A stretch of DNA of 62,526 bases. Source: an uncultured bacterium (lineage in GTDB: Bacteria; Cyanobacteriota; Vampirovibrionia; Gastranaerophilales; Gastranaerophilaceae). The stretch's first letter is position 1. The number at the start of each line of letters is the position of its first letter. The DNA lies in the NCBI GenBank assembly GCA_903885635.1, contig CAISJE010000113.1, forward strand, positions 1 through 62,526. The letters run 5' to 3'. The notes under the pieces were generated by a model that ran no database searches, had not been told where the DNA came from, and was given only the letters and a program-made list of their open reading frames with translations. Positions 1 through 62,526 of this stretch are shown here, in pieces. Made by a program: the position numbers and the translations under genes.

Positions 1-77
1 AACGACATCCCTTGATTAATTAATAATTCCATCTGATGCCTATCTTTATCATTTAATTGCTCATATGTCTTTTTCAT
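1..77 (-). CDS. IS30-family transposase, N-terminal fragment cut by the window edge
   Basis: The reverse strand from 77 to 1 reads 25 codons beginning MKKTYEQLNDKDRHQMELLI and continuing NQGMS. This has the N-terminal helix pattern of IS30-type transposases (a Tyr-x-x-Leu, then Asp/Glu-Arg, then a Leu-rich helix and a Gly-Met-Ser turn). Only the N-terminus is present, so the catalytic DDE core lies outside the window. The terminal inverted repeat is probably the T-rich stretch near 100-135, upstream of the start codon, but its partner end is not visible. Confidence 0.72.
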   Translation of the reverse strand, partial: MKKTYEQLNDKDRHQMELLINQGMS

Positions 78-323
78 GTGCCTATTCCTTTCAATTCTAT
101 TGTATTTGAAAGGTGTTGCACTTTTAATCAGAATTTTTGCGTAAAATACAATGGCAAGAAATGTAAAATAGGGGATTTAGAACTTAAAAACGGTGAAAGT
201 GCCGTATTGACAATATCAGAGGTTGAAGGATATGTAAAAGTAGTTCGTTCTAATTACAAAGATGAAATAGTTTACATAGCTACAAATCAGACAGATATTG
301 ATAATACGGAATTAAAGCTATAA
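57..323 (+). pseudogene. Fragment of an unrecognised protein next to the IS30 end, possibly a transposase remnant
   Basis: An open frame runs rightwards from the IS30 end to a stop at 323. Codons before about 110 probably belong to the IS terminus, so the gene's own start is missing. The rest contains a Lys/Glu-rich beta-strand pattern ending YIATNQTDIDNTEL, which faintly recalls the strand preceding the last acidic residue of some DDE transposases. The gene was probably interrupted by the IS. No start with a ribosome binding site is visible, and function is unknown. Confidence 0.3.
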
Positions 324-359
324 CTAGTTCCGAAAAACCTGCATAATTCCTGTAATTTA

Positions 360-1352
360 TTACTTCAACATTTCAATCAATTCAGGCACAATTTCATAAA
401 CATCGCCGACAATTCCGATATCCGCAATTTGAAAAATCGGTGCTTTAGGGTCTTTGTTTATCGCAATAATCTTCTCTGAGCTATTCATCCCCACCGTATG
501 TTGGATTGCGCCTGAAATAGCACAAGCAATATATAATTTCGGCATAACAGTTTTACCGGTCTGACCCACCTGTATGGAATGATCAGCCCAACCTGCGTCA
601 ACCGCTGCACGGCTTGCACCTACAGCGCCACCCAAAACATTCGCAAGTTCTTCAAGCAATTTCAACCCGTCAGCCGATTTAAGCCCCTTACCACCGGCAA
701 CAATAATTTCCGATTCGTCAATTCTTTTGCCTGTTGAAGGAATATTTTTGATAAACTCAACCAACTCAACTTTTTTTTCAACATTATCAATCTCAGGTTT
801 AATTTCTATAAATTGGGTGTCTTTTTCAATCGGGAATGTCGATTTTTTAAGCACTTTAGGTCTTACGGAAGCCATTTGAGGAAAATTTTTGCACAAAATT
901 GTTGCCATTAAATTTCCGCCAAAAGTAGGACGAGTTGCCGCCAGCATGCCTTTTTCGTTGATATCCAAACTCGTACAATCCGCTGTTAATCCTGTGTTGA
1001 GACTTGAAGAAATTCTAGGTGCCAAATCCCGTCCTTGCGTTGTCGCACCAATCAAAACAATCTCAGGTTTAATTTCATTTATTAAATCAATCACAATTTT
1101 TGAATAAAATTCGGTTGAATAAATCGCCAACCGCTCATCCTGCACTATATAAACTTTATCAAATCCATTGGATTTTAAATCCGACTTAACGTGTTCAATG
1201 TCACCTGCGTTTGTCACCACAAGTGCAGAAACCTCTTGTCCGCCAAGCTTAGCCGCTAAATTTTGAGCCGAATTCGCCAACTCCAAAACCACAGATGCTA
1301 AATCACCTTCTCTTGTTACTTCCGCATATATTAATATCCCTTGGTTTGTCAT
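360..1352 (-). CDS. etfA: Electron transfer flavoprotein alpha subunit
   Basis: This 330-aa protein is the FAD-binding subunit of an electron transfer flavoprotein heterodimer. The C-terminal FAD domain is complete, with GQTGKT at about 263-268, SGAIQH at 280-285 and NKDPKAPIF near 299-307. The length is typical. The start is supported by a GGAG eight bases upstream. It lies 52 bp downstream of etfB, and a REP-like palindrome fills most of that gap. It is the last gene of a leftward operon that begins with an NfnA-like flavoprotein. No acyl-CoA dehydrogenase, the usual partner, is visible in the window. Confidence 0.95.
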   Translation of the reverse strand: MTNQGILIYAEVTREGDLASVVLELANSAQNLAAKLGGQEVSALVVTNAGDIEHVKSDLKSNGFDKVYIVQDERLAIYSTEFYSKIVIDLINEIKPEIVLIGATTQGRDLAPRISSSLNTGLTADCTSLDINEKGMLAATRPTFGGNLMATILCKNFPQMASVRPKVLKKSTFPIEKDTQFIEIKPEIDNVEKKVELVEFIKNIPSTGKRIDESEIIVAGGKGLKSADGLKLLEELANVLGGAVGASRAAVDAGWADHSIQVGQTGKTVMPKLYIACAISGAIQHTVGMNSSEKIIAINKDPKAPIFQIADIGIVGDVYEIVPELIEMLK

Positions 1353-1377
1353 GGTGCCTACTCCGCTACTTTGTGTC

Positions 1378-1397
1378 GGTGCGGTTTAATCCGCACC
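1378..1397. repeat. REP-like palindrome, GGTGCGG arms
   Basis: A perfect 7-bp inverted repeat (GGTGCGG / CCGCACC) with a 6-nt AT loop lies between etfB and etfA, just upstream of the etfA ribosome binding site. On the minus strand it is preceded by GTAG. A near-identical copy, in the plus orientation, occurs at 11610-11629, and a sequence variant at 11550-11569. This is the pattern of dispersed REP/RAYT-type palindromes. Confidence 0.7.
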
Positions 1398-1404
1398 CTA
1401 CTTG

Positions 1405-2196
1405 CTAAATAATCTCAAATTCCTTTAATTTTTCTTTCAAAATTTTTGCGCCCTCTTTTGCATCCTTAGGCACAATAACTTCGCCGCCCTGTTTTTGCTC
1501 TGGTCTGAACGCCTTACTGACATAAGTCGGCGAACCTTTCATCCCAACTTCTTCTGGCAAAAGATTAACATCCTCCATCGAATAAGATTTCACATTTGCA
1601 TTATGAGCTTTAATAAAACCTTCAATTAAAGGTCTGCGAGGTTCATAATCACATTTGAGCATACATAAAACCGCAGGAAGTTGGACTTTTACAATCTCAA
1701 CGCCGTCTTCAACCTCTCGTTTTACAGTTAAAACCCCATCTTTATACCCCGTAATCTCTTTTACATAAGTAACTTGAGGGAAATTCAAATGTTGAGCAAT
1801 ACTCGGACCTGTTTGGGCCGTATCGCCATCAGTTGCAAATTGACCGCAAATAATTAAATCAACATCTTTAATTTTTTCACCTATAGCTGTAGCAAGAGTT
1901 TTTGAAGTCGCAATCGTATCTGCACCGGCAAATTTTCTATCAGAAACCAGAAAACCATCATCAACTCCCATTGATATTGCCTTTTTAAGTATTTCTTGAG
2001 CCTGAGGAGGTCCCATCGAAAGTACGGTTATGTGAACATCCTTAATCTTTTCTTTTAAGCGAACAGCCGTTTCTATTGCATAAGTATCAAAAGGATTAAT
2101 AACACTTTCCACGCCCTCTCGCTGGATTGTGTTATTTTCTGTCCATTTTATATCCGCCGTATCCGGCACCTGTTTTATACATAAAGCTATTCTCAT
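1405..2196 (-). CDS. etfB: Electron transfer flavoprotein beta subunit
   Basis: The 263-aa product pairs with EtfA. The ATG at 2196 (MRIALCIKQVPDT) is preferred over an upstream GTG because AGGTGG lies five bases before it. The adenine-nucleotide loop reads DGDTAQTGP at about 123-131. This resembles the DGDTAQVGP form typical of clostridial-type and FixAB bifurcating ETFs rather than the mitochondrial form. In a bifurcating ETF this site holds a second FAD instead of AMP. That reading is inference from one motif. Confidence 0.94.
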   Translation of the reverse strand: MRIALCIKQVPDTADIKWTENNTIQREGVESVINPFDTYAIETAVRLKEKIKDVHITVLSMGPPQAQEILKKAISMGVDDGFLVSDRKFAGADTIATSKTLATAIGEKIKDVDLIICGQFATDGDTAQTGPSIAQHLNFPQVTYVKEITGYKDGVLTVKREVEDGVEIVKVQLPAVLCMLKCDYEPRRPLIEGFIKAHNANVKSYSMEDVNLLPEEVGMKGSPTYVSKAFRPEQKQGGEVIVPKDAKEGAKILKEKLKEFEII

Positions 2197-2210
2197 ATTC
2201 ACCACCTATG

Positions 2211-2291
2211 TTTGGTTGAAAAGTCGAAGAGTCGAAAAGTTTTCCGTGGCTACATTTCTTTTTACTCTTTCCTTTTTTACTTTTTACGTTG
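2211..2291. repeat. Decayed purine/pyrimidine microsatellite tract
   Basis: Imperfect units of 7-9 nt follow one another: gttgaaaa, gtcgaaga, gtcgaaaa on the plus strand, then pyrimidine units complementary to GTAAAAA. The tract fills the space before etfB and supplies the last codons (RKK-stop) of the small gene upstream. Similar tracts occur near 11500-11545, 16520-16549 and 17519-17561. Confidence 0.55.
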
Positions 2292-2450
2292 TTTCGCCTG
2301 AACTTCCAGCGCCGCATTGTGTGCAATAACATGCATTGAGCACATTTTATAATTTTTAATATACCAAGCACAACTTTCTTGGCTACAAAGGACTTCGATG
2401 GTATGTCCTGCACTCATAAGCGGACAACAAAGTATTTTTTTATCAGACAT
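2277..2450 (-). CDS. 57-aa cysteine-rich protein of the etf operon
   Basis: The frame starts MSDKKILCCPLMSAGHTIEV and has cysteines at about 8, 9, 22, 27 and 37. Its AAAGGAG ribosome binding site overlaps the stop codon of the flavoprotein gene upstream, so it is very likely translated. No known iron-sulfur spacing is evident and I do not recognise the family. The position between an NfnA-like flavoprotein and etfBA suggests a small redox or metal-binding accessory protein. That role is inference. Confidence 0.72.
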   Translation of the reverse strand: MSDKKILCCPLMSAGHTIEVLCSQESCAWYIKNYKMCSMHVIAHNAALEVQAKQRKK

Positions 2451-2453
2451 TGA

Positions 2454-3296
2454 CTACTCCTTTACTACTTGTTTTAGTAAATTACAATTTTCATCGCGAT
2501 GTTTTTCCTGCTCTTTATAAATCCTTGTTCTATTTATAACTTCATCAAAATCAATTTTATGCGCGTCAAAATCAGGTCCGTCAACACAGGCAAATTTAAC
2601 TTCACCACCTACAGTTACTCGACAAGCCCCGCACATGCCAGTACCATCAACCATAATAGGGTTCATGCTCGCTTCTGTATAAACCCCCTTATCGCGCGTT
2701 AAATTAGCAACAGCTCTCATCATAGGCATAGGTCCTACAGCAATTGCATAATCAACCTTTTCTTTCGCCATAATTTCTTCTAAAACTTGTGTTCCAAATC
2801 CTTTTATACCTAAAGAACCGTCATCTGTAGTTATAAACAACTCCGTACAGGCATTTTTCATTTTATCTTGCCAGAAAATTAAATCTTTATTTCTTGCGCC
2901 CATAATCATATAAACTTTATTCCCTGCGTCTTTAAAAGCTTTTGCGATTAAGTAGCATGGTGCAGCGCCATATCCTCCGGCTAAGCAAGCGACCGTTCCG
3001 TAGTTTTTAATATGTGTCGGTTGTCCTAAAGGCCCTACCAAATCGACAATTTCATCACCAACTTCAAGATTAGCAAGCTTTTTTGTCGAATAACCAACCG
3101 CCATATAAACAATTGTCAATTCACCTTTTTTTTCATCAATATCAGCTATAGTTAAAGGAACTCTTTCACCCTCTTCATCAACTCTTAAAATAACAAACTG
3201 CCCTGCTTTTGCATTTCTAACCACATACGGCGCATCAATTACAAGCTCATACTGGTTTGGACAAAGCTCTTTCTTTGATAAAATTTTATACCCCAT
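2454..3296 (-). CDS. NfnA/SudB-type FAD/NAD-binding [2Fe-2S] flavoprotein
   Basis: This 280-aa protein is of the sulfide/dihydroorotate dehydrogenase-like FAD/NAD-binding family that includes the small subunit of NADH-dependent ferredoxin:NADP oxidoreductase. Visible features are an FAD-site VPLTIAD, the NAD-site GGYGAAP and GPMPMMRA segments, and a C-terminal [2Fe-2S] cluster region with CGAC followed by FACVDGP. The chosen ATG (MGYKIL) has GAAGG upstream; a GTG at 3356 would add 20 residues. The NfnB subunit that normally follows is absent. The next genes are instead a small cysteine protein and etfBA. Confidence 0.85.
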   Translation of the reverse strand: MGYKILSKKELCPNQYELVIDAPYVVRNAKAGQFVILRVDEEGERVPLTIADIDEKKGELTIVYMAVGYSTKKLANLEVGDEIVDLVGPLGQPTHIKNYGTVACLAGGYGAAPCYLIAKAFKDAGNKVYMIMGARNKDLIFWQDKMKNACTELFITTDDGSLGIKGFGTQVLEEIMAKEKVDYAIAVGPMPMMRAVANLTRDKGVYTEASMNPIMVDGTGMCGACRVTVGGEVKFACVDGPDFDAHKIDFDEVINRTRIYKEQEKHRDENCNLLKQVVKE

Positions 3297-3375
3297 TTTG
3301 CCTTCTTTCTCCGATAGTAAAAATACCATCCTGCGAAATCTTTTCAGATTCGCCACTCATATATTTACAATAATA

Positions 3376-3405
3376 ATTATACAATAAAAATGTAATTCAA
3401 TGCAA
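3376..3405 (-). promoter_or_regulatory. Candidate promoter of the NfnA-like/etf operon
   Basis: On the minus strand a -35-like TTGCAT (3405-3400) is followed after 18 bp by a perfect TATAAT (3381-3376). The predicted start is near 3369, giving a leader of about 70 nt to the chosen ATG at 3296. A 24-codon frame (MSGESEKISQ...) starts at 3360 and ends just past that ATG; it could be a leader peptide or chance. Confidence 0.55.
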
Positions 3406-3410
3406 GAAAT

Positions 3411-3767
3411 TTACGTTTCAAAAAATCCCTCGCAAATTTCTTTAGCTAATTGATAAGCAAGCACCGTTTTTTTGTATTTGCCTTTAAGAAAAAAAATACT
3501 TCCGTAAATAATAGCAGTTTTTAAAACTTTCAAAGAATATTCTTGACGTTTTTCTTGAATGAGCTCCTTTATCCTAATCAGGCAAGTTGAAAAATCAACC
3601 AAAAATAAACGTAAATTTGATAAATCAGCTCTTACTTTCTCCCGATGTTCCAAAATCATACTATTATATTTATTTACAAGCCTGTTAAATTGATATATTT
3701 TTGAAATTACAGCAATAACTACAATTAATTCCGCTAAAAAAAATGTTACAAAAAATATTTTTATCAT
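3411..3767 (-). CDS. Small membrane-anchored helical protein, unknown
   Basis: The 118-aa product begins with one strong hydrophobic segment (about 5-22), followed by charged amphipathic helices that could form a coiled coil (about 25-75). A second mildly hydrophobic stretch lies near 85-95. There are no catalytic motifs and I do not recognise the family. It is divergent from murT, whose start lies 75 bp away, and convergent with nothing. It may have its own promoter in the AT-rich gap. Confidence 0.6.
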   Translation of the reverse strand: MIKIFFVTFFLAELIVVIAVISKIYQFNRLVNKYNSMILEHREKVRADLSNLRLFLVDFSTCLIRIKELIQEKRQEYSLKVLKTAIIYGSIFFLKGKYKKTVLAYQLAKEICEGFFET

Positions 3768-3842
3768 ATTTTACCTTTTTGTATTAACATTATAATTATA
3801 ATGTAATTTTTTAAATTTTAAATACACCTTGAGGACTATAAA

Positions 3843-5183
3843 TTGGGCAAAATAAAGTTTTACTTGTCAATAATAAGCGCAAAAATACTGGCAACAGCAA
3901 TAGCAATGATGCACCGTTCTGCCGGAACTTCTTTCGTCGGGCTGGTTGTCCTAAAAGTCTGCCCCAAATTTTTATCCTACTGTTCAAAGTATGTCAAAAA
4001 AGACATAATTACAATCAGTGGTACCAACGGAAAAACAACCACCGCGGGTCTAATTGCCAATATTTTTGAAGCTAATGAGCAAAAGGTTATTCATAACGAA
4101 AAAGGCGCAAACATGTTGACAGGGATTGCAAATGTACTTGCGTTGAATATTTTACCGTTTAAAAGGTTTGACTATTACGTTTTGGAATCGGATGAAGCTT
4201 ATCTGACAAAATTATACGATTATCTTCCGTCAGATTATTTACTCGTAACAAATTTATTCCGTGACCAGCTTGACAGGTACGGAGAATTGGATATTACAGC
4301 AAGAAAAATTCAAGAAGCAATAGATAAGAACCCGAATCTTAAGCTCATTTTAAACGCCGATGACCCCATGGTCACAAAATTAGGGGATAATAGAGATAAA
4401 GTTTATTTTGGTTTTGACAAAGTTGATATTGTTTCCAGTTCGATATCTTCTCATGCGCCTGCAGAAACTGCAAACTGTCCGATTTGCAAGGAGTCTTTAA
4501 AATATGCTCAAAGATTTTTTGCACAACAGGGGCATTATTATTGTGATTGCGGATATAAACGCCCTCAGTGCGATTACGCTGGAGATGTCAAAATATTTGA
4601 GGATTATTCCATTCTTAAAATATCTTCTGTTAAGGGTGAATTTGAGTTTAATGTAAAGCTGATTGGATTGTACAATGCTTATAACGCACTGGCTGCAATT
4701 TCATTGGGGCTTGAACTCGGATATACCCAAAACCAAATCCAAAATGCGCTTAATACTTATCAATCAATTTTTGGCAGAGCAGAAAGATTAATCCTCCGAG
4801 GTCATCAAGTACTTGTCCAGCTTATCAAGAATCCGACAGGGGCAAGCGAAGTGCTTAAAACTGTTGATTTATCGTCTAATATTTTAATAATGATAAATGA
4901 TAATTACGCTGACGGACGCGATGTTTCTTGGCTTTGGGATTCTGATTTTGAATTTTTGCAAAACACCAAAAACCCTATTGTTGTATCGGGAAATAGGGCA
5001 AAAGATATGGCAGTAAGGCTTAAATATGCAGGGATTGATGCTTCAAAAATAATCGTAATTCCAAAAATAAGACATGCAATTGAACATTTATTAACATCTT
5101 TGGATATTAATGAAAAAATCACTATTTTGCCTACCTACACCGCTCTTTTAAAAATGCAAACAATTAGAAAAAAATTCCTTTAA
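3843..5183 (+). CDS. murT: Lipid II isoglutaminyl synthase subunit MurT
   Basis: MurT is the Mur-ligase-like half of the MurT-GatD complex that amidates D-Glu of lipid II. The ATP P-loop reads TISGTNGKTTT near 59-69. A Mur central domain carries a four-cysteine zinc ribbon (CPIC...CDCG), which is diagnostic of MurT, and the C-terminal DUF1727 domain contains the conserved ADGRDVSW. The 446-aa length is typical. The start is TTG with GAGGA nine bases upstream. GatD, normally adjacent, is not in this window; cdd follows instead. Confidence 0.93.
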   Translation: MGKIKFYLSIISAKILATAIAMMHRSAGTSFVGLVVLKVCPKFLSYCSKYVKKDIITISGTNGKTTTAGLIANIFEANEQKVIHNEKGANMLTGIANVLALNILPFKRFDYYVLESDEAYLTKLYDYLPSDYLLVTNLFRDQLDRYGELDITARKIQEAIDKNPNLKLILNADDPMVTKLGDNRDKVYFGFDKVDIVSSSISSHAPAETANCPICKESLKYAQRFFAQQGHYYCDCGYKRPQCDYAGDVKIFEDYSILKISSVKGEFEFNVKLIGLYNAYNALAAISLGLELGYTQNQIQNALNTYQSIFGRAERLILRGHQVLVQLIKNPTGASEVLKTVDLSSNILIMINDNYADGRDVSWLWDSDFEFLQNTKNPIVVSGNRAKDMAVRLKYAGIDASKIIVIPKIRHAIEHLLTSLDINEKITILPTYTALLKMQTIRKKFL

Positions 5184-5225
5184 TTAATTGATTTACATTT
5201 GAAAAAATAGTGTAAACTTATAATC

Positions 5226-5609
5226 ATGGATTATGATATTTTATTAAAAAAGGCTCAAGAAGCTTCTAAAAATGCCTATGCAAAATATTCTAACTTTTTT
5301 GTCGGAGCATGTGTTTTGGCTGAAAGTGGCAAAACTTACGTTGGTTGCAATGTTGAAAATGCAAGCTATGGTCTGGCAATTTGTGCAGAGCGAAACGCAA
5401 TTGCAAATGCAATTACAAATGGAGAAAAATCAATTCTTGCCGTTGCAATATATTCTCCAAATATTGACAATTGCACCCCTTGTGGAGCCTGCAGGCAGGT
5501 GATTTTCGAATTTCAAAAGGATAAAGAAATCAAAATTATAACGAAAACTCAAGATGGATGCAAAATTTACTCGATTAATGAACTTTTGCCTTTTGGTTTC
5601 GAATTGTAA
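5226..5609 (+). CDS. cdd: Cytidine deaminase
   Basis: This 127-aa enzyme deaminates cytidine and deoxycytidine in pyrimidine salvage. The zinc-site motifs are present: CAERNAI (catalytic Glu) and PCGACRQ (two Cys ligands). The NVENASYG substrate loop is also present. It lies 42 bp after murT. No Shine-Dalgarno is visible; a TATAAT hexamer ends two bases before the ATG, so the initiation mode is unclear. An inverted repeat TTTACA/TGTAAA occupies the gap. Confidence 0.95.
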   Translation: MDYDILLKKAQEASKNAYAKYSNFFVGACVLAESGKTYVGCNVENASYGLAICAERNAIANAITNGEKSILAVAIYSPNIDNCTPCGACRQVIFEFQKDKEIKIITKTQDGCKIYSINELLPFGFEL

Positions 5610-5610
5610 T

Positions 5611-5826
5611 ATGTATTTTATAGAATTTATTATAAAAAAATTTATGAAAAGAAACGAAAAACCCGTTTACAATCTTAATCCAAATGATGAAAATCAGGAT
5701 TATGAATGCTGTGAGCATTTATTCATGCCAATTGATAGTACGGCTGAAATTTTATCTTGCACAAAATGTGGCACTCTTATAAGACGGAGCGAGCTAAAGA
5801 ATAAAAATTTCTTTGTTAAAAATTAA
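5611..5826 (+). CDS. Small CxxC protein, unknown
   Basis: A 71-aa frame starts one base after the cdd stop. A second possible ATG at 5644 would give 60 aa. The C-terminal half has CC-x-H and then CTKCGTLIRR, which looks like a minimal zinc ribbon. The tight spacing to cdd suggests co-transcription. No family is recognised. The 3' end overlaps the end of the convergent pilin-like gene by four bases. Confidence 0.6.
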   Translation: MYFIEFIIKKFMKRNEKPVYNLNPNDENQDYECCEHLFMPIDSTAEILSCTKCGTLIRRSELKNKNFFVKN

Positions 5827-6359
5827 TCTAATAAAGAATGGAAATGATCAATATAATTATTAGCTATCGCTTTTATTGATTCCTCTGTGTTTTTTGACGC
5901 GACAGCTGAAGCAGAAGCATTAAGAACTCCGATTAAAATTGACAAAGTATCACGGTTAACATCATTTTCAGAGACTCTATCATATTTGAGATGAAGGATT
6001 GAAATTAACGAATTAGCCAAAGTAAATATATTTTCAGTATCGTTCGCATTAACAACAGCAGATAAATCAGAGTAAGTTAGAGAAGATAAAGCACTTTCAA
6101 CCTCAGAGGCAGACTTCCCAACGTAAGTCAACGCATTTGAGCCGGCAGTTTCTGTTTTGCTGTAAGGAACGACGTCATCCAATATTGCCGAATTTAAGCT
6201 TGGTGAGCTTAAATTAACCGATTGATACTTAACGCTAGATTTTGTCATATCAGCAAGTTTAATTTTTTGATTGTTATATATTGTAAAGACCGCAAATGAA
6301 ATAGGAACAATAATACATAATAACAATGCAAATTCTAAAACGCTTTGGGCTTTTTTCAT
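5823..6359 (-). CDS. TadE/type IV pilin-like secreted protein
   Basis: The 178-aa product starts MKKAQSVLEFALLLCIIVPI. This has a short basic leader, an Ala before Gln-Ser, a Glu at +5 and then an uninterrupted hydrophobic helix, the pattern of prepilin-peptidase substrates and TadE-like pseudopilins. The start is chosen because GAGGAG precedes it; an upstream ATG at 6422 lacks a site. The mature part is Ser/Ala/Asn-rich without known motifs. It stands alone, convergent with the small CxxC gene. Confidence 0.68.
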   Translation of the reverse strand: MKKAQSVLEFALLLCIIVPISFAVFTIYNNQKIKLADMTKSSVKYQSVNLSSPSLNSAILDDVVPYSKTETAGSNALTYVGKSASEVESALSSLTYSDLSAVVNANDTENIFTLANSLISILHLKYDRVSENDVNRDTLSILIGVLNASASAVASKNTEESIKAIANNYIDHFHSLLD

Positions 6360-6552
6360 AAATTTTCTCCTCAGATTGTAACTCTTATTAAATAATACCA
6401 TTTTTCCATACTTTTGTAACATAATTTGAAATAAATTTTACATTGGGCATTATAAGCGTTTTACATCGCATCATTTCCCCCAATATTTAACTTTCATTAA
6501 TTTTCTTTAAAAATAATCACCTTAACTATTCACAAATGCTTAGAGTTTTAGT

Positions 6553-7380
6553 ATGATTATATTTATGAATGTTGAACAATTGTATTCTGATATACCACCG
6601 ACAAAGTTAAGAAACCAAGACGAGGAGTTTAAACCGGCTAAAACTACACCTTTTTGGCTATGGGTTGGTAACCAATTTTTCTACGGCATGTTGGAAAATA
6701 GATTTTTTGCTCTTCGTTATAAAGGTGAAGATAATTTTTTAAACAGAGATAAAAACATTCCGACAATAGCTTTTGCACCGCATATGAATTGGTGGGACGG
6801 AATTGTCGGATATAATATTACAAAAAGAATTTTTGACAAAGAAATTAGATTGATGGTAGAGGAGCTCAATAGATTTCCGCTATTAAGGCGTGCCGGAGCG
6901 TTTCCTGTTAACAAAAAATCGCCGCAAGCTTCTATGACCGCACTCAAGTATTCAATAGACGTTATTGAAGATTTAAACAACATTTTGTATATTTTTCCGC
7001 AGGGTATAATTAAACCACCAAATTTCAGACCGATTGAATTTCAAACAGGACTTGCCTATATTGCCCAAAAAGCGGCTAAAAAGTATGGAAAAGTTAATTT
7101 GCTGCCGATTGGAGTTAATTATTTCTTCCTGCGGGCGGATAAACCCGAAGTCATGGTTGAAATTGGCAAGATCATAACTGTAGAAAATGCAACTATGGAT
7201 AGAAAAGAATTTTCTGAATTTTTGGCAAAAACACTTGAAGATACTTGTGACAAACAAAATTCTGACATTGCCGCAGGCAATTTAAAAGGTTATAAGACTC
7301 TTTTCCAGCAAAAATTAAAATGGTATCGAAAAATCGAACAACGGCTTAAGCAAATTGAGATAAAAGGGTCGGGAGTATAA
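6553..7380 (+). CDS. PlsC-like 1-acyl-glycerol-3-phosphate acyltransferase family protein
   Basis: The protein has the acyltransferase HxxxxD motif as HMNWWD near 77-82. It also has a block II-like region (RRAGAFPVNK) and the block III pattern FPQGII near 149-154. A phospholipid or glycolipid acyltransferase acting at the inner membrane is likely. The 275-aa length is somewhat larger than minimal PlsC. An in-frame ATG at 6565 (MNVEQLYSD) is an equally good start. It is a single gene, 111 bp before pheT. Confidence 0.82.
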   Translation: MIIFMNVEQLYSDIPPTKLRNQDEEFKPAKTTPFWLWVGNQFFYGMLENRFFALRYKGEDNFLNRDKNIPTIAFAPHMNWWDGIVGYNITKRIFDKEIRLMVEELNRFPLLRRAGAFPVNKKSPQASMTALKYSIDVIEDLNNILYIFPQGIIKPPNFRPIEFQTGLAYIAQKAAKKYGKVNLLPIGVNYFFLRADKPEVMVEIGKIITVENATMDRKEFSEFLAKTLEDTCDKQNSDIAAGNLKGYKTLFQQKLKWYRKIEQRLKQIEIKGSGV

Positions 7381-7449
7381 TTTTTAGTTCATTTATTTAC
7401 ATTAAACTTTATTTATTATAAAATCGGAATAAATGAAGTTGTGGTAAAA

Positions 7450-7464
7450 GGCGCCTTCGGCGCC
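7450..7464. repeat. GC-rich perfect hairpin before pheT
   Basis: GGCGCC-TTC-GGCGCC is a perfect 6-bp inverted repeat with a 3-nt loop, 28 bases before the pheT ATG in an otherwise very AT-rich gap. No T-run follows, so it is not a standard terminator. It matches the format of hairpins at 14878, 15024 and 17947. Confidence 0.6.
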
Positions 7465-7491
7465 GATTGTTAATTTATAAAGGAATTAAAA

Positions 7492-9957
7492 ATGCAAGTA
7501 TCTTTAAATTGGTTAAATGAGTTTGTTGATTTAAGCGGGCTTAATGAAAAACAAATAGCGCACGAGCTTACGATGAGTGGGCTTGAGGTTGAGGCTGTTG
7601 AGTATGTTAAACCTCAATTTAAAAACATAATCACCGCAAAAATAATTAAAATCGACCAACATCCAAATGCGGATAAATTACACTTGGTTACTGTTGATAC
7701 AGGAACAGAAACGAAAACTGTTGTCTGTGGAGCGCAAAACATTGAAGAAGGGCAGATAATTCCTTACGCTTCAGTGGGTTCAGAAGTATTTTCCAGAAAA
7801 ACAGGCGAAATGTTTACACTGACACCAGCGGAAATTCGTGGCGTGGTTTCTCAGGGCATGCTCTGTTCGGCTGACGAACTCGGGTTAACGGAAAGAAATT
7901 ACCAAAGCGAAGATGGTATTTTAGTTTTAAACCGCTTGTTTAATGATATTGCGCTTGGTAAACCGTTGGAAGACGTTTTAGGTCTTGAAGAAGATATAAT
8001 CCTTGATGTTGCACCCACTGCGAACAGAGGCGACCAAATGTCTGTAATTGGCATTGCAAGAGAGCTTTGCGCAATTTTTGATAAGGAACTGAAATTTTCA
8101 CCGCTAACAAGCACTACTGATTTAAGCACTGATAAGTTTCAAGTGGAAATAATTGACAAAGATGTTTGTAAATATTATTCCTTGGGGGTTTTAAAAGATA
8201 TAAAAATCAAGCCGTCACCGGCATGGATGCAAAAGAGACTAATTGCTTCCGGAATTCGCTCAATCAGCAATGTTGTTGACATTACTAATTACGTATTATT
8301 GGAATACGGAATTCCCCTGCATGCTTTTGATTTAAATAAATTAGACGGGTACTTATGTGTAAGACGCGCATATGACGGTGAAAAAATTACTACGCTTGAC
8401 GGGGTGGAAAGAAGTTTAACCAATGACAGTGTTTTGATTGCAACAAAAGATGAGGGCGTTTGCTTAGCGGGCGTTTTCGGCGGTCAAAACTCTGAAATAG
8501 ATACAGAAACGACTGCAATTGCACTTGAAGCGGCTTATTTTGTGCCGTCAAGCAACAGAAAAAGTTCAAGAAGTGTGGGGTATCGCTCAGATGCCTGTGC
8601 AAGATTTGAACGAGGCGTAGATATCGAAGCGGTTAAGCCTGCTCTAATGCGCGCAATGCAGCTTTTGGCGGAACTAGCTGAGGCAAAAGTTGTTGCGATA
8701 GTTGAGGATGGTGAAAACGAACTTGAAAACTCAGAAATAACTTTAAGATTTCCGCAGGTAAAAAGAGTTTTGGGCTGTGGGATAGAAAATTCAAAATGCG
8801 TTTCAATCCTTGGAAAGTTGGGGTTTAAATTGCTCGGGAAAAATGAGAATGCGGCGAAATTTGAAGTGCCGTCGTTCAGAATAAACGATGTAACAAGGGA
8901 AATAGATTTAATTGAAGAAATTGCAAGAATTAACGGATATGACAAAATAGCACCGAGTCTGCCAAGCAAAAACCAGTCTCCGGTAATTTCGCTTGAAGAA
9001 CAGACTTTAAATAAAATAAATTCAATACTCTTAGCGGCAGGACTAAACGAAATTATAACTACATCTTTAATCGGTGAATCGTTGCTAAAACAATTTGCGC
9101 TCAATTATAACGAAGAAAAAGCAGTAAAAGTAGAAAATGCGCAAAGCGAAGAATATACGATGCTTAGGCAGACTTTAATCGCAAACGTTTTACATTGTAT
9201 GAAATATAATTATGCTAACGCCCAAAAATCTTTCTGGGCTTATGAAATCGGAAAAGTTTACTTCAAAAATACGCCCGCGGATGAAAAAAATAGTGGCGTT
9301 GACGAGATTAAGATGCTTTCAGGCGTTATTACAGGTAATATTGAAAATTCAAAATGGCAGGCGACAGACAAATGTACAGATTTTTATACTTTAAAAGGGA
9401 TTTTTGAAAATTTATTTGAGGAGCTTAATCTTTCAAATAGAATCCAATTTAAACCTTGTGAAAATATCGACTCGCTTCATCCTTATCGAAGCGCAAAAAT
9501 AGTTATGTTGGGTAAAAACCTTATAGAATTGGGATATATTGGGCAACTTCATCCTATTTTAAAGGATAAACTAAAATTAAACCAAGAAGCCTTTTTGTTT
9601 GAAGTGAACTTGGATGAAATTATAAAAGCGATAAATCCAACCACGGTAAGATACAAAAAATTGCCTCAATTCCCTGAAGTTCAAAGAGATTTGGCGTTTA
9701 TTGTCCCAGAAGATGTGAGTTATGAACAGCTCGAAAAAGTTATAAAAAAAGCTGTTAAATCAAGTCTTTTCAAAGGCTGCGAGGTTTTTGACGTTTATAA
9801 AGGCGAAAATATTAAAGAAGGATTTAAAAGTATTGCTTTTAGAGTAAAAATGCAGGATGAGCAAGCAACATTGACGGACGAAATAGTTGACGCTCAAATG
9901 AAATCGGTTCAGGATAATTTACAAAAAGAGTTTGAGCACATTGCTCTCAGAGCTTAA
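7492..9957 (+). CDS. pheT: Phenylalanine--tRNA ligase beta subunit
   Basis: The 821-aa beta subunit forms the alpha2-beta2 PheRS. Domains run in order: an N-terminal segment (MQVSLNWLNEFVDL), an EMAP-like tRNA-binding OB fold (about 40-150, with HPNADKLHLV), the B3/B4 editing region (about 210-390), the B5 domain (about 400-475), the catalytic-like core, and the C-terminal ferredoxin-fold anticodon-binding domain (about 725-820, RDLAFIVPE). The length is normal. The ribosome binding site is AAAGGA. The pheS partner is not adjacent in this window. Confidence 0.97.
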   Translation: MQVSLNWLNEFVDLSGLNEKQIAHELTMSGLEVEAVEYVKPQFKNIITAKIIKIDQHPNADKLHLVTVDTGTETKTVVCGAQNIEEGQIIPYASVGSEVFSRKTGEMFTLTPAEIRGVVSQGMLCSADELGLTERNYQSEDGILVLNRLFNDIALGKPLEDVLGLEEDIILDVAPTANRGDQMSVIGIARELCAIFDKELKFSPLTSTTDLSTDKFQVEIIDKDVCKYYSLGVLKDIKIKPSPAWMQKRLIASGIRSISNVVDITNYVLLEYGIPLHAFDLNKLDGYLCVRRAYDGEKITTLDGVERSLTNDSVLIATKDEGVCLAGVFGGQNSEIDTETTAIALEAAYFVPSSNRKSSRSVGYRSDACARFERGVDIEAVKPALMRAMQLLAELAEAKVVAIVEDGENELENSEITLRFPQVKRVLGCGIENSKCVSILGKLGFKLLGKNENAAKFEVPSFRINDVTREIDLIEEIARINGYDKIAPSLPSKNQSPVISLEEQTLNKINSILLAAGLNEIITTSLIGESLLKQFALNYNEEKAVKVENAQSEEYTMLRQTLIANVLHCMKYNYANAQKSFWAYEIGKVYFKNTPADEKNSGVDEIKMLSGVITGNIENSKWQATDKCTDFYTLKGIFENLFEELNLSNRIQFKPCENIDSLHPYRSAKIVMLGKNLIELGYIGQLHPILKDKLKLNQEAFLFEVNLDEIIKAINPTTVRYKKLPQFPEVQRDLAFIVPEDVSYEQLEKVIKKAVKSSLFKGCEVFDVYKGENIKEGFKSIAFRVKMQDEQATLTDEIVDAQMKSVQDNLQKEFEHIALRA

Positions 9958-9973
9958 ATTTGGAAGGGTGATT

Positions 9974-10621
9974 ATGAAAAAAATCTTAGTTATTTTAACT
10001 TTTTTACTTGGGCTAATATTGCCTGTTCACGCTGATGTTATGCCTTATTATGTAAATAATATAAACACAAATTCTATCGGAGTTTATCAAGCATCAAATC
10101 AAATCAAAATTTATAAAGAGCCTAACGAAAATTCGCAATTACTGTTGAATATTCTTTGGGATAACAAGAGTTATAACTGTCCTGATATTTCCGCAAGTAA
10201 TCTTTTTGCAGTGTTTTTACCAAAAAAAGACCTTGCATTTCTGACAGTGACTGATGAAAATGACAACGAAGATTGGGTTGAGGTTGTTTATAATTCAAAC
10301 GGCGAACGAAAAGGTTGGGTTAAAAAAGACGATGAATACAGATTTATGAACTGGCGCACGTTTTTTAATATTTATGGACGAAAATACGGGCTTTATTATA
10401 TGAAAGATGCGCCCGAAGAAACCAAAACAATTTACAGCTCAAATTCCGAGGACTCGCAAACAATCGGCAAAATTACACTGCCTCAAAATGTAAAACTAAC
10501 CTCAGTTAAAGGCAATTGGCTTTTGATAATAGCGTTTGACATAGATAAACTTCAAAAAATAGGTTGGATAAAATGGCGAAATATATCGGGAGAAATTTAT
10601 CTTTTTCCCGATATTAAATAA
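9974..10621 (+). CDS. Secreted SH3-like protein, unknown
   Basis: The ATG at 9974 has GGAAGG upstream and begins a clear signal peptide (MKKILVILTFLLGLILPVHA, probable cleavage before DVMP). The mature part of about 195 aa has two segments resembling bacterial SH3 repeats: short beta strands ending GWVKKDDEY and later IGWIKWRN. Such proteins often bind cell wall or act as periplasmic accessories. It lies 16 bp after pheT and is probably co-transcribed. Confidence 0.65.
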   Translation: MKKILVILTFLLGLILPVHADVMPYYVNNINTNSIGVYQASNQIKIYKEPNENSQLLLNILWDNKSYNCPDISASNLFAVFLPKKDLAFLTVTDENDNEDWVEVVYNSNGERKGWVKKDDEYRFMNWRTFFNIYGRKYGLYYMKDAPEETKTIYSSNSEDSQTIGKITLPQNVKLTSVKGNWLLIIAFDIDKLQKIGWIKWRNISGEIYLFPDIK

Positions 10622-10670
10622 TTGTTTTTTGGGGTAAAATATTAAGGTAAAGATAAAAAGGGAATTGATT

Positions 10671-11501
10671 ATGTGGGATTATACAAAAGAAGTTATGGAA
10701 CACTACAGAAACCCCAAAAATGTTGGGAAAATTGACGATGCAGAAGCAATCGGCGAAGCAGGTTCCTTGGTTTGTGGTGATGCTTTAAAAATATATCTAA
10801 AAATAAAAGATAATATGATAGTCGATGCTAAATTTCAGACTTTCGGCTGCGGTTCTGCAGTAGCAAGTTCAAGCGTGCTTACCGAGATGATTATAGGTAA
10901 ACCTCTTGATGAAGTTAAAAAAATTACAAACAAGGATATTGCAGATAGATTGGGCGGACTTCCACCTGAAAAGATGCACTGTTCGGTTATGGGACATGAA
11001 GCGCTGGAAAATGCATTAAGCAAGTATTTCAAGGAAGATGTTGCGCCTCATGAAAAAGACAAAATGGTTTGCACATGTTTCAGTGTTACCGAAAAACAGA
11101 TTTTAAACGCTATTAAAGACAATAACCTTAAAACGCTTGAAGAAGTTACCAACTACACAAAAGCAGGCGGTGCTTGCGGAAATTGTAAAGCGGATATTCA
11201 GGCTATTTTGGATAAATATTATGGCTCTGAAACCTCCAAGGCAAAACCTATACTGACAAAAACTCAAAAAATTATTAAAATTAATGACATAATAGAAAAT
11301 CAAATAGCGACAGAGTTAAGAAAAGATGGCGGAGATATTGATTTGATTGATATTGACGACAATAAGGTTTATGTAAAATTAAAAGGCTGCTGTTCAAAAT
11401 GCAAAAACTCGACAATGACTCTCAAAAATTTTGTCGAAGCCACTTTGAGAGAGATGCTTGATGAAGAAATAGAAGTTATTGAGGTAGGTGATTTTGGTTG
11501 A
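10671..11501 (+). CDS. nifU: NifU-type iron-sulfur cluster scaffold, three-domain
   Basis: The product is a complete NifU. An IscU-like scaffold domain (about 1-120) carries the cysteines SLVCGDAL, FGCGS and MHCSVMG. A BFD-like [2Fe-2S] domain follows (about 125-180, CTCFSV and GACGNCK). The C-terminal NifU domain (about 200-276) carries CCSKC. It assembles Fe-S clusters using sulfur from NifS. The ATG at 10671 is preferred over an upstream TTG. nifS follows after a 417-bp gap. No nitrogenase genes are near, so general Fe-S assembly is the likely role. Confidence 0.94.
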   Translation: MWDYTKEVMEHYRNPKNVGKIDDAEAIGEAGSLVCGDALKIYLKIKDNMIVDAKFQTFGCGSAVASSSVLTEMIIGKPLDEVKKITNKDIADRLGGLPPEKMHCSVMGHEALENALSKYFKEDVAPHEKDKMVCTCFSVTEKQILNAIKDNNLKTLEEVTNYTKAGGACGNCKADIQAILDKYYGSETSKAKPILTKTQKIIKINDIIENQIATELRKDGGDIDLIDIDDNKVYVKLKGCCSKCKNSTMTLKNFVEATLREMLDEEIEVIEVGDFG

Positions 11502-11549
11502 AAGGGTGAAGGGTTGAAAGGTTTAAAAGCTGAAAGGTCTTTAAAGTAG

Positions 11550-11569
11550 GGTGGGTTCCCTAACCCACC
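11550..11569. repeat. REP-like palindrome, GGTGGGTT arms
   Basis: An 8-bp perfect inverted repeat, GGTGGGTT / AACCCACC, with a CCCT loop is preceded by GTA. It is of the GTAGGGTGGG type seen as dispersed palindromes in many cyanobacteria and other genomes, often linked to RAYT transposases. The match is from memory of the pattern, not a search. Confidence 0.68.
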
Positions 11570-11609
11570 GTCATCAAGCCCAGAAGAAGTAAAAAGGAAA
11601 AAGTGGTAG

Positions 11610-11629
11610 GGTGCGGATTTAACCGCACC
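11610..11629. repeat. REP-like palindrome, GGTGCGG arms (second copy)
   Basis: GGTGCGG / CCGCACC with a 6-nt AT loop. It is the same core as the palindrome between etfB and etfA at 1378-1397, with one or two loop differences and in the opposite orientation. It lies 40 bp after the GGTGGGTT palindrome. Confidence 0.7.
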
Positions 11630-11815
11630 AACAAAAACCCAACAATTAAAATTTCTCTAGCAAAGGAGATGCGAGCGGGCAAATCTTAATTAAAATTAGG
11701 GACGGAGTAAAAAACAGCGAGTGCAATAAAGCGAGTAAGCCGACATCTCGAAAAAGCAAAGTAGTAGTTCAAAAAAGTTAGTAAAGGCGCCAACAAAACA
11801 ATTAGGTGTAATGGT

Positions 11816-11882
11816 GTCTCACTATATGAGACCCAAGTGATAAAATAATAATTTTAGTGAAGTCGTGAGGCCATTTCTCACG
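11816..11882 (+). promoter_or_regulatory. Two inverted repeats upstream of nifS
   Basis: GTCTCA-ctata-TGAGAC (11816-11832) is a perfect 6-5-6 inverted repeat suitable as a dimeric repressor operator. CGTGAG-7 nt-CTCACG (11864-11882) is a second 6-bp hairpin, 37 bases before the ATG, and could act in the mRNA leader. The repressor is unknown; an Rrf2/IscR-type regulator of Fe-S genes is one possibility. Confidence 0.4.
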
Positions 11883-11918
11883 TTTCGCAGGAGCTCAACG
11901 GAGAAAGAAGGCAAAAAA

Positions 11919-13121
11919 ATGAAAGAAAAATGCTTAATTTACTTAGATAACAACGCAACGACAAGAGTTGACGGACAAGTTTTGGATGCGATGTTACCTT
12001 TCTTGGGTGAGAATTATGCAAATCCATCAAGCATATATAGTTTTGGCGGTGTGGCTCAAAAGGCTGTAGTGAAAGCTCGCGAACAGATTAGAGATTTTAT
12101 CAACGCAAAGAGCGATAAGGAAATTTTCTTTACCGCATCTGGCTCTGAAAGTGCTAATACGGCTATAAGAGGGGTTTTAGAATCAAATAAAACCAAAAAA
12201 CACATTATAACAACAAAAGTTGAACATCCTTGCGTTTTGAACCTCTATAAAACCCTTGAAAAACATGGTTATAAGGTTGATTACATTGGCGTTGATTCCA
12301 ACGGTGATTTGAATTTAGACGCTTTGGCGGCGGCAGTAAATGAGCACACAGCACTTGTTTCTTGCATGTGGGCGAATAACGAAACGGGGATAATTTTCCC
12401 GATTGGAAAAATTTCTCAAATTATCAAATCGAAAAATCAAGACACAAAACTTTTCGTTGACGCGGTGCAGGCGGCGGGTAAAATTTCGATTGATGTACAG
12501 GCTGCAAATATTGATTTGCTAAGTCTTTCAGGGCATAAATTCCATGCCCCCAAGGGCGTTGGGGCTCTGTATGTTAAATCAGGAACCTTATTTTCACCTC
12601 TAATCATCGGGGGGCATCAGGAACGTGGAAAACGCGCAGGGACAGAGAATGTGCCTTATATTGTCGCAATCGGAGAGGCGGCAAGACTTGCAAAAGAAGG
12701 TCTTGAATATGAAGCCACAGAAGTCAAACGTTTACGGGACAAACTTGAAAGTACAATTTTAAAAACTGTTTTTAACACACGTTTAAACAGCGGGTTTAAC
12801 AATAGAGTTCCAAACACCACGAATATCGGGTTTGAATACATAGAGGGCGAATTGATTTTGCTTCATTTGAGCGATTTTGGCATTTGCGCGAGCTCAGGAA
12901 GTGCTTGTACTTCCGGCTCCTTGGAGCCGAGCCATGTCCTAAGAGCAATGGGCGTGCCGTTTACGGCACTGCACGGAAGCATAAGATTTAGTTTAAGCAG
13001 ATTTACAACAGAAAAAGAAGTCGATTCTGTAATCTCGATAATGCCGAGAATTATTGAAAAATTGGTAAAACTCTCCCCGTTCCAGAACGAATTGGAAGAG
13101 TTGAGAAGACTTAGGGGATAA
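11919..13121 (+). CDS. nifS: Cysteine desulfurase NifS
   Basis: This 400-aa PLP enzyme removes sulfur from cysteine to feed Fe-S assembly on NifU. Motifs include IYLDNNATT at the N-terminus, the PLP-lysine segment SLSGHKFHAPKG (about 202-213), RAGTENVPY, and the catalytic cysteine loop SSGSACTSGSLEPSHVL. The loop form is NifS/IscS group I-like. The ATG at 11919 has GAAGG upstream and matches family N-termini; the longer upstream frame does not. A perfect hairpin (12914-12929) lies inside the conserved catalytic-loop codons. Confidence 0.95.
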   Translation: MKEKCLIYLDNNATTRVDGQVLDAMLPFLGENYANPSSIYSFGGVAQKAVVKAREQIRDFINAKSDKEIFFTASGSESANTAIRGVLESNKTKKHIITTKVEHPCVLNLYKTLEKHGYKVDYIGVDSNGDLNLDALAAAVNEHTALVSCMWANNETGIIFPIGKISQIIKSKNQDTKLFVDAVQAAGKISIDVQAANIDLLSLSGHKFHAPKGVGALYVKSGTLFSPLIIGGHQERGKRAGTENVPYIVAIGEAARLAKEGLEYEATEVKRLRDKLESTILKTVFNTRLNSGFNNRVPNTTNIGFEYIEGELILLHLSDFGICASSGSACTSGSLEPSHVLRAMGVPFTALHGSIRFSLSRFTTEKEVDSVISIMPRIIEKLVKLSPFQNELEELRRLRG

Positions 13122-13151
13122 ATTATTATTTAAAATTCATAACTTCAAGAA

Positions 13152-13646
13152 TTGCAAGATGAAATAAATCAACTGATAAATACCATCTGTGCAGGTCAAA
13201 AAAAAGTTACAGAGGAGGAGTTTCAAAAAGCTTTATCTGAAGTAAGAGGCAAGCAAAAAAGAGGGGGGAAAGCCAAACCTTTTGCGGGTAAAGATGTAAA
13301 TGAAGAAAATGACGGCGGGTACTTGGATGAAACAGCACAAAAAAATCTTCTTTTGGGTGTTCCTGTTTGCTTGATAAATGATGACGGTGCTGAAATCCCT
13401 GTCGGGCATTACAAAATTGTCGGCGAAAAAATTAAAGATAAGGTGTATTTAGATTTTTATCAGTCTTACAACCTTGTGGCAAAAATTCCTGCAATAGAGA
13501 CTACCAGTGATTTTGATGAAACTGCGCTTAATTTTGTAAAAATACTTCCTTATAACGAACGGAGAATTAAGCTGATTTACGGCTCCATGGATTTTAACGC
13601 ATATACGTTTATAAAAATTAAAACCGAAATTTCTGATATAAATTAA
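13152..13646 (+). CDS. Conserved hypothetical protein
   Basis: The 164-aa frame starts with TTG (MQDEINQLINTICAG) 30 bp after nifS. An N-terminal Lys/Gly-rich helix-linker is followed by a beta-rich C-terminal part (PVCLINDDGAEIPVGHYKIV). No motifs are recognised. Codons 11-19 carry a 26-bp sequence repeated with one mismatch at 14642-14667. That may mean a partial duplicate of this gene lies downstream. The start has no strong ribosome binding site. Confidence 0.55.
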   Translation: MQDEINQLINTICAGQKKVTEEEFQKALSEVRGKQKRGGKAKPFAGKDVNEENDGGYLDETAQKNLLLGVPVCLINDDGAEIPVGHYKIVGEKIKDKVYLDFYQSYNLVAKIPAIETTSDFDETALNFVKILPYNERRIKLIYGSMDFNAYTFIKIKTEISDIN

Positions 13647-13735
13647 TGAAACTTAACTTCTTGTGCTTTAAATAGCAATTTTTCTGAGTTCTCTGTTTTA
13701 ATACAGTATGTAGATTTATGAAAGTGTGATTTTTA

Positions 13736-14623
13736 GTGACAACAATTCAAAATAATAATTTATTGGCACAGCGTTTGAACAATGAGCAGAATAAAAGACT
13801 CCCTAAGCCTGCTCCAATTCCGCCTGTTTTAGAACCCCCAAAAAAGAATCCTCCAATACATTTACTATTGTTATCGGGGGGTATTGCCATGGCGAATATT
13901 CCTTTGTTTCACATTATTACTCAAAAAATGATAAAAAATGACAAGGAATTAGGGATCAATTTTGACAGTGTAAAAAAAGTATTTTCTACTATGCTTACAG
14001 ATGATAAAAATAATTTAATCAAAAAAGGTGTGAAATATTATATTGCACCTGAAGGCTCTGGGGATGCTAAAAATATAATCAAAAACTATGGCGGAGGGGC
14101 GTATGTGTTTTCTGCAAAAAATGGTATAAAACAAATTGATACAGCGATGGAAAGAGCATCTTTATCTTTACACGAAGCAGGTCATGCCATTAATCATAAT
14201 TGTACAAAATTAGGCAAATTGTATTATAAAGTTCTTAGTAAAATGCCCTCTTTTTTGAAAAATCCTTTAATGCTATCCACCGTAGCCGTCATTATTCTAC
14301 AATCCATTGGTAATGCCTACAATAAGCCTAAAACTGCAAGAAATAGCAATCAAAAAGAATCGTTTTCTATTACAAAATTTGTACATGATAATATCGGAAA
14401 ATTAAGCTTACTTGCCTTTGCACCACTATTATTAGACGAAGGATTTGCAACAAAAAGGGCTTTGAGTGCTGCAAAAAAATTCGCACCTGAGATGTTAAAA
14501 CCACTTAGAAAAAATTTATTTCCAGCAGCACTTACTTATCTCCTTTCTGCCAATGCAATGCTAATATCATCCTTGTTAGGTCGAAAGTACGTTGATGAAG
14601 TTAAAGCCCAACAAAATTCCTAA
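13736..14623 (+). CDS. Membrane protein with HEAGH metallopeptidase motif, unknown family
   Basis: This 295-aa protein has a proline-rich N-terminus and hydrophobic segments near 42-62, 178-196, 222-233 and 262-282. A zinc-peptidase helix LHEAGHAIN has His146, Glu147 and His150. A later DEGFA segment (Glu235) sits after a membrane helix, giving HExxH...E spacing like a membrane gluzincin (M48-type arrangement). Proteolytic activity is inference. The start is GTG with a weak site. Flanking sequences suggest insertion: a 26-bp direct repeat lies on both sides (13183-13208 and 14642-14667). Confidence 0.68.
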   Translation: MTTIQNNNLLAQRLNNEQNKRLPKPAPIPPVLEPPKKNPPIHLLLLSGGIAMANIPLFHIITQKMIKNDKELGINFDSVKKVFSTMLTDDKNNLIKKGVKYYIAPEGSGDAKNIIKNYGGGAYVFSAKNGIKQIDTAMERASLSLHEAGHAINHNCTKLGKLYYKVLSKMPSFLKNPLMLSTVAVIILQSIGNAYNKPKTARNSNQKESFSITKFVHDNIGKLSLLAFAPLLLDEGFATKRALSAAKKFAPEMLKPLRKNLFPAALTYLLSANAMLISSLLGRKYVDEVKAQQNS

Positions 14624-14641
14624 ATTAATAAATTGTTAGCT

Positions 14642-14667
14642 CCATTTGTGCAGGTCAAAAAAAAGTT
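14642..14667 (+). repeat. 26-bp direct repeat of 13183-13208
   Basis: The segment matches 25 of 26 bases with codons 11-19 of the hypothetical gene at 13152. In the matching frame it reads SICAGQKKV and soon stops. It sits in the gap before dppA and looks like a 5' remnant of a duplicated copy of that gene. The enclosed interval contains the HEAGH membrane gene. Confidence 0.7.
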
Positions 14668-14688
14668 TGTTTATGTTAATTTAATAAC

Positions 14689-16545
14689 ATGAAGAAATTT
14701 TTGTATGTTTTATTAATAATTATCTTGGTTTTATTTGCATTGAAATTCTTTATTAATGCCGATATTCCCGAACTTGAAACGCTAAAAACAGCAAAGACAG
14801 AAAGTTTAGCACCTGTAAAGCTTCCTGCAAGTCCAAAAACGGTTACGATAAATGGGATTGATTATCTGCAAAGTCAAGCCCCCGTAGGGGGCTTTGGCGG
14901 CGTTTTGGTCGCTTCAACAATCGGAGAAGGTCCCAAGACCTTTAACCCGTTCAACACAAAAGACGCAACCTCTGCGACGATGGCGGACACTATGTTTGAC
15001 GGGCTTGTTGCAACAAGGGCTAAGGACGGCGAAGCCGTCCCGAAACTCGCCAAATCCTTTGAAATATCACCTGATGGAAAAACTTACACGTTCAAATTAA
15101 GACGAGGGATAAAATGGTCGGACAATAAACCGATTACGGCTGAGGATGTGGTTTTTACGTGGAACAAAATTATTTTAACAGGGCTTGGAAACACCTCGAC
15201 ACGAGATTCTGTCTTAATTGACGGACAACTCCCGAAAGTTGAAAAAACCGATGATTATACCGTAAAATTTACGACAATAAAACCTTTCGCACCTTTTTTA
15301 AGGATTTTATCAGCACCGATTGCACCAAAGCATATTTTTGAACCTGCGGTGAGAAAAGGTGAAAAATATTTTCAATCTTTTTGGTCGACGACAACGCCGC
15401 CGAAAAATTTTGTTATAAGCGGTGCTTTCAAGCTTAAAGAGTATGTGCCGGCGCAAAGAATAGTTTTTGAGAGAAATCCGAATTACTATGAAATAAATTT
15501 AAACGGCGAAAAACTTCCTTATCTTGATAAAATAATTTATTTGATTGTCGGGGATTTGAACAACGAGATTTTGAAATTTGAGGCAAAGGAGCTTGATACG
15601 ATTTCTTTACGAGGTTCAAATGTCGGCAGATATAAAAAACGAGAGGCAAAATCCGATTTTATAATCTACAATATCGGACCTGACACAGGAACTATGTTTG
15701 TTGCGATAAATATGAACAAGCGTAAAAACGAGCAGGGTAAATACTATGTCGCAACTAAGAAACAGGCTTGGTTTAACGATAGAAACTTCAGATATGCAAT
15801 CGATTGGGCAATCGACAGACAAAACATGGTAAACAATATTGCAAACGGCTTGGCTTCACCTCTGTTTACCGCAGAAAGCCTGAACTCGATTTATTTGAAC
15901 AAAAAATTGGCAAACGGACATCCGAAAGATTTAAAAAAGGCAAAAGAATATTTGAAAAAATCGGGGTTTTATTGGAAAAATAAAATTTTATACGACAAGC
16001 GAAACAACAGAGTAGAATTCGACCTTTACACGAATGCAGGCAACACCGAACGTGAAGCAATTGGGGTCATGGTTAAGCAGGATTTGGAAGATTTGGGGAT
16101 GAGGGTAAATTTCAAGCCAGTAGAATTCAATTCACTCGTCAATAAATTAGTAAATTCACTTGACTGGGATTTAGTAATAATGGGGCTTACGGGAACGCCG
16201 TTAGAACCTCACAACGGTAAAAATGTCTGGTATTCAACGGGTTCGTTGCACCTTTTTAACCAAAGACCTGACGGAAAAGCGACGGACAGGTTTGATTGGG
16301 AGGTCAAACTTGATAAAATAATTGATGAAGCGTCGTTAAAGATTACTTTTAACGACCGAAAAAAGCTTTACGACGAGTATCAGCAGATAATTTACGATGA
16401 AAAACCGATAATTTATCTGTATTCACCAATCAGGGTAATCGCAATACGCAAAAAATTCGGTAACATATTCCCATCCCCGCTGTCGGGCGTGACGTACAAT
16501 TTGGACGAAATTTATGTTAAGCAAAAAGTAAAAAGCAAAAAGTAA
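14689..16545 (+). CDS. Peptide/oligopeptide ABC transporter substrate-binding protein
   Basis: This 618-aa SBP_bac_5 (DppA/OppA-type) protein has an N-terminal membrane anchor or signal (about 4-22, no lipobox cysteine). Family features follow: GEGPKTFNPF, LAKSFEISPDGKTYTFKLR and KWSDNKPITAEDVVFTW. It captures peptides outside the membrane for the permeases encoded next. The C-terminal tail QKVKSKK is encoded by a microsatellite tract. Two perfect GC-rich hairpins lie in the coding region (14878-14892 and 15024-15040). Confidence 0.92.
   Translation: MKKFLYVLLIIILVLFALKFFINADIPELETLKTAKTESLAPVKLPASPKTVTINGIDYLQSQAPVGGFGGVLVASTIGEGPKTFNPFNTKDATSATMADTMFDGLVATRAKDGEAVPKLAKSFEISPDGKTYTFKLRRGIKWSDNKPITAEDVVFTWNKIILTGLGNTSTRDSVLIDGQLPKVEKTDDYTVKFTTIKPFAPFLRILSAPIAPKHIFEPAVRKGEKYFQSFWSTTTPPKNFVISGAFKLKEYVPAQRIVFERNPNYYEINLNGEKLPYLDKIIYLIVGDLNNEILKFEAKELDTISLRGSNVGRYKKREAKSDFIIYNIGPDTGTMFVAINMNKRKNEQGKYYVATKKQAWFNDRNFRYAIDWAIDRQNMVNNIANGLASPLFTAESLNSIYLNKKLANGHPKDLKKAKEYLKKSGFYWKNKILYDKRNNRVEFDLYTNAGNTEREAIGVMVKQDLEDLGMRVNFKPVEFNSLVNKLVNSLDWDLVIMGLTGTPLEPHNGKNVWYSTGSLHLFNQRPDGKATDRFDWEVKLDKIIDEASLKITFNDRKKLYDEYQQIIYDEKPIIYLYSPIRVIAIRKKFGNIFPSPLSGVTYNLDEIYVKQKVKSKK
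14878..15040 (+). repeat. Two GC-rich perfect hairpins inside the substrate-binding protein gene
   Basis: GCCCCC-GTA-GGGGGC spans 14878-14892 and GGACGGC-GAA-GCCGTCC spans 15024-15040. Both have 3-nt loops. They are in frame, encoding the Ala-Pro-Val-Gly-Gly and Asp-Gly-Glu-Ala-Val stretches. They stand out against the AT-rich gene. Confidence 0.65.
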
Positions 16546-16549
16546 AAAG
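16520..16549. repeat. Microsatellite tract at the end of the substrate-binding protein gene
   Basis: Alternating AGCAAAA and AGTAAAA units (7 nt) run for about four copies across the stop codon of the substrate-binding protein gene and into the dppB ribosome binding site region. Confidence 0.6.
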
Positions 16550-16559
16550 GATACGGGTA

Positions 16560-17540
16560 GTGCAGATATTAATCTACATACTAAAAAGAATACTTCAAAC
16601 GATACCATTATTGATTGTGGTGTCGCTGATAAGCTTTTTTATAATAAGGCTAAGTCCTGTCGACCCGCTTGCGGAGCTGAAATTAAACCCCTCAATCTCA
16701 AAAGAAACTCTGCAAAAAGAAACCGAAAGATTAGGACTGAACAAACCGATTTATGTGCAGTACGCCCTATGGGCGAAAGCATTTGTGCAAGGGGATTTGG
16801 GCGTTTGCTCAACAGGCGAAAGCGTCGCAGGCAAATTAAAAGAAAGAATCCCAAACACTCTGCTCTTAACCGCACTCGTAATCCTTTTAACGTGGCTCGT
16901 CGGCGTTCCTTTAGGGATTTTAGCCGCAATAAGCTGGAAAACGCCACTGGACAGAATGTTAACCGTTTTAACCAGTATCGGAATGGCAATTCCGTCATTT
17001 TTCTTCGCAATTTTATTGTTGATTTTTGCCGTAAAAACAGGCTGGTTTCCTGTCGGTGGGCTTACCAGTTACAATTTTAATGAGATGAATTTGCTCGGGA
17101 AAATTTGGGATATTACTCATCACTTAATTCTCCCGACTACAGTTTTGTTCACGATTTCGCTTGCGGGGCTTCAACGACAGATGAGGGCGAATTTGTTGGA
17201 TGTTTTAGACAGTGATTACGTGAAATTCGCGAGGGCAAAAGGTTTAAGTGAATTTAAGGTTTTGTACAAACATGCCTTGAGAAATGCTATTAATCCTATG
17301 ATAACACTCTTGGGCTTTGAGTTTGCGTCGCTTTTAAGCGGTGCAGCCTTAACCGAATACGTGTTTCAATATCCGGGGCTTGGTCGATTGGTTCTCGAAG
17401 CCGTCTTGAAATCAGACATAAACCTAGTTATGGCATCTCTAATGATGGGTGCGGTCATGTTGGTTTTAGGAAATTTGATTGCGGATATTTTGTTGATATT
17501 TACAGACCCGAGAATAAGAACGGTAAACAGCAAACAGTAA
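16560..17540 (+). CDS. dppB: Peptide ABC transporter permease, DppB type
   Basis: The 326-aa inner-membrane permease has an N-terminal DppB signature (ILKRILQTIPLLIVVSLISF, six predicted helices) and a C-terminal EAA loop (FARAKGLSEFKVLYKHALRN). It forms the channel with DppC. The start is GTG with AAAGG upstream, 14 bp after the substrate-binding protein gene. Its last codons (TVNSKQ) fall in a microsatellite tract. Confidence 0.94.
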   Translation: MQILIYILKRILQTIPLLIVVSLISFFIIRLSPVDPLAELKLNPSISKETLQKETERLGLNKPIYVQYALWAKAFVQGDLGVCSTGESVAGKLKERIPNTLLLTALVILLTWLVGVPLGILAAISWKTPLDRMLTVLTSIGMAIPSFFFAILLLIFAVKTGWFPVGGLTSYNFNEMNLLGKIWDITHHLILPTTVLFTISLAGLQRQMRANLLDVLDSDYVKFARAKGLSEFKVLYKHALRNAINPMITLLGFEFASLLSGAALTEYVFQYPGLGRLVLEAVLKSDINLVMASLMMGAVMLVLGNLIADILLIFTDPRIRTVNSKQ

Positions 17541-17561
17541 ACGGTAAACGGTAAACGGGGG
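17519..17561. repeat. Microsatellite tract at the end of dppB
   Basis: About five imperfect 7-nt units of the form GTAAACG or GCAAACA run across the dppB stop codon, ending in a G6 run before the dppC start region. Confidence 0.65.
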
Positions 17562-17575
17562 GAACAGAATTTCAT

Positions 17576-18658
17576 ATGAAAAACAATTACAAAGATACAT
17601 CAATCATAAAACAGCTAATGCGGGATAAGTTCACGCTAATCGCTTGTATTGTGTTGTTTGTGATTTATTTTTCACTGCTTTTCGCAGATTTTATAGCACC
17701 TTATTCCAAAGATTTTTCTGATAGAAACATGTCTTACGCTCCGCCCTCCAAAATTTTTACGATAAACGAAAATGGTAAGTTCTCCTTGCCTTACACCTAT
17801 ACTTATAAGCGAGAATTTGACCCCGAGGCTATGCAAGTCGATTATAAATTGGACAGAACTCAAAAATATTATCTTAAATTGTTCCCACGTGGTGAAAAAT
17901 ATAAGTTTTTGGGTTTAATTCCTTGTTCAAGGCATTTGATAGGAGTAGCGCCCGAAGGGCGCTTATACCTGCTTGGCACTGACATAAACGGGCGAGATGT
18001 TTTTTCTCGAATACTTTTTGGCGGTCGGATTTCAATGACAATAGGGTTTTTAGCGCTTTTCGTACTTTTTCCTATCGGACTTTTGTACGGCGGAGTTTCA
18101 GGGTATTTCGGCGGAAAAGTTGATATGTTAATGATGAGATTTGCGGAGGCGGTTATGTCAATCCCAAGTTTTTATCTTTTGATAATTCTTGCCGCAATTT
18201 TACCGTCTAATATGACTAGCATCCAAAGGTTTATATTGATTGTAGTAATTTTGGCACTTATCGGCTGGGCAGGATTTGCTCGTGTCGTAAGGGGCATGGT
18301 GTTGTCTATTAAAACGCAGGAATTCGTTCAGTCAGCACAAGCGATTGGGGCTTCGAGGTTAAGGATTATTTTAAAACATATTTTGCCGCAGACGACAAGT
18401 TACGTAATAGTTGCGATGACCCTCAGTGTCCCTTCTTATATCCTTGCGGAATCCGGACTAAGCTTTTTGGGGCTTGGGATTCAGCAGCCTGACGCGAGTT
18501 GGGGGAATATGTTGAAAGAGGCACAGGAATACATTAACATACTATATCGCCCATGGCTTTTGACGCCGGGATTTTTAATTTTTATTGCGGTATTGTCGTT
18601 TAATCTCGTAGGTGATACAATACGTGATGTTTTGGATCCCAAAAGCAAAGTAAGGTAA
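17576..18658 (+). CDS. dppC: Peptide ABC transporter permease, DppC type
   Basis: The 360-aa permease has an N-terminal helix and the long periplasmic loop typical of this subgroup. The conserved LLGTDINGRDVFSR and the EAA loop (QSAQAIGASRLRIILKHILPQ) follow. The gene starts 35 bp after dppB. No DppD/DppF ATPase genes are present in the window, so the energising subunits must be encoded elsewhere. A perfect hairpin AGCGCCC-GAA-GGGCGCT (17947-17963) lies in the codons for APEGRL. Confidence 0.93.
   Translation: MKNNYKDTSIIKQLMRDKFTLIACIVLFVIYFSLLFADFIAPYSKDFSDRNMSYAPPSKIFTINENGKFSLPYTYTYKREFDPEAMQVDYKLDRTQKYYLKLFPRGEKYKFLGLIPCSRHLIGVAPEGRLYLLGTDINGRDVFSRILFGGRISMTIGFLALFVLFPIGLLYGGVSGYFGGKVDMLMMRFAEAVMSIPSFYLLIILAAILPSNMTSIQRFILIVVILALIGWAGFARVVRGMVLSIKTQEFVQSAQAIGASRLRIILKHILPQTTSYVIVAMTLSVPSYILAESGLSFLGLGIQQPDASWGNMLKEAQEYINILYRPWLLTPGFLIFIAVLSFNLVGDTIRDVLDPKSKVR
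17947..17963 (+). repeat. GC-rich perfect hairpin inside dppC
   Basis: A 7-bp inverted repeat with a GAA loop, in frame. It has the same format as the hairpins at 7450 and 15024. It falls in a variable loop just before the conserved GTDINGRD segment. Confidence 0.6.
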
Positions 18659-18730
18659 AAACTAGCCATTTAATTCAATCAGTGATATAATAATGAAAAA
18701 GATATAATTAAGAGTAATTAGGAGTGAAGA

Positions 18731-19438
18731 ATGCACGATTTGGCGTTTGAGTTATTGATTTTAACCCGTATAGCAGCCTCAATTATTTTTGGGTTTGGTA
18801 TAGGGCTTGAAAGAGAGCTAACAAATAAACACGCAGGGCTAAGGACTCATATTTTGGTGTGTTTGGGGTCAAGTGTTTTTACGATACTTTCAATATATGC
18901 GTTTCCAATGGCAATTGATCAAACTCACCCACAAGCTTACGGTGATCCAGCTAGAGTAGCCGCACAAATCCTCACAGGCATCGGTTTTATCGGTGGTGGA
19001 ACCGTCTTGAGACATGGTTCCTCTGTTTATGGGCTTACAACGGCTGCAACTTTGTGGGTAGCGGCGAGCATTGGCATGGCTTGTGGTGCAGGTATGATTG
19101 ATGTTGCGTTCATTGCGACATTTTTCAGTGTTGTCGTTCTTGTTCTTGTTCGAGTATTTGAACAAAAAGTTTTGGTTAAAAGTACCAAAAACATAAGACG
19201 TTTAAAGATAACGATATTATGCACCCCTGAAAATATAAATAATGTGCATACTTATATTGTAGAAAATTTTGACCATATACATGAAATTTCGAAAAAACAA
19301 AATGATGAAAATACCAATTTGACAAAAATTATTGCGATAATAGATGTTAACGGGAAAAAACCAATCCAAGCTGTACACAAAAAATTCCACAAATTAAGTG
19401 GTATGGAGTCGATATCAATACAGGAAGATAATGAATAG
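18731..19438 (+). CDS. MgtC/SapB family membrane protein
   Basis: The 235-aa protein has four to five N-terminal helices with family signatures FGIGLERELTNKHAGLRTHILVC and AAQILTGIGFIGGGTVLR. A soluble ACT-like C-terminal domain follows (about 155-232). MgtC-like proteins affect magnesium or phosphate stress responses. The ribosome binding site is GGAGTGAAG. It overlaps the next gene by eight bases, indicating translational coupling. Confidence 0.9.
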   Translation: MHDLAFELLILTRIAASIIFGFGIGLERELTNKHAGLRTHILVCLGSSVFTILSIYAFPMAIDQTHPQAYGDPARVAAQILTGIGFIGGGTVLRHGSSVYGLTTAATLWVAASIGMACGAGMIDVAFIATFFSVVVLVLVRVFEQKVLVKSTKNIRRLKITILCTPENINNVHTYIVENFDHIHEISKKQNDENTNLTKIIAIIDVNGKKPIQAVHKKFHKLSGMESISIQEDNE

Positions 19439-20786
19439 AAGAACTTTTTTTGAATATTTAAGAACGTTTGCAATAACAATCATTGCAGTTTTTGTTATTG
19501 TTGCCTCCATTCTTTGCCTAGTTCTGCATCAAGTTTATGAGGGGCAAGACCAAATTAAGCAACAATCGCAGGATGATGCAATAGATTATTACCTAATAGG
19601 TGTTTTGATTGACAAAAATAAATATTTGGAAGAACAACAGCCTGGAAATTATAAAATTAATATGCGGCTGGCATTTTTAAATGAAGCCAAAAGAGATTAC
19701 AAAAATGCTGAAATTGAATACAAGGAAGCCATAAATAAGGCGCCCTATATGGAATTTAGTCCGATATATAAGCTCGCAATTTTATATACTCGCATGAATC
19801 GCCTTGATAGTGCCCAGCAATTGATGGACGATTTGGATGAAAAACCTGATGAAAAATTAATTGAATATAAAGCTGATATTTATAATAAATTAGGTAACAT
19901 ATATTATAATCAAGCTGATTACAATAAGGCTGCTTTAAAATATCAAAAATCCTTAGCTTACTATCAAATAACTAAATATAAACATATTCAATCGATTAAA
20001 AATAGTTTAGCATCATCGTATGTTTATTTTGCAGAAGAAAATGTTCGCAATATGCAAATAGAAGAAGCAATAAATTCACTAAAGATGGCATTAACTATTG
20101 TTAATGCCCCAATTATCAAGTATAAATTGGCGTTGCTTTTAATGAAAGACAATCCGGATTTGGCTTATGAATATTTTGAAGAAGTCTTTAAAGAAACTCC
20201 CGAGATAATAAATTATGAAGAGTACAAGAAATTTCTGTCAAATTTGGCTGCAAATGAAGCTGCACAAGGAAATATAGCACAATCTGAATTACATCAGTAC
20301 AAAATAAAAAAAATAGATAAATATTTCAATACAAATATACTCTCTATTGAAGACCTTAAAATTGACGAAATTCAAGGGAAATTTGTATCGAATAATTGGA
20401 CCTGCAAAGACGATGTTTATTTAAATATCAGATTGAAAAATCTTTCTCAATATAATATTGACTCATTATATTTGAAAGTTATTTTTAAAGACAGGGATTT
20501 AATATTAGGGGAATCTTTTGAACAAGTTGTAGACACACAATCAGTGCTTAAACCGGAAGCGTATAGTTCTACTATTGCAATTAAAATATTAAAAATTCCA
20601 ATAAATAAAGATGATAAACCTAAAAAAATAACAGCGGAAATTTATGCGTCTAAAACAGATAGCTCCTACAAGCTACTTCTCGGCGTATTTGATATTAAAG
20701 AAAAAATTAAGGAAAATAAAACCTATAAAATTTTTAAGAAGTTTTATAAGAAAATAGTCTCAAAACTTCCTGCCTTTTTATTTTAA
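19431..20786 (+). CDS. Membrane-anchored TPR protein
   Basis: The ATG at 19431 overlaps the end of the mgtC-like gene. The 451-aa product has one N-terminal membrane helix (about 11-33). TPR-like helical repeats follow from about 80 to 285 (for example YNKLGNIYYNQADYNKAALKYQKSLAYY). A beta-rich C-terminal domain comes next, then a basic tail. It is probably a scaffold on the outer face of the inner membrane. No specific family is recognised. Its end overlaps the convergent mtaB by nine bases. Confidence 0.75.
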   Translation: MNRRTFFEYLRTFAITIIAVFVIVASILCLVLHQVYEGQDQIKQQSQDDAIDYYLIGVLIDKNKYLEEQQPGNYKINMRLAFLNEAKRDYKNAEIEYKEAINKAPYMEFSPIYKLAILYTRMNRLDSAQQLMDDLDEKPDEKLIEYKADIYNKLGNIYYNQADYNKAALKYQKSLAYYQITKYKHIQSIKNSLASSYVYFAEENVRNMQIEEAINSLKMALTIVNAPIIKYKLALLLMKDNPDLAYEYFEEVFKETPEIINYEEYKKFLSNLAANEAAQGNIAQSELHQYKIKKIDKYFNTNILSIEDLKIDEIQGKFVSNNWTCKDDVYLNIRLKNLSQYNIDSLYLKVIFKDRDLILGESFEQVVDTQSVLKPEAYSSTIAIKILKIPINKDDKPKKITAEIYASKTDSSYKLLLGVFDIKEKIKENKTYKIFKKFYKKIVSKLPAFLF

Positions 20787-22064
20787 TATTTCTCCGATTA
20801 CGGGGGTAATTTCAAGAATATCAACTTTTTGAATGGTATTTTTAACCTGATTAAAATCAATTTTGGGCTCAATTAAAATATTTATATAATTCCGACTAAT
20901 GCCTTTAACCATGCCTGTTTTTTTATCCAAGTTTTTTTCAATTAAAACCTCCTGAATAGTCCCCAAGTTTTTCTGTAAAAATTCACTATGCTTTTGAGCC
21001 GAAATCTCTTTGATAATTTTAGCTCTTTCTTCTTTTGATTTTGCCTCTAAATGCCCCTCAAATTTTTCGGCTAAAGTCCCTTTTCTAATTGAATATGGGA
21101 AAGTATGTATTTGAGTTAATTGGGATTTTTTCAAATTTTCAATAGTCGTTCCAAAATCATCTTCGTCTTCGCCCGCAAATCCTGCAATAATATCGCTTCC
21201 GATGAATGGTAGATGAAAAGATTTATTTATTTTTTCAATCAAATCGAGCGCTTGAGCTACCGAATAATGTCTATTCATTGATTTCAAAGTTTTATCACAC
21301 ATTGACTGAAGCGAAAGATGAAAATGAGGACAAAATTTCTCTGAATTTTGCAAAAATTCAAGCATTTCGTCATTAATTTCAAGCGGATTTAAAGACCCCA
21401 AACGAAAGCGATTTATATCAGTTTTCGTTTCAATATTTTGTAATAAGTGCAGGAAATTTTCTCCATTCTGCAAATCCAATCCCCATTGCCCGATATGAAT
21501 TCCAGTCAAAACAATTTCTTTAAACCCTATATTCTCATAAATTTTTATTTGTTCTAAAATAAAATCCGAATCAGCACTCCTGTTTTTACCTCTGGCAAAA
21601 GGGATTATACAATATGAGCAACGATTATCACATCCATCCTGAATTTTTAGACTGGCACGGGTCTTTTTAGTATCTTGTAAAAAAACATTATTAAAAGAAT
21701 TTAAGTTTTCGATTTTGCAAACTGAACAAGATAGACCTAAATGCCTGAACATATCCAATTTTTCATCATTACCTAAAACAATGTCAATATTGGGATTGTT
21801 CAGCAAGTTGTCCTTTTCAATTTGCGCGATGCAACCGGTTAAAACGGTTTTTATACTTGGATTATTTTGTTTTGCCTTTTGGAGAATATAAAATGCCTCG
21901 TTATCACTTTTGTGAGTGACAGTACAGGAATTTAAAATAAAAATATTAGCATCTGCTATTTTTTCAGCCTTTGCAAGTCCGTTTTTAATCAAATTTTCTT
22001 CAATCAAAGCTCCCTCAAGTTGATTTGATTTACACCCCATTGTTTTAATAAAAAATCTTTCCAT
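20778..22064 (-). CDS. mtaB: tRNA (N6-threonylcarbamoyladenosine-37-C2) methylthiotransferase MtaB
   Basis: This 428-aa radical SAM enzyme converts t6A37 to ms2t6A37 in tRNAs. The N-terminal UPF0004 cluster cysteines are in GCKSNQLEG, NSCTVTH and LTGCIAQ. The radical SAM motif is CDNRCSYC. A C-terminal TRAM-like domain follows. MtaB is preferred over MiaB because of the GCK(x)NQ start and the SCTVTHKSD segment. The length is typical. It is divergent from the membrane protein gene at 22200. Confidence 0.92.
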   Translation of the reverse strand: MERFFIKTMGCKSNQLEGALIEENLIKNGLAKAEKIADANIFILNSCTVTHKSDNEAFYILQKAKQNNPSIKTVLTGCIAQIEKDNLLNNPNIDIVLGNDEKLDMFRHLGLSCSVCKIENLNSFNNVFLQDTKKTRASLKIQDGCDNRCSYCIIPFARGKNRSADSDFILEQIKIYENIGFKEIVLTGIHIGQWGLDLQNGENFLHLLQNIETKTDINRFRLGSLNPLEINDEMLEFLQNSEKFCPHFHLSLQSMCDKTLKSMNRHYSVAQALDLIEKINKSFHLPFIGSDIIAGFAGEDEDDFGTTIENLKKSQLTQIHTFPYSIRKGTLAEKFEGHLEAKSKEERAKIIKEISAQKHSEFLQKNLGTIQEVLIEKNLDKKTGMVKGISRNYINILIEPKIDFNQVKNTIQKVDILEITPVIGEILK

Positions 22065-22135
22065 AAATACATTTTAGTTGGAAAATAAAAACTTGTAAAG
22101 AATTATTAATATAAATTATCGAACTAGCAACTATA

Positions 22136-22164
22136 TTTACTTTTCGGTTTTACTATATTATAAT
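22136..22164 (+). promoter_or_regulatory. Candidate sigma70-type promoter
   Basis: TTTACT (22136-22141), 17 bp, then TATAAT (22159-22164). The predicted start is near 22171, giving a leader of about 30 nt to the ATG at 22200. Confidence 0.55.
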
Positions 22165-22199
22165 GCAGTGTGTGTATGTGTATAAGTGAGGTGGTTTCA

Positions 22200-23258
22200 A
22201 TGCAAGTGCAATCGATTGGAAATTCAGAATCAAATGTCGGTTTCAAATCAAGAAACAAAATGGAACAAGCCGAGGTTATTGTCAATCTTAACGATTCTCA
22301 AGTAAAATCACTTGCGTATGCCAAATCCGTTGATAAAAATAAAGAGAAAAAAAATAGACGAACAGTCGTTGGACTATTTTATGCAATGCCAGTGGTAGAT
22401 ACAATTGCAAAGGGTATTGTAGCCGGGACCAGAGAGCCTTTCAGTAAGGGGATTCCGTTGAGTTATAGACTTCGTACGATGGGCAGTAATGCCGTGGGTT
22501 GGGGTGTTATTTTATCGGTTGCTGCGATTTACGGAGCGGCGAAAAAGGCAGGTATTTTTGACTCTTCGGGCACACAAAAAGCTCAAAAGAAACACCCTAT
22601 AGCATCTGCTTTCGGCGATTTTGGCGTGTTGCTGCTTGGGACAATCTTTGCTTCTATGGGCTTAGGTAAGATTGCTCAAAAGATTACGGAAAAGAATCCT
22701 GAAGCACTTGTGGATGCTGAAAGCAGTATCGCAAAACTGGCAAAAAATATAAACCAAAGCAAATTCGCTACGCGGACTTTACCAAGAATAACTGAAGGAT
22801 TTGAAAAGTTTGCAAACAAGGCTCCTTTAACTGCAAAGGCAACAGGATTTGCCCTTAGAAATTCTTTATGGATACTTTTGGGGATTTCTTTATACAAATC
22901 GATAAGTCACGCTAATGACAGAAACAAAAAAATCAGTGCGAATTATCATGAAATGAAAAATGAGCAAGTTAATGCGGCAAAATATTTGATTAATAAATCA
23001 AATGTAGAAAGAGATATTTTAAAGCAAAATCAACTTGAACTGGCTAATGATTTAGGAATAGTCTTGGACCAAGTAAGAGATACCAGGCAATTACTTAATG
23101 AGTATCAAGAGCTTGCAACCGAATGTTGTGATGAAAGATTGAACAATTGCGAGAGTTGTTGCGAGCCTGCGCTACAAGAAAGACCAGTGCCAAAAAGCTC
23201 TAGTGTTGAAACAACAGAGATTGTCAGAAAAAAGAAATCGACAGAAGAAATTGCGTAA
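22200..23258 (+). CDS. Lineage-type membrane protein with C-terminal coiled coil, unknown
   Basis: The ATG at 22200 has AGGTGG upstream. The 352-aa product starts with a short polar leader containing NVGFKSR. Hydrophobic segments follow near 60-80, 105-125, 140-162 and 215-235. A long charged coiled-coil region (about 240-305) comes next, then a cysteine cluster (ECCDERLNNCESCCEP). The family is not recognised. The N-terminal polar leader and two-part layout recall the HEAGH membrane protein's organisation, but no sequence similarity is evident. Confidence 0.65.
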   Translation: MQVQSIGNSESNVGFKSRNKMEQAEVIVNLNDSQVKSLAYAKSVDKNKEKKNRRTVVGLFYAMPVVDTIAKGIVAGTREPFSKGIPLSYRLRTMGSNAVGWGVILSVAAIYGAAKKAGIFDSSGTQKAQKKHPIASAFGDFGVLLLGTIFASMGLGKIAQKITEKNPEALVDAESSIAKLAKNINQSKFATRTLPRITEGFEKFANKAPLTAKATGFALRNSLWILLGISLYKSISHANDRNKKISANYHEMKNEQVNAAKYLINKSNVERDILKQNQLELANDLGIVLDQVRDTRQLLNEYQELATECCDERLNNCESCCEPALQERPVPKSSSVETTEIVRKKKSTEEIA

Positions 23259-23370
23259 ATTGGGAGATAAAATATCTGATTGACAAACAAATTTGTTTCA
23301 GGTAAGATTAATTTTGCACAAAGAGATTGTCTGCATTGGGTTTTAAGTTAAGGTATATTTCATTGTGATT

Positions 23371-23440
23371 AATATTGGTGCGGGCGTTTAGCTCCGAGGC
23401 GCGTGTAAGCGCGACGGGTTTAATTAATCCAACCGGGCTA
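23371..23440 (+). other. Duplicated tRNA-Val 5' end with foldable tail
   Basis: Bases 23371-23394 are identical to 23463-23486, covering the upstream leader and the first 13 nt of the tRNA-Val gene. After GCTC the sequence diverges but remains foldable. GTTTAGC pairs with GCTAAAC at the end, enclosing GCGC-6 nt-GCGC and GGTT-10 nt-AACC hairpins. It cannot form a functional tRNA. It is either a recombination scar or a small structured RNA. Confidence 0.6.
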
Positions 23441-23473
23441 AACAAAAAAGAATTGAAAATTAAATATTGGTGC

Positions 23474-23549
23474 GGGCGTTTAGCTCAGTTGGTAGAGCGC
23501 TTCCCTTACAAGGAAGATGTCGGGAGTTCGAGCCTCTCAACGCCCACCA
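23474..23549 (+). tRNA. tRNA-Val (anticodon UAC)
   Basis: The 76-nt cloverleaf has acceptor GGGCGTT/AACGCCC, D-arm GCTC/GAGC, anticodon stem CTTCC/GGAAG with loop CTTACAA (anticodon TAC), T-arm GGGAG/CTCTC with TTCGAGC loop, discriminator A and an encoded CCA. It is intact although a prophage integrase lies directly downstream, so integration restored the 3' end. Confidence 0.95.
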
Positions 23550-23555
23550 TTAATA

Positions 23556-24710
23556 TCAGAGGGTTTCGACCCTCTTTTTTATTGCTCTATATTCGTCAAT
23601 GTTCACTATTTGCTCACGAAATTTTTGCCCTATCATTTTAACTTCTTCTTGTTTGTGAGCATCAGGGACAAAGTGTCCGTAAATATCTAACGTAACAGAC
23701 GGCTTAGAGTGTCGTAATTGCTTAGATACATATAAATAGTGAACACCAGAAGAAAGATTTATACTTGCATAGGTATGTCTTAAATCGTGGAATCTCATAG
23801 TTTTATCAAATTTTAAACTCTTGAGCATCGGTTTAAACCATCTCTGCATCATATTATTTTTATTAATTGGATTTCCGCTCTCATTGGTAAATAAAAGTCC
23901 AGAAGTTATATTATTTTCTTCAATATAACTTTTTAATTCTTCCGCAACTTCGGGCTCAATTTCGACAAAGCCATAGGAGCTTGATGTCTTCAAAACTTCT
24001 TTTAGCTCGCCTGCTGTATATTGTTGAGCTACTTCTATTGTAAGATTTTTAAAATCTATATACTTTATGTCCAAGCCGAGTAATTCACCCTCTCTCATCC
24101 CCGTATAAAGAGCTAAGTATAAAAGCATATAAAACTTTCTTGGGAATTTACTGCGTGCTCGTCTTAGCATCCTTGTAGATTGTCGAATTGTAAAACATCT
24201 ACATACTTTCTTTTTAGCAATACCACTCACTTTGTCGGTATATTCAAAAGGGTTATTATAAATAACCTTTTTTCTCACTAAATAATTACATTGAGCCTTA
24301 CAGATTTTTAAACAATCGTTTATGGTCGGGATTCCGATTTCCTTGTTTAATAATTTTTCTATCCAATTATCAACCTCAATCGAGGTAATTTCTGACATAA
24401 TCCGCTTTCCGAAAAAAGGTAATATATGTAATTTAAAAAAAGTTTCGTATTTATCTCTCGTATTTTTAGCAAACTTCTTTTTCATATAAATAGACTTACA
24501 TCCCTCAAATATCAAGTTCGCATCGGTTACGCCTCGTCCTCTTTTTAATTCTTCTTTTATTCTATCATATTCAGCAACAGCATCGCCCTTTTTAGCGAAT
24601 CCGCTTTGACGTTTCTGAACTCTTGGATTTTTCTGAATAGTAATACAATACTCCCAGCTTTCGTGCTTTACACCTTGCTTGTCAATCCAAGTACGCTTTC
24701 TTATGCTCAT
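23556..24710 (-). CDS. int: Tyrosine-family site-specific integrase
   Basis: The 384-aa recombinase integrates and excises the phage at tRNA-Val. Order: an arm-binding N-terminal domain (about 1-60), a SAM-like core-binding domain (about 65-160) and a catalytic domain with Arg206 (TGMREGE), His308/Arg311 (HDLRH), His334 (LRHS) and the nucleophile Tyr344 (DIYGHF). All catalytic residues are present. The stop lies seven bases from the tRNA end, and the last codons overlap the tRNA terminator. Confidence 0.96.
   Translation of the reverse strand: MSIRKRTWIDKQGVKHESWEYCITIQKNPRVQKRQSGFAKKGDAVAEYDRIKEELKRGRGVTDANLIFEGCKSIYMKKKFAKNTRDKYETFFKLHILPFFGKRIMSEITSIEVDNWIEKLLNKEIGIPTINDCLKICKAQCNYLVRKKVIYNNPFEYTDKVSGIAKKKVCRCFTIRQSTRMLRRARSKFPRKFYMLLYLALYTGMREGELLGLDIKYIDFKNLTIEVAQQYTAGELKEVLKTSSSYGFVEIEPEVAEELKSYIEENNITSGLLFTNESGNPINKNNMMQRWFKPMLKSLKFDKTMRFHDLRHTYASINLSSGVHYLYVSKQLRHSKPSVTLDIYGHFVPDAHKQEEVKMIGQKFREQIVNIDEYRAIKKRVETL
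23558..23580 (+). terminator. Rho-independent terminator after tRNA-Val
   Basis: The 7-bp stem AGAGGGT/ACCCTCT with a TTCG loop is followed by a T run. The same bases encode the last codons of the convergent integrase gene on the minus strand. Confidence 0.85.
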
Positions 24711-24715
24711 TTATC

Positions 24716-24946
24716 TTACTCCGTTTTTGCTTCTATAAATTTCGACTTTTTAAATTCTTCGAGGGATTTTTTATCAACTCTTATATTTTTCTTTTTTCCG
24801 TTTCCGTAATCCGAATAAGAAACTTTTTCAAGTTGCACTATTATTTTATATGTAGAGCCATAACTTAACTCTAAATAGTCCGATGCTTCTTGTAAGCTAA
24901 AAGTGTTCTTGTCAACATTCTTCCTCATTTTTAAAATTTTATCCAT
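24716..24946 (-). CDS. Excisionase-like helix-turn-helix protein
   Basis: The 76-aa product has a MerR/HTH_17-like helix-turn-helix (TFSLQEASDYLELSYGSTYK) and a basic wing. Its size and place directly upstream of int suit a recombination directionality factor (Xis). It lies six bases from int, so the two are probably co-transcribed. Confidence 0.75.
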   Translation of the reverse strand: MDKILKMRKNVDKNTFSLQEASDYLELSYGSTYKIIVQLEKVSYSDYGNGKKKNIRVDKKSLEEFKKSKFIEAKTE

Positions 24947-24973
24947 AGTTTCTGCTCCTTTATTTACTTAATT

Positions 24974-25303
24974 TCATGAACTTTTGTGAAGTTTTGCTTC
25001 TGTTGCAGTTATTTCTTCTTTTTCCAGAAGCATTTCTTCTGGGATTCCTACAACTTTAGCGATGTCCGATTCCCATTTGCCTAAACATTCCCTGTCGTAA
25101 TTTTTTTTACACTGGAGCTTGAGCAAATCCTCTGCGGAAAATGTTGCTGTTTCATCTATCCACGTCATCGGAATGTCAAAAAATTCCTGCTTTATTTCTT
25201 TTTTGAGAAAAATTCGTTCTAATCTTCTCGCCCAGCGTTTGTAAAATGGTATCTCTAGGTCGTCGTCCCAGAAACGCCTACTTAATGGCTTTTGGTGTTT
25301 CAT
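24974..25303 (-). CDS. Phage hypothetical protein
   Basis: The 109-aa product is highly charged, starting MKHQKPLSRRFWDDDLEIPF. It has a basic aromatic N-terminus and an acidic Lys/Glu-rich C-terminus. No motif is recognised. It overlaps the end of the upstream gene by 26 bases, which supports coupled translation in the early operon. Confidence 0.5.
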   Translation of the reverse strand: MKHQKPLSRRFWDDDLEIPFYKRWARRLERIFLKKEIKQEFFDIPMTWIDETATFSAEDLLKLQCKKNYDRECLGKWESDIAKVVGIPEEMLLEKEEITATEAKLHKSS

Positions 25304-25823
25304 CTTCCACCTCCATTTCGGCGTAAAATTTATTTAAATTCTTAAGTTTTTGAATAAATTTTTTGCAATATTTTTTGTCTAATATTTTAATGAAAGCTAC
25401 TAGGTCGTACGCCTCGTCAAGTTCGGCATATTTATACGCTGGTTGATAGTCAAAACAATATATACCTTGTTCTTTTGGGTCGTAGAATAATTCAAATCCG
25501 ATTAAAAAATCTAGGTATTTAGGAAGAACACAAATATCGTATTTTTTGTTGCATAGATATAAAACATCTCTAAAGCAAACTTTTTGAATCTCTACTTTAT
25601 TATTCTTTTCAACAACCGATTTTAATTTTTCGTGTTGAGTGATATGTTCGATTGTTCTTATCGCTACTGGGTTTTTGGTTTCTATGATTTTATCAGCTTT
25701 TATCGTCATTTTTTTACTATTAAAAAGAGCTGAAAAATCAGAAATATAATCACCGACCTGTATGGCTTCGTCATCAATATAAAATTTATCTCTTAACCAA
25801 ACTGCATTTTCGTTAATTATCAT
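25278..25823 (-). CDS. Phage hypothetical protein
   Basis: The ATG at 25823 (MIINENAVWL) has AGGTGG upstream. The 181-aa product is mixed alpha/beta with a C-terminal Lys-rich helix, KKFIQKLKNLNKFYAEMEV. Function is unknown. It overlaps the end of the upstream gene by 11 bases. Confidence 0.55.
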   Translation of the reverse strand: MIINENAVWLRDKFYIDDEAIQVGDYISDFSALFNSKKMTIKADKIIETKNPVAIRTIEHITQHEKLKSVVEKNNKVEIQKVCFRDVLYLCNKKYDICVLPKYLDFLIGFELFYDPKEQGIYCFDYQPAYKYAELDEAYDLVAFIKILDKKYCKKFIQKLKNLNKFYAEMEVEDETPKAIK

Positions 25824-26082
25824 TATCCACCTCTCTCTCAATCATTTCGCAAAATTCTTGGAGCTTATGCGGTTCTTTAAAGAAATATCTTATGCCTTGA
25901 TAAACTGTTGAGTATTGATATTCTTTTAATTTTTCAGAATATTCCTCAATGCTCAAGCCCATTTTAGGGTTATAAGCATCCAAATCTTGATTTTCAAATG
26001 GGAAAAAGTGTACAGAGTAAACGCCGAATTTTTTCCACATTTCTTTTGGGCTATATTTGTTATAATAAAATCTATCTTGCAT
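25813..26082 (-). CDS. Phage hypothetical protein
   Basis: The ATG at 26082 (MQDRFYYNKYSPKEMWKKFG) has GGAGG upstream. The 89-aa product is aromatic-rich with an acidic C-terminus and no known motif. Its start overlaps the upstream stop inside a 14-bp sequence that is repeated at the next junction (26515-26528). Confidence 0.55.
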   Translation of the reverse strand: MQDRFYYNKYSPKEMWKKFGVYSVHFFPFENQDLDAYNPKMGLSIEEYSEKLKEYQYSTVYQGIRYFFKEPHKLQEFCEMIEREVDNDN

Positions 26083-26524
26083 TTTCGACCTCCAAAAGTT
26101 CAGGGTTCTTAGAGGCACAAGCATCACAAATTACAGTGCCTTTTACAAAATCGTGATATTCGTCTTCGTAACTGCCTATAAAAGCATTGCCATCTTCAAT
26201 ATCATCCTCATTTATTTGCACACTTCCACAGCCTGCACAATAAAACCACCAACCACGCTCTAATAATTCTTTTATTGGTATTAGTTGCTTTTCAGAATAT
26301 TTATCAAAACATTTTTGTCTTTCCGCTCTCAATTCCGTAAAGCTATAATCATCAAAATTACCACTTGCTAATCCTTTTGCCTTTGCCAGTCCTGCCGTTT
26401 CCGCAAAAACAATTTCTTGCGATTCATTTGAATAGTATTTATCCACTATAAGATAGGCTTTTAATTTTCTTTTAGGTATATCTTTAAATGTTTCATTAAA
26501 TTTTTCTTTTAAATTATCTTGCAT
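26072..26524 (-). CDS. Phage protein with two CxxC pairs, probable zinc ribbon
   Basis: The 150-aa product (MQDNLKEKFNETF) has a helical N-terminal half. The C-terminal half carries CAGCGSVQ and, about 40 residues later, CDACASK, consistent with one zinc site. It starts inside the last codons of the methyltransferase gene with GGAG upstream. A role with the methyltransferase is possible from the overlap, but is inference. Confidence 0.6.
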   Translation of the reverse strand: MQDNLKEKFNETFKDIPKRKLKAYLIVDKYYSNESQEIVFAETAGLAKAKGLASGNFDDYSFTELRAERQKCFDKYSEKQLIPIKELLERGWWFYCAGCGSVQINEDDIEDGNAFIGSYEDEYHDFVKGTVICDACASKNPELLEVENAR

Positions 26525-27557
26525 TTTCAATCTCCTTTATTTTTAGTGCTATTTCTTCTACCTCAAGCGGACAAACTGAATTGCCAGCTATTTTATAAAG
26601 TTGTCTGTCTGAAATCCCTATTTCTTTTGCTTTGTGGACGATGCTGTCTGGGAAGCCCTGCAACCTGAAACATTCGAGAGGCGTTAAACGTCTGTAAATA
26701 TTTCCGTTGACTAAAAAATTGTTGTGTTCGTAACCGCTTGATGAAATTGTCGGGGCAATATCTTTTAATCCGCCCTCGTTTTTTCCTCTGGGACACTGAT
26801 ATATCTGAATTTTTATTCCCTCGCCCTTATTTGTGGTTAAAGTCGGGGAGATTCCATCTGCTGAATATACGTTCCCGTTTTGTCCTCGCCCCGATGGGTT
26901 TACATTCCCGACAACTTGAACAAAGTTTCCCTCCCAGCTTTGGTAATCTCTGGCTTTTAGGGGTTGAGCAATGTTATGTATTTTTTTGCAATCCGTTTGG
27001 GATTGAGGATATATTTTACCTGGTTCTCCGAGAGGAAATATCTTTCCGGGACATTCTCCTCCAAGAATTCCGACAATGAAGATACGTTCTCTATTCTGTG
27101 GTATTCCGAATTCGAGGTTATAAAGAACTTGCCATTCAACTTGATACCCAATGTCGGAGAGAACTTTAATGATAGTTGAAAAAGTTCTTCCATCGTCGTG
27201 GTTAAGTAAGCCTTTAACATTTTCGAGAATAAAATATTTTGGTTTTCTGTCCTTGAGAATCCGTGCAACGTCAAAAAACAAAGTGCCTCTTGTGTCTTTA
27301 AATCCTTGTCTTTTTCCAGCAGTGCTGAAAGGCTGGCAAGGAAATCCTGCACACAAAATGTCGAAGTCTGGTAGTTTGCTTGTATTAATTGTAGTTGCAT
27401 CTTTAAAGTAACTTTCCTTTCCCATCTGGAAATATTCAAAATATAGCTTGGAGGCGTATTTGTCTTTTTCGCAAAAGGCGACTATTTCAAAGCCTGCCTT
27501 TTTACACCCTATGTGAAAACCTCCTCCACCAGCGAATAAGTCTATAACTTTTAACAT
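26514..27557 (-). CDS. DNA (cytosine-5)-methyltransferase, phage type
   Basis: The 347-aa enzyme methylates cytosine C5 in DNA. Motifs in order: FAGGGGFH (I), PCQPFS with catalytic Cys74 (IV), ENV at 112-114 (VI), QNRERIF at 154-160 (VIII), a target-recognition region (about 185-270) with NPSGRGQNGNVY, and GNSV (X). No restriction enzyme partner is nearby, so it is likely an orphan protecting phage DNA or marking the host. The recognition site cannot be read from sequence. Confidence 0.95.
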   Translation of the reverse strand: MLKVIDLFAGGGGFHIGCKKAGFEIVAFCEKDKYASKLYFEYFQMGKESYFKDATTINTSKLPDFDILCAGFPCQPFSTAGKRQGFKDTRGTLFFDVARILKDRKPKYFILENVKGLLNHDDGRTFSTIIKVLSDIGYQVEWQVLYNLEFGIPQNRERIFIVGILGGECPGKIFPLGEPGKIYPQSQTDCKKIHNIAQPLKARDYQSWEGNFVQVVGNVNPSGRGQNGNVYSADGISPTLTTNKGEGIKIQIYQCPRGKNEGGLKDIAPTISSSGYEHNNFLVNGNIYRRLTPLECFRLQGFPDSIVHKAKEIGISDRQLYKIAGNSVCPLEVEEIALKIKEIENAR

Positions 27558-27585
27558 TGTTCCTTACCTAGAGGGCTCTTGCCCC

Positions 27586-28065
27586 CTATTCTTTTTCCTG
27601 TAATGTACCTTTTACGAGTTCGACTTGTTCTTTCGTTTCTTCGTCTGAAAGTTTTTTGTATTTTCCAGTCCATTTTTTACCGCTATGGCTGACGTACTCC
27701 TCAATCATTTCTTTTGAAATATCAAAGCCTTTTTGAGCCATAAGGTAGCAAAAACTTCCGTCGTCGGCTTCTGCTTCGTAACAGTCAAATTCTTGCTCGC
27801 TTAGCTGATTGATGGCGAATTCTTTGGCTTCTTCCTGCTCAAACATATTGTCGATAATTTCGTTGATCGCCATTCCTGTAACAATCAGGTGAGCGTATTT
27901 CGCTTGTTCGCTCATTTCGGCAAAAGCCTTGTCTTCAAGCATATTCTTTGTGATGCCAGTAACCAAATTGTTTAATTCTGGATTGGTTGTCATCTCTTTT
28001 AAGATTTTGCTGATAACTCCGCAAATTACCGGGTTCTTTTCCTTTTTAGCTTCTGTTGTTGGCAT
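27586..28065 (-). CDS. Phage hypothetical acidic protein
   Basis: The 159-aa product is helical and acidic with paired short cysteine-containing segments (EFDCYEAEADDGSFCYL). No family is recognised. Its start overlaps the end of the MazG-like gene by 20 bases. Confidence 0.55.
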   Translation of the reverse strand: MPTTEAKKEKNPVICGVISKILKEMTTNPELNNLVTGITKNMLEDKAFAEMSEQAKYAHLIVTGMAINEIIDNMFEQEEAKEFAINQLSEQEFDCYEAEADDGSFCYLMAQKGFDISKEMIEEYVSHSGKKWTGKYKKLSDEETKEQVELVKGTLQEKE

Positions 28066-28300
28066 TGTTCTTAATCCTTTCTAATGTTCTGTCTAGTTTC
28101 TGGACTTGTATCTCCTTTATCTCTGCATCCCAGCCCTTGAATGCGATAATACCTTGCATTACGTTGAGAACGTCTGCTATTTCTTCAATGAAATTAGCTT
28201 CGCCAGTGTTCCATCTTAGCTCGCAAATTTCTTCCCAGAGTTTTTGCACTTGGTTTTCAAAACCGTAATGATTGATGATTTTTAGCTGTTTTTCTTGCAT
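28046..28300 (-). CDS. MazG-like nucleotide pyrophosphohydrolase
   Basis: The 84-aa product matches the all-alpha NTP pyrophosphatase core. EEICEL (about 18-23) and EEIADVLN (about 40-47) form the ExxE...ExxD metal site. Such small phage enzymes hydrolyse non-canonical or signalling nucleotides. The length is near the domain minimum. Confidence 0.78.
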   Translation of the reverse strand: MQEKQLKIINHYGFENQVQKLWEEICELRWNTGEANFIEEIADVLNVMQGIIAFKGWDAEIKEIQVQKLDRTLERIKNNANNRS

Positions 28301-28848
28301 TCCGCCTCCTTGTCTTTGTTTTCATAATATAATTCTGGAGGAATTTTCACTCCAAAAAATTCAAAAAGATTAGCGAAAAAGTTTTCCATATATGGAGCAC
28401 GCCAAGCACATTTAACATAAGTATGTGCTTCATCTGAATAATGATAGTGATTTCTTTCGAGATGTTCTTGGGCATCTTTTTCAGTCAAGAACATTCCTTT
28501 TTCAGCCCATTTTTTTACCTCATAGACTTCGTTAAAATCATCCTTACAAGATTCTTCTTCATCGGTTTGTGGTAACTGATTATATTCATCTTCTAAAATA
28601 TGCACACAATTCATTGGGTCATAGTATGAAACTCTGTTATAACTATAATCTTCACTTGTCGGGATATATTCTGCATCACGAATTACATAATAATAGGGGA
28701 ATGCAGTCCCTCTGTTATCTTGAGAACTCATTTCAGTTAAAAATTCAATGATTTCAGTATATTTATCGGTTGGTATATTTATCTTTCCAATAGATTCAAT
28801 ATCAACCTTGTTCCCAAAACTTTTATTGTCCGATGTTACTTTAGACAT
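28282..28848 (-). CDS. Phage protein with C-terminal FTEKDAQEHL-type module
   Basis: The ATG at 28848 (MSKVTSDNKS) has AAGGAG upstream. The 188-aa product has an N-terminal helical part and a C-terminal segment (GMFLTEKDAQEHLERNHYHY then PYMENFFANLFEFF). I have seen this pattern in many small phage proteins of unknown function. It overlaps the neighbours by 8 and 19 bases. Confidence 0.6.
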   Translation of the reverse strand: MSKVTSDNKSFGNKVDIESIGKINIPTDKYTEIIEFLTEMSSQDNRGTAFPYYYVIRDAEYIPTSEDYSYNRVSYYDPMNCVHILEDEYNQLPQTDEEESCKDDFNEVYEVKKWAEKGMFLTEKDAQEHLERNHYHYSDEAHTYVKCAWRAPYMENFFANLFEFFGVKIPPELYYENKDKEAECKKNS

Positions 28849-29035
28849 TTCTTCTCTCCTTATAGCATTCATCACCGCAAAAATTCATCCATTCGCCATC
28901 AATCTGGCGATTAATCCACCCGGAAGACTTTGCTTCCTCGTAAACTTCTTTATAAGTTGTGGCGTGGGGGATGTAGATTGAATCACTGCAATTATCGCAG
29001 TGCATCTGAAACCCGTTGTGTGCTTTATCAATCAC
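28841..29035 (-). CDS. Small phage zinc-finger protein
   Basis: The 64-aa product has CDNC near 13-16 and CGDEC near 53-57, enough for one zinc-ribbon site. It lies three bases downstream of the next upstream gene. Function is unknown; it may be a regulator. Confidence 0.62.
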   Translation of the reverse strand: MIDKAHNGFQMHCDNCSDSIYIPHATTYKEVYEEAKSSGWINRQIDGEWMNFCGDECYKERRNV

Positions 29036-29038
29036 TTT

Positions 29039-29257
29039 TTATCCTCCCCAGCTAATTTTGTAATTGCCACCAAAAGCATTAACACTGTAACCGAGTGCTG
29101 TAAGTTGGCTGATTTCATCTTCGCTAAGTTTGGCAAGAGAGATAACTTCGTTTCTACCAGCTTTACTGGCGTGCTTTATACCCATCTCAATCCTTTTTAG
29201 CGTGTCTGGTTCTTGCCCTGTTGATGCTAATATTCTTGCTTCTTCTGCTGTAATCAT
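29039..29257 (-). CDS. Small phage hypothetical protein
   Basis: The 72-aa product begins MITAEEARILASTGQEPDTL and ends in a Gly-rich strand. The N-terminal pattern of short helices, and the proximity to the zinc-finger gene, suggest an early regulator. No family is recognised. Confidence 0.5.
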   Translation of the reverse strand: MITAEEARILASTGQEPDTLKRIEMGIKHASKAGRNEVISLAKLSEDEISQLTALGYSVNAFGGNYKISWGG

Positions 29258-29277
29258 TTTTGTTTCTCCTTTTTCTT

Positions 29278-29487
29278 TTACTGTAATAATCCTTGTTTTG
29301 CGTAAATCCCGACGGCGTTGGTTATATTTGTTGCTCCGAGTTTTAAAAGTATTCTGGTCTTATGTGTTTCAACTGTTCTTTTTGAGCCTCCCAGCTCTAA
29401 AGCAATTTCTTTAGAAGAATAACCTTGAGCGGAATAATTCAAAATAATATCCTCCATCGGTGATAGCTTCTTGTTTCGTGCTTCCAT
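29278..29487 (-). CDS. Stand-alone LuxR/GerE-type HTH protein
   Basis: The 69-aa product is almost only a GerE-type HTH domain (KLSPMEDIILNYSAQGYSSK, then the recognition helix in RTVETHKTRILLKLGATNI). No receiver or autoinducer domain is present. A second LuxR-type HTH gene lies at 40649 in the late region. It may control phage gene expression. Confidence 0.82.
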   Translation of the reverse strand: MEARNKKLSPMEDIILNYSAQGYSSKEIALELGGSKRTVETHKTRILLKLGATNITNAVGIYAKQGLLQ

Positions 29488-29510
29488 CTCCCAAATCTCC
29501 CCTTGTAAAG

Positions 29511-30167
29511 CTATCCCCTTATCTGCACTGGCATAATTAGTGCTCTTTGCTTAATGCCCTCTCCGTTATCCGTTTCTGCAAATATTGGCTTTAAGTTGCT
29601 TTCTTTGTTAAACATTACTTTCACAATGCCAGTTCTCTCGTTGTAATGCAGATTTTTCAAGTCTTGAAGGTATCTGATGTTAAGAGCGTATGTTTGAGTT
29701 GCTTCTGGGTCTGGAATGTTGATTAATTGTTCATACTTAGGATATTGCCCCTGCATTGATGGAACTTTATAAGTGAATCTGTTGAACATATCGAATATTG
29801 TCATTTCATCATCTGCTAAAGTTATTTCTAACGAATCTGGGCATCCGCTAGGGCAATTAATACCCTTTGCAAATTTAATATTAGATAAGTAAACCCCGTT
29901 ATAAACAACTGGCTCAAAGTTTGTGTCCAATTCCAACATTTCTACATCTGTTACCAACAATCTATTGCCGTCCGTTGAAGCCATTGTTAGAATACCGTCT
30001 TTCACTTGGAAGAATATTCCAGATAATAAATTCCCAAATTCATATTTAGCACTATAATCGACGTGTGATTTTATTAAACTAGCAAATTTTTTCTTTTCTA
30101 TCTCTAGCTTAATTGGCTTGTTAGGTTTTCTAACTTTTTCTTTTTTCTCTTTTACTGCTGTTCCCAT
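29511..30167 (-). CDS. Half-size DNA sliding clamp (DnaN-like)
   Basis: The 218-aa protein has clamp signatures: DGILTMASTDGNRLLVTD (like KDG...ATDGHRL), GQYPKYEQLI (like FPDY-R-IP) and a C-terminal ALIMPVQIRG (like VMPMRL). Bacterial beta clamps are about 370 aa with three domains. This one appears to keep about two, similar in size to T4 gp45, so a trimeric ring is possible. It would tether a polymerase to phage DNA. Confidence 0.78.
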   Translation of the reverse strand: MGTAVKEKKEKVRKPNKPIKLEIEKKKFASLIKSHVDYSAKYEFGNLLSGIFFQVKDGILTMASTDGNRLLVTDVEMLELDTNFEPVVYNGVYLSNIKFAKGINCPSGCPDSLEITLADDEMTIFDMFNRFTYKVPSMQGQYPKYEQLINIPDPEATQTYALNIRYLQDLKNLHYNERTGIVKVMFNKESNLKPIFAETDNGEGIKQRALIMPVQIRG

Positions 30168-30172
30168 TGTCC

Positions 30173-30670
30173 TTAATCTCCTTTTCTTTTGTTGTAATAT
30201 AGTTTTTCTCTTGTAATTTTGTATCGCCTGATAAATTCTGAATCAGAGAGATTTTTAATCGCCTGATAATGTAATTGTTCGTGCAGGGGAATTCTCATAA
30301 GGATTAATTTTTGCTTGATGCCCTGCTCCTCATACCACGCCTGATTTCTTGAATAATCCTGTTCTTTGATAAAATGATGAAGATTAAATCTGTGGTGATC
30401 GTAATCATCTGTGCTTTGAATACTATGTACCCGGATTAATCCTCCCAATTTATTTATTATGTAAATCGGGTGTTTTTTGATTTCGTCGTTCATTAGTGGT
30501 TTATTTTTCATAAATTTTCTTTCGTTCCAGTCCAGCCAATATTCAATATCGTAAATGTGGCTAAAAGTAATTCCGTATTCTCGCATCAAGTGTCTTTGGC
30601 GGATGATTAACGCCTGCATCTCCTCAAGCGGTTCTATCAAGTTTATAGATTTTCCATCTGCATTTTTCAT
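30173..30670 (-). CDS. HNH-like phage protein
   Basis: The 165-aa product has a His-rich core (DDYDHHRFNLHHFIKEQDY), then NQ and a final LHEQLHYQAI. This follows the beta-beta-alpha HNH pattern in which paired His, Asn and a late His coordinate the metal, though no zinc-stabilising cysteines are present. Nuclease activity is inference. It overlaps the next upstream gene by 47 bases. Confidence 0.55.
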   Translation of the reverse strand: MKNADGKSINLIEPLEEMQALIIRQRHLMREYGITFSHIYDIEYWLDWNERKFMKNKPLMNDEIKKHPIYIINKLGGLIRVHSIQSTDDYDHHRFNLHHFIKEQDYSRNQAWYEEQGIKQKLILMRIPLHEQLHYQAIKNLSDSEFIRRYKITREKLYYNKRKGD

Positions 30671-30842
30671 TAAATCTGTTTATTCCCTCTGCCCATTCTT
30701 CATCTATAACCACTTCCCGATTTTTCTTGATGTCCCTGATTACCGATGGTAAGTGCCTTATGCCGTAATCTTCGTGAGCTTGTGCGTTTGTTATTGTTCC
30801 CCAAATTTGCAAGTGGGTGAAAACCCTCTCCTCCTGTGTCAT
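30624..30842 (-). CDS. Small winged-helix DNA-binding protein
   Basis: The 72-aa product starts MTQEERVFTHLQIWGTITNA. It resembles a phage HTH family in which a short first helix is followed by recognition helix and wing (GIRHLPSVIRDIKKNREVVI). It is probably an early regulator or replication accessory. It lies directly against the upstream gene. Confidence 0.65.
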   Translation of the reverse strand: MTQEERVFTHLQIWGTITNAQAHEDYGIRHLPSVIRDIKKNREVVIDEEWAEGINRFNEKCRWKIYKLDRTA

Positions 30843-31754
30843 TTAAAATACCTCCTCAAAATCTTCGTTATTAATTATTTCTTCCAGAGTTATCCCGTAT
30901 TTATTTGAGTATTCTTTGAATACGGATGATATTTTCAAAGCGTTTTCTGCCTTTCCGTAGTATTGAACTATGTAATTTATTGCTGATTGTTTGTCGCAAA
31001 TGTTTTCTCTCATTTCTACTTGTCTTTTTGCACTTTCCTGCTGTTCTTTCGCTTTTCTCGCTTTTTCTGGATCAGGAGTGTAAGGTTCTTTCGCCTTATC
31101 TTTTTTGACTGCCTCGTCCACGCCCTCCCAGAGCCAGCTATCAATTCTAAAATGTCCTTTGTGGTTTTTGCCTCTGACTTCAAGGGCTTTTTTTGTCCCT
31201 TTGTCCAGCCAGACATCAAGTTTTTCGATTGCCTTTAAAAGTCTTCTTTCGCCGTGTTTTTCAGAAAGAGTTTTGAAATCAGCTTCCATAAGATTTACAT
31301 ATTCAATCTCTGGGAATTGCATATAACTATTCTCTTCTCCTTTTTTTGGCTTCTTTGGTGGTTTAGGAGGAGCTGGGGGCTGGTCGGGTGTTTCTGGAGC
31401 TTCTGGCGTTTCCTCTGGGGTTTCATCCCATCTCTTACGAGCATTGCGACTGTTTTTTTCTGATTTTTCTTTTATAATCGCAAGTCTTGAGAGCACGCTT
31501 TCAGACCAGAATTTTTCATCATCCTTGCAAAATAACCCCTCTATGCAGAGCATTGTTTCAATATCAGCCGACGTAACTTTGTTATCGCAGGCGATTGTTT
31601 CAATGTCATCAAGTGGCAAAAAGCCTTTTTCTTCATATAGCATTTCTATGACGTTCCAATATAGCCCGATGCCTCTTGTCCCCAATTTCGCAAATAGCTT
31701 TCTTAATTTCCTGTCATTCCGTGCGTTATAATCGTGTGGAAAATAATGTTTCAT
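30843..31754 (-). CDS. Replication initiator-like protein, Lin1244/DnaD type
   Basis: The 303-aa product begins with the Lin1244/Lin1753-like domain: MKHYFPHDYNARNDRKLRKL, then GTRGIGLYWNVIEMLYEEKG. A proline-rich linker (about 112-140) precedes a helical DnaD-like C-terminal half. Phage proteins of this layout bind the replication origin or load helicase. No helicase gene was found nearby. Confidence 0.75.
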   Translation of the reverse strand: MKHYFPHDYNARNDRKLRKLFAKLGTRGIGLYWNVIEMLYEEKGFLPLDDIETIACDNKVTSADIETMLCIEGLFCKDDEKFWSESVLSRLAIIKEKSEKNSRNARKRWDETPEETPEAPETPDQPPAPPKPPKKPKKGEENSYMQFPEIEYVNLMEADFKTLSEKHGERRLLKAIEKLDVWLDKGTKKALEVRGKNHKGHFRIDSWLWEGVDEAVKKDKAKEPYTPDPEKARKAKEQQESAKRQVEMRENICDKQSAINYIVQYYGKAENALKISSVFKEYSNKYGITLEEIINNEDFEEVF

Positions 31755-31838
31755 ACGTCTTCTATGATTTCTTTCTTTTCACTTCTGGAGGGCTTCCAAA
31801 ACCCCTCACACTCTCAATTACCAATTTCTTTGCCTGAA

Positions 31839-32324
31839 TTAAAACGGCATTTCGTCGTCATCGTCCCCGAATTCAACTATCTGCTCTTGTTGATATTCCT
31901 CCCCTGCTGGCTCTGGAGGAGCTTCCTCGATAGTTTCTTCCTCAACCTCAACGTCAACAAATTTCTTTAATCCCTCGTCGAATCTGACCTTTTTATATCC
32001 CCAGCCTAGTAGCTGTACATTTTGAACTGGTTTATCTTTGCCGGGCGGTGTAAATGAGCTGATTGTCAATTTTCCATCAACACGGATGTAGTCGCCCTCG
32101 TGGACTTCTTCACCCAGAAGCTCTGCCGTCGGATGATTTTTCTTGTTGAAAAACGTTATAAAAAAGTTTTCCCAGATAGCTTTATTCTCTGCATCCTTTT
32201 TCATTGTTTTTACGCCCAAGTTAATTTTTGTGATTACTGTCGGTAAATCACTGTTTTTATTCTCTTTGTACTGAATGTCAATCCAGCCTACTCGCCCAAG
32301 TAGCTTAAATTCGTTATCTCCCAT
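31839..32324 (-). CDS. ssb: Single-stranded DNA-binding protein
   Basis: The 161-aa OB-fold protein has strands typical of SSB (NEFKLLGRVGWIDI, GDYIRVDGKLTISSF). An acidic tail ends in FGDDDDEMPF, the tip that binds partner proteins. The mRNA leader directly upstream (32357-32448) can fold into a multibranched structure, and the GGGAG site lies just 3' of it. Confidence 0.88.
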   Translation of the reverse strand: MGDNEFKLLGRVGWIDIQYKENKNSDLPTVITKINLGVKTMKKDAENKAIWENFFITFFNKKNHPTAELLGEEVHEGDYIRVDGKLTISSFTPPGKDKPVQNVQLLGWGYKKVRFDEGLKKFVDVEVEEETIEEAPPEPAGEEYQQEQIVEFGDDDDEMPF

Positions 32325-32356
32325 TTTTTCTTTTTCTCCCTTTTGCCTATTCTCGT

Positions 32357-32448
32357 AAGTCCTTAATGATGGGGTATCCTGACTTGCACAGGCAACGCAT
32401 CAGACACAATGTCGAGCGTAGGTTTTCTTTACCCCACGATAAAGACTT
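32357..32448 (-). ncRNA. Candidate structured RNA leader of phage ssb
   Basis: Read on the minus strand, AAGUC pairs with GACUU at the ends. GUGGGGUA pairs with UACCCCAU inside them. Between lie ACGC/GCGU plus GACA/UGUC (one arm) and CCUG/CAGG, or alternatively UUGC/GCAA (second arm). This makes a three-way junction ending about 32 nt before the ssb ATG. No coding frame explains the interval. Confidence 0.5.
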
Positions 32449-32450
32449 GA

Positions 32451-32756
32451 TTATTTTTCCCACATAATTGGCTTTGGTACAGAATCCATATCAAAACCAT
32501 AATCTCTGAATTTTGCTATAAAACTTATGAAATCAAGCTCGTCAAAATTTTTAACCCCGAATAGTGCTTGATGACAATCACACAGAGGCTCACCCTTGCC
32601 AGTCATACAAAGCTCTTTGTCTTGCCAAGCGATTGGCACGCCCTCTGGGAAATCTACAATATCAATAAAATTTTTTCCGAAATGCTCTTTTATTTTGTTG
32701 TAAAGTTCGCCATCACGTTTTATATACCTGTTTATAAATACTGTTGCGTTTTTCAT
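32451..32756 (-). CDS. Phage hypothetical protein
   Basis: The 101-aa product (MKNATVFINRYIKRDGELYN) has a C-x-C near 59-61, single cysteines elsewhere and many aromatic residues. No family is recognised. It lies upstream of the structured leader of ssb, separated by 126 bp. Confidence 0.55.
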   Translation of the reverse strand: MKNATVFINRYIKRDGELYNKIKEHFGKNFIDIVDFPEGVPIAWQDKELCMTGKGEPLCDCHQALFGVKNFDELDFISFIAKFRDYGFDMDSVPKPIMWEK

Positions 32757-32964
32757 ACTTGCCTACCTTTCTTGTAAGTGGCAGTTACTTTTCACTGCCA
32801 AGCCAGATAGGTTTACTAGACTTTATTTAAGTGTCAATCAGCAAGTCCTACAAAATTATGGACACTTTCTCACTTTCATATTTGTGTGAGGCAAATACGC
32901 ACCGTCTTTTTTTGGATTGACTTGCGGTGAATCGGTGTCAATTCTTTTGCAGATGCAAGGGGGC
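32757..32964. other. Intergenic 208 bp with a strong hairpin over the recT stop
   Basis: No gene was found. On the plus strand GATGCA and GGGGCT at 32952-32963 pair with AGCCCC and TGCATC at 32971-32982, giving a stem of about 12 bp with one unpaired A that spans the recT stop codon. There is no T run in either direction, so an mRNA-stabilising or processing element is more likely than a terminator. Confidence 0.5.
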
Positions 32965-33825
32965 TTATTCAGCCCCTGCATCATCAGACGGAGGCGGTAG
33001 CTCGTCAGCCGTCGGCGGAGTTGTTATAACTGGAGCATTGTCCCAGTTTGTTTCGTCCTTTACGTTGAACATATCAAGGTCAATTCTCGTTTTTGTAGTG
33101 TTGTCCATAGCCAAAGCCTTTTGAATTTCAACAGATTTCGGCAAAAGTTTCATCAACTGGATTAAAACTGTTTTTTTGCACATTGCATCCGGGTCTTTTA
33201 CCCAAGGGGATGATGAGCTCGTAAAACACTTAGAATGAGCTTGTCCGTGCTTCATACACTCCTCTTTTGACATAACTTGAAACAGATTGCCTCCGTTTTT
33301 CAAGTGAGCGACTGCGTAATAAGCTATTACCTCGCCTCTTTCTTTGAGAATCGGGCAATGCTTCAATCGAGGATTTGTACCATACTCGTATTCAAAAACA
33401 TCATTTTCTCTTACGGTCTGCATATCCAGAGAAGATGCACTTTCGTGGCGATAGAAAAGCTCAACATAGCCCTTGTAGCCGATTTGAAATTGTGCTTCTT
33501 TCGTAGTTATCCAATCTTTACCCACTTTTTTAGAGTTTTCATAAGGGATAATATAAGCCTGCCCCTCAACATTCGGCTCTAATCCGAGTTGAGCTGATTG
33601 GAATAATGCTCCCAGAAAACTTGCTGGAGTACATTCTGCTAACTTTGGGTTTAGGCGAATAGTTGTTAAAGCTATTCTTACCATTCTTTCAGGCGATAAG
33701 TGAGAGGGTACTGCTTTGCCCAGTTCTTTTAAACTGTTTTGAATCAATACTTCTATCGGTTTTGATTTCTGCCTGTTTTCCTGTGCTTTTTGTGTTAAAG
33801 CTGTTACTTGAGTATTAGTCGCCAT
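32965..33825 (-). CDS. recT: RecT single-strand annealing protein
   Basis: The 286-aa product matches RecT: PSHLSPERMVRIALTTIRLN, GLEPNVEGQAYIIPY, QIGYKGYVELFYR and a C-terminal Pro-rich tail. It anneals complementary single strands made by the exonuclease encoded just upstream. The start and the exonuclease stop overlap by one base, indicating a coupled recombination pair. Confidence 0.93.
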   Translation of the reverse strand: MATNTQVTALTQKAQENRQKSKPIEVLIQNSLKELGKAVPSHLSPERMVRIALTTIRLNPKLAECTPASFLGALFQSAQLGLEPNVEGQAYIIPYENSKKVGKDWITTKEAQFQIGYKGYVELFYRHESASSLDMQTVRENDVFEYEYGTNPRLKHCPILKERGEVIAYYAVAHLKNGGNLFQVMSKEECMKHGQAHSKCFTSSSSPWVKDPDAMCKKTVLIQLMKLLPKSVEIQKALAMDNTTKTRIDLDMFNVKDETNWDNAPVITTPPTADELPPPSDDAGAE

Positions 33826-34781
33826 TAAGCCACCTCGCTCTCTTTATTGTTTGTGATTCTTAAGACCCTGTAAGATGACTTTGTGGAGTATTTTTCATAC
33901 ACGCCGTCATCTTTGAGAGCCTGTGTATTTACGTTTGTTTTTGCCTGTTCTTTCCAAGTGATTTTGTACTTAGGAGTTTTAATTCCCAAACTGTCTTGAA
34001 TAAGATTTTTTATGTTTGTTTCAATCGCCTTTTTCTCACTTTCCAGATCAGAAATATGAGCTTTGGTTTCCTGCAAATTCGCTACGGCTGTTTCAAAATC
34101 GACTAACGCCTCTTTTGTTTTTTCCGTGCCGTCGTCGTACATCTCAATCATTTCATCTGAATGAGTTGAGAACATTTCTTTCAAAGTTTCGTCATCCTCT
34201 GGCATAATCGCTGGAGGAGTATCGTTTTTAACGTGTTCCCAGAATTCAATAGCTTGCTCAATCATCGTGTCGAAAAGCTCTTGATTAAAATCAATTTGCT
34301 TATACTTGAATGATTGACCGCCGATTAAAACTGCGATGTGTCCGACCTTACGCCCTGTGATGCCTAAGTACCACATAACTTGTAAGATATATTCTTGAGG
34401 AATATCGTCATTCGCCCATTCGTCTTTTTTCCACAATGAGCAAGTTTTACACTCAAGCAATTCATCTGACCCAGTTACTAATCGGTCAAGGTGAGCGGTC
34501 ATAAAAGCATAATCCTTGTGATAATATTCTTTTGGTGCTCGTCTTACCGCTTTGCCTGTTTTTTGTGAGAACTTTTGAGCTACGAATTCTTCGAGGTCAT
34601 TACCCATCTCAACCGCTTCAACGTCTGATAAGTCTGGAGGGTCGAGTTTTCCTGTTTTTTCTGCCCAGAGTTTCAAAGGAGTTCCCCATCTGCTTAAGCC
34701 CATAACTTTGGCTATGTCGCTTCCGCCGATGTATTTCATCCTTTCTTCTTTTGTAAATGTTGTTGTTACTGCTACCGCCAT
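33825..34781 (-). CDS. YqaJ-type viral recombinase exonuclease
   Basis: The 318-aa nuclease resembles lambda exonuclease/YqaJ. IGGSDIAKVMGLSRWGTPLK starts the fold, EMGNDLEEFVAQ is the helix with the acidic residue, TAHLDRLV supplies the Asp and LLECKT is the E-x-K metal site. QEYILQVMWYLGITG follows. It resects double-stranded ends for RecT. The C-terminal half is coiled coil and lysine-rich. Confidence 0.92.
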   Translation of the reverse strand: MAVAVTTTFTKEERMKYIGGSDIAKVMGLSRWGTPLKLWAEKTGKLDPPDLSDVEAVEMGNDLEEFVAQKFSQKTGKAVRRAPKEYYHKDYAFMTAHLDRLVTGSDELLECKTCSLWKKDEWANDDIPQEYILQVMWYLGITGRKVGHIAVLIGGQSFKYKQIDFNQELFDTMIEQAIEFWEHVKNDTPPAIMPEDDETLKEMFSTHSDEMIEMYDDGTEKTKEALVDFETAVANLQETKAHISDLESEKKAIETNIKNLIQDSLGIKTPKYKITWKEQAKTNVNTQALKDDGVYEKYSTKSSYRVLRITNNKESEVA

Positions 34782-34812
34782 TTTGTTTACCGCCTTTCGT
34801 TGTTTAGTAAAT

Positions 34813-35097
34813 TTATGCCCCTATTTTTGCAATCTGCTGATACGTTTTTTCAACTTGATTAGACCTAACAATGAAATCAACATCCCTGTCGGCGTATTGG
34901 AACGCTGGGACATCAATGCCGTTTTTGTTAAGTCTTTCGTAGTGCTTGATTGCGTAATCTCTTATTTTTGCGACTTTCTTTTGTGTGAAGCCGTTTTGAT
35001 TAACTTTGCCCCATCTGATACAGCCCCAACGAGCCTCAAAAAATCTGGGTGCGTTTAATTCGTCAATAATTCCGTTAAATGTTTCTCTTAGTTCCAT
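34813..35097 (-). CDS. Phage hypothetical protein
   Basis: The 94-aa product (MELRETFNGIIDELN) is the first gene of the leftward early operon. It is helical with a central Trp/Arg-rich segment (FEARWGCIRWGKVN). No family is recognised. Its upstream region holds operator-like repeats (35145-35177), so it is probably expressed early and repressed in the lysogen. Confidence 0.55.
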   Translation of the reverse strand: MELRETFNGIIDELNAPRFFEARWGCIRWGKVNQNGFTQKKVAKIRDYAIKHYERLNKNGIDVPAFQYADRDVDFIVRSNQVEKTYQQIAKIGA

Positions 35098-35144
35098 TTT
35101 TCAAAAATCTCCTATTATGTGTTAAGTCTGTGTTTGTTTGTCAT

Positions 35145-35177
35145 ATTGTAAAGTTATTGTAAAGTTTGTATTACAAA
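35145..35177 (-). promoter_or_regulatory. Operator-like repeat array, left early promoter region
   Basis: Two perfect copies of the 11-mer ATTGTAAAGTT stand end to end (35145-35155 and 35156-35166), followed by TTTGTATTACAAA. The array repeats a TTGTA/TTACAA half-site about once per helical turn. It precedes the recombination operon. Similar half-sites lie at 35485-35550 and 38796-38824. Confidence 0.6.
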
Positions 35178-35265
35178 TAGCCCCTTGAGGGATTGCGTTT
35201 TGTCTTACTTGTGTTTATTATGTAATTAAGAATTAGTTAGGGGAGTGTTTTAAAAATATATTTTT

Positions 35266-35418
35266 TTAAGCCACTTCTTTATTTTTTTCTAGGTCATACA
35301 ACTCACAAACATAATTTCGGACAAGGCAAGAAAGATTGTAACCCTTATCTTGTAGATAAGATTTCTTTTCTTCCAGCTCTGCTGAAATTGGTACGTAAAT
35401 TGATTTCCTTTTAGACAT
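35266..35418 (-). CDS. 50-aa ribbon-helix-helix-like regulator
   Basis: The frame starts MSKRKSIYVPISAELEEKKS and has the beta-strand, helix, turn, helix pattern of small Arc/CopG-like DNA-binding proteins. An AAAGG site lies upstream; an in-frame ATG at 35427 is an alternative. It lies between the two operator regions and is divergent from the repressor gene, the usual place for an early control protein. Confidence 0.65.
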   Translation of the reverse strand: MSKRKSIYVPISAELEEKKSYLQDKGYNLSCLVRNYVCELYDLEKNKEVA

Positions 35419-35484
35419 TTTAATCATTACCTTTCTTAATTACTTGTTAAAGCATGGTTAAACTTGTTGACCCCAGTATGACAT

Positions 35485-35550
35485 AATGTAAGATATTTGT
35501 CAAGTGGGTAGAATTATAATACTTTACAAAATGTAATATAGGTGTAAGAT
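35485..35550 (+). promoter_or_regulatory. Repressor promoter and operators
   Basis: TTACA-AAA-TGTAA (35524-35536) is a perfect inverted repeat just downstream of a TATAAT (35515-35520). Single half-sites AATGTAAGATA (35485-35495) and GTGTAAGAT (35542-35550) flank it. The -35 is unclear; the nearest TTGTCA is spaced only 12 bp. This fits autoregulation of the repressor at 35549 and control of the divergent gene. Confidence 0.55.
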
Positions 35551-36208
35551 GAAAGCAGACGAAATTAGAGAAAAAATCAAGCAGGAAAAGGGCTTTTCGC
35601 CCAATTATTCACAATTAGGGAAAATATTAGAAGTAACCCGGCAAACAGTAGGCGGTTACTACAAAGAGAATGATTTTACCGAAAGCCATATTAAAAAGCT
35701 GGAAGACCATTTTCACATTTCTTTTACAAAAAGTAAGACAGGCGAAGTCGAAAACTTGAAAATTAATGGCGGAAATACTGACACTTGTGTGGATATTCCA
35801 GTAAGAGGCGACGTGTTCGCATCTATGGGCTGTGGCGTTACTATTTATAATGAAAGCCAGACAGGAGTTTACCGGGTTAGTAAAAAGCTGGTTAGCGACT
35901 TAGGAACTGTAAATAAAAACCTCGAAATGATTTTCGCTCAAGGAAATAGTATGTATCCGACGATCGAAAGTGGCGACAGCCTTATTATTGACAGAGCCAG
36001 AAAAGACGTGTACGACGGCAAAGTCTATTGTGTAAGAATTGATGGGCAATTATTTGCCAAAAGATTGCAAAAAATTCCGCCTCACTCTGTCAATGTAGTA
36101 TCTGACAATACGCAATATGAAAGTTTTAAAATTGATTTTTCGCAAAAGATTGATTTTGACTTTGAGGTAATCGGCGAAGTTCGCTGGTGTGGGCGAGTAA
36201 TGAAATAA
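35549..36208 (+). CDS. CI/LexA-type phage repressor with S24 peptidase domain
   Basis: The 219-aa product has an N-terminal HTH (YSQLGKILEVTRQTVGGYY) and a C-terminal S24 autoprotease domain. Ser134 (GNSMYPT) and Lys171 (LFAKRLQ) form the dyad, and Cys95-Gly96 (SMGCGV) is the likely self-cleavage bond, usually Ala-Gly. It should keep the lysogen and be inactivated by the SOS response. The secreted protein gene starts ten bases after its stop. Confidence 0.93.
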   Translation: MKADEIREKIKQEKGFSPNYSQLGKILEVTRQTVGGYYKENDFTESHIKKLEDHFHISFTKSKTGEVENLKINGGNTDTCVDIPVRGDVFASMGCGVTIYNESQTGVYRVSKKLVSDLGTVNKNLEMIFAQGNSMYPTIESGDSLIIDRARKDVYDGKVYCVRIDGQLFAKRLQKIPPHSVNVVSDNTQYESFKIDFSQKIDFDFEVIGEVRWCGRVMK

Positions 36209-36218
36209 GGGGGCTTTA

Positions 36219-36554
36219 ATGAAAAAATATATTCTTTTAATTGGTGTACTTATGATAGCTCAATCGGCATTCGCTTTTTTCGAGCCTCAATGGTGTGAAA
36301 ACTGCCCGGATAAGTTTCAGAATATAAACCCAAATAAGGATTATAAAACGCCCGTAAATAAATACTGGGCGGATAGAAGAAAAGGCTTTGAAAACAATCT
36401 GTCATATTGTAAGAGCAATTTTTCAGCAGATGCAACAAAGCTGGATGCTTGCTATGCCGAGCTTAGACAAATTGAAGCCCAAAAGGGCAATGTATATTTA
36501 CAGAAACAGGCAAAGATTAACCAAGCTCTAGGCTTAATGAACTTGGCTAAGTAG
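36219..36554 (+). CDS. Secreted cysteine-containing protein co-transcribed with the repressor
   Basis: The 111-aa product has a clear signal peptide (MKKYILLIGVLMIAQSAFA, cleavage before FFEP). Mature cysteines at about 26, 29, 52 and 67 could form two disulfides. The rest is helical. It sits ten bases downstream of the repressor, so it should be made in the lysogen. This is the standard position for lysogenic-conversion or superinfection-exclusion proteins. That role is inference. Confidence 0.72.
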   Translation: MKKYILLIGVLMIAQSAFAFFEPQWCENCPDKFQNINPNKDYKTPVNKYWADRRKGFENNLSYCKSNFSADATKLDACYAELRQIEAQKGNVYLQKQAKINQALGLMNLAK

Positions 36555-36698
36555 AGAGCGAATCCACCGAGCACCGCCCTTGTCGATAAAGTTTTTGTAT
36601 TCCTCGTCTGTCATACTGATTTTACGAGGCTTAACTTTTTGACTATCGGGGAGCTTTGGTCTTCCAGCTCCCTCTCGTTTTCCGCCTTTGTTATTCAT
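36534..36698 (-). CDS. 54-aa basic DNA-binding-like protein
   Basis: The product begins MNNKGGKREGAGRPKLPDSQ and ends with the helix GGARWIRSLL. This GRPKLP-plus-TDEEY-plus-GG-x-WIR layout is common in small phage regulators of RHH-like type. It overlaps the previous gene's stop by eight bases and the convergent secreted-protein gene by 21. Confidence 0.62.
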   Translation of the reverse strand: MNNKGGKREGAGRPKLPDSQKVKPRKISMTDEEYKNFIDKGGARWIRSLLSQVH

Positions 36699-36837
36699 CT
36701 TCTAATCCTTTTAATCTTCTTGTAAGTTCCATATTTACTTCGTTGTAGTTGTAATAATCAATAGAAATATGCTTTAGCCCTGCTGATAGTTCATCAATGC
36801 ACTTTCTAACATTTTGTAAAAATTCTTTTTCTGTCAT
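36691..36837 (-). CDS. 48-aa helical protein
   Basis: The product is MTEKEFLQNVRKCIDELSAG plus a second helix ending RRLKGLEDE. It lies 15 bp after the next upstream gene with AAAGG before the ATG, and is coupled to the 54-aa gene. Function is unknown. Confidence 0.55.
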   Translation of the reverse strand: MTEKEFLQNVRKCIDELSAGLKHISIDYYNYNEVNMELTRRLKGLEDE

Positions 36838-36851
36838 AATTTTGCCTTTCT

Positions 36852-37295
36852 TTAAACTGATTTATAAATACTGTAACCGTTGCAGTCCCAAAATTCAACT
36901 GCTTGTTTAAAAGTTTTTACTTTGAAATCTGGGTTAAAATCTTCTTCCATATCAAATTGTTCAAAATAAAATCTTTCGGCATCTTCCATTACTTCTTTTT
37001 TTGTTTCGTATGTTTCACATACTGGAGCGGTTTCGTCTTCATAGTCGATGCGGATATAAACCCCAGAAACATATTTTTCGGGTTTATATTGTTCCTCCTC
37101 TAGTTCGATATGCCATTCATCGTTTACCAAGTCAATGCTTTTGATTACAGAATCTTGGATTTTATTCATAGTGATAATATCCACATTGTCATCGCTTGTA
37201 AAATCTCCGTATGGTGTTTTATAGTGGATTTTTCTGGTATCGTCTTCATCCATTGCACACCATTTTTTAAAGTTCATTCCGATTAATTCTGTCAT
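36852..37295 (-). CDS. Phage hypothetical acidic protein
   Basis: The 147-aa product is acidic and beta-rich with a central KYVSGVYIRIDYEDE strand region and a C-terminal FKQAVEFWDCNGY. No family is recognised. It lies one base from the neighbouring gene in a leftward operon of small genes. Confidence 0.55.
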   Translation of the reverse strand: MTELIGMNFKKWCAMDEDDTRKIHYKTPYGDFTSDDNVDIITMNKIQDSVIKSIDLVNDEWHIELEEEQYKPEKYVSGVYIRIDYEDETAPVCETYETKKEVMEDAERFYFEQFDMEEDFNPDFKVKTFKQAVEFWDCNGYSIYKSV

Positions 37296-37296
37296 C

Positions 37297-37479
37297 TTAA
37301 ACCTCCTCGAATTTGTTTAATTCTGTTTCAATAACGTCAATTTCGGCAGTTTCTCCGTCATACAGGCTGTTTTTAGCGGCGTGATTATATGCTTCCTCGC
37401 TACTGTCGAAAACTCCAAAGCATACACGGCTTGATTTTGTTTTCCATACATCTGTTTGAAATAATAAAAATACTTTCAT
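37297..37479 (-). CDS. Small phage hypothetical protein
   Basis: The ATG at 37479 (MKVFLLFQTDVWKTKSSRVC) has AAAGGAG upstream; the longer frame to 37545 lacks a site. The 60-aa product has a strand-helix pattern with GVFDSSEEAYNHA, as in small phage proteins that look like RAMP/ferredoxin half-folds. A hairpin at 37508-37521 lies upstream. Confidence 0.6.
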   Translation of the reverse strand: MKVFLLFQTDVWKTKSSRVCFGVFDSSEEAYNHAAKNSLYDGETAEIDVIETELNKFEEV

Positions 37480-37507
37480 TTTGTTTCTCCTTTGGTTATG
37501 TATCCAG

Positions 37508-37521
37508 ACCGCAAAAGCGGT
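37508..37521 (-). other. mRNA hairpin ACCGC/GCGGT
   Basis: ACCGC-aaaa-GCGGT forms a 5-bp stem in the leader before the 60-aa gene. A matching hairpin, ACCGC-ctaa-GCGGT, lies at 38359-38372 two genes upstream. No T run follows in the direction of transcription. Confidence 0.5.
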
Positions 37522-37552
37522 TTCGCTGGAATTCCGCCAGCTCATCAGTGGA

Positions 37553-37981
37553 TTAATATTCGCTTGGCAACATCAAGAGATAAACCTTTTGATTATCGCC
37601 TATAAGATTTCGTGTCGCTGTCAAGAAAAATGAATACTCACCCTCTGGTAAATCGGTAAATCCGATATTTTGGCTTGCGACTGTCGGCTGGGTCATTTCG
37701 TTTGTGATGCTTGAATAAACTTCGTGATTAATCAAAACGTTGCAAGAATAATCTTTATGAACTTCTACGCTCACGCTGAAAAAATCGTCTGCGACTTGTT
37801 TTACACTCGGTAAGTGAGAGCCGATTAAATCAATTAACCAGTAAGCTCCTGCACGCTCCGCTAAGTATTCGACCCCATCAGTGTAGTAAAGCCCTGTGAA
37901 ATTTTTGATGTAGTTTTCTGTTCCATTGAATTGTACTAATTCTTGTAAAAGTGTTTCTGCCGTAAGTTCTTTTGTAGTCAT
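37553..37981 (-). CDS. DUF6876-type phage protein
   Basis: The 142-aa product matches the pattern I associate with DUF6876: a start LLQELVQFNGTENYIKNFTG, then YTDGVEYLAERAGAYWLIDL. The family is common in phages and plasmids but its function is unknown. It begins 14 bp after the next upstream gene. Confidence 0.7.
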   Translation of the reverse strand: MTTKELTAETLLQELVQFNGTENYIKNFTGLYYTDGVEYLAERAGAYWLIDLIGSHLPSVKQVADDFFSVSVEVHKDYSCNVLINHEVYSSITNEMTQPTVASQNIGFTDLPEGEYSFFLTATRNLIGDNQKVYLLMLPSEY

Positions 37982-37995
37982 TGTCTTTCTCCTTT

Positions 37996-38331
37996 TTAGT
38001 AATCTAATCTAAACGCTATGTAGTCCGCATCGCCGTTTTTTAACGCTTTAAGCTGTGCTTGAGTTATGAATTTTTGCAGATTTTCGTCCTCAATAACTTC
38101 TAAAGTCGCCCAATAGTCTGTGATGTCATAGTCTTTTGATACAGCTTCCATATCTTCCCCATCAAGTAAAACCATAATCACCCGGTCAATATCAACAGAT
38201 TTTTTTGTGTTCAATTCTTCCAGAGCTTTTTGAGCAATTCTAAAAATATGGTTTTCGCTTGGGTCTTCCTCGTAGTGTGTTTGTTCGCTTGAGAGTATGT
38301 ACTCTAATGCTCTTTTGATGTTGTCTGACAT
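37996..38331 (-). CDS. Phage hypothetical protein
   Basis: The 111-aa acidic product begins MSDNIKRALEYILSSEQTHY and is mostly helical. No family is recognised. Confidence 0.5.
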   Translation of the reverse strand: MSDNIKRALEYILSSEQTHYEEDPSENHIFRIAQKALEELNTKKSVDIDRVIMVLLDGEDMEAVSKDYDITDYWATLEVIEDENLQKFITQAQLKALKNGDADYIAFRLDY

Positions 38332-38358
38332 TCTAATTCTCCTTTGTTCTTATAACCG

Positions 38359-38372
38359 ACCGCCTAAGCGGT
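38359..38372 (-). other. mRNA hairpin ACCGC/GCGGT (second copy)
   Basis: ACCGC-ctaa-GCGGT forms a 5-bp stem in the gap upstream of the 111-aa gene. The arms are the same as at 37508-37521. Confidence 0.5.
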
Positions 38373-38406
38373 TTTGTATTAATTTTCAAATACTCGTCAG
38401 GGTTAT

Positions 38407-38637
38407 TTAATTGTAAAGTTCTTGCTCGAATAAAATTTCGCACTGTCCGTCTTTGACACATCCGCTCCAAGTTATTTTTCCGTTGTTTTCAAGACCGAAA
38501 GCATCGCGAAATTCTTTAGTTAGAGTATTGGTGCTACTTACAAACGGAGCAACATCCGAAGTTGAAAAGTCCACTCCTTCCTCAAGTAAATACTTGGTTG
38601 TTTTGATTGTTTTGATTTCTACTTTTCCTATTTTCAT
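38407..38637 (-). CDS. Phage hypothetical protein
   Basis: The 76-aa product (MKIGKVEIKTIKTTKYLLEE) is the first gene of the second leftward block. It is beta-rich with one cysteine pair (GCVKDGQC). Function is unknown. Confidence 0.52.
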   Translation of the reverse strand: MKIGKVEIKTIKTTKYLLEEGVDFSTSDVAPFVSSTNTLTKEFRDAFGLENNGKITWSGCVKDGQCEILFEQELYN

Positions 38638-38795
38638 TTTGAACCGCCTTTCGTTTTAGTTATTCATCTTACTTTTGTATGACATTTCTCTGACACTTTT
38701 TAGTATAATCGATTATTGATTAATTGCAATACCCAAAATCAAAATAAAAAATAAGAAAAATCCTTAAAAGCAATACACACATATAAAAATACAAC

Positions 38796-38824
38796 TTTAC
38801 ATTGTTTTACATTTATCTTACATT
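38796..38824 (+). promoter_or_regulatory. Operator-like repeat array, late region
   Basis: Three copies of (C/T)TTACATT start at 38796, 38806 and 38817, a spacing of 10 and 11 bp. The half-site matches those near the repressor and left early promoter, so the same repressor may bind all three places. Confidence 0.58.
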
Positions 38825-38882
38825 TCGTCTATATGTATGATTTTAATTTAATTTAATATTATTTCTTTTTCTTTTCTTTTAT

Positions 38883-38925
38883 GGCATAGCATCCGCATTG
38901 CAAAGGCTATGCGGTCGCATAAGAT
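38883..38925. repeat. Overlapping inverted repeats
   Basis: GCATAGC/GCTATGC, CCGCAT/ATGCGG and TATGCG/CGCATA overlap within 43 bp and cannot all form at once. No T run follows in the rightward direction. A switch-like or protein-binding element is possible. Confidence 0.45.
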
Positions 38926-38956
38926 GTAAATTTATTGTTAAGTAGGGTTTTAACAC

Positions 38957-38986
38957 TTGTCAGATGAATGTCATATACGTTATAAT
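38957..38986 (+). promoter_or_regulatory. Candidate rightward (late) promoter
   Basis: TTGTCA (38957-38962), 18 bp, then a perfect TATAAT (38981-38986). The predicted start is near 38992, at the beginning of the structured leader. Confidence 0.62.
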
Positions 38987-38991
38987 AGAGA

Positions 38992-39090
38992 TGTAACTTG
39001 CTCGGACAATCGAAGTAGCGAAGCGGTGGGGACATCGACTGGGGACAGGCGAAAAGAAGTTGACGGGCGGTAAGTTATAGGAGTAGCTGT
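38992..39090 (+). ncRNA. Candidate structured RNA leader of the rightward phage operon
   Basis: UAACUUGCUCG (38994-39004) pairs with CGGGC-(GGU)-AAGUUA (39064-39077), giving 11 bp with a 3-nt bulge. CAAU (39007) pairs with GUUG (39059). The loop carries two GGGGACA copies (39028 and 39041). Downstream ACUUCAAC could compete for GAAGUUGA. The region is GC-richer than its surroundings and non-coding, and directly follows a promoter. Confidence 0.5.
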
Positions 39091-39111
39091 ACTTCAACGA
39101 GGGAAAAAGAT

Positions 39112-39519
39112 TTGTTCAACCATTGTAGCCAGAATTTTAAACCTTTTGAAACTTGGTTTCTGTTTAACATTAAAGGCTTTCACGACAGAAAATTATTGAT
39201 GGGGCGTTGTCCTATTTGTAAATGCTTCTATGTGGAGCTTGTAGAAACAAGAGTAACAGACGGAAAGATATTTTCCGACGGGGGAATAAAAGAAAAGGCT
39301 ACAAAATTGGTTGAACTTTGTAAAAATCAGGTAGATTATTCCAGTTTAGATTTAAAAGTCGCCAAGATGCCGAATAAAAAAATGCCGAGAGGCTTCCGAT
39401 ACGGAGTGAATACTATTGTAAACGTAAAGGGAGAGAAGAAACTCCGCCAGAGGGCAGTAGATTTTTTCGGAAACAGAGAATTAATAAGAGAAGTTCCATT
39501 GAAAACCGCCTTAGTTTAG
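39112..39519 (+). CDS. Phage hypothetical protein with CPIC zinc-type motif
   Basis: The 135-aa product starts at TTG (MFNHCSQNFKPFETWF) with GAGGG upstream. It carries CPICKC near 33-38 and a basic C-terminal half (MPNKKMPRGFRYGVNTIVNV). It may bind nucleic acid. It is the first gene after the structured leader. Confidence 0.58.
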   Translation: MFNHCSQNFKPFETWFLFNIKGFHDRKLLMGRCPICKCFYVELVETRVTDGKIFSDGGIKEKATKLVELCKNQVDYSSLDLKVAKMPNKKMPRGFRYGVNTIVNVKGEKKLRQRAVDFFGNRELIREVPLKTALV

Positions 39520-39585
39520 GCAAGTGTTAAGTTAAAGTGTTGTATGACAGGGCGTTTATTCGCCCTTTTTCTTTTGAGAGGCTTT

Positions 39586-39834
39586 ATGGACAACGTTATA
39601 AAAACGCAACGCATCAAGCAGTACGTTACAATCAACAGACCCGTCTTTGTCCCATACGAACATATCAAATCCGCAAGAGTGAAAGAATTCATCCCGGACG
39701 GAGAGGAAAAACAAACAATCGTACTTTTGGAACTGAACACAAACGAGATAAGAATTGTTGCAGACAGCCCAGCGGAAGCAGAGCGAATGCGAAAAGATTT
39801 TATAAAATTTATGATGAAAAGGATTGATGAATAA
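39586..39834 (+). CDS. Phage hypothetical protein
   Basis: The ATG at 39586 (MDNVIKTQRIKQYVTINRPV) is preferred over an upstream in-frame ATG because GAGAGG precedes it. The 82-aa product is beta-rich with a C-terminal helix. No family is recognised. Confidence 0.52.
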   Translation: MDNVIKTQRIKQYVTINRPVFVPYEHIKSARVKEFIPDGEEKQTIVLLELNTNEIRIVADSPAEAERMRKDFIKFMMKRIDE

Positions 39835-39838
39835 GTGA

Positions 39839-40324
39839 ATGACGACGCAAAAGAAGAAAAAAAAATACGATTGGATAAAGCTCAAAAACGAGTATCTAAC
39901 GACAAACATTTCATTGCGTGGATTAGCGGAGAAACACGGGATTCCGTTTTCGACTGTAAATTCCCATAGTAGTAAGGAAAGCTGGGGGAAACAAAAACCA
40001 GAAATACAGAATAAAATTAGTACAGAAGTAGAACAAAAAACCATAGATAGTGAAATTGCACGAAAAGTAAAGATAAATGAAAACCACATTCAGCTCTACG
40101 AGGATGGTTTAGGGATTGTAAAAGATATTCTGGAAGCATACAAAAAAACGATGCAATCAGGTTCAAAGAGAAAAGTTAATCCTTTTAATCTGGAAAAGAT
40201 TTTTTCTTGTATAGAAAAGGCACAAAAGGGGCAGAGGATTGCTCTCAATATTGACGAGGAGAAGCCAGAGGACAAAGAGCCAGAAGTCCACGTAGTTGAG
40301 GGCTTAGACTTTAAAAAGATTTAA
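39839..40324 (+). CDS. terS: Terminase small subunit-like protein
   Basis: The 161-aa product has an N-terminal HTH of the terminase small subunit type (KLKNEYLTTNISLRGLAEKH, then GIPFSTVNSHSSKESWGKQK). A helical oligomerisation region and an acidic tail follow. It recognises phage DNA for packaging. The large subunit is encoded about 19 kb downstream, which is unusual. Confidence 0.75.
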   Translation: MTTQKKKKKYDWIKLKNEYLTTNISLRGLAEKHGIPFSTVNSHSSKESWGKQKPEIQNKISTEVEQKTIDSEIARKVKINENHIQLYEDGLGIVKDILEAYKKTMQSGSKRKVNPFNLEKIFSCIEKAQKGQRIALNIDEEKPEDKEPEVHVVEGLDFKKI

Positions 40325-40335
40325 GGAGCTTATAC

Positions 40336-40557
40336 TTGTTTGATGAATTATTAGTAGCTTTTGGAATTGCAGAGATTGAGTTAATCGGGCGTAATTCAGC
40401 AATATATCATTTTCATAGATTAAACCCACTCTTTTGGTGCTGGGTTTTCTTTGTGCTTATAACCGCTCCTTTTGTGGCTATGGTTTATGAAGACCACACA
40501 ATACAGGATATTTACCTTGATACTTTGACTATTATCTTGACAGGAAAGTTCTTTTAA
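40336..40557 (+). CDS. Small phage membrane protein
   Basis: The 73-aa product starts at TTG with AAGGAG upstream. It has one long hydrophobic segment (PLFWCWVFFVLITAPFVAMV). Function is unknown; its place between terminase and capsid genes argues against a lysis role. Confidence 0.5.
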   Translation: MFDELLVAFGIAEIELIGRNSAIYHFHRLNPLFWCWVFFVLITAPFVAMVYEDHTIQDIYLDTLTIILTGKFF

Positions 40558-40648
40558 AAAATACGTCAAAAATCCGACCCTTTTCCCTATTGAGTTTGGC
40601 AGGGGTCAGAGGGGGGTAAAATACAAAAATAAATATAGGAATTAGGGA

Positions 40649-41017
40649 ATGAAATTATCACCGAGAGAGCAGGAAATCATAAAATTTTTATGTGATGGAT
40701 TTTCGGATAAAGAAATAGCACAAGAATTAAGTATTTCTGCTCGAACAGTCCAGACACACGTTACAAGAATTGTTTTAAAGCTGGATGCAAAAAACAGAAC
40801 CAATGCAGTCTTTAAATACATTCATCTTCTCGATGCTGAAAGACAAAACAATTTAAGCCCTGAAAAATGTGGAATTTGTGGTCTTTACAATAACCATATT
40901 ATCCAAATTGAACAAGGTGGGCAGAATATAGAAAAGATTTGTCCTGAATGTTTCTCACAAGCTATGTACGGGCTTGTATCAAAAAAGGTTAAAGAGATTG
41001 TTGACAAGATGGACTAA
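40649..41017 (+). CDS. LuxR-type HTH protein with C-terminal zinc ribbon
   Basis: The 122-aa product begins with a GerE-type HTH (KLSPREQEIIKFLCDGFSDK, then AQELSISARTVQTHVTRI). A zinc-ribbon-like tail follows (CGICGLYNNH ... CPEC). It resembles the stand-alone HTH at 29278 but adds a metal site. A late-gene regulator is possible. Confidence 0.8.
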   Translation: MKLSPREQEIIKFLCDGFSDKEIAQELSISARTVQTHVTRIVLKLDAKNRTNAVFKYIHLLDAERQNNLSPEKCGICGLYNNHIIQIEQGGQNIEKICPECFSQAMYGLVSKKVKEIVDKMD

Positions 41018-41035
41018 GAAATAAGAGGTTAATTT

Positions 41036-41239
41036 ATGGGTAAACAATGCGAAGTAGCAATAGGAGATGTGAATATGGCGGATAAGAAAAAAGGTTTTGA
41101 CGATTGGGAAATCAGAAACGCCCTCGATAGTTTGGAAAAAGCAGAAGAAATCAAAAGCAATCCTAATTTGATGAAAGAAGTCGAAAAAGAAGCTAAGAAA
41201 AAGCAAGCAAACCTACAAAAAATCAAGTGGGTTAATTAA
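41036..41239 (+). CDS. Small phage hypothetical protein
   Basis: The 67-aa charged helical product could start at 41036 (GAGG upstream) or 41075 (AGGAG upstream). It is lysine-rich and abuts the portal gene with a one-base overlap. Function is unknown. Confidence 0.52.
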   Translation: MGKQCEVAIGDVNMADKKKGFDDWEIRNALDSLEKAEEIKSNPNLMKEVEKEAKKKQANLQKIKWVN

Positions 41240-43086
41240 TGGGTTTTGAATTCATCTACGAAAAGCAAGGCAAAGAAGTGAAATTGGACGAGGTTACTGG
41301 AAAGAACCTCGCCAAAACTATTGCAAGTGATTTTAAAGCTCACAACGATGCTCGCTCAAGCAATCTTACAAATGCTGAAAGATTAATTGATGAAATATTC
41401 TTTCGTAATAAGATTGTCAATGATGAAAAAGATAAGACAAAAAGCTGGAAGTCTAAAGTTAAAATTTGTAAGACTTTTATGTTCTATCAGACTTTAAAGT
41501 CTTTTATCTGGAAAAACATTTATGCTAATTCAAGTTCAATGTTTGATGTTTCTGGAGAAAATCAGGATGCAGATAACGCAAGCAACAAACAAAAAGCAAT
41601 GCTTGTCAACGTTTTTGAGAAGATGGAGTATCCTAAGATTGCCGATAGAATTATTGAGAATTCATTATTCTATGGTGAGCTAATTTCCTACACTGCTTGG
41701 AGAAAAAAAGAGGAAGAATACAGAAGACCGATAACATTCTTTGAAACTCTTTTTAAAACAGATATTGAAAAGCTACCTTTAATCTTGCAGGCAAAGGCAA
41801 AAGGTAAAAACTATTATATTGATACAAAGATTACTTATAATGACCCTTACATCTATGACATAAACCCTGCAAACTTTGTCTTTGACGTTACGCAGATGGA
41901 TGATTGGGACAGTTGCCCTAAGATTTATAGGTCTTTCAAAACTCCTAACGACATAATCAACAACAGACTTTATGAAATCAGCGAAGAACTTAAGACAGAG
42001 CTTGAGGAGATTATAAAAGCTCCGAATGAAACAACTCAATCTAATCAATCAGATAAAACTAAAAAGGATGAAACTGTAAACGGAAACACAGTAGAAGTCC
42101 TTGAGCATTGGGGTGATTTAAGACTTAAAGACGGAACAATCCTTAAGAACTGGCACGCAGTCGTTATCAAAGGTCAATATCTTGTAAGATTTGCAAAGAA
42201 TGAGTTTATAACAAATCCTTTCACCTTTGGGGCTTATTTAATCGACCCTAAAACAAAAAGAGGGTTAAGTCCTCTTATTTCTATTCTTGACCTTGCATTA
42301 TTCCAAGAAGACTTATTGAATAGAACTTGTGATATGCAAAAGCTGAATGAGAATTCTCCTATCTTTGCTCCAAAAGGATTTTTTGACGATGACGAAATAA
42401 AACTTTATCCGGGTAAAATAATTGAGTTTGGAGATGACCTAAACCCAGCAGAGATACAGCCTTTAAAATTCAACTCTGATATTTTCTTGAAAGATATTAT
42501 GTTGTTCAATGATTTGCTCTCTGAAATATGCGGTATTTTCCCGAATATGACAGGGCAGGACGAATCAAGCAATAAAACTGCAACAGAAATCAGTACAAAA
42601 GTTCAAGGTCAAATGACAAGACTTAGTATGCTTCTTGACACAATCAATCAATATTTGGTTGTCCCAGATGTTAAAAACGTGGCGAGCTTGTTGTCAAACT
42701 TCAAATCTGGCGTTGAAAAAATCTTTATAAACAAAGATAACAAAAGAGAAGTTATCAACATTGATGACAATATCAGACAAGGCGAATATAAGTACACTTA
42801 TTCAGACAGAAGTTCTACTTCTGAAAGATTTAATAAGGCTGATATGACAGCATCGGCGATAAGAGAATTTGCTCAAGTTCTTCCTCTTAATATGAGGGAG
42901 TTTTTCACTTGGTATATGGAGCAAAAAGGTGTTGAAAATCCAGAAAGATTTTTACAGGATATGCCTACTATGCCGACAATGCCTGTACCTCCAGAGGCAC
43001 AAGGCGGAGCAGTTCCAAACGGGGACACAGTTCCTCAAGTTGTTAGCGAGGATGGCTCAATTCCTCAAACGCCGATTGTGGGGTAA
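41239..43086 (+). CDS. Portal protein, podovirus type
   Basis: The 615-aa portal forms the dodecameric DNA gate of the capsid. Family features include KSWKSKVKICKTFMFYQTLK near the N-terminus, GLSPLISILDLALFQEDLLN, and NKTATEISTKVQGQMTRLSM, the typical portal helix. A Pro/Met-rich C-terminal tail with TMPTMPVPPEAQG follows. The size fits P22/T7-like portals. Confidence 0.88.
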   Translation: MGFEFIYEKQGKEVKLDEVTGKNLAKTIASDFKAHNDARSSNLTNAERLIDEIFFRNKIVNDEKDKTKSWKSKVKICKTFMFYQTLKSFIWKNIYANSSSMFDVSGENQDADNASNKQKAMLVNVFEKMEYPKIADRIIENSLFYGELISYTAWRKKEEEYRRPITFFETLFKTDIEKLPLILQAKAKGKNYYIDTKITYNDPYIYDINPANFVFDVTQMDDWDSCPKIYRSFKTPNDIINNRLYEISEELKTELEEIIKAPNETTQSNQSDKTKKDETVNGNTVEVLEHWGDLRLKDGTILKNWHAVVIKGQYLVRFAKNEFITNPFTFGAYLIDPKTKRGLSPLISILDLALFQEDLLNRTCDMQKLNENSPIFAPKGFFDDDEIKLYPGKIIEFGDDLNPAEIQPLKFNSDIFLKDIMLFNDLLSEICGIFPNMTGQDESSNKTATEISTKVQGQMTRLSMLLDTINQYLVVPDVKNVASLLSNFKSGVEKIFINKDNKREVINIDDNIRQGEYKYTYSDRSSTSERFNKADMTASAIREFAQVLPLNMREFFTWYMEQKGVENPERFLQDMPTMPTMPVPPEAQGGAVPNGDTVPQVVSEDGSIPQTPIVG

Positions 43087-43089
43087 TAA

Positions 43090-43308
43090 ATGGCAGATTT
43101 AGATTTAATTACAGAAAAAAATAACCTTGTTAATTCTCCAGTATATAAAAGAATTCGAGAATTACAGCTTAATAGCATTGTTGAAATGGCTAATAAGCAA
43201 ATAGACCCTTTAATTATTAAAGGAATGCTGAAAAACATCAATGATACAGATAATTGGGAAAACGATTTTAAAGTAACAAAAAAGAAAAATGAGGAGCAGA
43301 AAAAATGA
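43090..43308 (+). CDS. Small phage hypothetical protein
   Basis: The 72-aa helical product (MADLDLITEKNNLVNSPVYK) lies between portal and scaffold genes and overlaps the scaffold start by four bases. It may be an assembly factor, but no family is recognised. Confidence 0.52.
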   Translation: MADLDLITEKNNLVNSPVYKRIRELQLNSIVEMANKQIDPLIIKGMLKNINDTDNWENDFKVTKKKNEEQKK

Positions 43309-44339
43309 GTTTAGCATTTACAACAGGAACAGCAGGAGCAGGAACGACAACAACCGATGAAACTACTATGGATAATTCATCGACTTTACTAGGAGCAGAA
43401 CCGTCAACAGACGATAATTCTACCAGCACTGGTAAGGGAGGAGAACCCGAAAACGTAGCGGATGAGGCTGTCAAAACTGACAAAGCTGACGACAACGCAA
43501 GTGAGGGAAACGACGACGAAGTTATTGAAATCCCAGAGAAGTTCAAGGACAAAGACGGAAATGTTGACCTAAAGAAACTTGCAAAGGCTTACAAAGAACT
43601 TGAGCCAGTAGTAACACAAAAAGCCAATTTGGAGAGAGAAAAGGAAACACTCCAAAAACAAGCAGACGAAGCAAAAGAATTTAGGTTGCAACAGGATGAA
43701 CTTGCTAAGTCTTATGGCTTTAAAAACATTGATGAGTTGAAAACCTATCAACAGGAAGTGAAAAACACTACAAAAATGGCAGAGTTTGAAGCCAATGCCT
43801 ATGCAGAACATCTGGAAAGATGCGATGACCCAGTTGGAGTAAGACAATTACTCATTGCATACGCACAAAACCCGACAAAAGAACTTCTAGCAGAAATAGA
43901 AGACATCTTCCCTGCGGATGTAAATAAAAAGGTCGGAGAAGTTCTTGCCGTTCAAAAGGCAGAATTTCAACAACAAAATGCCAATCTTGCGTATCAAGAG
44001 GAAGCGACAAAAGCAGAGGCTTTTTTACAAGAAGTAACCACAACACATAAGGAGTTATTTCAAAATAAAGCCATTGTTAATCTGTTTGGGGAGGCTTTTC
44101 TCAAGTTCGGTACAAATTTAGATATGAATAAATTCAAGGGTTATGTTGATGACCTGAAACAGTCTTTCATAGCTGAATACGTTTCTGAACAGGGGCAAAA
44201 GAACGAAAACAACGAAGCTCTCAAAACTCTTGAGGGGCTTAGTCCAAACACAAAAACTGTTGTTTCAACGCCTAAAAACGTTGATTTAAACAAAATCGAC
44301 GATAAGAAATTATCGGAATACGTTAGTAACTTAATTTAA
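43305..44339 (+). CDS. Capsid scaffolding protein
   Basis: The 344-aa product has a Thr/Asp-rich flexible N-terminus and a long coiled-coil centre (EPVVTQKANLEREKETLQKQ), then a helical C-terminus. This composition, and the place directly before the major capsid gene, match scaffolding proteins of short-tailed phages. Confidence 0.75.
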   Translation: MSLAFTTGTAGAGTTTTDETTMDNSSTLLGAEPSTDDNSTSTGKGGEPENVADEAVKTDKADDNASEGNDDEVIEIPEKFKDKDGNVDLKKLAKAYKELEPVVTQKANLEREKETLQKQADEAKEFRLQQDELAKSYGFKNIDELKTYQQEVKNTTKMAEFEANAYAEHLERCDDPVGVRQLLIAYAQNPTKELLAEIEDIFPADVNKKVGEVLAVQKAEFQQQNANLAYQEEATKAEAFLQEVTTTHKELFQNKAIVNLFGEAFLKFGTNLDMNKFKGYVDDLKQSFIAEYVSEQGQKNENNEALKTLEGLSPNTKTVVSTPKNVDLNKIDDKKLSEYVSNLI

Positions 44340-44356
44340 AAAAAGGAGAATAAATT

Positions 44357-45247
44357 ATGTCAGTAGAAAACTTAATGATTACGACCTTTTCGCAAGTGTT
44401 CAAAAAATACTTGTATGGTGAACTGGTCATCGGACAATTAGCACACGTTGATTTCAAAAGTGCTATTAATAAAGGTGAAGAAATCAACGTAATTATGCCG
44501 GGTAGTGTTACAATGAGCGACCACGCTGGTGGAGATTTGGCAGATGCTGAAACAGCAGGCTCAACAATCGTGAAAGTGAAAATCGATAAAGGAAAATCAG
44601 TTCACTTCAAAATTGAAGATGCTAAGAAAAAACAAATCGAAAACGCTCCAACACTTGAGCAAAAGGTAGACCTTGCAAAAGACTACGCTATGGATGCAGT
44701 AAAACAATTTGCGGCATCTGTTGATAAAGCGTATGGTAATCTTTACGCAAGAGCAGGTATTTCTTTGTCTAACAGTGGTTCTGCATACACGGTAAGTGCG
44801 ACCAATATTAAAGATATTTTTGCTTATCAAAAAGCAAAATTTGAAAGAGGCGACGGTAAAGGTCATACTGCTTGGGTAGACGGTGAAATGCTTGCGATTA
44901 TTCCGCCAGAAATGCAGTTCTTTTTAACAAAAATTTCAGATTTCGTAGGAACTGAAAGCGGAGTTAAAAACGCTACAAAGGGTTATGTAGGCGAGTTGGG
45001 CGGATGGAAAATACTTTGTTCAAACAACATTGCATCTCCTAGCTCAAACGTTTATATGCCATTGTTTGGACAAAAAGGCAAAACGCTTGCTGGTGGGGTT
45101 CAGGATGATTTCAAATTGATTGATTACATCCCTGACAAATCCTTCGACACTCATTACAAAGGTAAAGGTGTGTTTGGGGTTGGAGCTCCAAGAGCAGACA
45201 TATTCGGTACTGCGATGGTATCAACAACAATGACAATCGGGTCATAA
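44357..45247 (+). CDS. Major capsid protein
   Basis: The 296-aa product fits an HK97-fold capsid: VFKKYLYGELVIGQLAHVDF, ADAETAGSTIVKVKIDKGKS, and GELGGWKILCSNNIASPSSN before the C-terminal IDYIPDKSF region. The order portal, scaffold, capsid supports this. A terminator follows at 45253-45274. Confidence 0.82.
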   Translation: MSVENLMITTFSQVFKKYLYGELVIGQLAHVDFKSAINKGEEINVIMPGSVTMSDHAGGDLADAETAGSTIVKVKIDKGKSVHFKIEDAKKKQIENAPTLEQKVDLAKDYAMDAVKQFAASVDKAYGNLYARAGISLSNSGSAYTVSATNIKDIFAYQKAKFERGDGKGHTAWVDGEMLAIIPPEMQFFLTKISDFVGTESGVKNATKGYVGELGGWKILCSNNIASPSSNVYMPLFGQKGKTLAGGVQDDFKLIDYIPDKSFDTHYKGKGVFGVGAPRADIFGTAMVSTTMTIGS

Positions 45248-45252
45248 TATTG

Positions 45253-45274
45253 GGGCTGATTTTTCAGCCCTTTT
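45253..45274 (+). terminator. Terminator after the major capsid gene
   Basis: GGGCTGA-TTTT-TCAGCCC is a 7-bp stem followed by TTTT. It may attenuate expression of downstream genes relative to capsid. Confidence 0.72.
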
Positions 45275-45325
45275 AATCTTAAAAGTAAAAATAGTTATTT
45301 TAAAAACAAGAAAGGGAAAAATAAA

Positions 45326-45718
45326 ATGACAGCAAGAGATAAAATCAGTTTACAGCTTCCAACCCTTGATACTTCAAGTTCAGTGGGTTCATTGACTGTA
45401 ACAAAACAGGCGGTAACACAAGCAAACGGGATTGAAATAGAAAAAGCTCTCGCTTGCAAAGACAATTCTCTAGTTATTGTTATTGAAAATACTGCGGTAG
45501 CAGACAAAACAGTAACATTAAAAGCAGGAGAATATCCAAACGCAATATTGGGCGACTGTAATGTGGTTATTACCGCAAGTTCAGTTTCACAAATTACGTT
45601 GCACGACCCAAGCAGATTTGAGCGTAAAAATGGAAGTGTTTACGTTGACTTTGCTTCTGGATTCACAGGCAATATTTATGCGTTCGGCAAAAGAGCAGGG
45701 CTAGCTCCTGTTTCTTAG
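45326..45718 (+). CDS. Capsid decoration-like protein
   Basis: The 130-aa beta-rich product (MTARDKISLQLPTLDTSSSV) lies right after the capsid gene and has no membrane or catalytic motif. Placement and fold character suit a head decoration or head-fibre protein. This is inference. Confidence 0.5.
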   Translation: MTARDKISLQLPTLDTSSSVGSLTVTKQAVTQANGIEIEKALACKDNSLVIVIENTAVADKTVTLKAGEYPNAILGDCNVVITASSVSQITLHDPSRFERKNGSVYVDFASGFTGNIYAFGKRAGLAPVS

Positions 45719-45732
45719 GGATTGTAGAGATG

Positions 45733-45764
45733 ACAAGGGGTTATTAATTTAACTCCTTGTTTTT
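45733..45764 (+). terminator. Terminator after the decoration-like gene
   Basis: ACAAGG-G-GTTA pairs with TTAAC-T-CCTTGT, followed by T5. Just downstream the 12-mer ATGATGCAACTT occurs twice about 65 bp apart (near 45770 and 45835). Confidence 0.7.
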
Positions 45765-45875
45765 CTGTATGATGCAACTTATTTAGGTTATAAAAGCCCT
45801 CTCTGTATCATTTTAAGGTTTTTTAATAAACAAAAATGATGCAACTTGAGGCAACAAAATAAAAGGAGAAAACAA

Positions 45876-46361
45876 GTGAAAATTAAATGTAATTCAACTG
45901 GTAATGAATTCGATTTACCACTAGAGGAATGCCAGCGATTATACGCTGAAAATCCTTTTGAGTTTACTGTATTGGATGAAAAATTCGTTCCTCCAGTTAC
46001 AGAACAGCCCAGCACAATCGCTCAAAAAGTTTTAGGTGAAGTTGCAGGCGGAGGCACTGAAAAAGACAAAGACGAAGCCCCAGCAGACCCATACGCGAAG
46101 TTTAAAGAGCCTGATTTCATTGCAGAATTAAACAAAAGAGGGATTGACTTAAAAGGCTTGAAGTCTAATAAAGACAAAAAAGCTCGCTTAATCCAAGATG
46201 ACAACGAGAAAAAAGCTCTAGCAGAACAAGAAGCATTAGCTTTAGCAAGTTTTGAAACATTAAAAGAAGAAGCAGGAGTTTTGGACGTAATTGTTGACGA
46301 AGCTGATACTTTTGAAACTTTGCAAGAAAAAGTAAACGAGAAAAAAGCTCAAGGGCAGTAA
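45876..46361 (+). CDS. Phage structural protein with HeH/SAP-like helix pair
   Basis: GTG at 45876 follows AAAGGAG; the longer upstream frame lacks a site. The 161-aa acidic product has FIAELNKRGIDLKGLKSNKD near 78-97, a HeH/LEM or SAP-like pair of helices seen in some phage head proteins. The C-terminus is acidic and coiled. Confidence 0.6.
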   Translation: MKIKCNSTGNEFDLPLEECQRLYAENPFEFTVLDEKFVPPVTEQPSTIAQKVLGEVAGGGTEKDKDEAPADPYAKFKEPDFIAELNKRGIDLKGLKSNKDKKARLIQDDNEKKALAEQEALALASFETLKEEAGVLDVIVDEADTFETLQEKVNEKKAQGQ

Positions 46362-46388
46362 TAACTTGAAACTAAAGGAAATTAATAG

Positions 46389-47048
46389 ATGACTTTAACA
46401 CTACTCGATATTTATAACTATACTACGGGTCAATCGTGGTCTATGTTTGATACTGGTGTATCAGCAGATGATGAATTTGAGAGTAGTGTTTTGTCCTCTA
46501 TTCAAAAGGCATTGGTAGAAATTTGGTGTTCTTTTAATTTCCCATTCAGATTGAAAACGGCAACAATATCCGCAATGAAAGACCAAATTAGTTACGAATC
46601 TCCATCGGGGACTATTGTCGAAGATAGAGGAATTAAACTGTCTGGCGGAGATTATTTAACCAGATTAGACGATTATAAAAGCATATCAGACCTTGAAACA
46701 AATACAGGAACTCCTACAAATTATTATCTTAAGGGAGATTATCTATGTTTGTATCCAGTCCCAGATACAAATTATGACATAATGGTTGATTATAATACTT
46801 TGATTGTTGGGGTGAGCGGAAATTGGGAGGAGCTTTACACTCTTGAGAAAGCGACAGATACTCTCGATATTACTCCAAAATATGAGAGATTATTCTTGAA
46901 TGCACTTGCTACAAAGGCGATGGCTTACGCAATAGCATCTAAAACAGATGAAAATTATACTGGCTATGAAGACCAGTACAAAGGGGCATACGACAAATTA
47001 ATAGATAGTGTCAGAGGCATAAGCACAAGTAGAACGGTTGGCTGGTAA
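46389..47048 (+). CDS. Head-tail adaptor, gp4/gp11-like
   Basis: The 219-aa product has the small adaptor pattern of short-tailed phages: ALVEIWCSFNFPFRLKTATI, a GTPTNYYLKGDYLCLYPVPD strand pair and a C-terminal helix. It should join the portal to the nozzle protein encoded next, with which it is contiguous. Confidence 0.7.
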   Translation: MTLTLLDIYNYTTGQSWSMFDTGVSADDEFESSVLSSIQKALVEIWCSFNFPFRLKTATISAMKDQISYESPSGTIVEDRGIKLSGGDYLTRLDDYKSISDLETNTGTPTNYYLKGDYLCLYPVPDTNYDIMVDYNTLIVGVSGNWEELYTLEKATDTLDITPKYERLFLNALATKAMAYAIASKTDENYTGYEDQYKGAYDKLIDSVRGISTSRTVGW

Positions 47049-48599
47049 ATGACAATAGCAACCCAATTAATTTGCAATAAATTTGGCGGAATCCGAAGAA
47101 AAAACGCCGTTTTTTCAGGTGATATGATAACCGCTAAAGATTTACAAAATATCGAAATTTACGACACTGGCTTAAATGGTGGTGTCGGAATCAGGACTAC
47201 AAAAGGAAATATTAATATTTCTGGAGATGCTTTTCCATCTAATGAAAGCATTATAAACATTTTTGAAAGTGTTCAAAAAGGAAATACTTACTTTTTTGTA
47301 CACACAGTATCAGAAACAGAGGGCAAGGTTTATTTATACGATACTGCATTGAATACCGCAGAGGCTAAAATCACAGGATTAAATCCTACAAAAGTTAGTT
47401 GCGGACACGATTTTGCACAAGGTTATAGCGATTTGTTTGTTTTTTCAAATGGTGTAGACTGGATGAAATCAATCGAAATCGGGGCGACAGATGAATTCGG
47501 AATCCCAAACGAAGTAAAATCCTTAACAGTCCACGACAAAGACGGCAGAGAAGTCAAGGGGATGGGACTATTTGTTTATGATGGTCGCTTGTGGGTTTTT
47601 ATAAAGAATAGATTACATTATTGCGTACAGGAAAATATTAACGATTTTGCTACTTCTGATATAAACGTTACTACATCGGCAGGATATATCGAATATGTAA
47701 AAGACCTAACTGCAATTTATCCCTATTTGACATCATTGGCAGTCTTCTTTAAAGACAGCTCAATTCAAATAAGCGGAACTTATCCATATACTCAAGGCGA
47801 AGAATCACCCGGCGGATGTGCAGGATATAACGCTCTTGTTTTCCACGACACAGATTTATATTTCTTTGATAATACTAAAAAGGGAATCTTCTCTTTCCAG
47901 CAAGTTGTTTTAGGACATAAAACTCTTGGGAAAAATATTGCCGATGAAATTCAAGATGAACTTTTGAACGTTGACCCTGAAAGATTGAATGAAATAAAAA
48001 CTTTATCAATCGTACTCGAATCAAAAAATGAAATTTGGTTTTATCTTCCTGATAAAGACCCGAATTATTCTACAATACTTATTTTTGATTATCTTCACGG
48101 AGAATGGATAAAAAGAAAAAGTCAAAAAATAAATTGTTTTCAGATCGTCGGGAATAAATTTTATTCTGGGACAGATGACGCAAAAATCCTCCAAGAATAT
48201 AAAACATCTAGTTTTAATGGAGAATTTATACCACATTTTTATAATTGCTCCCCTCTGAATCTTGGCTCAAATACGACATTAAAGGTTTTATACTTTCCTC
48301 CTCGAATAGCTTTCGATTTGCCTTATGTTAATAACTTTTTTGTAAAATATATAAAGAATTTTGATATATTCAGAAGTCCGAGAGTTAAAGAAATAAAGGC
48401 AAAATATAAAAACTTTCTTGTATATGGGCAAGGATTTTGGGGGCAAAATTATTATGTTACTAAAACCACAAACGCAATAGGCAAATTGCCGAATGTTACT
48501 TTTAAAACCCTTGAAATTCAGTTTTATACAGATAACATAAAACAAAATTTTGCGATAAAAAATATTGAGTTCAGTAAAATCAAGGTAAAACAATTATAA
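47049..48599 (+). CDS. Tail nozzle/stabilisation protein, gp10-like
   Basis: The 516-aa beta-rich product contains propeller-like repeats (SDLFVFSNGVDWMKSIEIGA, GLFVYDGRLWVFIKNRLHYC, LTSLAVFFKDSSIQISGTYP). It resembles P22 gp10-like nozzle proteins, which close the short tail. The next gene starts within its stop codon (TAATG), so they are translationally coupled. Confidence 0.7.
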   Translation: MTIATQLICNKFGGIRRKNAVFSGDMITAKDLQNIEIYDTGLNGGVGIRTTKGNINISGDAFPSNESIINIFESVQKGNTYFFVHTVSETEGKVYLYDTALNTAEAKITGLNPTKVSCGHDFAQGYSDLFVFSNGVDWMKSIEIGATDEFGIPNEVKSLTVHDKDGREVKGMGLFVYDGRLWVFIKNRLHYCVQENINDFATSDINVTTSAGYIEYVKDLTAIYPYLTSLAVFFKDSSIQISGTYPYTQGEESPGGCAGYNALVFHDTDLYFFDNTKKGIFSFQQVVLGHKTLGKNIADEIQDELLNVDPERLNEIKTLSIVLESKNEIWFYLPDKDPNYSTILIFDYLHGEWIKRKSQKINCFQIVGNKFYSGTDDAKILQEYKTSSFNGEFIPHFYNCSPLNLGSNTTLKVLYFPPRIAFDLPYVNNFFVKYIKNFDIFRSPRVKEIKAKYKNFLVYGQGFWGQNYYVTKTTNAIGKLPNVTFKTLEIQFYTDNIKQNFAIKNIEFSKIKVKQL

Positions 48600-48973
48600 T
48601 GCTGATTTTAACGCCAAAAGATAATCTTTTTAATTATGATGAGGCTAAAAAATTATATGAACAATCTGTGAAATCATTGCAAGATACAAATAGTTTCGAT
48701 GAAATTTTAGAAAGAAATCATTTCTTTAGTTTTTATATCGAAAAAAAATTCATTGGCTGTATTTATTTTTACGATATTGATGGAAAATTATTTTTTAACG
48801 GCTTTGCTGGCAGAAAAACTCACAAACAAAATATTGAGTGTATAAAAAGTGTTCTCAAATTTTACAATTGTGATATTTACGCCAGAAGTACAAAAAAACC
48901 AGCAATACTTTGTCTTTTAAAAGCAGGGTTTAAAAAAATAGATGATAGCACATACAAATATGAAAGGCGGTAA
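48599..48973 (+). CDS. GNAT-like acetyltransferase-fold phage protein
   Basis: The 124-aa product has an N-terminal helical part. The strand-helix pattern FYIEKKFIGCIYFYDIDGKL, then a C-terminal ARSTKKPAILCLLKAGFKKI, resembles the substrate end of GNAT folds. Similar genes sit in podovirus structural modules. The function is unknown. Confidence 0.55.
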   Translation: MLILTPKDNLFNYDEAKKLYEQSVKSLQDTNSFDEILERNHFFSFYIEKKFIGCIYFYDIDGKLFFNGFAGRKTHKQNIECIKSVLKFYNCDIYARSTKKPAILCLLKAGFKKIDDSTYKYERR

Positions 48974-48975
48974 AT

Positions 48976-49791
48976 ATGGGCGGTGGCGGAAACGATTCTC
49001 CGGGATATGCTTCAACAACTTCAACCAATCCGTATGCGACAGGAAAAGCAAGCGGGTCAGGGTCAAGTTATGAATTAAACAATTTTTTGACGGATACAAA
49101 TAAATATGTTGAATCAAGTATGCCGGGGCTTTATAATCAGTTATTAAATCCTAGCTTGGATAATCCGACTACTAAAGCACGTTCGGACTTGTTTTATAAG
49201 ACATTCAATGAAGATGCAAAAAAATCTTTTGAAAATAATTTAATAAATCCTTTGTCATCAAGAAATATGATGCGTTCTTCTGTGGCAACAGATTTAGGGA
49301 ATAAATTCCAAAAAGATTCAACGGATGCAATTTCAACGTTTGATAATTCATTGATAGCAAATAATTCAGCTGATACAAGCAATTTGATTAATACTTTGAT
49401 GAACTTGTACCTTACTGGTTCTAATCTGGGTCAACAAGCTATTTCTAATGCTAAAGGTGATGCTCAAATGGTTAATGCTTTTAATCAGGCTAACTATCAG
49501 ACCCAAAATGCGAATAATAACTCTGCGTGGGGTAATTTTTCTGATTTAGCTTCTACTGCTGGAACTGTGGGGTCAGCCGCACTTATGGCTTCTGATGAAA
49601 GATTAAAGGAAAATATCAATAAAATAGGGGAGAAAAACGGTTATAATTGGTACGAATTTACATATAAGGCTGGTTATAACTTGCCAGAGGGCAGACAAGA
49701 GGGCGTAATTGCTCAAGAAGTAGAAAAGGTTAATCCTGATGCAATAGTTTGGGTTGACGGATTCAGACACGTAGATTATTCAAAATTATAA
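48976..49791 (+). CDS. Virion protein with self-cleaving intramolecular chaperone (S74) domain
   Basis: The 271-aa product is Ser/Asn-rich with a C-terminal S74-type chaperone from about 206. It begins SDERLKENIN and includes GVIAQEVEKVNPDAI. In this family the Ser of SDxRLK is the nucleophile that releases the folded N-terminal part. The N-terminal region is glycine-rich and low complexity, fitting an ejection or fibre-assembly protein. Confidence 0.75.
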   Translation: MGGGGNDSPGYASTTSTNPYATGKASGSGSSYELNNFLTDTNKYVESSMPGLYNQLLNPSLDNPTTKARSDLFYKTFNEDAKKSFENNLINPLSSRNMMRSSVATDLGNKFQKDSTDAISTFDNSLIANNSADTSNLINTLMNLYLTGSNLGQQAISNAKGDAQMVNAFNQANYQTQNANNNSAWGNFSDLASTAGTVGSAALMASDERLKENINKIGEKNGYNWYEFTYKAGYNLPEGRQEGVIAQEVEKVNPDAIVWVDGFRHVDYSKL

Positions 49792-49802
49792 GGAGATAAA
49801 AA

Positions 49803-50192
49803 ATGTTCCAACCACAAACTCAATCAGAAACATCTCAAACACCACAAACATCACAATCAAGTACAAATTCTCCAGTACAAATTTTTCTAGGGGGGCAACA
49901 AAGACAAAGAAAACCTAGACAAACGCAGACTTATCAGGGCTTTGATTATGCGTTAAATAATTTACTTAAAGGTGGTCTTGGTAATTTATTTGGCGGTGGT
50001 GGCGGATATACAGAAAGTTTTATGCCGACTGGACAATCTTCCTCACCTTTTGGGGGAGGATTACTGAATATTGGAGGTAATTTTTTATCGGATGTCTTAT
50101 ATGGGAATAAATTTGAGCAACAAAGAAATCCTTATGAAGATGTCTGGAATAATTACGTAAAAGGCAATAATATGGAGAACGTTAATGTTTAA
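49803..50192 (+). CDS. Gln/Gly-rich phage virion protein
   Basis: The 129-aa product starts with a Gln/Ser/Thr repeat and then a GGLGNLFGGGGGY segment. It overlaps the next gene by eight bases. Composition suggests a small ejection protein; no family is recognised. Confidence 0.5.
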   Translation: MFQPQTQSETSQTPQTSQSSTNSPVQIFLGGQQRQRKPRQTQTYQGFDYALNNLLKGGLGNLFGGGGGYTESFMPTGQSSSPFGGGLLNIGGNFLSDVLYGNKFEQQRNPYEDVWNNYVKGNNMENVNV

Positions 50193-51561
50193 TTTTTTGC
50201 AAAATAAAAATTCAAATAACATTGCTTTGCAACAACAGCAAAACGAACAGACAATTGCTAATCTAAAAACGCAGGCTTTAAGTGATGTTTTAAATAATTT
50301 ATTGGCATATCAGGAATCTATCAAGAAAAATCCTAACAATTTAGGGTATTCACAAAAAAGTCTTGATTTAATAAATAAAGTCGGAGCTGATAAAGTTTCT
50401 AATGGTGTTTCGCAGGGGCTTAATTATGGAGTTCCTGAAATTTCAGATTACGAAAATCAATTTGCTGGCGGTGCTGGCAAGGAGGCAGGATATAGAATAC
50501 CTCAAACGCCAGACGAAATAGCTCTTGCAAAACAAGGTCAATTCAATGTAATGCCAGCTTTTTCAACAGGGGTGCAAGGTACACAAGAGCCTCAAGCAGT
50601 AGCAAGAAAATCCGTTCTTGACAGTTTCCTTAATGGTTTAAGTGATTTGGAAAATGGAGCAAGAGAAAATTTTACGACCCCTTTCGCAGTGAACAACTTA
50701 AGACCAGATGAAAATAAATCTATGATGAATAAAGTAGGTGAGGGCGTTGGGACTGTATTTCGTGGGTTAAACTCTCCTTATGGTAGAGCTGGATTAGTAG
50801 GACTTGCTGTAAAGGGGACTGGCGGAAGCAATTTACAGGCTATGGGTTATGGTGCAAAAGCGGCGTCTAAATCTATTGAAAATCAAACACAAAATTCACT
50901 TTATAGAACTCAACTTAAGAAAATGGGTTATTCCGATGAAGAAATAGCACAAATGCCGGGTTATATAAAAATGGGAGATTTTAGAGCCCTTTCTGATGGA
51001 ATATATAAACAAAATTATACAAATTACCGAGATAAAAAATTAGATCAGGACAGCTACTTAAAAAGTAAAAAAATGTTTGATGACCTTTTACTCAAAGGCT
51101 CTTTATCTCCTGAACAGCATAAACAAGCCGTAGAGGAACTTAATAGTATGTTGATAGATGGAAATATAATCACAACCAAGGGCGGAGAAGTCAAAGAAAG
51201 CAACGATACTCGTAAGACAGATTCTACAATCGATTTAAACGGCAAACGTGGCAAATATATGGATGTTATGTCCGAAGAACAACCTAAAAGAACAGGAATT
51301 ATGCAACAAAACGCTAACTCTAATTCTTCTAGGGCTAATTCGTATGCGAAAAAATCTTCTGGCGGTGGTAGAAGCAGTTCAAAACTTGAGAACAATCCAG
51401 ATTACCGTACTCATTTAGCAGAATATAGCACTATCAAGGGTAGTGGCGATAAGAACAAAGTAAATTATGCAAAAAATCAGTTTATAAAAATGTATGGGAT
51501 TGACCCAGACAAAAAAATCAAAAGCGAGAGCGATATATTGGAATTTTTAAATAATGACTAG
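50185..51561 (+). CDS. Internal virion/ejection protein
   Basis: The 458-aa product has an N-terminal Gln-rich helix, a central hydrophobic Gly-rich stretch (GRAGLVGLAVKGTGGSNLQA) that could enter a membrane, and a polar C-terminus. It directly precedes and overlaps the 1,702-aa virion protein by eight bases. This is the usual arrangement of podovirus ejection proteins. Confidence 0.6.
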   Translation: MFNFLQNKNSNNIALQQQQNEQTIANLKTQALSDVLNNLLAYQESIKKNPNNLGYSQKSLDLINKVGADKVSNGVSQGLNYGVPEISDYENQFAGGAGKEAGYRIPQTPDEIALAKQGQFNVMPAFSTGVQGTQEPQAVARKSVLDSFLNGLSDLENGARENFTTPFAVNNLRPDENKSMMNKVGEGVGTVFRGLNSPYGRAGLVGLAVKGTGGSNLQAMGYGAKAASKSIENQTQNSLYRTQLKKMGYSDEEIAQMPGYIKMGDFRALSDGIYKQNYTNYRDKKLDQDSYLKSKKMFDDLLLKGSLSPEQHKQAVEELNSMLIDGNIITTKGGEVKESNDTRKTDSTIDLNGKRGKYMDVMSEEQPKRTGIMQQNANSNSSRANSYAKKSSGGGRSSSKLENNPDYRTHLAEYSTIKGSGDKNKVNYAKNQFIKMYGIDPDKKIKSESDILEFLNND

Positions 51562-54500
51562 CTTATTGGACGGATACGAGGAGCAACAAGCCCCTCCAGA
51601 ACAACAACCAGTTGAAAATACCCCAAGCCTTTTAGATGGTTACACTCCTGCTAAAAAGCAGACAAAACAACCTAAAAAGGTAAAGGTTACTAAAACAGGG
51701 AATCAACAGCCTCAAGCGGTTGTCCCTGATGACAATCCAGTTGTTGATAATCAAGTCCCAGCGATAGAAACTCAAAACGATGTTTCTATACCAGAGGGCT
51801 TGTTTAATGTTGGCAAATCCATTGTAAGCGGTATTTCAAAAGTACCTCAAAGTGTTGTACAATTCGGCAAGGGTATCGCTAATGATACTGTTACGACTGC
51901 AAAAAATATTATAAAAGAGCCTGCTTTAATCCCTGCGATTATTCCTGCGATGGGCAAAGGCTTTGTTAATGGACTTGTCCACGACGTTACTCAAGGGGTT
52001 GCCGATATTCCAGAGGCTTTGACAGCTTCTTATCAGGGAAGACCGTTTCAAGAAAAAGTACACGTCCCAAGATTCACAGAAATTACCGATACTCTCGCAA
52101 AATTAATGCTTGATAAAGGTATTTACTCACCTGAACAATATGCAAAATATCAAGAATTACAGGCAAAAGGGCAAGGCGTTTTAGATAAATTACCGATTGC
52201 ACAAACCGCAGGTCAATTTATGATGCCTGCTGGAAATGTTGCAAATGCTGTCGAAGCTGGCGGAGTTGGAAAAGCAATACTTCACGGGGCTGGTTTTGGT
52301 TTAGTTATGCCAGGTAACTTAGAGAGTAAAATTTCTAATGCTGGGACTGGTGCTGTATTAGCTGGCGGACTTGGCGGATTAAGCAAATTACCAGTTGCGG
52401 ATGTTGTCGGCAAAGCTCCTGATGCGATTAAAAGCGTTTATGGGTCTATCGTTAAGCCAATGACTGATTTAATAAATCAGCCTACTTCTTTCGACAAATT
52501 AAAAAGTATAAGTGCCGTAAACACTGGATTGCCAGAGCAAGCACTTAATACTATTAGATTGCGTTCTATGAAAAATGACATAGACAGATATAATTCTTTG
52601 CTTGAAATTCAACAAAATGGCGAATATGCTGGGCAAAAATTAGATGATGCTCAAGCGAAATCCGTAAAAAGAAAAATATATCAACTTGAAGACAGTTTTA
52701 AATCTCAAAATGATTTTATTAATCAAAATATAAATAAACTTGATTATAACACTTTAAAGACAGTTCAATCAAATTTACAAGGACGTTACGAGGCTACTCC
52801 GATAAAAGATGGTTATAATGTCTATGGCGTGCCCGTTGATGCTCATTCTGGCAAAGTCAATGCGATTAGTGAGCAACTTGGTAAGATTAAAACAGATGAA
52901 ACTATGCGACAAGCAGAAATCGACAATCAAGCTGGATTACAAAGGCTAAAAGAGCAAGTAGCGGAACTCAACAGACAAAGAGCTGAACAAAATTTACCTG
53001 AAATGACTGGCGATGAAATAAGACAAATGCCAGAATTCAAGCAATTATCTTTGAATTTTGATATGGAGCAGAATATTCTCCCAGAGAAAAATAGTTTACT
53101 TGACGGCTACGAACAAAACGCTCCAAAAGATGAATATCAATATGAATCTGTTGCTAAGAATGAAGAAAACCCTCACGACAAAGCCGTTCTTTATAAAAAT
53201 GGCAAAGAGCAAGGATATTTAGAAACACTTGGCGATGATAACAAAGTTTCTATTGAGTATGTTAAAAATACCAGTGGCGAAAAGGGTATCGGGTCAAAAT
53301 TGATTGATGATTTGGTTGCACAACATCCAGACAAACAGATTATTTGGGATGCTGTGGATGATAATGCTTCTATTTTTAAAGATAAATTCCTCGAAAAAAG
53401 ACCAGAATTAAAAGGCAAAGTCCACACTTCAAACGATTATGATACCGCTATTGAAATGTTCAAAAAATTGGGTTATAATGATGCTCAAATAAAGGATGTT
53501 TTCAATGGACAAAATAATAGAGGTGAACTCGGAAGCGGAACTTCTGAAAATTCGAGAGCCAATAATGAATATGATTTGGAAGAAAGCCGACAAATTGAGG
53601 CAAAAAAACCCATTGATGAATCAAGGGGATTCTCTAATAGTGGCAATCAAGGAATTGAAATCGAGCGGAATGTTGCCAGAAATAGTAACAACTTATTAGA
53701 TTCTGAAAATGCTGTAACTGACTTTGGGAAAAAACATTTTGATAAAACAAGTGAGGGGCACTATGCAGAGCCCCGTAATAAGCTGGATAACATAAGCTCT
53801 TTAAAGCTCCAGCATACAAAACAAGTAAAAAATGAAAAGACACAAAACCTCGAAAGTGCCCAAAGTTATATCCCAGTTGTAAAACACGCAGTAAGAAGAT
53901 GGACTGCGGAAATTGAGCAACGCCGTTTTGATGTAAATAAAGACATTACTGAATTTATTAATTTAACAAGAAAAATCTCTAAAGATACTGGTTTAAAGGA
54001 TAAAAATATCCGTGAAATAATGCCATTCTTAAGAGAGAGAACAGGATTGCCAGAAAATCTGAATAGACCTGATTTAAAAAAGACTTGGGATTCTTTAACT
54101 CCTGAACTCAAAAAAGAGCTTACAGAAGTTGCCGACACTCTCTCTGAAAAATTCGAGAAACACTGGAAAGAATATCAATCAGTGCAAGCCGATGACAGAG
54201 AAGTATCAAAGCAAGAAATAGAAAATTATATTACTCATATTTGGGAAGTTGATAAAAAGCAAAAATCCCTTGTTACAAATTATTTTTCTACCCGTTCAAG
54301 ATTTGCAAAAGAAAGAACAATCGATACTTTACTTAAAGGTATTGATGGATTTGAGGCAAGCAACGGCGAGATAATAAAATTAAAGCCCAAAACTCTTGAT
54401 TATGCTGAATTGCTTAAAATTCAATCAGATAGCTTAATTAAAGCTACTGTTGATAAGTCTTTGGCTGATTTTGTAAAAGGATTGAAGACTGCGAATGGCA

Positions 54501-56662
54501 CTCCTTTGGTGTTACCAGCGAGTAAAGCTCCATCCGATTGGGTTACAATTAATCACCCGGCAATCAATAAAACTATCGTATCGCCGATTGATTCAAACGT
54601 AGGCGAAGTTATGACCCCAAAATTGCAAAATATTCTTGCAGAGATGGGCGTTGCAGTGGGCAGAAGATTAAGCCCAAGAGGTAAAAATGCAGGCGTTTAT
54701 AAGAGCGGTTTTGAAGTTGTAGGCAGAAAAGTTCATCAAATAAAAGAAATTAGCTTACAGCGTTGGTTTAGCAACAAAACTCTTGCCCACGAGATAGGTC
54801 ATTCAATCGATAAAGCCTTGAATCTTGGAAGTGATTTTGTAAATAGACATAGAAAAGAGCTCTTGGAGCTTAACGAAGAAAGAATAAATGCTCTATCGAA
54901 ACAAAGACAAGGAGCTTATGCAAGAAAGCCCTCTGAATTAATTGCCGAATTATTCGGGTACTTATTTAATGATCCAAAAATGACAGCCGAAATAGCTCCT
55001 AATGCGACAGCGGAAGTATTGTCAAAGATGGCAGATAGTGAAACGTTTAAAAAGCTCTTGCCTGAAAACTTTGATTGGCAAAATGCCAAAAGTGTTCTTG
55101 AAGAAAAAACCGTTCAAATGTTTAAAACTGCTGTAAAGGTTCACCCAGACATTGCAGATTCTCTTTTGACAGTCTTTGAAACTCCAGAAAATACTCACCC
55201 TGCAATGAAATTACTAGATAACACAAATTCAATTATGAAACAGTTTGAGCTTGGTTTTAGCGGATTTCACGGGATGGCATTATCTGAAAGTGCTTTGGCA
55301 AGTTTAGGTATAAAGGATTTAGGCGGAATTTTAAACCCTGCAAAAATCTTTAATGCGGTAAAAAATAACGACTGGGAAATTTATAAAAAAGATGCACTTA
55401 CCAAAAGGGCTATTGATGACGGGGTTCAAATCGGAGCTACACTAGATATTCATAGAAAACTTGTTGAAGAAATGCTGGAAAACTCTGCTAGTAAGCTCGA
55501 AAAAATACCTTTTCTTGGTAAACTTATCAGCTTGCCTGCAAAATTGTTGAGCAAGGGGCAAAGTTTGAATAATAAAGTTCTTTGGGATTATTTGCATAAC
55601 CAATTTAAACTTACAACTTATGAAAATTTAATTGAGAAATATTCTCAAAACGGAAAAATATCTGACGACGTAAGAAAAGAAATCGGACAGTGGGTAAATG
55701 ACAACTATGGCGGTCAAGTCTGGGAAAACTTGGGCTTTAAGCCCTCTGTAAGACGTTGGTCGCAAAGAGTTATGTTATCTCCTGACTGGTTTATTTCAAC
55801 TACTAGACACTTTTTGGGGATATTATCCAGCGAAAAAGGGCAAAGATTTATAAATGCAAGAGCGAAAGAAAACGCTTTTTGGGAAAAAGCCCGTGATGTA
55901 GGTCGCCAATGGGGTATCGGGTCAATTACCGATGATGTTGTATCTGCTGGAATTAGAGGCAAAGTTGCAAGAAAATTCTGGACGAGAGCTTTTGTAAATT
56001 ATACTCTGTATGCGAACGCTTTAAATGCAGTAAACAGACAAAAAGATAAGGAAGAAAATCCAGACCTTTACCCAGAAAAAATGACCCCTCAAGATTATTC
56101 TTTGATGGGAAATGTTGAGGGTTGCAAAACTTATGTATTCTTGGGTAGAAACAAAGACGGTACAGAGCGTTACTGGCGTTTAGGTAAACAATTTAGAGAA
56201 GTCCCGGAGCTGGTAGAAAAACCTCTTGAAAAACTCGGAGGCAAGGCTTCACCAATTATGCAAATCACTTCACAGGCGTTCACAGGAAGAAGTTTAAGCG
56301 GTTTTGATAATCCTAACCTAAAAGATAAAAAGGGGCTTGACAGAGTTGGAGCAATGAGCGGAGAAGTCGCAAAATCATTCTTGCCATATTCTTTTAGCGG
56401 AGTAACAAACCCAAAAAAAGATTTGAACGGCTATGAATTCTTTGCTCCTACAAGCAAAGGGATGAACTTCTATAAGGGCAGAGAGCTTTATATGAACGCA
56501 ATCAAGAGCAAAGACAAAGCCCAGATTAAGCATATAACAAATGAAATAAGCCGAAACAAACTCGATGCAAATAAAATATTTGGTTCGGCAATAAAAGAAA
56601 TCAGAAAAGAGGCTTATAAAAAAGCTATGCAGAAATTTGAAGAAAAGAAAAAAGGGAGATAA
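51554..56662 (+). CDS. Giant polyvalent virion protein with HEIGH metallopeptidase-like domain
   Basis: The 1,702-aa product is probably ejected into the host. SLLDGY occurs at residues 3-8, 25-30 and 514-519. A GNAT-like segment (KGIGSKLIDDL) lies near 577-590. A zinc-peptidase helix LAHEIGHSIDKAL has His1079, Glu1080 and His1083, with downstream acidic residues (ELIAELFGYLF, about 1130) that could be a third ligand. A long C-terminal helical region is Lys-rich at the end. A multi-enzyme ejection protein is inferred; cleavage has not been shown. Confidence 0.68.
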   Translation: MTSLLDGYEEQQAPPEQQPVENTPSLLDGYTPAKKQTKQPKKVKVTKTGNQQPQAVVPDDNPVVDNQVPAIETQNDVSIPEGLFNVGKSIVSGISKVPQSVVQFGKGIANDTVTTAKNIIKEPALIPAIIPAMGKGFVNGLVHDVTQGVADIPEALTASYQGRPFQEKVHVPRFTEITDTLAKLMLDKGIYSPEQYAKYQELQAKGQGVLDKLPIAQTAGQFMMPAGNVANAVEAGGVGKAILHGAGFGLVMPGNLESKISNAGTGAVLAGGLGGLSKLPVADVVGKAPDAIKSVYGSIVKPMTDLINQPTSFDKLKSISAVNTGLPEQALNTIRLRSMKNDIDRYNSLLEIQQNGEYAGQKLDDAQAKSVKRKIYQLEDSFKSQNDFINQNINKLDYNTLKTVQSNLQGRYEATPIKDGYNVYGVPVDAHSGKVNAISEQLGKIKTDETMRQAEIDNQAGLQRLKEQVAELNRQRAEQNLPEMTGDEIRQMPEFKQLSLNFDMEQNILPEKNSLLDGYEQNAPKDEYQYESVAKNEENPHDKAVLYKNGKEQGYLETLGDDNKVSIEYVKNTSGEKGIGSKLIDDLVAQHPDKQIIWDAVDDNASIFKDKFLEKRPELKGKVHTSNDYDTAIEMFKKLGYNDAQIKDVFNGQNNRGELGSGTSENSRANNEYDLEESRQIEAKKPIDESRGFSNSGNQGIEIERNVARNSNNLLDSENAVTDFGKKHFDKTSEGHYAEPRNKLDNISSLKLQHTKQVKNEKTQNLESAQSYIPVVKHAVRRWTAEIEQRRFDVNKDITEFINLTRKISKDTGLKDKNIREIMPFLRERTGLPENLNRPDLKKTWDSLTPELKKELTEVADTLSEKFEKHWKEYQSVQADDREVSKQEIENYITHIWEVDKKQKSLVTNYFSTRSRFAKERTIDTLLKGIDGFEASNGEIIKLKPKTLDYAELLKIQSDSLIKATVDKSLADFVKGLKTANGTPLVLPASKAPSDWVTINHPAINKTIVSPIDSNVGEVMTPKLQNILAEMGVAVGRRLSPRGKNAGVYKSGFEVVGRKVHQIKEISLQRWFSNKTLAHEIGHSIDKALNLGSDFVNRHRKELLELNEERINALSKQRQGAYARKPSELIAELFGYLFNDPKMTAEIAPNATAEVLSKMADSETFKKLLPENFDWQNAKSVLEEKTVQMFKTAVKVHPDIADSLLTVFETPENTHPAMKLLDNTNSIMKQFELGFSGFHGMALSESALASLGIKDLGGILNPAKIFNAVKNNDWEIYKKDALTKRAIDDGVQIGATLDIHRKLVEEMLENSASKLEKIPFLGKLISLPAKLLSKGQSLNNKVLWDYLHNQFKLTTYENLIEKYSQNGKISDDVRKEIGQWVNDNYGGQVWENLGFKPSVRRWSQRVMLSPDWFISTTRHFLGILSSEKGQRFINARAKENAFWEKARDVGRQWGIGSITDDVVSAGIRGKVARKFWTRAFVNYTLYANALNAVNRQKDKEENPDLYPEKMTPQDYSLMGNVEGCKTYVFLGRNKDGTERYWRLGKQFREVPELVEKPLEKLGGKASPIMQITSQAFTGRSLSGFDNPNLKDKKGLDRVGAMSGEVAKSFLPYSFSGVTNPKKDLNGYEFFAPTSKGMNFYKGRELYMNAIKSKDKAQIKHITNEISRNKLDANKIFGSAIKEIRKEAYKKAMQKFEEKKKGR

Positions 56663-56665
56663 ATT

Positions 56666-57406
56666 ATGCCTGTAAACACTCTAAATGAACTTGTAGACGG
56701 CGAATTAGCCAATGCAACCCCATTAAATGAAAATTTTGCCACGCTAAAAGATGCTGTAAATGCAGTGGAAACGCTTGCGAATACAACTAATGCAAGACTG
56801 CTTACAAATAATCCAGTGTATATAACCAGTGATACTGGGAATTTGCAATTAACTGGACAAACAAATTCTTTTGTCGCAGGCGGAACAGAAGCCCTCACTG
56901 TTATTTCAGGATGGACAAAGGGTATTGCTATTGTTAGATGGGCGACTACAAGAACAATCACGCATAATGCTACAACCTTAATTTTACAGGATAACCAAAA
57001 TAGAAGCGTTGTGGCTGGCGATATTAGTTTCTTTGAATTTACAGCGGATGGAGCAAGAGAATTATTGTTTTTTCCGAAAATTTCCGAAAAGGATGTAATT
57101 TCACTTGGAACAGTAATAGCAAATTTCACCCTGACAATAGATAGAATGCACACTGCAAGCATCACGACATCGTGTACTTTATCATTGCCGAGCGGTTCTT
57201 CATCAAAATATAGATATTGCTTGCTTGATTTTTCACTGGCTAGCAGTATTTCGCTCACATTACCGACAGTGGGGACTTATTTTAAATGGAAATATGGACT
57301 TGTACCGACTTTAGTAACTACAACTGGCGTAAGAAATCAATTATTCTTTGAGAGTTTTGACGGCGGAACTACTTGGATTGGTTCTTACGTTCAAATAGGG
57401 GCTTAA
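56666..57406 (+). CDS. Tail fibre-like protein
   Basis: The 246-aa beta-rich product has a short N-terminal helix (MPVNTLNELVDGELANATPL) and then alternating Thr/Ser-rich strands. It lies after the ejection protein and before more tail genes. A fibre or head-fibre role is likely; no adhesin family is recognised. Confidence 0.58.
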   Translation: MPVNTLNELVDGELANATPLNENFATLKDAVNAVETLANTTNARLLTNNPVYITSDTGNLQLTGQTNSFVAGGTEALTVISGWTKGIAIVRWATTRTITHNATTLILQDNQNRSVVAGDISFFEFTADGARELLFFPKISEKDVISLGTVIANFTLTIDRMHTASITTSCTLSLPSGSSSKYRYCLLDFSLASSISLTLPTVGTYFKWKYGLVPTLVTTTGVRNQLFFESFDGGTTWIGSYVQIGA

Positions 57407-57407
57407 T

Positions 57408-57878
57408 ATGGATATAAAATCATTATTAGCAGGCAAAAAAAACCCTTTTAAACTTTCAAAATCAACACCCAATATGACCTCTGGAGCTGTCAACGGATAT
57501 ACGATTACTGATGGATATTCAGGGATTTTTAATTATGGCGTTGGTTATGCTACTGGGAGTGTGAATTATAATAACTGGCATACTTACGCCACAATCCAAT
57601 TAGCTCAACCCACTTATATTACTGATTTTGACGAGGGTAACACGCAAGGTTACAACTATGTTGGGACAACTGCGACAATAACATTTTATTTGAATAATGT
57701 ATCTATTGGCACATATCCGTATAATCCGAGAGATCGTATGGGGTTAAACACAGTTCTACCGACAAAAATGTTCTGCGACAAAATCGCAGTAGGTTCTTGC
57801 TATGGTTCTTCTTGGGAGGGCGGAGGCGGTGGCTCTGCACAGGAAACTTATAGATTCAATGGTTATATTTTAAGATAA
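57408..57878 (+). CDS. Gly/Tyr-rich tail protein, probable receptor-binding component
   Basis: The 156-aa product is rich in Tyr, Gly and Thr (NGYTITDGYSGIFNYGVGYA). A Gly-rich run lies near the end, before AQETYRFNGYILR. The beta-sandwich-like pattern suits a carbohydrate-binding tip. It starts one base after the fibre gene's stop. Receptor binding is inference. Confidence 0.5.
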   Translation: MDIKSLLAGKKNPFKLSKSTPNMTSGAVNGYTITDGYSGIFNYGVGYATGSVNYNNWHTYATIQLAQPTYITDFDEGNTQGYNYVGTTATITFYLNNVSIGTYPYNPRDRMGLNTVLPTKMFCDKIAVGSCYGSSWEGGGGGSAQETYRFNGYILR

Positions 57879-57889
57879 GGAGAATAAAA

Positions 57890-58384
57890 ATGTATGCAAA
57901 AGTAGAAAACGGGCGATTAATTTTCCCAGAGGTAAACAAGAACGATAATATATTAAATTACTGCAATGACAAAAATTTGTTAGAGGCTGACGGATTTGAA
58001 GACATTCCAGAGGAACAAATGGCGATTTATAATCGAGGATATGGTTATAAATTTGAATATAATCCATTACGGATTACTGATATTTCAGGAACAGAAGAAT
58101 TCAAAGCTCAACAGGCAGAAGCTGAAAAAGAGGCATTATTAAAGGAATATATTTTAACAAGCATTGGCTATTTAAAAATAAACACTGCGGTCGGAGATTT
58201 GCTCTCAATTTTTAACACTTATGCAATCGACGTGTTGAGAAAAAATGTTTTTCCGCCAGAGCTTCTTTTGGTTTATCAAGCGGATAAAAGTTTCGGCTGG
58301 AATAAGGAAATGGATGCGGACACATTCTTTAATCTATACGATGAGGTTAAGGCACAGTATTTGACGAGGTTTAAAAACAAGTAA
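57890..58384 (+). CDS. Phage tail-region protein, possible assembly chaperone
   Basis: The 164-aa product (MYAKVENGRLIFPEVNKNDN) starts with the VENGRLIFP beta-hairpin common in small tail proteins and has a helical, acidic second half. It has a GGAG ribosome binding site. Tail-fibre assembly is possible from the neighbours. Confidence 0.52.
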   Translation: MYAKVENGRLIFPEVNKNDNILNYCNDKNLLEADGFEDIPEEQMAIYNRGYGYKFEYNPLRITDISGTEEFKAQQAEAEKEALLKEYILTSIGYLKINTAVGDLLSIFNTYAIDVLRKNVFPPELLLVYQADKSFGWNKEMDADTFFNLYDEVKAQYLTRFKNK

Positions 58385-58393
58385 GGAGATAAT

Positions 58394-58756
58394 ATGGCAT
58401 TTACAATCGACGAAAGTTCACTACTTATCAAAGGGAGACAGGGCGATACAGCCTCTTTTACTTTTAATTTCTCACAAGATATGTCGGCTTACACAGTGCA
58501 TTTTTATGTAAAAAAGAATCTTAATGATGCCGAAGCCTTAATAGAAAAAGAATACGCAAATTCAACAACAGGCTCTATTACTGTAAATTTAACTTCTACC
58601 GACACAGAAAAATTAACATCCAAAGGAAGTGGTTACGGAGTTTATTATTGGGGCGTAAAAATAAATAATGGGATAGATTTTGCACAAACTATTATCCCTC
58701 AAGAATTCAAAAATCCTCCAATGATGTATATTTATCCTGAAATCGGAGGGTCTTAA
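58394..58756 (+). CDS. Upper-baseplate/BppU-like tail protein
   Basis: The 120-aa product (MAFTIDESSLLIKGRQGDTA) has the beta-sandwich-like pattern KGRQGDTASFTFNFSQDMSA then VHFYVKKNLND and a C-terminal YWGVKI strand. This resembles the N-terminal domain of BppU-type receptor-binding accessory proteins. It precedes the collagen-like gene by one base. Confidence 0.6.
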   Translation: MAFTIDESSLLIKGRQGDTASFTFNFSQDMSAYTVHFYVKKNLNDAEALIEKEYANSTTGSITVNLTSTDTEKLTSKGSGYGVYYWGVKINNGIDFAQTIIPQEFKNPPMMYIYPEIGGS

Positions 58757-58757
58757 T

Positions 58758-59024
58758 ATGGCGGAGGATTTAATAGATGTAATAGATCACGTCAACCCCG
58801 TCATTAATGTTTCGATAGGGGCTTGGACAAATGATGTAGGCGTAACTTTTGCTCAAGTAAAAGGTGATGAAGGAGAGCCCGGAGAAAAGGGCGACGTAGG
58901 GAAAAGCATTTACCAGATTTGGCTTGATTTAGGGAACACAGGGACAGAAGCAGATTTTTTAGTTAGCATCACTCAAAGGCGAAAAAGGCGATGCTGGCGA
59001 CCTTTACTGGTCTTAGCGGAATAA
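58758..59024 (+). CDS. Collagen-like tail protein with apparent frameshift
   Basis: The 88-aa product begins with a beta segment and then GDEGEPGEKGDVGKSIYQIW. The usual continuation would be another Gly-x-x run. Instead the annotated frame turns into an Arg/Trp-rich tail (QRRKRRCWRP). Shifting by one base near 58968 gives LKGEKGDAGDLYWS before a stop. A second shift gives GLSGIIERINF. Either a mutation or frameshifting explains it. Confidence 0.6.
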   Translation: MAEDLIDVIDHVNPVINVSIGAWTNDVGVTFAQVKGDEGEPGEKGDVGKSIYQIWLDLGNTGTEADFLVSITQRRKRRCWRPLLVLAE

Positions 59025-59039
59025 TTGAAAGAATAAATT

Positions 59040-60365
59040 TTGGCAAAATACAAACTCTTAAAGGCTCAAGAGCAATTTCTTGAAGTGCCTCACGATTACA
59101 AGAGAGATATAGCAGTTTATCAGGGCGGTTATGGGTCTGGTAAAACTTGGTGCGGTTCTCTTTTAGGAATTCTTTTAGCTCGGAAGTATCCGGGATGCGT
59201 AGGCTTGGTCGGGGCAAAAGAATATGAATTACTCAAAAATACTACTATGGTTGAGTATTTCAACCATTTAGAGGCTTTCGGATATGAAAAAGGCAAGCAT
59301 TATAAATATAATAAAACCGATAAAATTATAACTTTTAACAATGGCTCAAAAATCTTATTTAAGGATCTGGACGACCCAGATAAAATAAAGTCGTTAAACT
59401 TGCATTGGGCAGAAATCGAGGAAATGTCGCAAGTCAAGGATGCCTCTTTCAAACAAGTTCTAGCTCGATTGAGAGCGACTGCAAAACCAGAGTGGGAAGA
59501 TTTCAAATATAGACTTTTTGGACACACAAATCCACAGCCAGATAAAGGCTGGATTTATACAAGATTTGTCGAGAAAAAAGAAAAAGATTATCGAATTATC
59601 TTTGCCCCGACTTCTGAAAACATTTACTTACCAGAACACTTCGTCGAATCGCTCAAGGGCGATTATGACCCAGAGTATTTCAGAATAAATGTACTTGGAG
59701 AATTTGGCGACTATGCAAGCGGTCTGATTGTTAAAAACTTCACCGACGAAAATATTAGAGCTTTAACCTATCACAAAGACGTGCCTCTGCATATTACTTG
59801 CGATTTCAACGTTGACCCGATGTGCTGGGTTTTGGCACATAAAGATGATAAAAGTGCATTCTTCTTTGATGAAATTGTAATCGAAAATACGACAACATCA
59901 AAGACTATTGCCGAATTTATTCGACGTTATCCAGATCACGAAAGCGACATTATAATCAACGGGGATGCTTCTGGGGATAACCGAAACGTAGCAAGCGAAT
60001 ACACGAATTATATTATTATGCGTAAGGCTCTTATCGCTCACGGATACGACCCCAAAAAGATAAAATTCGCCCTAAGAAAATTCAATCCGTTGATTAAAAA
60101 CAGAGTTCACGCTTTCAATGCAAAGGTTAAAAATGCAAGTGGCGGAGTAAATCTGTTTGTAGATAAAAAATGTAAGTGGTTTTTATATAATATTCACAAT
60201 TTGAAATATAAGCCCGGCACGAGCGATATTGATACGCCGACACATCACCAGTTGAAGTCTGAACGGGAAAGCAAATTTTTGGGACACCCTTTTGATGCTG
60301 GAAGTTACCTGATTGAATACTATTTCCCTGTCCAAAGAACAGATGCTAAAGAATACAAAAAATGA
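59040..60365 (+). CDS. terL: Terminase large subunit
   Basis: The 441-aa motor has Walker A GGYGSGKT at 29-36, an ATPase acidic patch AEIEEM near 123-128, the coupling motif GHTNPQ and a nuclease domain beginning CDFNVDP (Asp254, Asp258), with a later acidic NGDASG. It starts at TTG. The large subunit is at the far right of the structural block, about 19 kb from terS, whereas most phages keep them adjacent. Confidence 0.92.
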   Translation: MAKYKLLKAQEQFLEVPHDYKRDIAVYQGGYGSGKTWCGSLLGILLARKYPGCVGLVGAKEYELLKNTTMVEYFNHLEAFGYEKGKHYKYNKTDKIITFNNGSKILFKDLDDPDKIKSLNLHWAEIEEMSQVKDASFKQVLARLRATAKPEWEDFKYRLFGHTNPQPDKGWIYTRFVEKKEKDYRIIFAPTSENIYLPEHFVESLKGDYDPEYFRINVLGEFGDYASGLIVKNFTDENIRALTYHKDVPLHITCDFNVDPMCWVLAHKDDKSAFFFDEIVIENTTTSKTIAEFIRRYPDHESDIIINGDASGDNRNVASEYTNYIIMRKALIAHGYDPKKIKFALRKFNPLIKNRVHAFNAKVKNASGGVNLFVDKKCKWFLYNIHNLKYKPGTSDIDTPTHHQLKSERESKFLGHPFDAGSYLIEYYFPVQRTDAKEYKK

Positions 60366-60372
60366 GGTTCTT

Positions 60373-60459
60373 ATGTGGAAAAAAATAAAAGACCGTCTAA
60401 GTGGCTGGGCTTACTTTTGGGACGGCAAATTCGAGTTTAGAATAACGTGGAAATTTTAG
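60373..60459 (+). CDS. 28-aa Trp/Arg-rich peptide
   Basis: The frame encodes MWKKIKDRLSGWAYFWDGKF plus EFRITWKF. A GAGG lies eight bases before the ATG. It sits between terL and the 87-aa gene just before the lysis genes. Basic amphipathic character could suit a membrane-active peptide, but this is speculation. Confidence 0.45.
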   Translation: MWKKIKDRLSGWAYFWDGKFEFRITWKF

Positions 60460-60471
60460 AAAGGAAAGACT

Positions 60472-60735
60472 ATGTTTGAAAAAATGAAACAAAAAATCAT
60501 CATTGCGGTTTTGAAATCGCAAGCAAAAAGACTGGCAAAGATGGCTATTGCACAATTAGAGGGTATGAATGCAGATGTTACGGCTGATTCTATCACCGCT
60601 CTTGCAGAAACAGCAATTAAAGGTTATTGCGGATTTTCTACCCCTGATTTTGTGGACAAAATTGCCGATAAAGCGGTCGCAGGCATTCTCGACAAAGTAA
60701 GAGTTTCAGCAGTTGGCTTGTTGGAAAAGGTCTAA
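60472..60735 (+). CDS. Phage hypothetical protein
   Basis: The 87-aa helical product (MFEKMKQKIIIAVLKSQAKR) has AAGGAA before the ATG and an amphipathic N-terminal helix. It lies at the start of the lysis region. A minor holin or membrane-associated role is possible; no family is recognised. Confidence 0.5.
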   Translation: MFEKMKQKIIIAVLKSQAKRLAKMAIAQLEGMNADVTADSITALAETAIKGYCGFSTPDFVDKIADKAVAGILDKVRVSAVGLLEKV

Positions 60736-60738
60736 AAA

Positions 60739-61287
60739 ATGACCTATTCCAGATTTATTACAGGAACAACAGAGGCAGAACAAGATATTCAGACAAACAA
60801 ATGGCATACTTGCCATAATCAGCTTTTTATGGATTCTGACGGCAGTATCTATTTAGTTCCTAGAAATGAAGAAACGGACGGCTACACTTATCCTCTTGGG
60901 GGCAAAATGGCAAGCTGGGACATTCGTCCTGCTATCGGGCACGATTTAGAATGCCGATACCATCAAAAAATACTTGTCAAACTTTCCTACTTGGACTTGA
61001 TGAAGCGAGCATATGTCAAAAATAAAACTGTTAAAAATAAGGGGATTTTAGTTTGCACAGACATTCCTCCTGAATTTTTGGAAGTTTTACCGACTACTTT
61101 TTGGGAAACAAACGCAAGATTTAAAAGGATGATGGAGGCATTGAGAATCCCATCATTTTGGGTCTATACAATGTATTTAGGCGTTCACCTGAACGTTGGC
61201 TGGCTGTCTTGGCTTGCGAAAAAATGGTTTAGAAATAAACCAAAGTATTTTAATATGAACGAAATTTATAAGGAGGTAGAAAGTTGA
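60739..61287 (+). CDS. DUF1353-type phage protein
   Basis: The 182-aa product has the DUF1353 pattern: a start (MTYSRFITGTTEAEQDIQTN), ASWDIRPAIGHDLECRYH as the conserved core, and a C-terminal hydrophobic segment (FWVYTMYLGVHLNVGWLSWL). Such proteins are common near lysis genes, function unknown. Confidence 0.72.
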   Translation: MTYSRFITGTTEAEQDIQTNKWHTCHNQLFMDSDGSIYLVPRNEETDGYTYPLGGKMASWDIRPAIGHDLECRYHQKILVKLSYLDLMKRAYVKNKTVKNKGILVCTDIPPEFLEVLPTTFWETNARFKRMMEALRIPSFWVYTMYLGVHLNVGWLSWLAKKWFRNKPKYFNMNEIYKEVES

Positions 61288-61367
61288 AAGTAATACCAGT
61301 GGCAAAGCCGACAAACATCACCCTATTTAAGGGGAAGAAAAGACAAAAGAGCGAGGTTAAAAAATAG
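61284..61367 (+). CDS. 27-aa basic peptide
   Basis: The frame starts at TTG (MKVIPVAKPTNITLF) with a strong AAGGAGG site and ends in a run of Lys/Arg. It overlaps the previous stop by four bases and the next start by one. Its role is unknown, but the coupling suggests it is translated. Confidence 0.5.
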   Translation: MKVIPVAKPTNITLFKGKKRQKSEVKK

Positions 61368-61612
61368 TGGACAAATTATTAATACAGTGGTCGCCGATAA
61401 TTATTGTTTTGGTAATGTTTTTAATTCAAAACAGAATTTTTGTAACCCCCGAACAACTCGAAAAAAAACATCGTGAGATTTTGGAAGATGCCGAAAATAA
61501 ATTTGTTGTTATCAAACAGTATCAGGAAATGAAAGAAAGCATCAAAGAACAGTACACAGATGTTAAAGATAGCATTGATAAGATTTTTGACCTATTGAGA
61601 TGTCCAAAATAG
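61367..61612 (+). CDS. Holin-like or spanin-like membrane protein
   Basis: The 81-aa product starts at GTG and has one N-terminal hydrophobic segment (SPIIIVLVMFLIQNRIFV), followed by a long charged coiled coil. A single-helix layout next to an amidase fits a small holin/antiholin or an inner-membrane spanin. Exact role is inference. Confidence 0.62.
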   Translation: MDKLLIQWSPIIIVLVMFLIQNRIFVTPEQLEKKHREILEDAENKFVVIKQYQEMKESIKEQYTDVKDSIDKIFDLLRCPK

Positions 61613-61628
61613 AAGTATAGGAGAATTT

Positions 61629-62060
61629 ATGAATATTATTAAAGAGGCTTTTAAATTTGCACAAGCCCTTATTACACGCAAGAAAACTGATTTTATAATC
61701 TTGCATCATCGGGCTGGTGATGGGGATGTTGAGAGCATCCACGCTGAACATTTAAAGAACGGCTGGGCTGGAATTGGTTATAATCTGTATATCAGGAAAA
61801 ACGGTCAAGTATTTCAAGGTCGTCCTATTGATAAAGTCGGAAGTCATTGCCCTAATTATAATTCTATTTCTGTCGGGATCTGTTTTGAGGGTAATTTTGA
61901 AATTGAAAAGATGAACGATGTACAATTTAAAGCTGGAGTTGAAGCAATAAAATATGTGAAGTCCCTCTATAAAAATACTAAAACAATCGGACATCGTGAA
62001 GTTTATGCTACGAAGTGTCCGGGTAAAAATTTCCCTTTGGATAAATTCAAAGGCGTTTGA
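61629..62060 (+). CDS. N-acetylmuramoyl-L-alanine amidase (endolysin)
   Basis: The 143-aa amidase_2/T7-lysozyme-like enzyme cuts the amide between MurNAc and L-Ala at lysis. LHHRA supplies His26/His27, the GIGYNLYIRKNGQVFQGRP segment is typical, and IGHREVYATKCPG supplies His122 and Cys130 as ligands. There is no signal peptide, so a holin is needed. A terminator follows. Confidence 0.93.
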   Translation: MNIIKEAFKFAQALITRKKTDFIILHHRAGDGDVESIHAEHLKNGWAGIGYNLYIRKNGQVFQGRPIDKVGSHCPNYNSISVGICFEGNFEIEKMNDVQFKAGVEAIKYVKSLYKNTKTIGHREVYATKCPGKNFPLDKFKGV

Positions 62061-62090
62061 TACTAACTGCTCGTTTTCAGTTATTCTGTA

Positions 62091-62121
62091 ACCCCTGCTC
62101 TTAGGAGTGGGGGCTTTTTTT
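62091..62121 (+). terminator. Terminator after the lysis genes
   Basis: CCCC (62092-62095) pairs with GGGG (62109-62112), with a CTC/GAG inner pairing and a T7 run. It probably ends the late transcript. Confidence 0.75.
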
Positions 62122-62168
62122 ATGCAAATAGAAAAAACCACACCTCGCAGGAGGCATATTAAGGGGCT

Positions 62169-62507
62169 TTAAACACGTACCCACTTGTATTTACACCTTG
62201 TTTTTTTATCTATTTTGGGATTAAAATACTGTATAACTTCTTTTTTAGAATAAGCTGTTATTACCGTTTGGTCTTTTGATTTTTCATCATAAAATATGGG
62301 AAAACTATTAAGAATAATATCAATTGCGTGGTCTAGCTTTTTGTCAAGGATTACAACTGTTCCCATATTCTTTTCACCATATTTTTTATATAAGCGTTCC
62401 AACATAATTTTAGGAAAAATAAATCCGAATGGTTTTTTTTCTTGGTTCATAACTTTAGACCAAGTAAGCTCAATTAAAATTTCTTCATCAGTTTTTTGCA
62501 TATTCAT
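62169..62507 (-). CDS. Hypothetical protein at the right edge
   Basis: The 112-aa product (MNMQKTDEEILIELTWSKVM) is convergent with the late operon. It is Lys-rich and mixed alpha/beta, and ends KKTRCKYKWVRV. It may be a phage moron or a host gene beyond attR; the sequence alone does not decide. An AT-rich stretch lies upstream at 62508-62526. Confidence 0.5.
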   Translation of the reverse strand: MNMQKTDEEILIELTWSKVMNQEKKPFGFIFPKIMLERLYKKYGEKNMGTVVILDKKLDHAIDIILNSFPIFYDEKSKDQTVITAYSKKEVIQYFNPKIDKKTRCKYKWVRV

Positions 62508-62526
62508 ATTATATCAAAAAAATAAT

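Follow-up and report, generated by a model that had tools for sequence, protein, structure and literature searches.

Polyvalent proteins of phages and conjugative elements combine disparate domains in one chain, and include peptidases in which an Asp lies three residues after the HEXXH motif and a Glu in a later helix (Iyer et al. 2017; PMC5512222). DarB of phage P1 is a large, head-packaged protein with an N-terminal targeting signal, its first 30 residues being enough for capsid targeting of a reporter (PMC9024508). In phage T7 the internal virion genes 13-16 are followed by fibre gene 17, and phages of the Lastavirus/Pavtokvirus type (LASTA, PEp14, Stean) encode DarB-like antirestriction giants close to their virion genes.

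The protein studied here comes from an uncultured member of the Gastranaerophilaceae (Vampirovibrionia); the window, i.e. the whole stretch of DNA analysed, is a contig of 62,526 nucleotides (GC ~36%) from a 2.28-Mb genome. The protein resembles the polyvalent proteins in that a zincin-like peptidase and a GNAT-like domain (in relatives, methylase-helicase or LPD1) are present in one chain, and in that its gene lies among virion genes, where polyvalent proteins are encoded. The spacing of the Asp and Glu residues relative to its HEIGH motif fits the description in PMC5512222, and with a GNAT-like fold and a zincin-type motif, both of predicted activity, the chain contains at least two disparate domains. 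By contrast, no polyvalent Pfam family matches the window protein, and the core, the multi-copy tags and the zincin sub-family are unmatched in the libraries searched.

The Lastavirus/Pavtokvirus giants are encoded at a comparable position, the order being acyltransferase (LASTA, Stean), virion genes and giant, and their methylase-helicase is homologous to that of two relatives of the window protein, L010 and L014. Their core is, however, not detectably related and there is no N-terminal tag array, whereas the window protein lacks both the methylase and the helicase, as it does in comparison with P1 DarB. The likeness to DarB is in size, probable head packaging and a putative N-terminal signal; the N-terminal tags of the window protein fit the DarB signal in position (within the first 30 residues), but that signal contains no repeated tag and has no sequence likeness to them. 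With T7 gp16 the protein has in common that its gene is the last and largest of the putative internal virion genes just before the tail fibre, and that a predicted enzyme is joined to structural parts. Homology was rejected, as no similarity of the core to T7 gp15 or gp16 could be detected, and no transglycosylase was found in the window protein, the enzymes of which are of other types.

Genomic context and architecture of the giant protein

The prophage extends from ~23.5 kb of the window onward. An integrase ORF, assigned by eye, adjoins tRNA-Val; for the tRNA-Val end, no matching right att repeat was detected within the window. The portal and adaptor exceed the Pfam cut-offs for PF23899 and PF24175, both SU10-type, identifying the morphogenesis module as that of an SU10-like podovirus. 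The portal, adaptor and capsid genes are followed by the genes for proteins of 271, 129, 458 and 1702 residues, and then by fibres (Table 1).

The giant gene thus occupies the ejection-protein place of an SU10-like podoviral prophage, and its product is probably carried inside the virus head and enters the cell together with the DNA. The term ejection protein rests on gene position, because the core has no match in Pfam, PHROG or the PDB, or to T7 gp15/gp16. The ORF is complete, and three SLLDGY copies, a HEIGH motif and a GNAT-like segment, all reported in the initial annotation, are present in it at the residues listed; the portal, adaptor, capsid and fibre neighbours likewise support its proposal, in so far as gene position is a guide to a virion role, of an ejection-type giant protein.

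Table 1. Features of the prophage morphogenesis region and of the giant protein (coordinates in the window)
Feature	Residues	Coordinates	Strand	Remark
SU10-like portal protein		41239..43086	+	
Major capsid protein		44357..45247	+	
SU10-like adaptor		46389..47048	+	
271-aa virion protein of the same cluster		48976..49791	+	C-terminal S74 chaperone segment
Upstream 458-aa protein, probable second ejection protein		50185..51561	+	assigned by position only; L010 has a 506-aa protein there
Giant protein, 1702 aa	whole	51554..56662	+	ATG overlaps 3' end of upstream gene
N-terminal tag 1, SLLDGY	3-8	51560..51577	+	
N-terminal tag 2, SLLDGY	25-30	51626..51643	+	
N-terminal domain	78-251	51785..52306	+	common to L012, L013; also L015 at ~30%
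Module with KDGYNVYGVPV	355-473	52616..52972	+	common to L012, L013, L020, L011 (G065 protein)
Internal tag 3, SLLDGY	514-519	53093..53110	+	border of variable cargo; same place in L012, L013
GNAT-like cargo domain	525-650	53126..53503	+	
Core module, first half	775-1009	53876..54580	+	
Zincin-like (HEIGH) cassette	~1005-1190	54566..55123	+	inserted between core halves
HEIGH	1079-1083	54788..54802	+	Glu1080 = predicted general base
ELIAE	1128-1132	54935..54949	+	E1128 or E1132 = candidate third zinc ligand
Core module, second half	1184-1702	55103..56659	+	
Terminase large subunit		59040..60365	+	

A conserved core with exchangeable cargo

Pfam and PHROG scans of the whole giant protein gave nothing exceeding cut-off; for the core there was no Pfam or PHROG family above noise and no PDB sequence match. 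Scans with the single protein (IMG/VR, genome contigs) and tblastn against phages found no relative, and relatives were obtained from alignment-guided IMG/VR scans and a whole-genome search. The former gave nine IMG/VR loci (L012-L020), two of which, L015 and L016, look like the same phage; the latter gave L010 (genome G028), L040 (genome G391) and six compact proteins of 941-967 residues (L041-L046). L010 comes from a goat-gut genome (a goat-jejunum MAG). In the phage collection, neither the whole giant protein nor the compact form has a relative.

All of these relatives have the whole or most of the core (residues 775-1009 and 1184-1702 in the window protein), and comparison gives the family layout as a tag array, optional cargo and the conserved core. 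An Eco57I methylase with SNF2 and helicase is present as cargo in L010, L014, L015 and L019, and LPD1 ('large polyvalent protein-associated domain 1') in L017 and L018, whereas the compact proteins have neither cargo nor HExxH. Comparison of the sequences thus shows two slots for exchangeable cargo, one between the N-terminal domain and the core and one between the core halves. The giant is classed as a variant of the polyvalent, probably ejected phage proteins, distinguished by a core of a new family and by a tag array specific to its lineage.

The zincin-like cassette

The core halves are nearly contiguous in most large relatives, but in the window protein ~175 HEIGH-bearing residues lie between them. 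This cassette occurs in five proteins (window, L012, L013, L020, L040) and is missing from the remaining core relatives. On the core tree, some branches of which are long, its distribution needs two changes, and one gain followed by a later loss would explain it. An HExxH alone has ~0.03 occurrences expected by chance in a protein of this composition. The motif is made credible by its invariance in the five homologues together with D1086, E1128 and E1132, the last two ~50 residues downstream; all six residues (H, E, H and these three) are retained in 5/5 cassette proteins at overall identities to the window protein of 52-71%. The pattern of HEXXH with a downstream Glu also recurs in more distant proteins from the family and class of the host, and L020 has, by alignment, a second HExxH, HELTH, in its variable sequence.

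Assignment to a described peptidase family failed, the best Pfam matches of the cassette (ATLF, M78, M91; E 0.002-0.01) being below the curated cut-offs. The AlphaFold (AF2) model of the cassette has a pLDDT of 66; the HEIGH and Glu helices are confident, the strand region is below 50 and no sheet was built. Foldseek with this model found nothing significant in the PDB or BFVD, the top BFVD match being a phage methylase protein (E 0.18), and in HMM alignments to the N4 virion RNA polymerase and P1 DdrB only the HExxH helix matched. The conserved residues nevertheless make a zincin-type metallopeptidase probable; the metallopeptidase-like helix of the initial annotation, which was to fall if HEIGH proved not to be conserved, appears from the alignment to be part of a conserved zincin-type active-site motif.

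The GNAT-like segment

In Pfam the GNAT-like segment is sub-cut-off (PF13673, E 0.08 with the whole protein and 0.001 with the segment). Residues 525-650 can be aligned to parts of further giant, phage-like proteins from the host family and order (L011, L049, L050). The predicted structure of the window segment (pLDDT 77) contains β2–β4, a helix, β5, a helix and β6, and Foldseek matched it with probability 1.00 to GCN5, PCAF, RibT and AcrVA5 (best E 8e-4, TM ~0.5). The model hence supports a GNAT-like fold, in agreement with the acetyltransferase-like segment first proposed. Whether it is catalytic is uncertain because the segment lacks the initial strand and helices of the fold and motif A is incomplete: in GEKGIGS the Gly-x-Gly of the acetyl-CoA motif (Q/R)xxGx(G/A) is present, but not the classical Arg/Gln. 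The match of the predicted fold to AcrVA5 and other short GNATs (AcrVA5 E 3.3e-3, probability 1.00) should be regarded as a lead only, given just 26% identity over ~80 columns and the incomplete acetyl-CoA motif.

N-terminal tag arrays

The tag-coding pattern YTNYTNGAYGGNTAY occurs four times in the window, compared with 0.11 expected from shuffles, and three of the occurrences are in frame in the giant ORF; the best N-terminal repeat pair of the protein was equalled by 1/300 shuffles. Among 14 proteins with a visible N-terminus, 13 hold a repeated 7-mer in the first 70 residues, none being visible in L018; for 12 of the 13 tagged proteins the repeat was reached in ≤1/300 shuffles, and for L045 in 13/300. 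The arrays consist of two to four near-identical tags of 6-8 residues that open the protein, and the tag varies between sub-families. SLLDGY is found in the window protein, L012 and L013, each with a third copy (SILDGY in L013) starting the variable part; the tag is DLL(D/E)GYEE in L017, SLREFRE in L020, Y(F/W)xQFEK (e.g. YFDQFEK) in L010 and L014, and L(Y/F)DDIL (e.g. LYDDIL) in L015. The compact proteins have forms of (K/N/I)xDF(Q/I)(P/E), e.g. KFDFQPD, mostly in three to four copies (range 2-4). The mean BLOSUM62 sum is 28.8 for tag copies within a protein and -4.4 between non-sister proteins, the latter value being rough because a single fixed register was used for aligning the tags. L015 has the N-terminal domain of the window protein with a different tag, and L017 almost its tag without that domain.

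Pairs of window tags differ by 4-5 synonymous codons and 0-1 other codons, and copies elsewhere often differ synonymously too; recent DNA duplication as the origin of the tags was rejected, since the codons of the copies differ. In the loci read, no other ORF has the tag of its own phage, except for one loose match in a short window ORF. An IMG/VR scan for proteins starting M-x-x-LLDGYE gave 89 stretches, with a second tag in 0 of the 80 sites read. The array is not general, as eight methylase-bearing giants of other phages have no significant N-terminal repeat (the starts of MT835532 and JK004 being uncertain). Portal identity to the window is similar whether a phage has a like or an unlike tag, and hence gives no pointer to the tag receptor. 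A literature search found no paper on repeated targeting tags, which is weak evidence, most subscription journals being outside its scope.

The simplest reading is that the tag is a short linear motif, present in several copies, that would be read by a phage-specific partner. More tentatively, at somewhat less than even odds, the N-terminal arrays may be a previously undescribed, multivalent zip code, specific to each phage, by which ejection proteins and the enzymes spliced into them are loaded into the heads of short-tailed phages; tag and virion receptor would change together, making this a modular protein-delivery label, unlike the single signals used by T4 IPIII and P1 DarB.

Discussion

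The favoured reading, with a probability of about 0.6, is that the giant serves a temperate, short-tailed phage of the SU10-like kind as its largest ejection protein and acts as a carrier of exchangeable cargo. A virion component, be it the portal, the scaffold or a further core protein, may recognise the repeated SLLDGY tags at the N-terminus and so bring several copies of the giant protein into the head. The conserved core, judging from its position and conservation, would then carry out the structural work of DNA delivery and exit with the DNA. The cargo slots are filled here by the GNAT-like domain and the zincin-like metallopeptidase, and in relatives by a DarB-like methylase and helicase, other zincins, LPD1, or nothing. 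After delivery the cargo would act in the new host: a defence protein of the host is a possible substrate of the GNAT-like domain, and the peptidase may either detach the cargo from the core or cleave a host protein.

The role of the HEIGH domain is where the alternatives mainly differ. That it is an injected effector protease, which cuts a host protein of defence or of the envelope early in infection, is an option listed in PMC5512222 and fits the presence or absence of the cassette while the core stays, as in effector gain and loss; the cassette, however, lies between the core halves and not with the N-terminal cargo, a position that suits a structural or processing role equally, and this proposal appears somewhat unlikely. 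Autoproteolysis has been proposed for such domains, with processed P1 DdrB cited (PMC5512222), and the HEIGH peptidase could similarly cleave itself, either inside the head or once injected, with sites in linkers or at or close to the SLLDGY tags, so freeing the GNAT-like part. The location of the third tag at the cargo border is in line with such self-processing, as is the finding that no prohead-protease family is present among the nine morphogenesis proteins scanned. With respect to the tags, by contrast, the compact relatives have two to four copies but no HExxH, making tags poor candidate sites for the HEIGH peptidase, and in L020 the HEIGH domain goes with another tag, so SLLDGY is not a general recognition site. 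Self-processing overall, which may be at other linkers, is regarded as unlikely. Less likely still is a structural role, in which packing or folding depends on the HEIGH domain and catalysis is secondary or has been lost. The constant insertion point in cassette-bearing proteins is consistent with that role, and N4 virion RNA polymerase is packaged uncut with the region around its metallopeptidase domain needed for encapsidation (PMC5512222), but the invariance of all predicted zinc and catalytic residues at overall identities of 52-71% favours catalysis, and most core relatives manage without the domain.

The initial annotation had offered SLLDGY as a processing or a docking tag. The processing half does not agree with the distribution of tags and HExxH motifs, whereas docking, to judge from the arrays in 13/14 N-termini and the likeness of copies within each, is the better half of that suggestion. 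That the repeats are instead an incidental, functionless low-complexity linker might be thought from their location in a disordered-looking, Q/P-rich N-terminus; it is improbable, however, given that the peptide is kept through synonymous change, that an array near the N-terminus recurs across the relatives and that the tag sequence changes in step within each protein.

The manner in which phages choose large proteins for the head is poorly known. The family described here separates the parts, the compact members having tags and core and the larger ones exchangeable enzymes in addition, so that the proposal of tag as address, core as delivery and insert as weapon is directly testable. The family is also a source of zincin and GNAT-like domains, so far uncharacterised, that are candidates for anti-defence roles early in infection of little-studied bacteria.

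The giant proteins of loci L017 and L018, relatives sharing the core of the window giant, carry an HEWWH near residue 1350, N-terminal to their LPD1 cargo, and this segment (LAHEWWHALDNYFG) represents a third kind of HExxH segment. The same GNAT-like segment as in the window giant recurs in other giant phage-like proteins of the host family (L049 and L050, from G122 and G164), there with the pattern IEKGAARK...YPNKxxxWxAxNExSxKSY. It is also present, together with an HEVQH segment, in a relative at L011, where a linker of ~25-35 residues (PTEGFYAKLIKDE...VDIETPKQAVVTNKN) occurs in two copies, one on each side of the GNAT-like part. The L011 gene adjoins a Cas9-like ORF and has host-like genes around it, surroundings from which it looks like a prophage remnant.

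On visual inspection, the short protein encoded in the window and at L010 resembles an acetyltransferase of the short type; acyltransferases are annotated at a similar position in phages LASTA and Stean, with no sequence similarity detected between these and the short protein.

In the L010 and L015 giants, the linker peptide (I/L)APKT(A/V)EK is present in 2-3 copies around the methylase-helicase cargo, possibly marking domain borders or cutting sites.

Positions of the encoded products
Locus	Positions	Product
Window	48599-48973	124-aa protein, directly ahead of ejection-gene cluster
L010 (G028)	5873-6247	124-aa protein, directly ahead of ejection-gene cluster
Window	26514-27557	similar by eye to DNA cytosine methyltransferase; leftward prophage cluster
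L010	8349-18032	giant protein
L015	1739-11686	giant protein
L011 (G065)	9085-12027	980-aa relative
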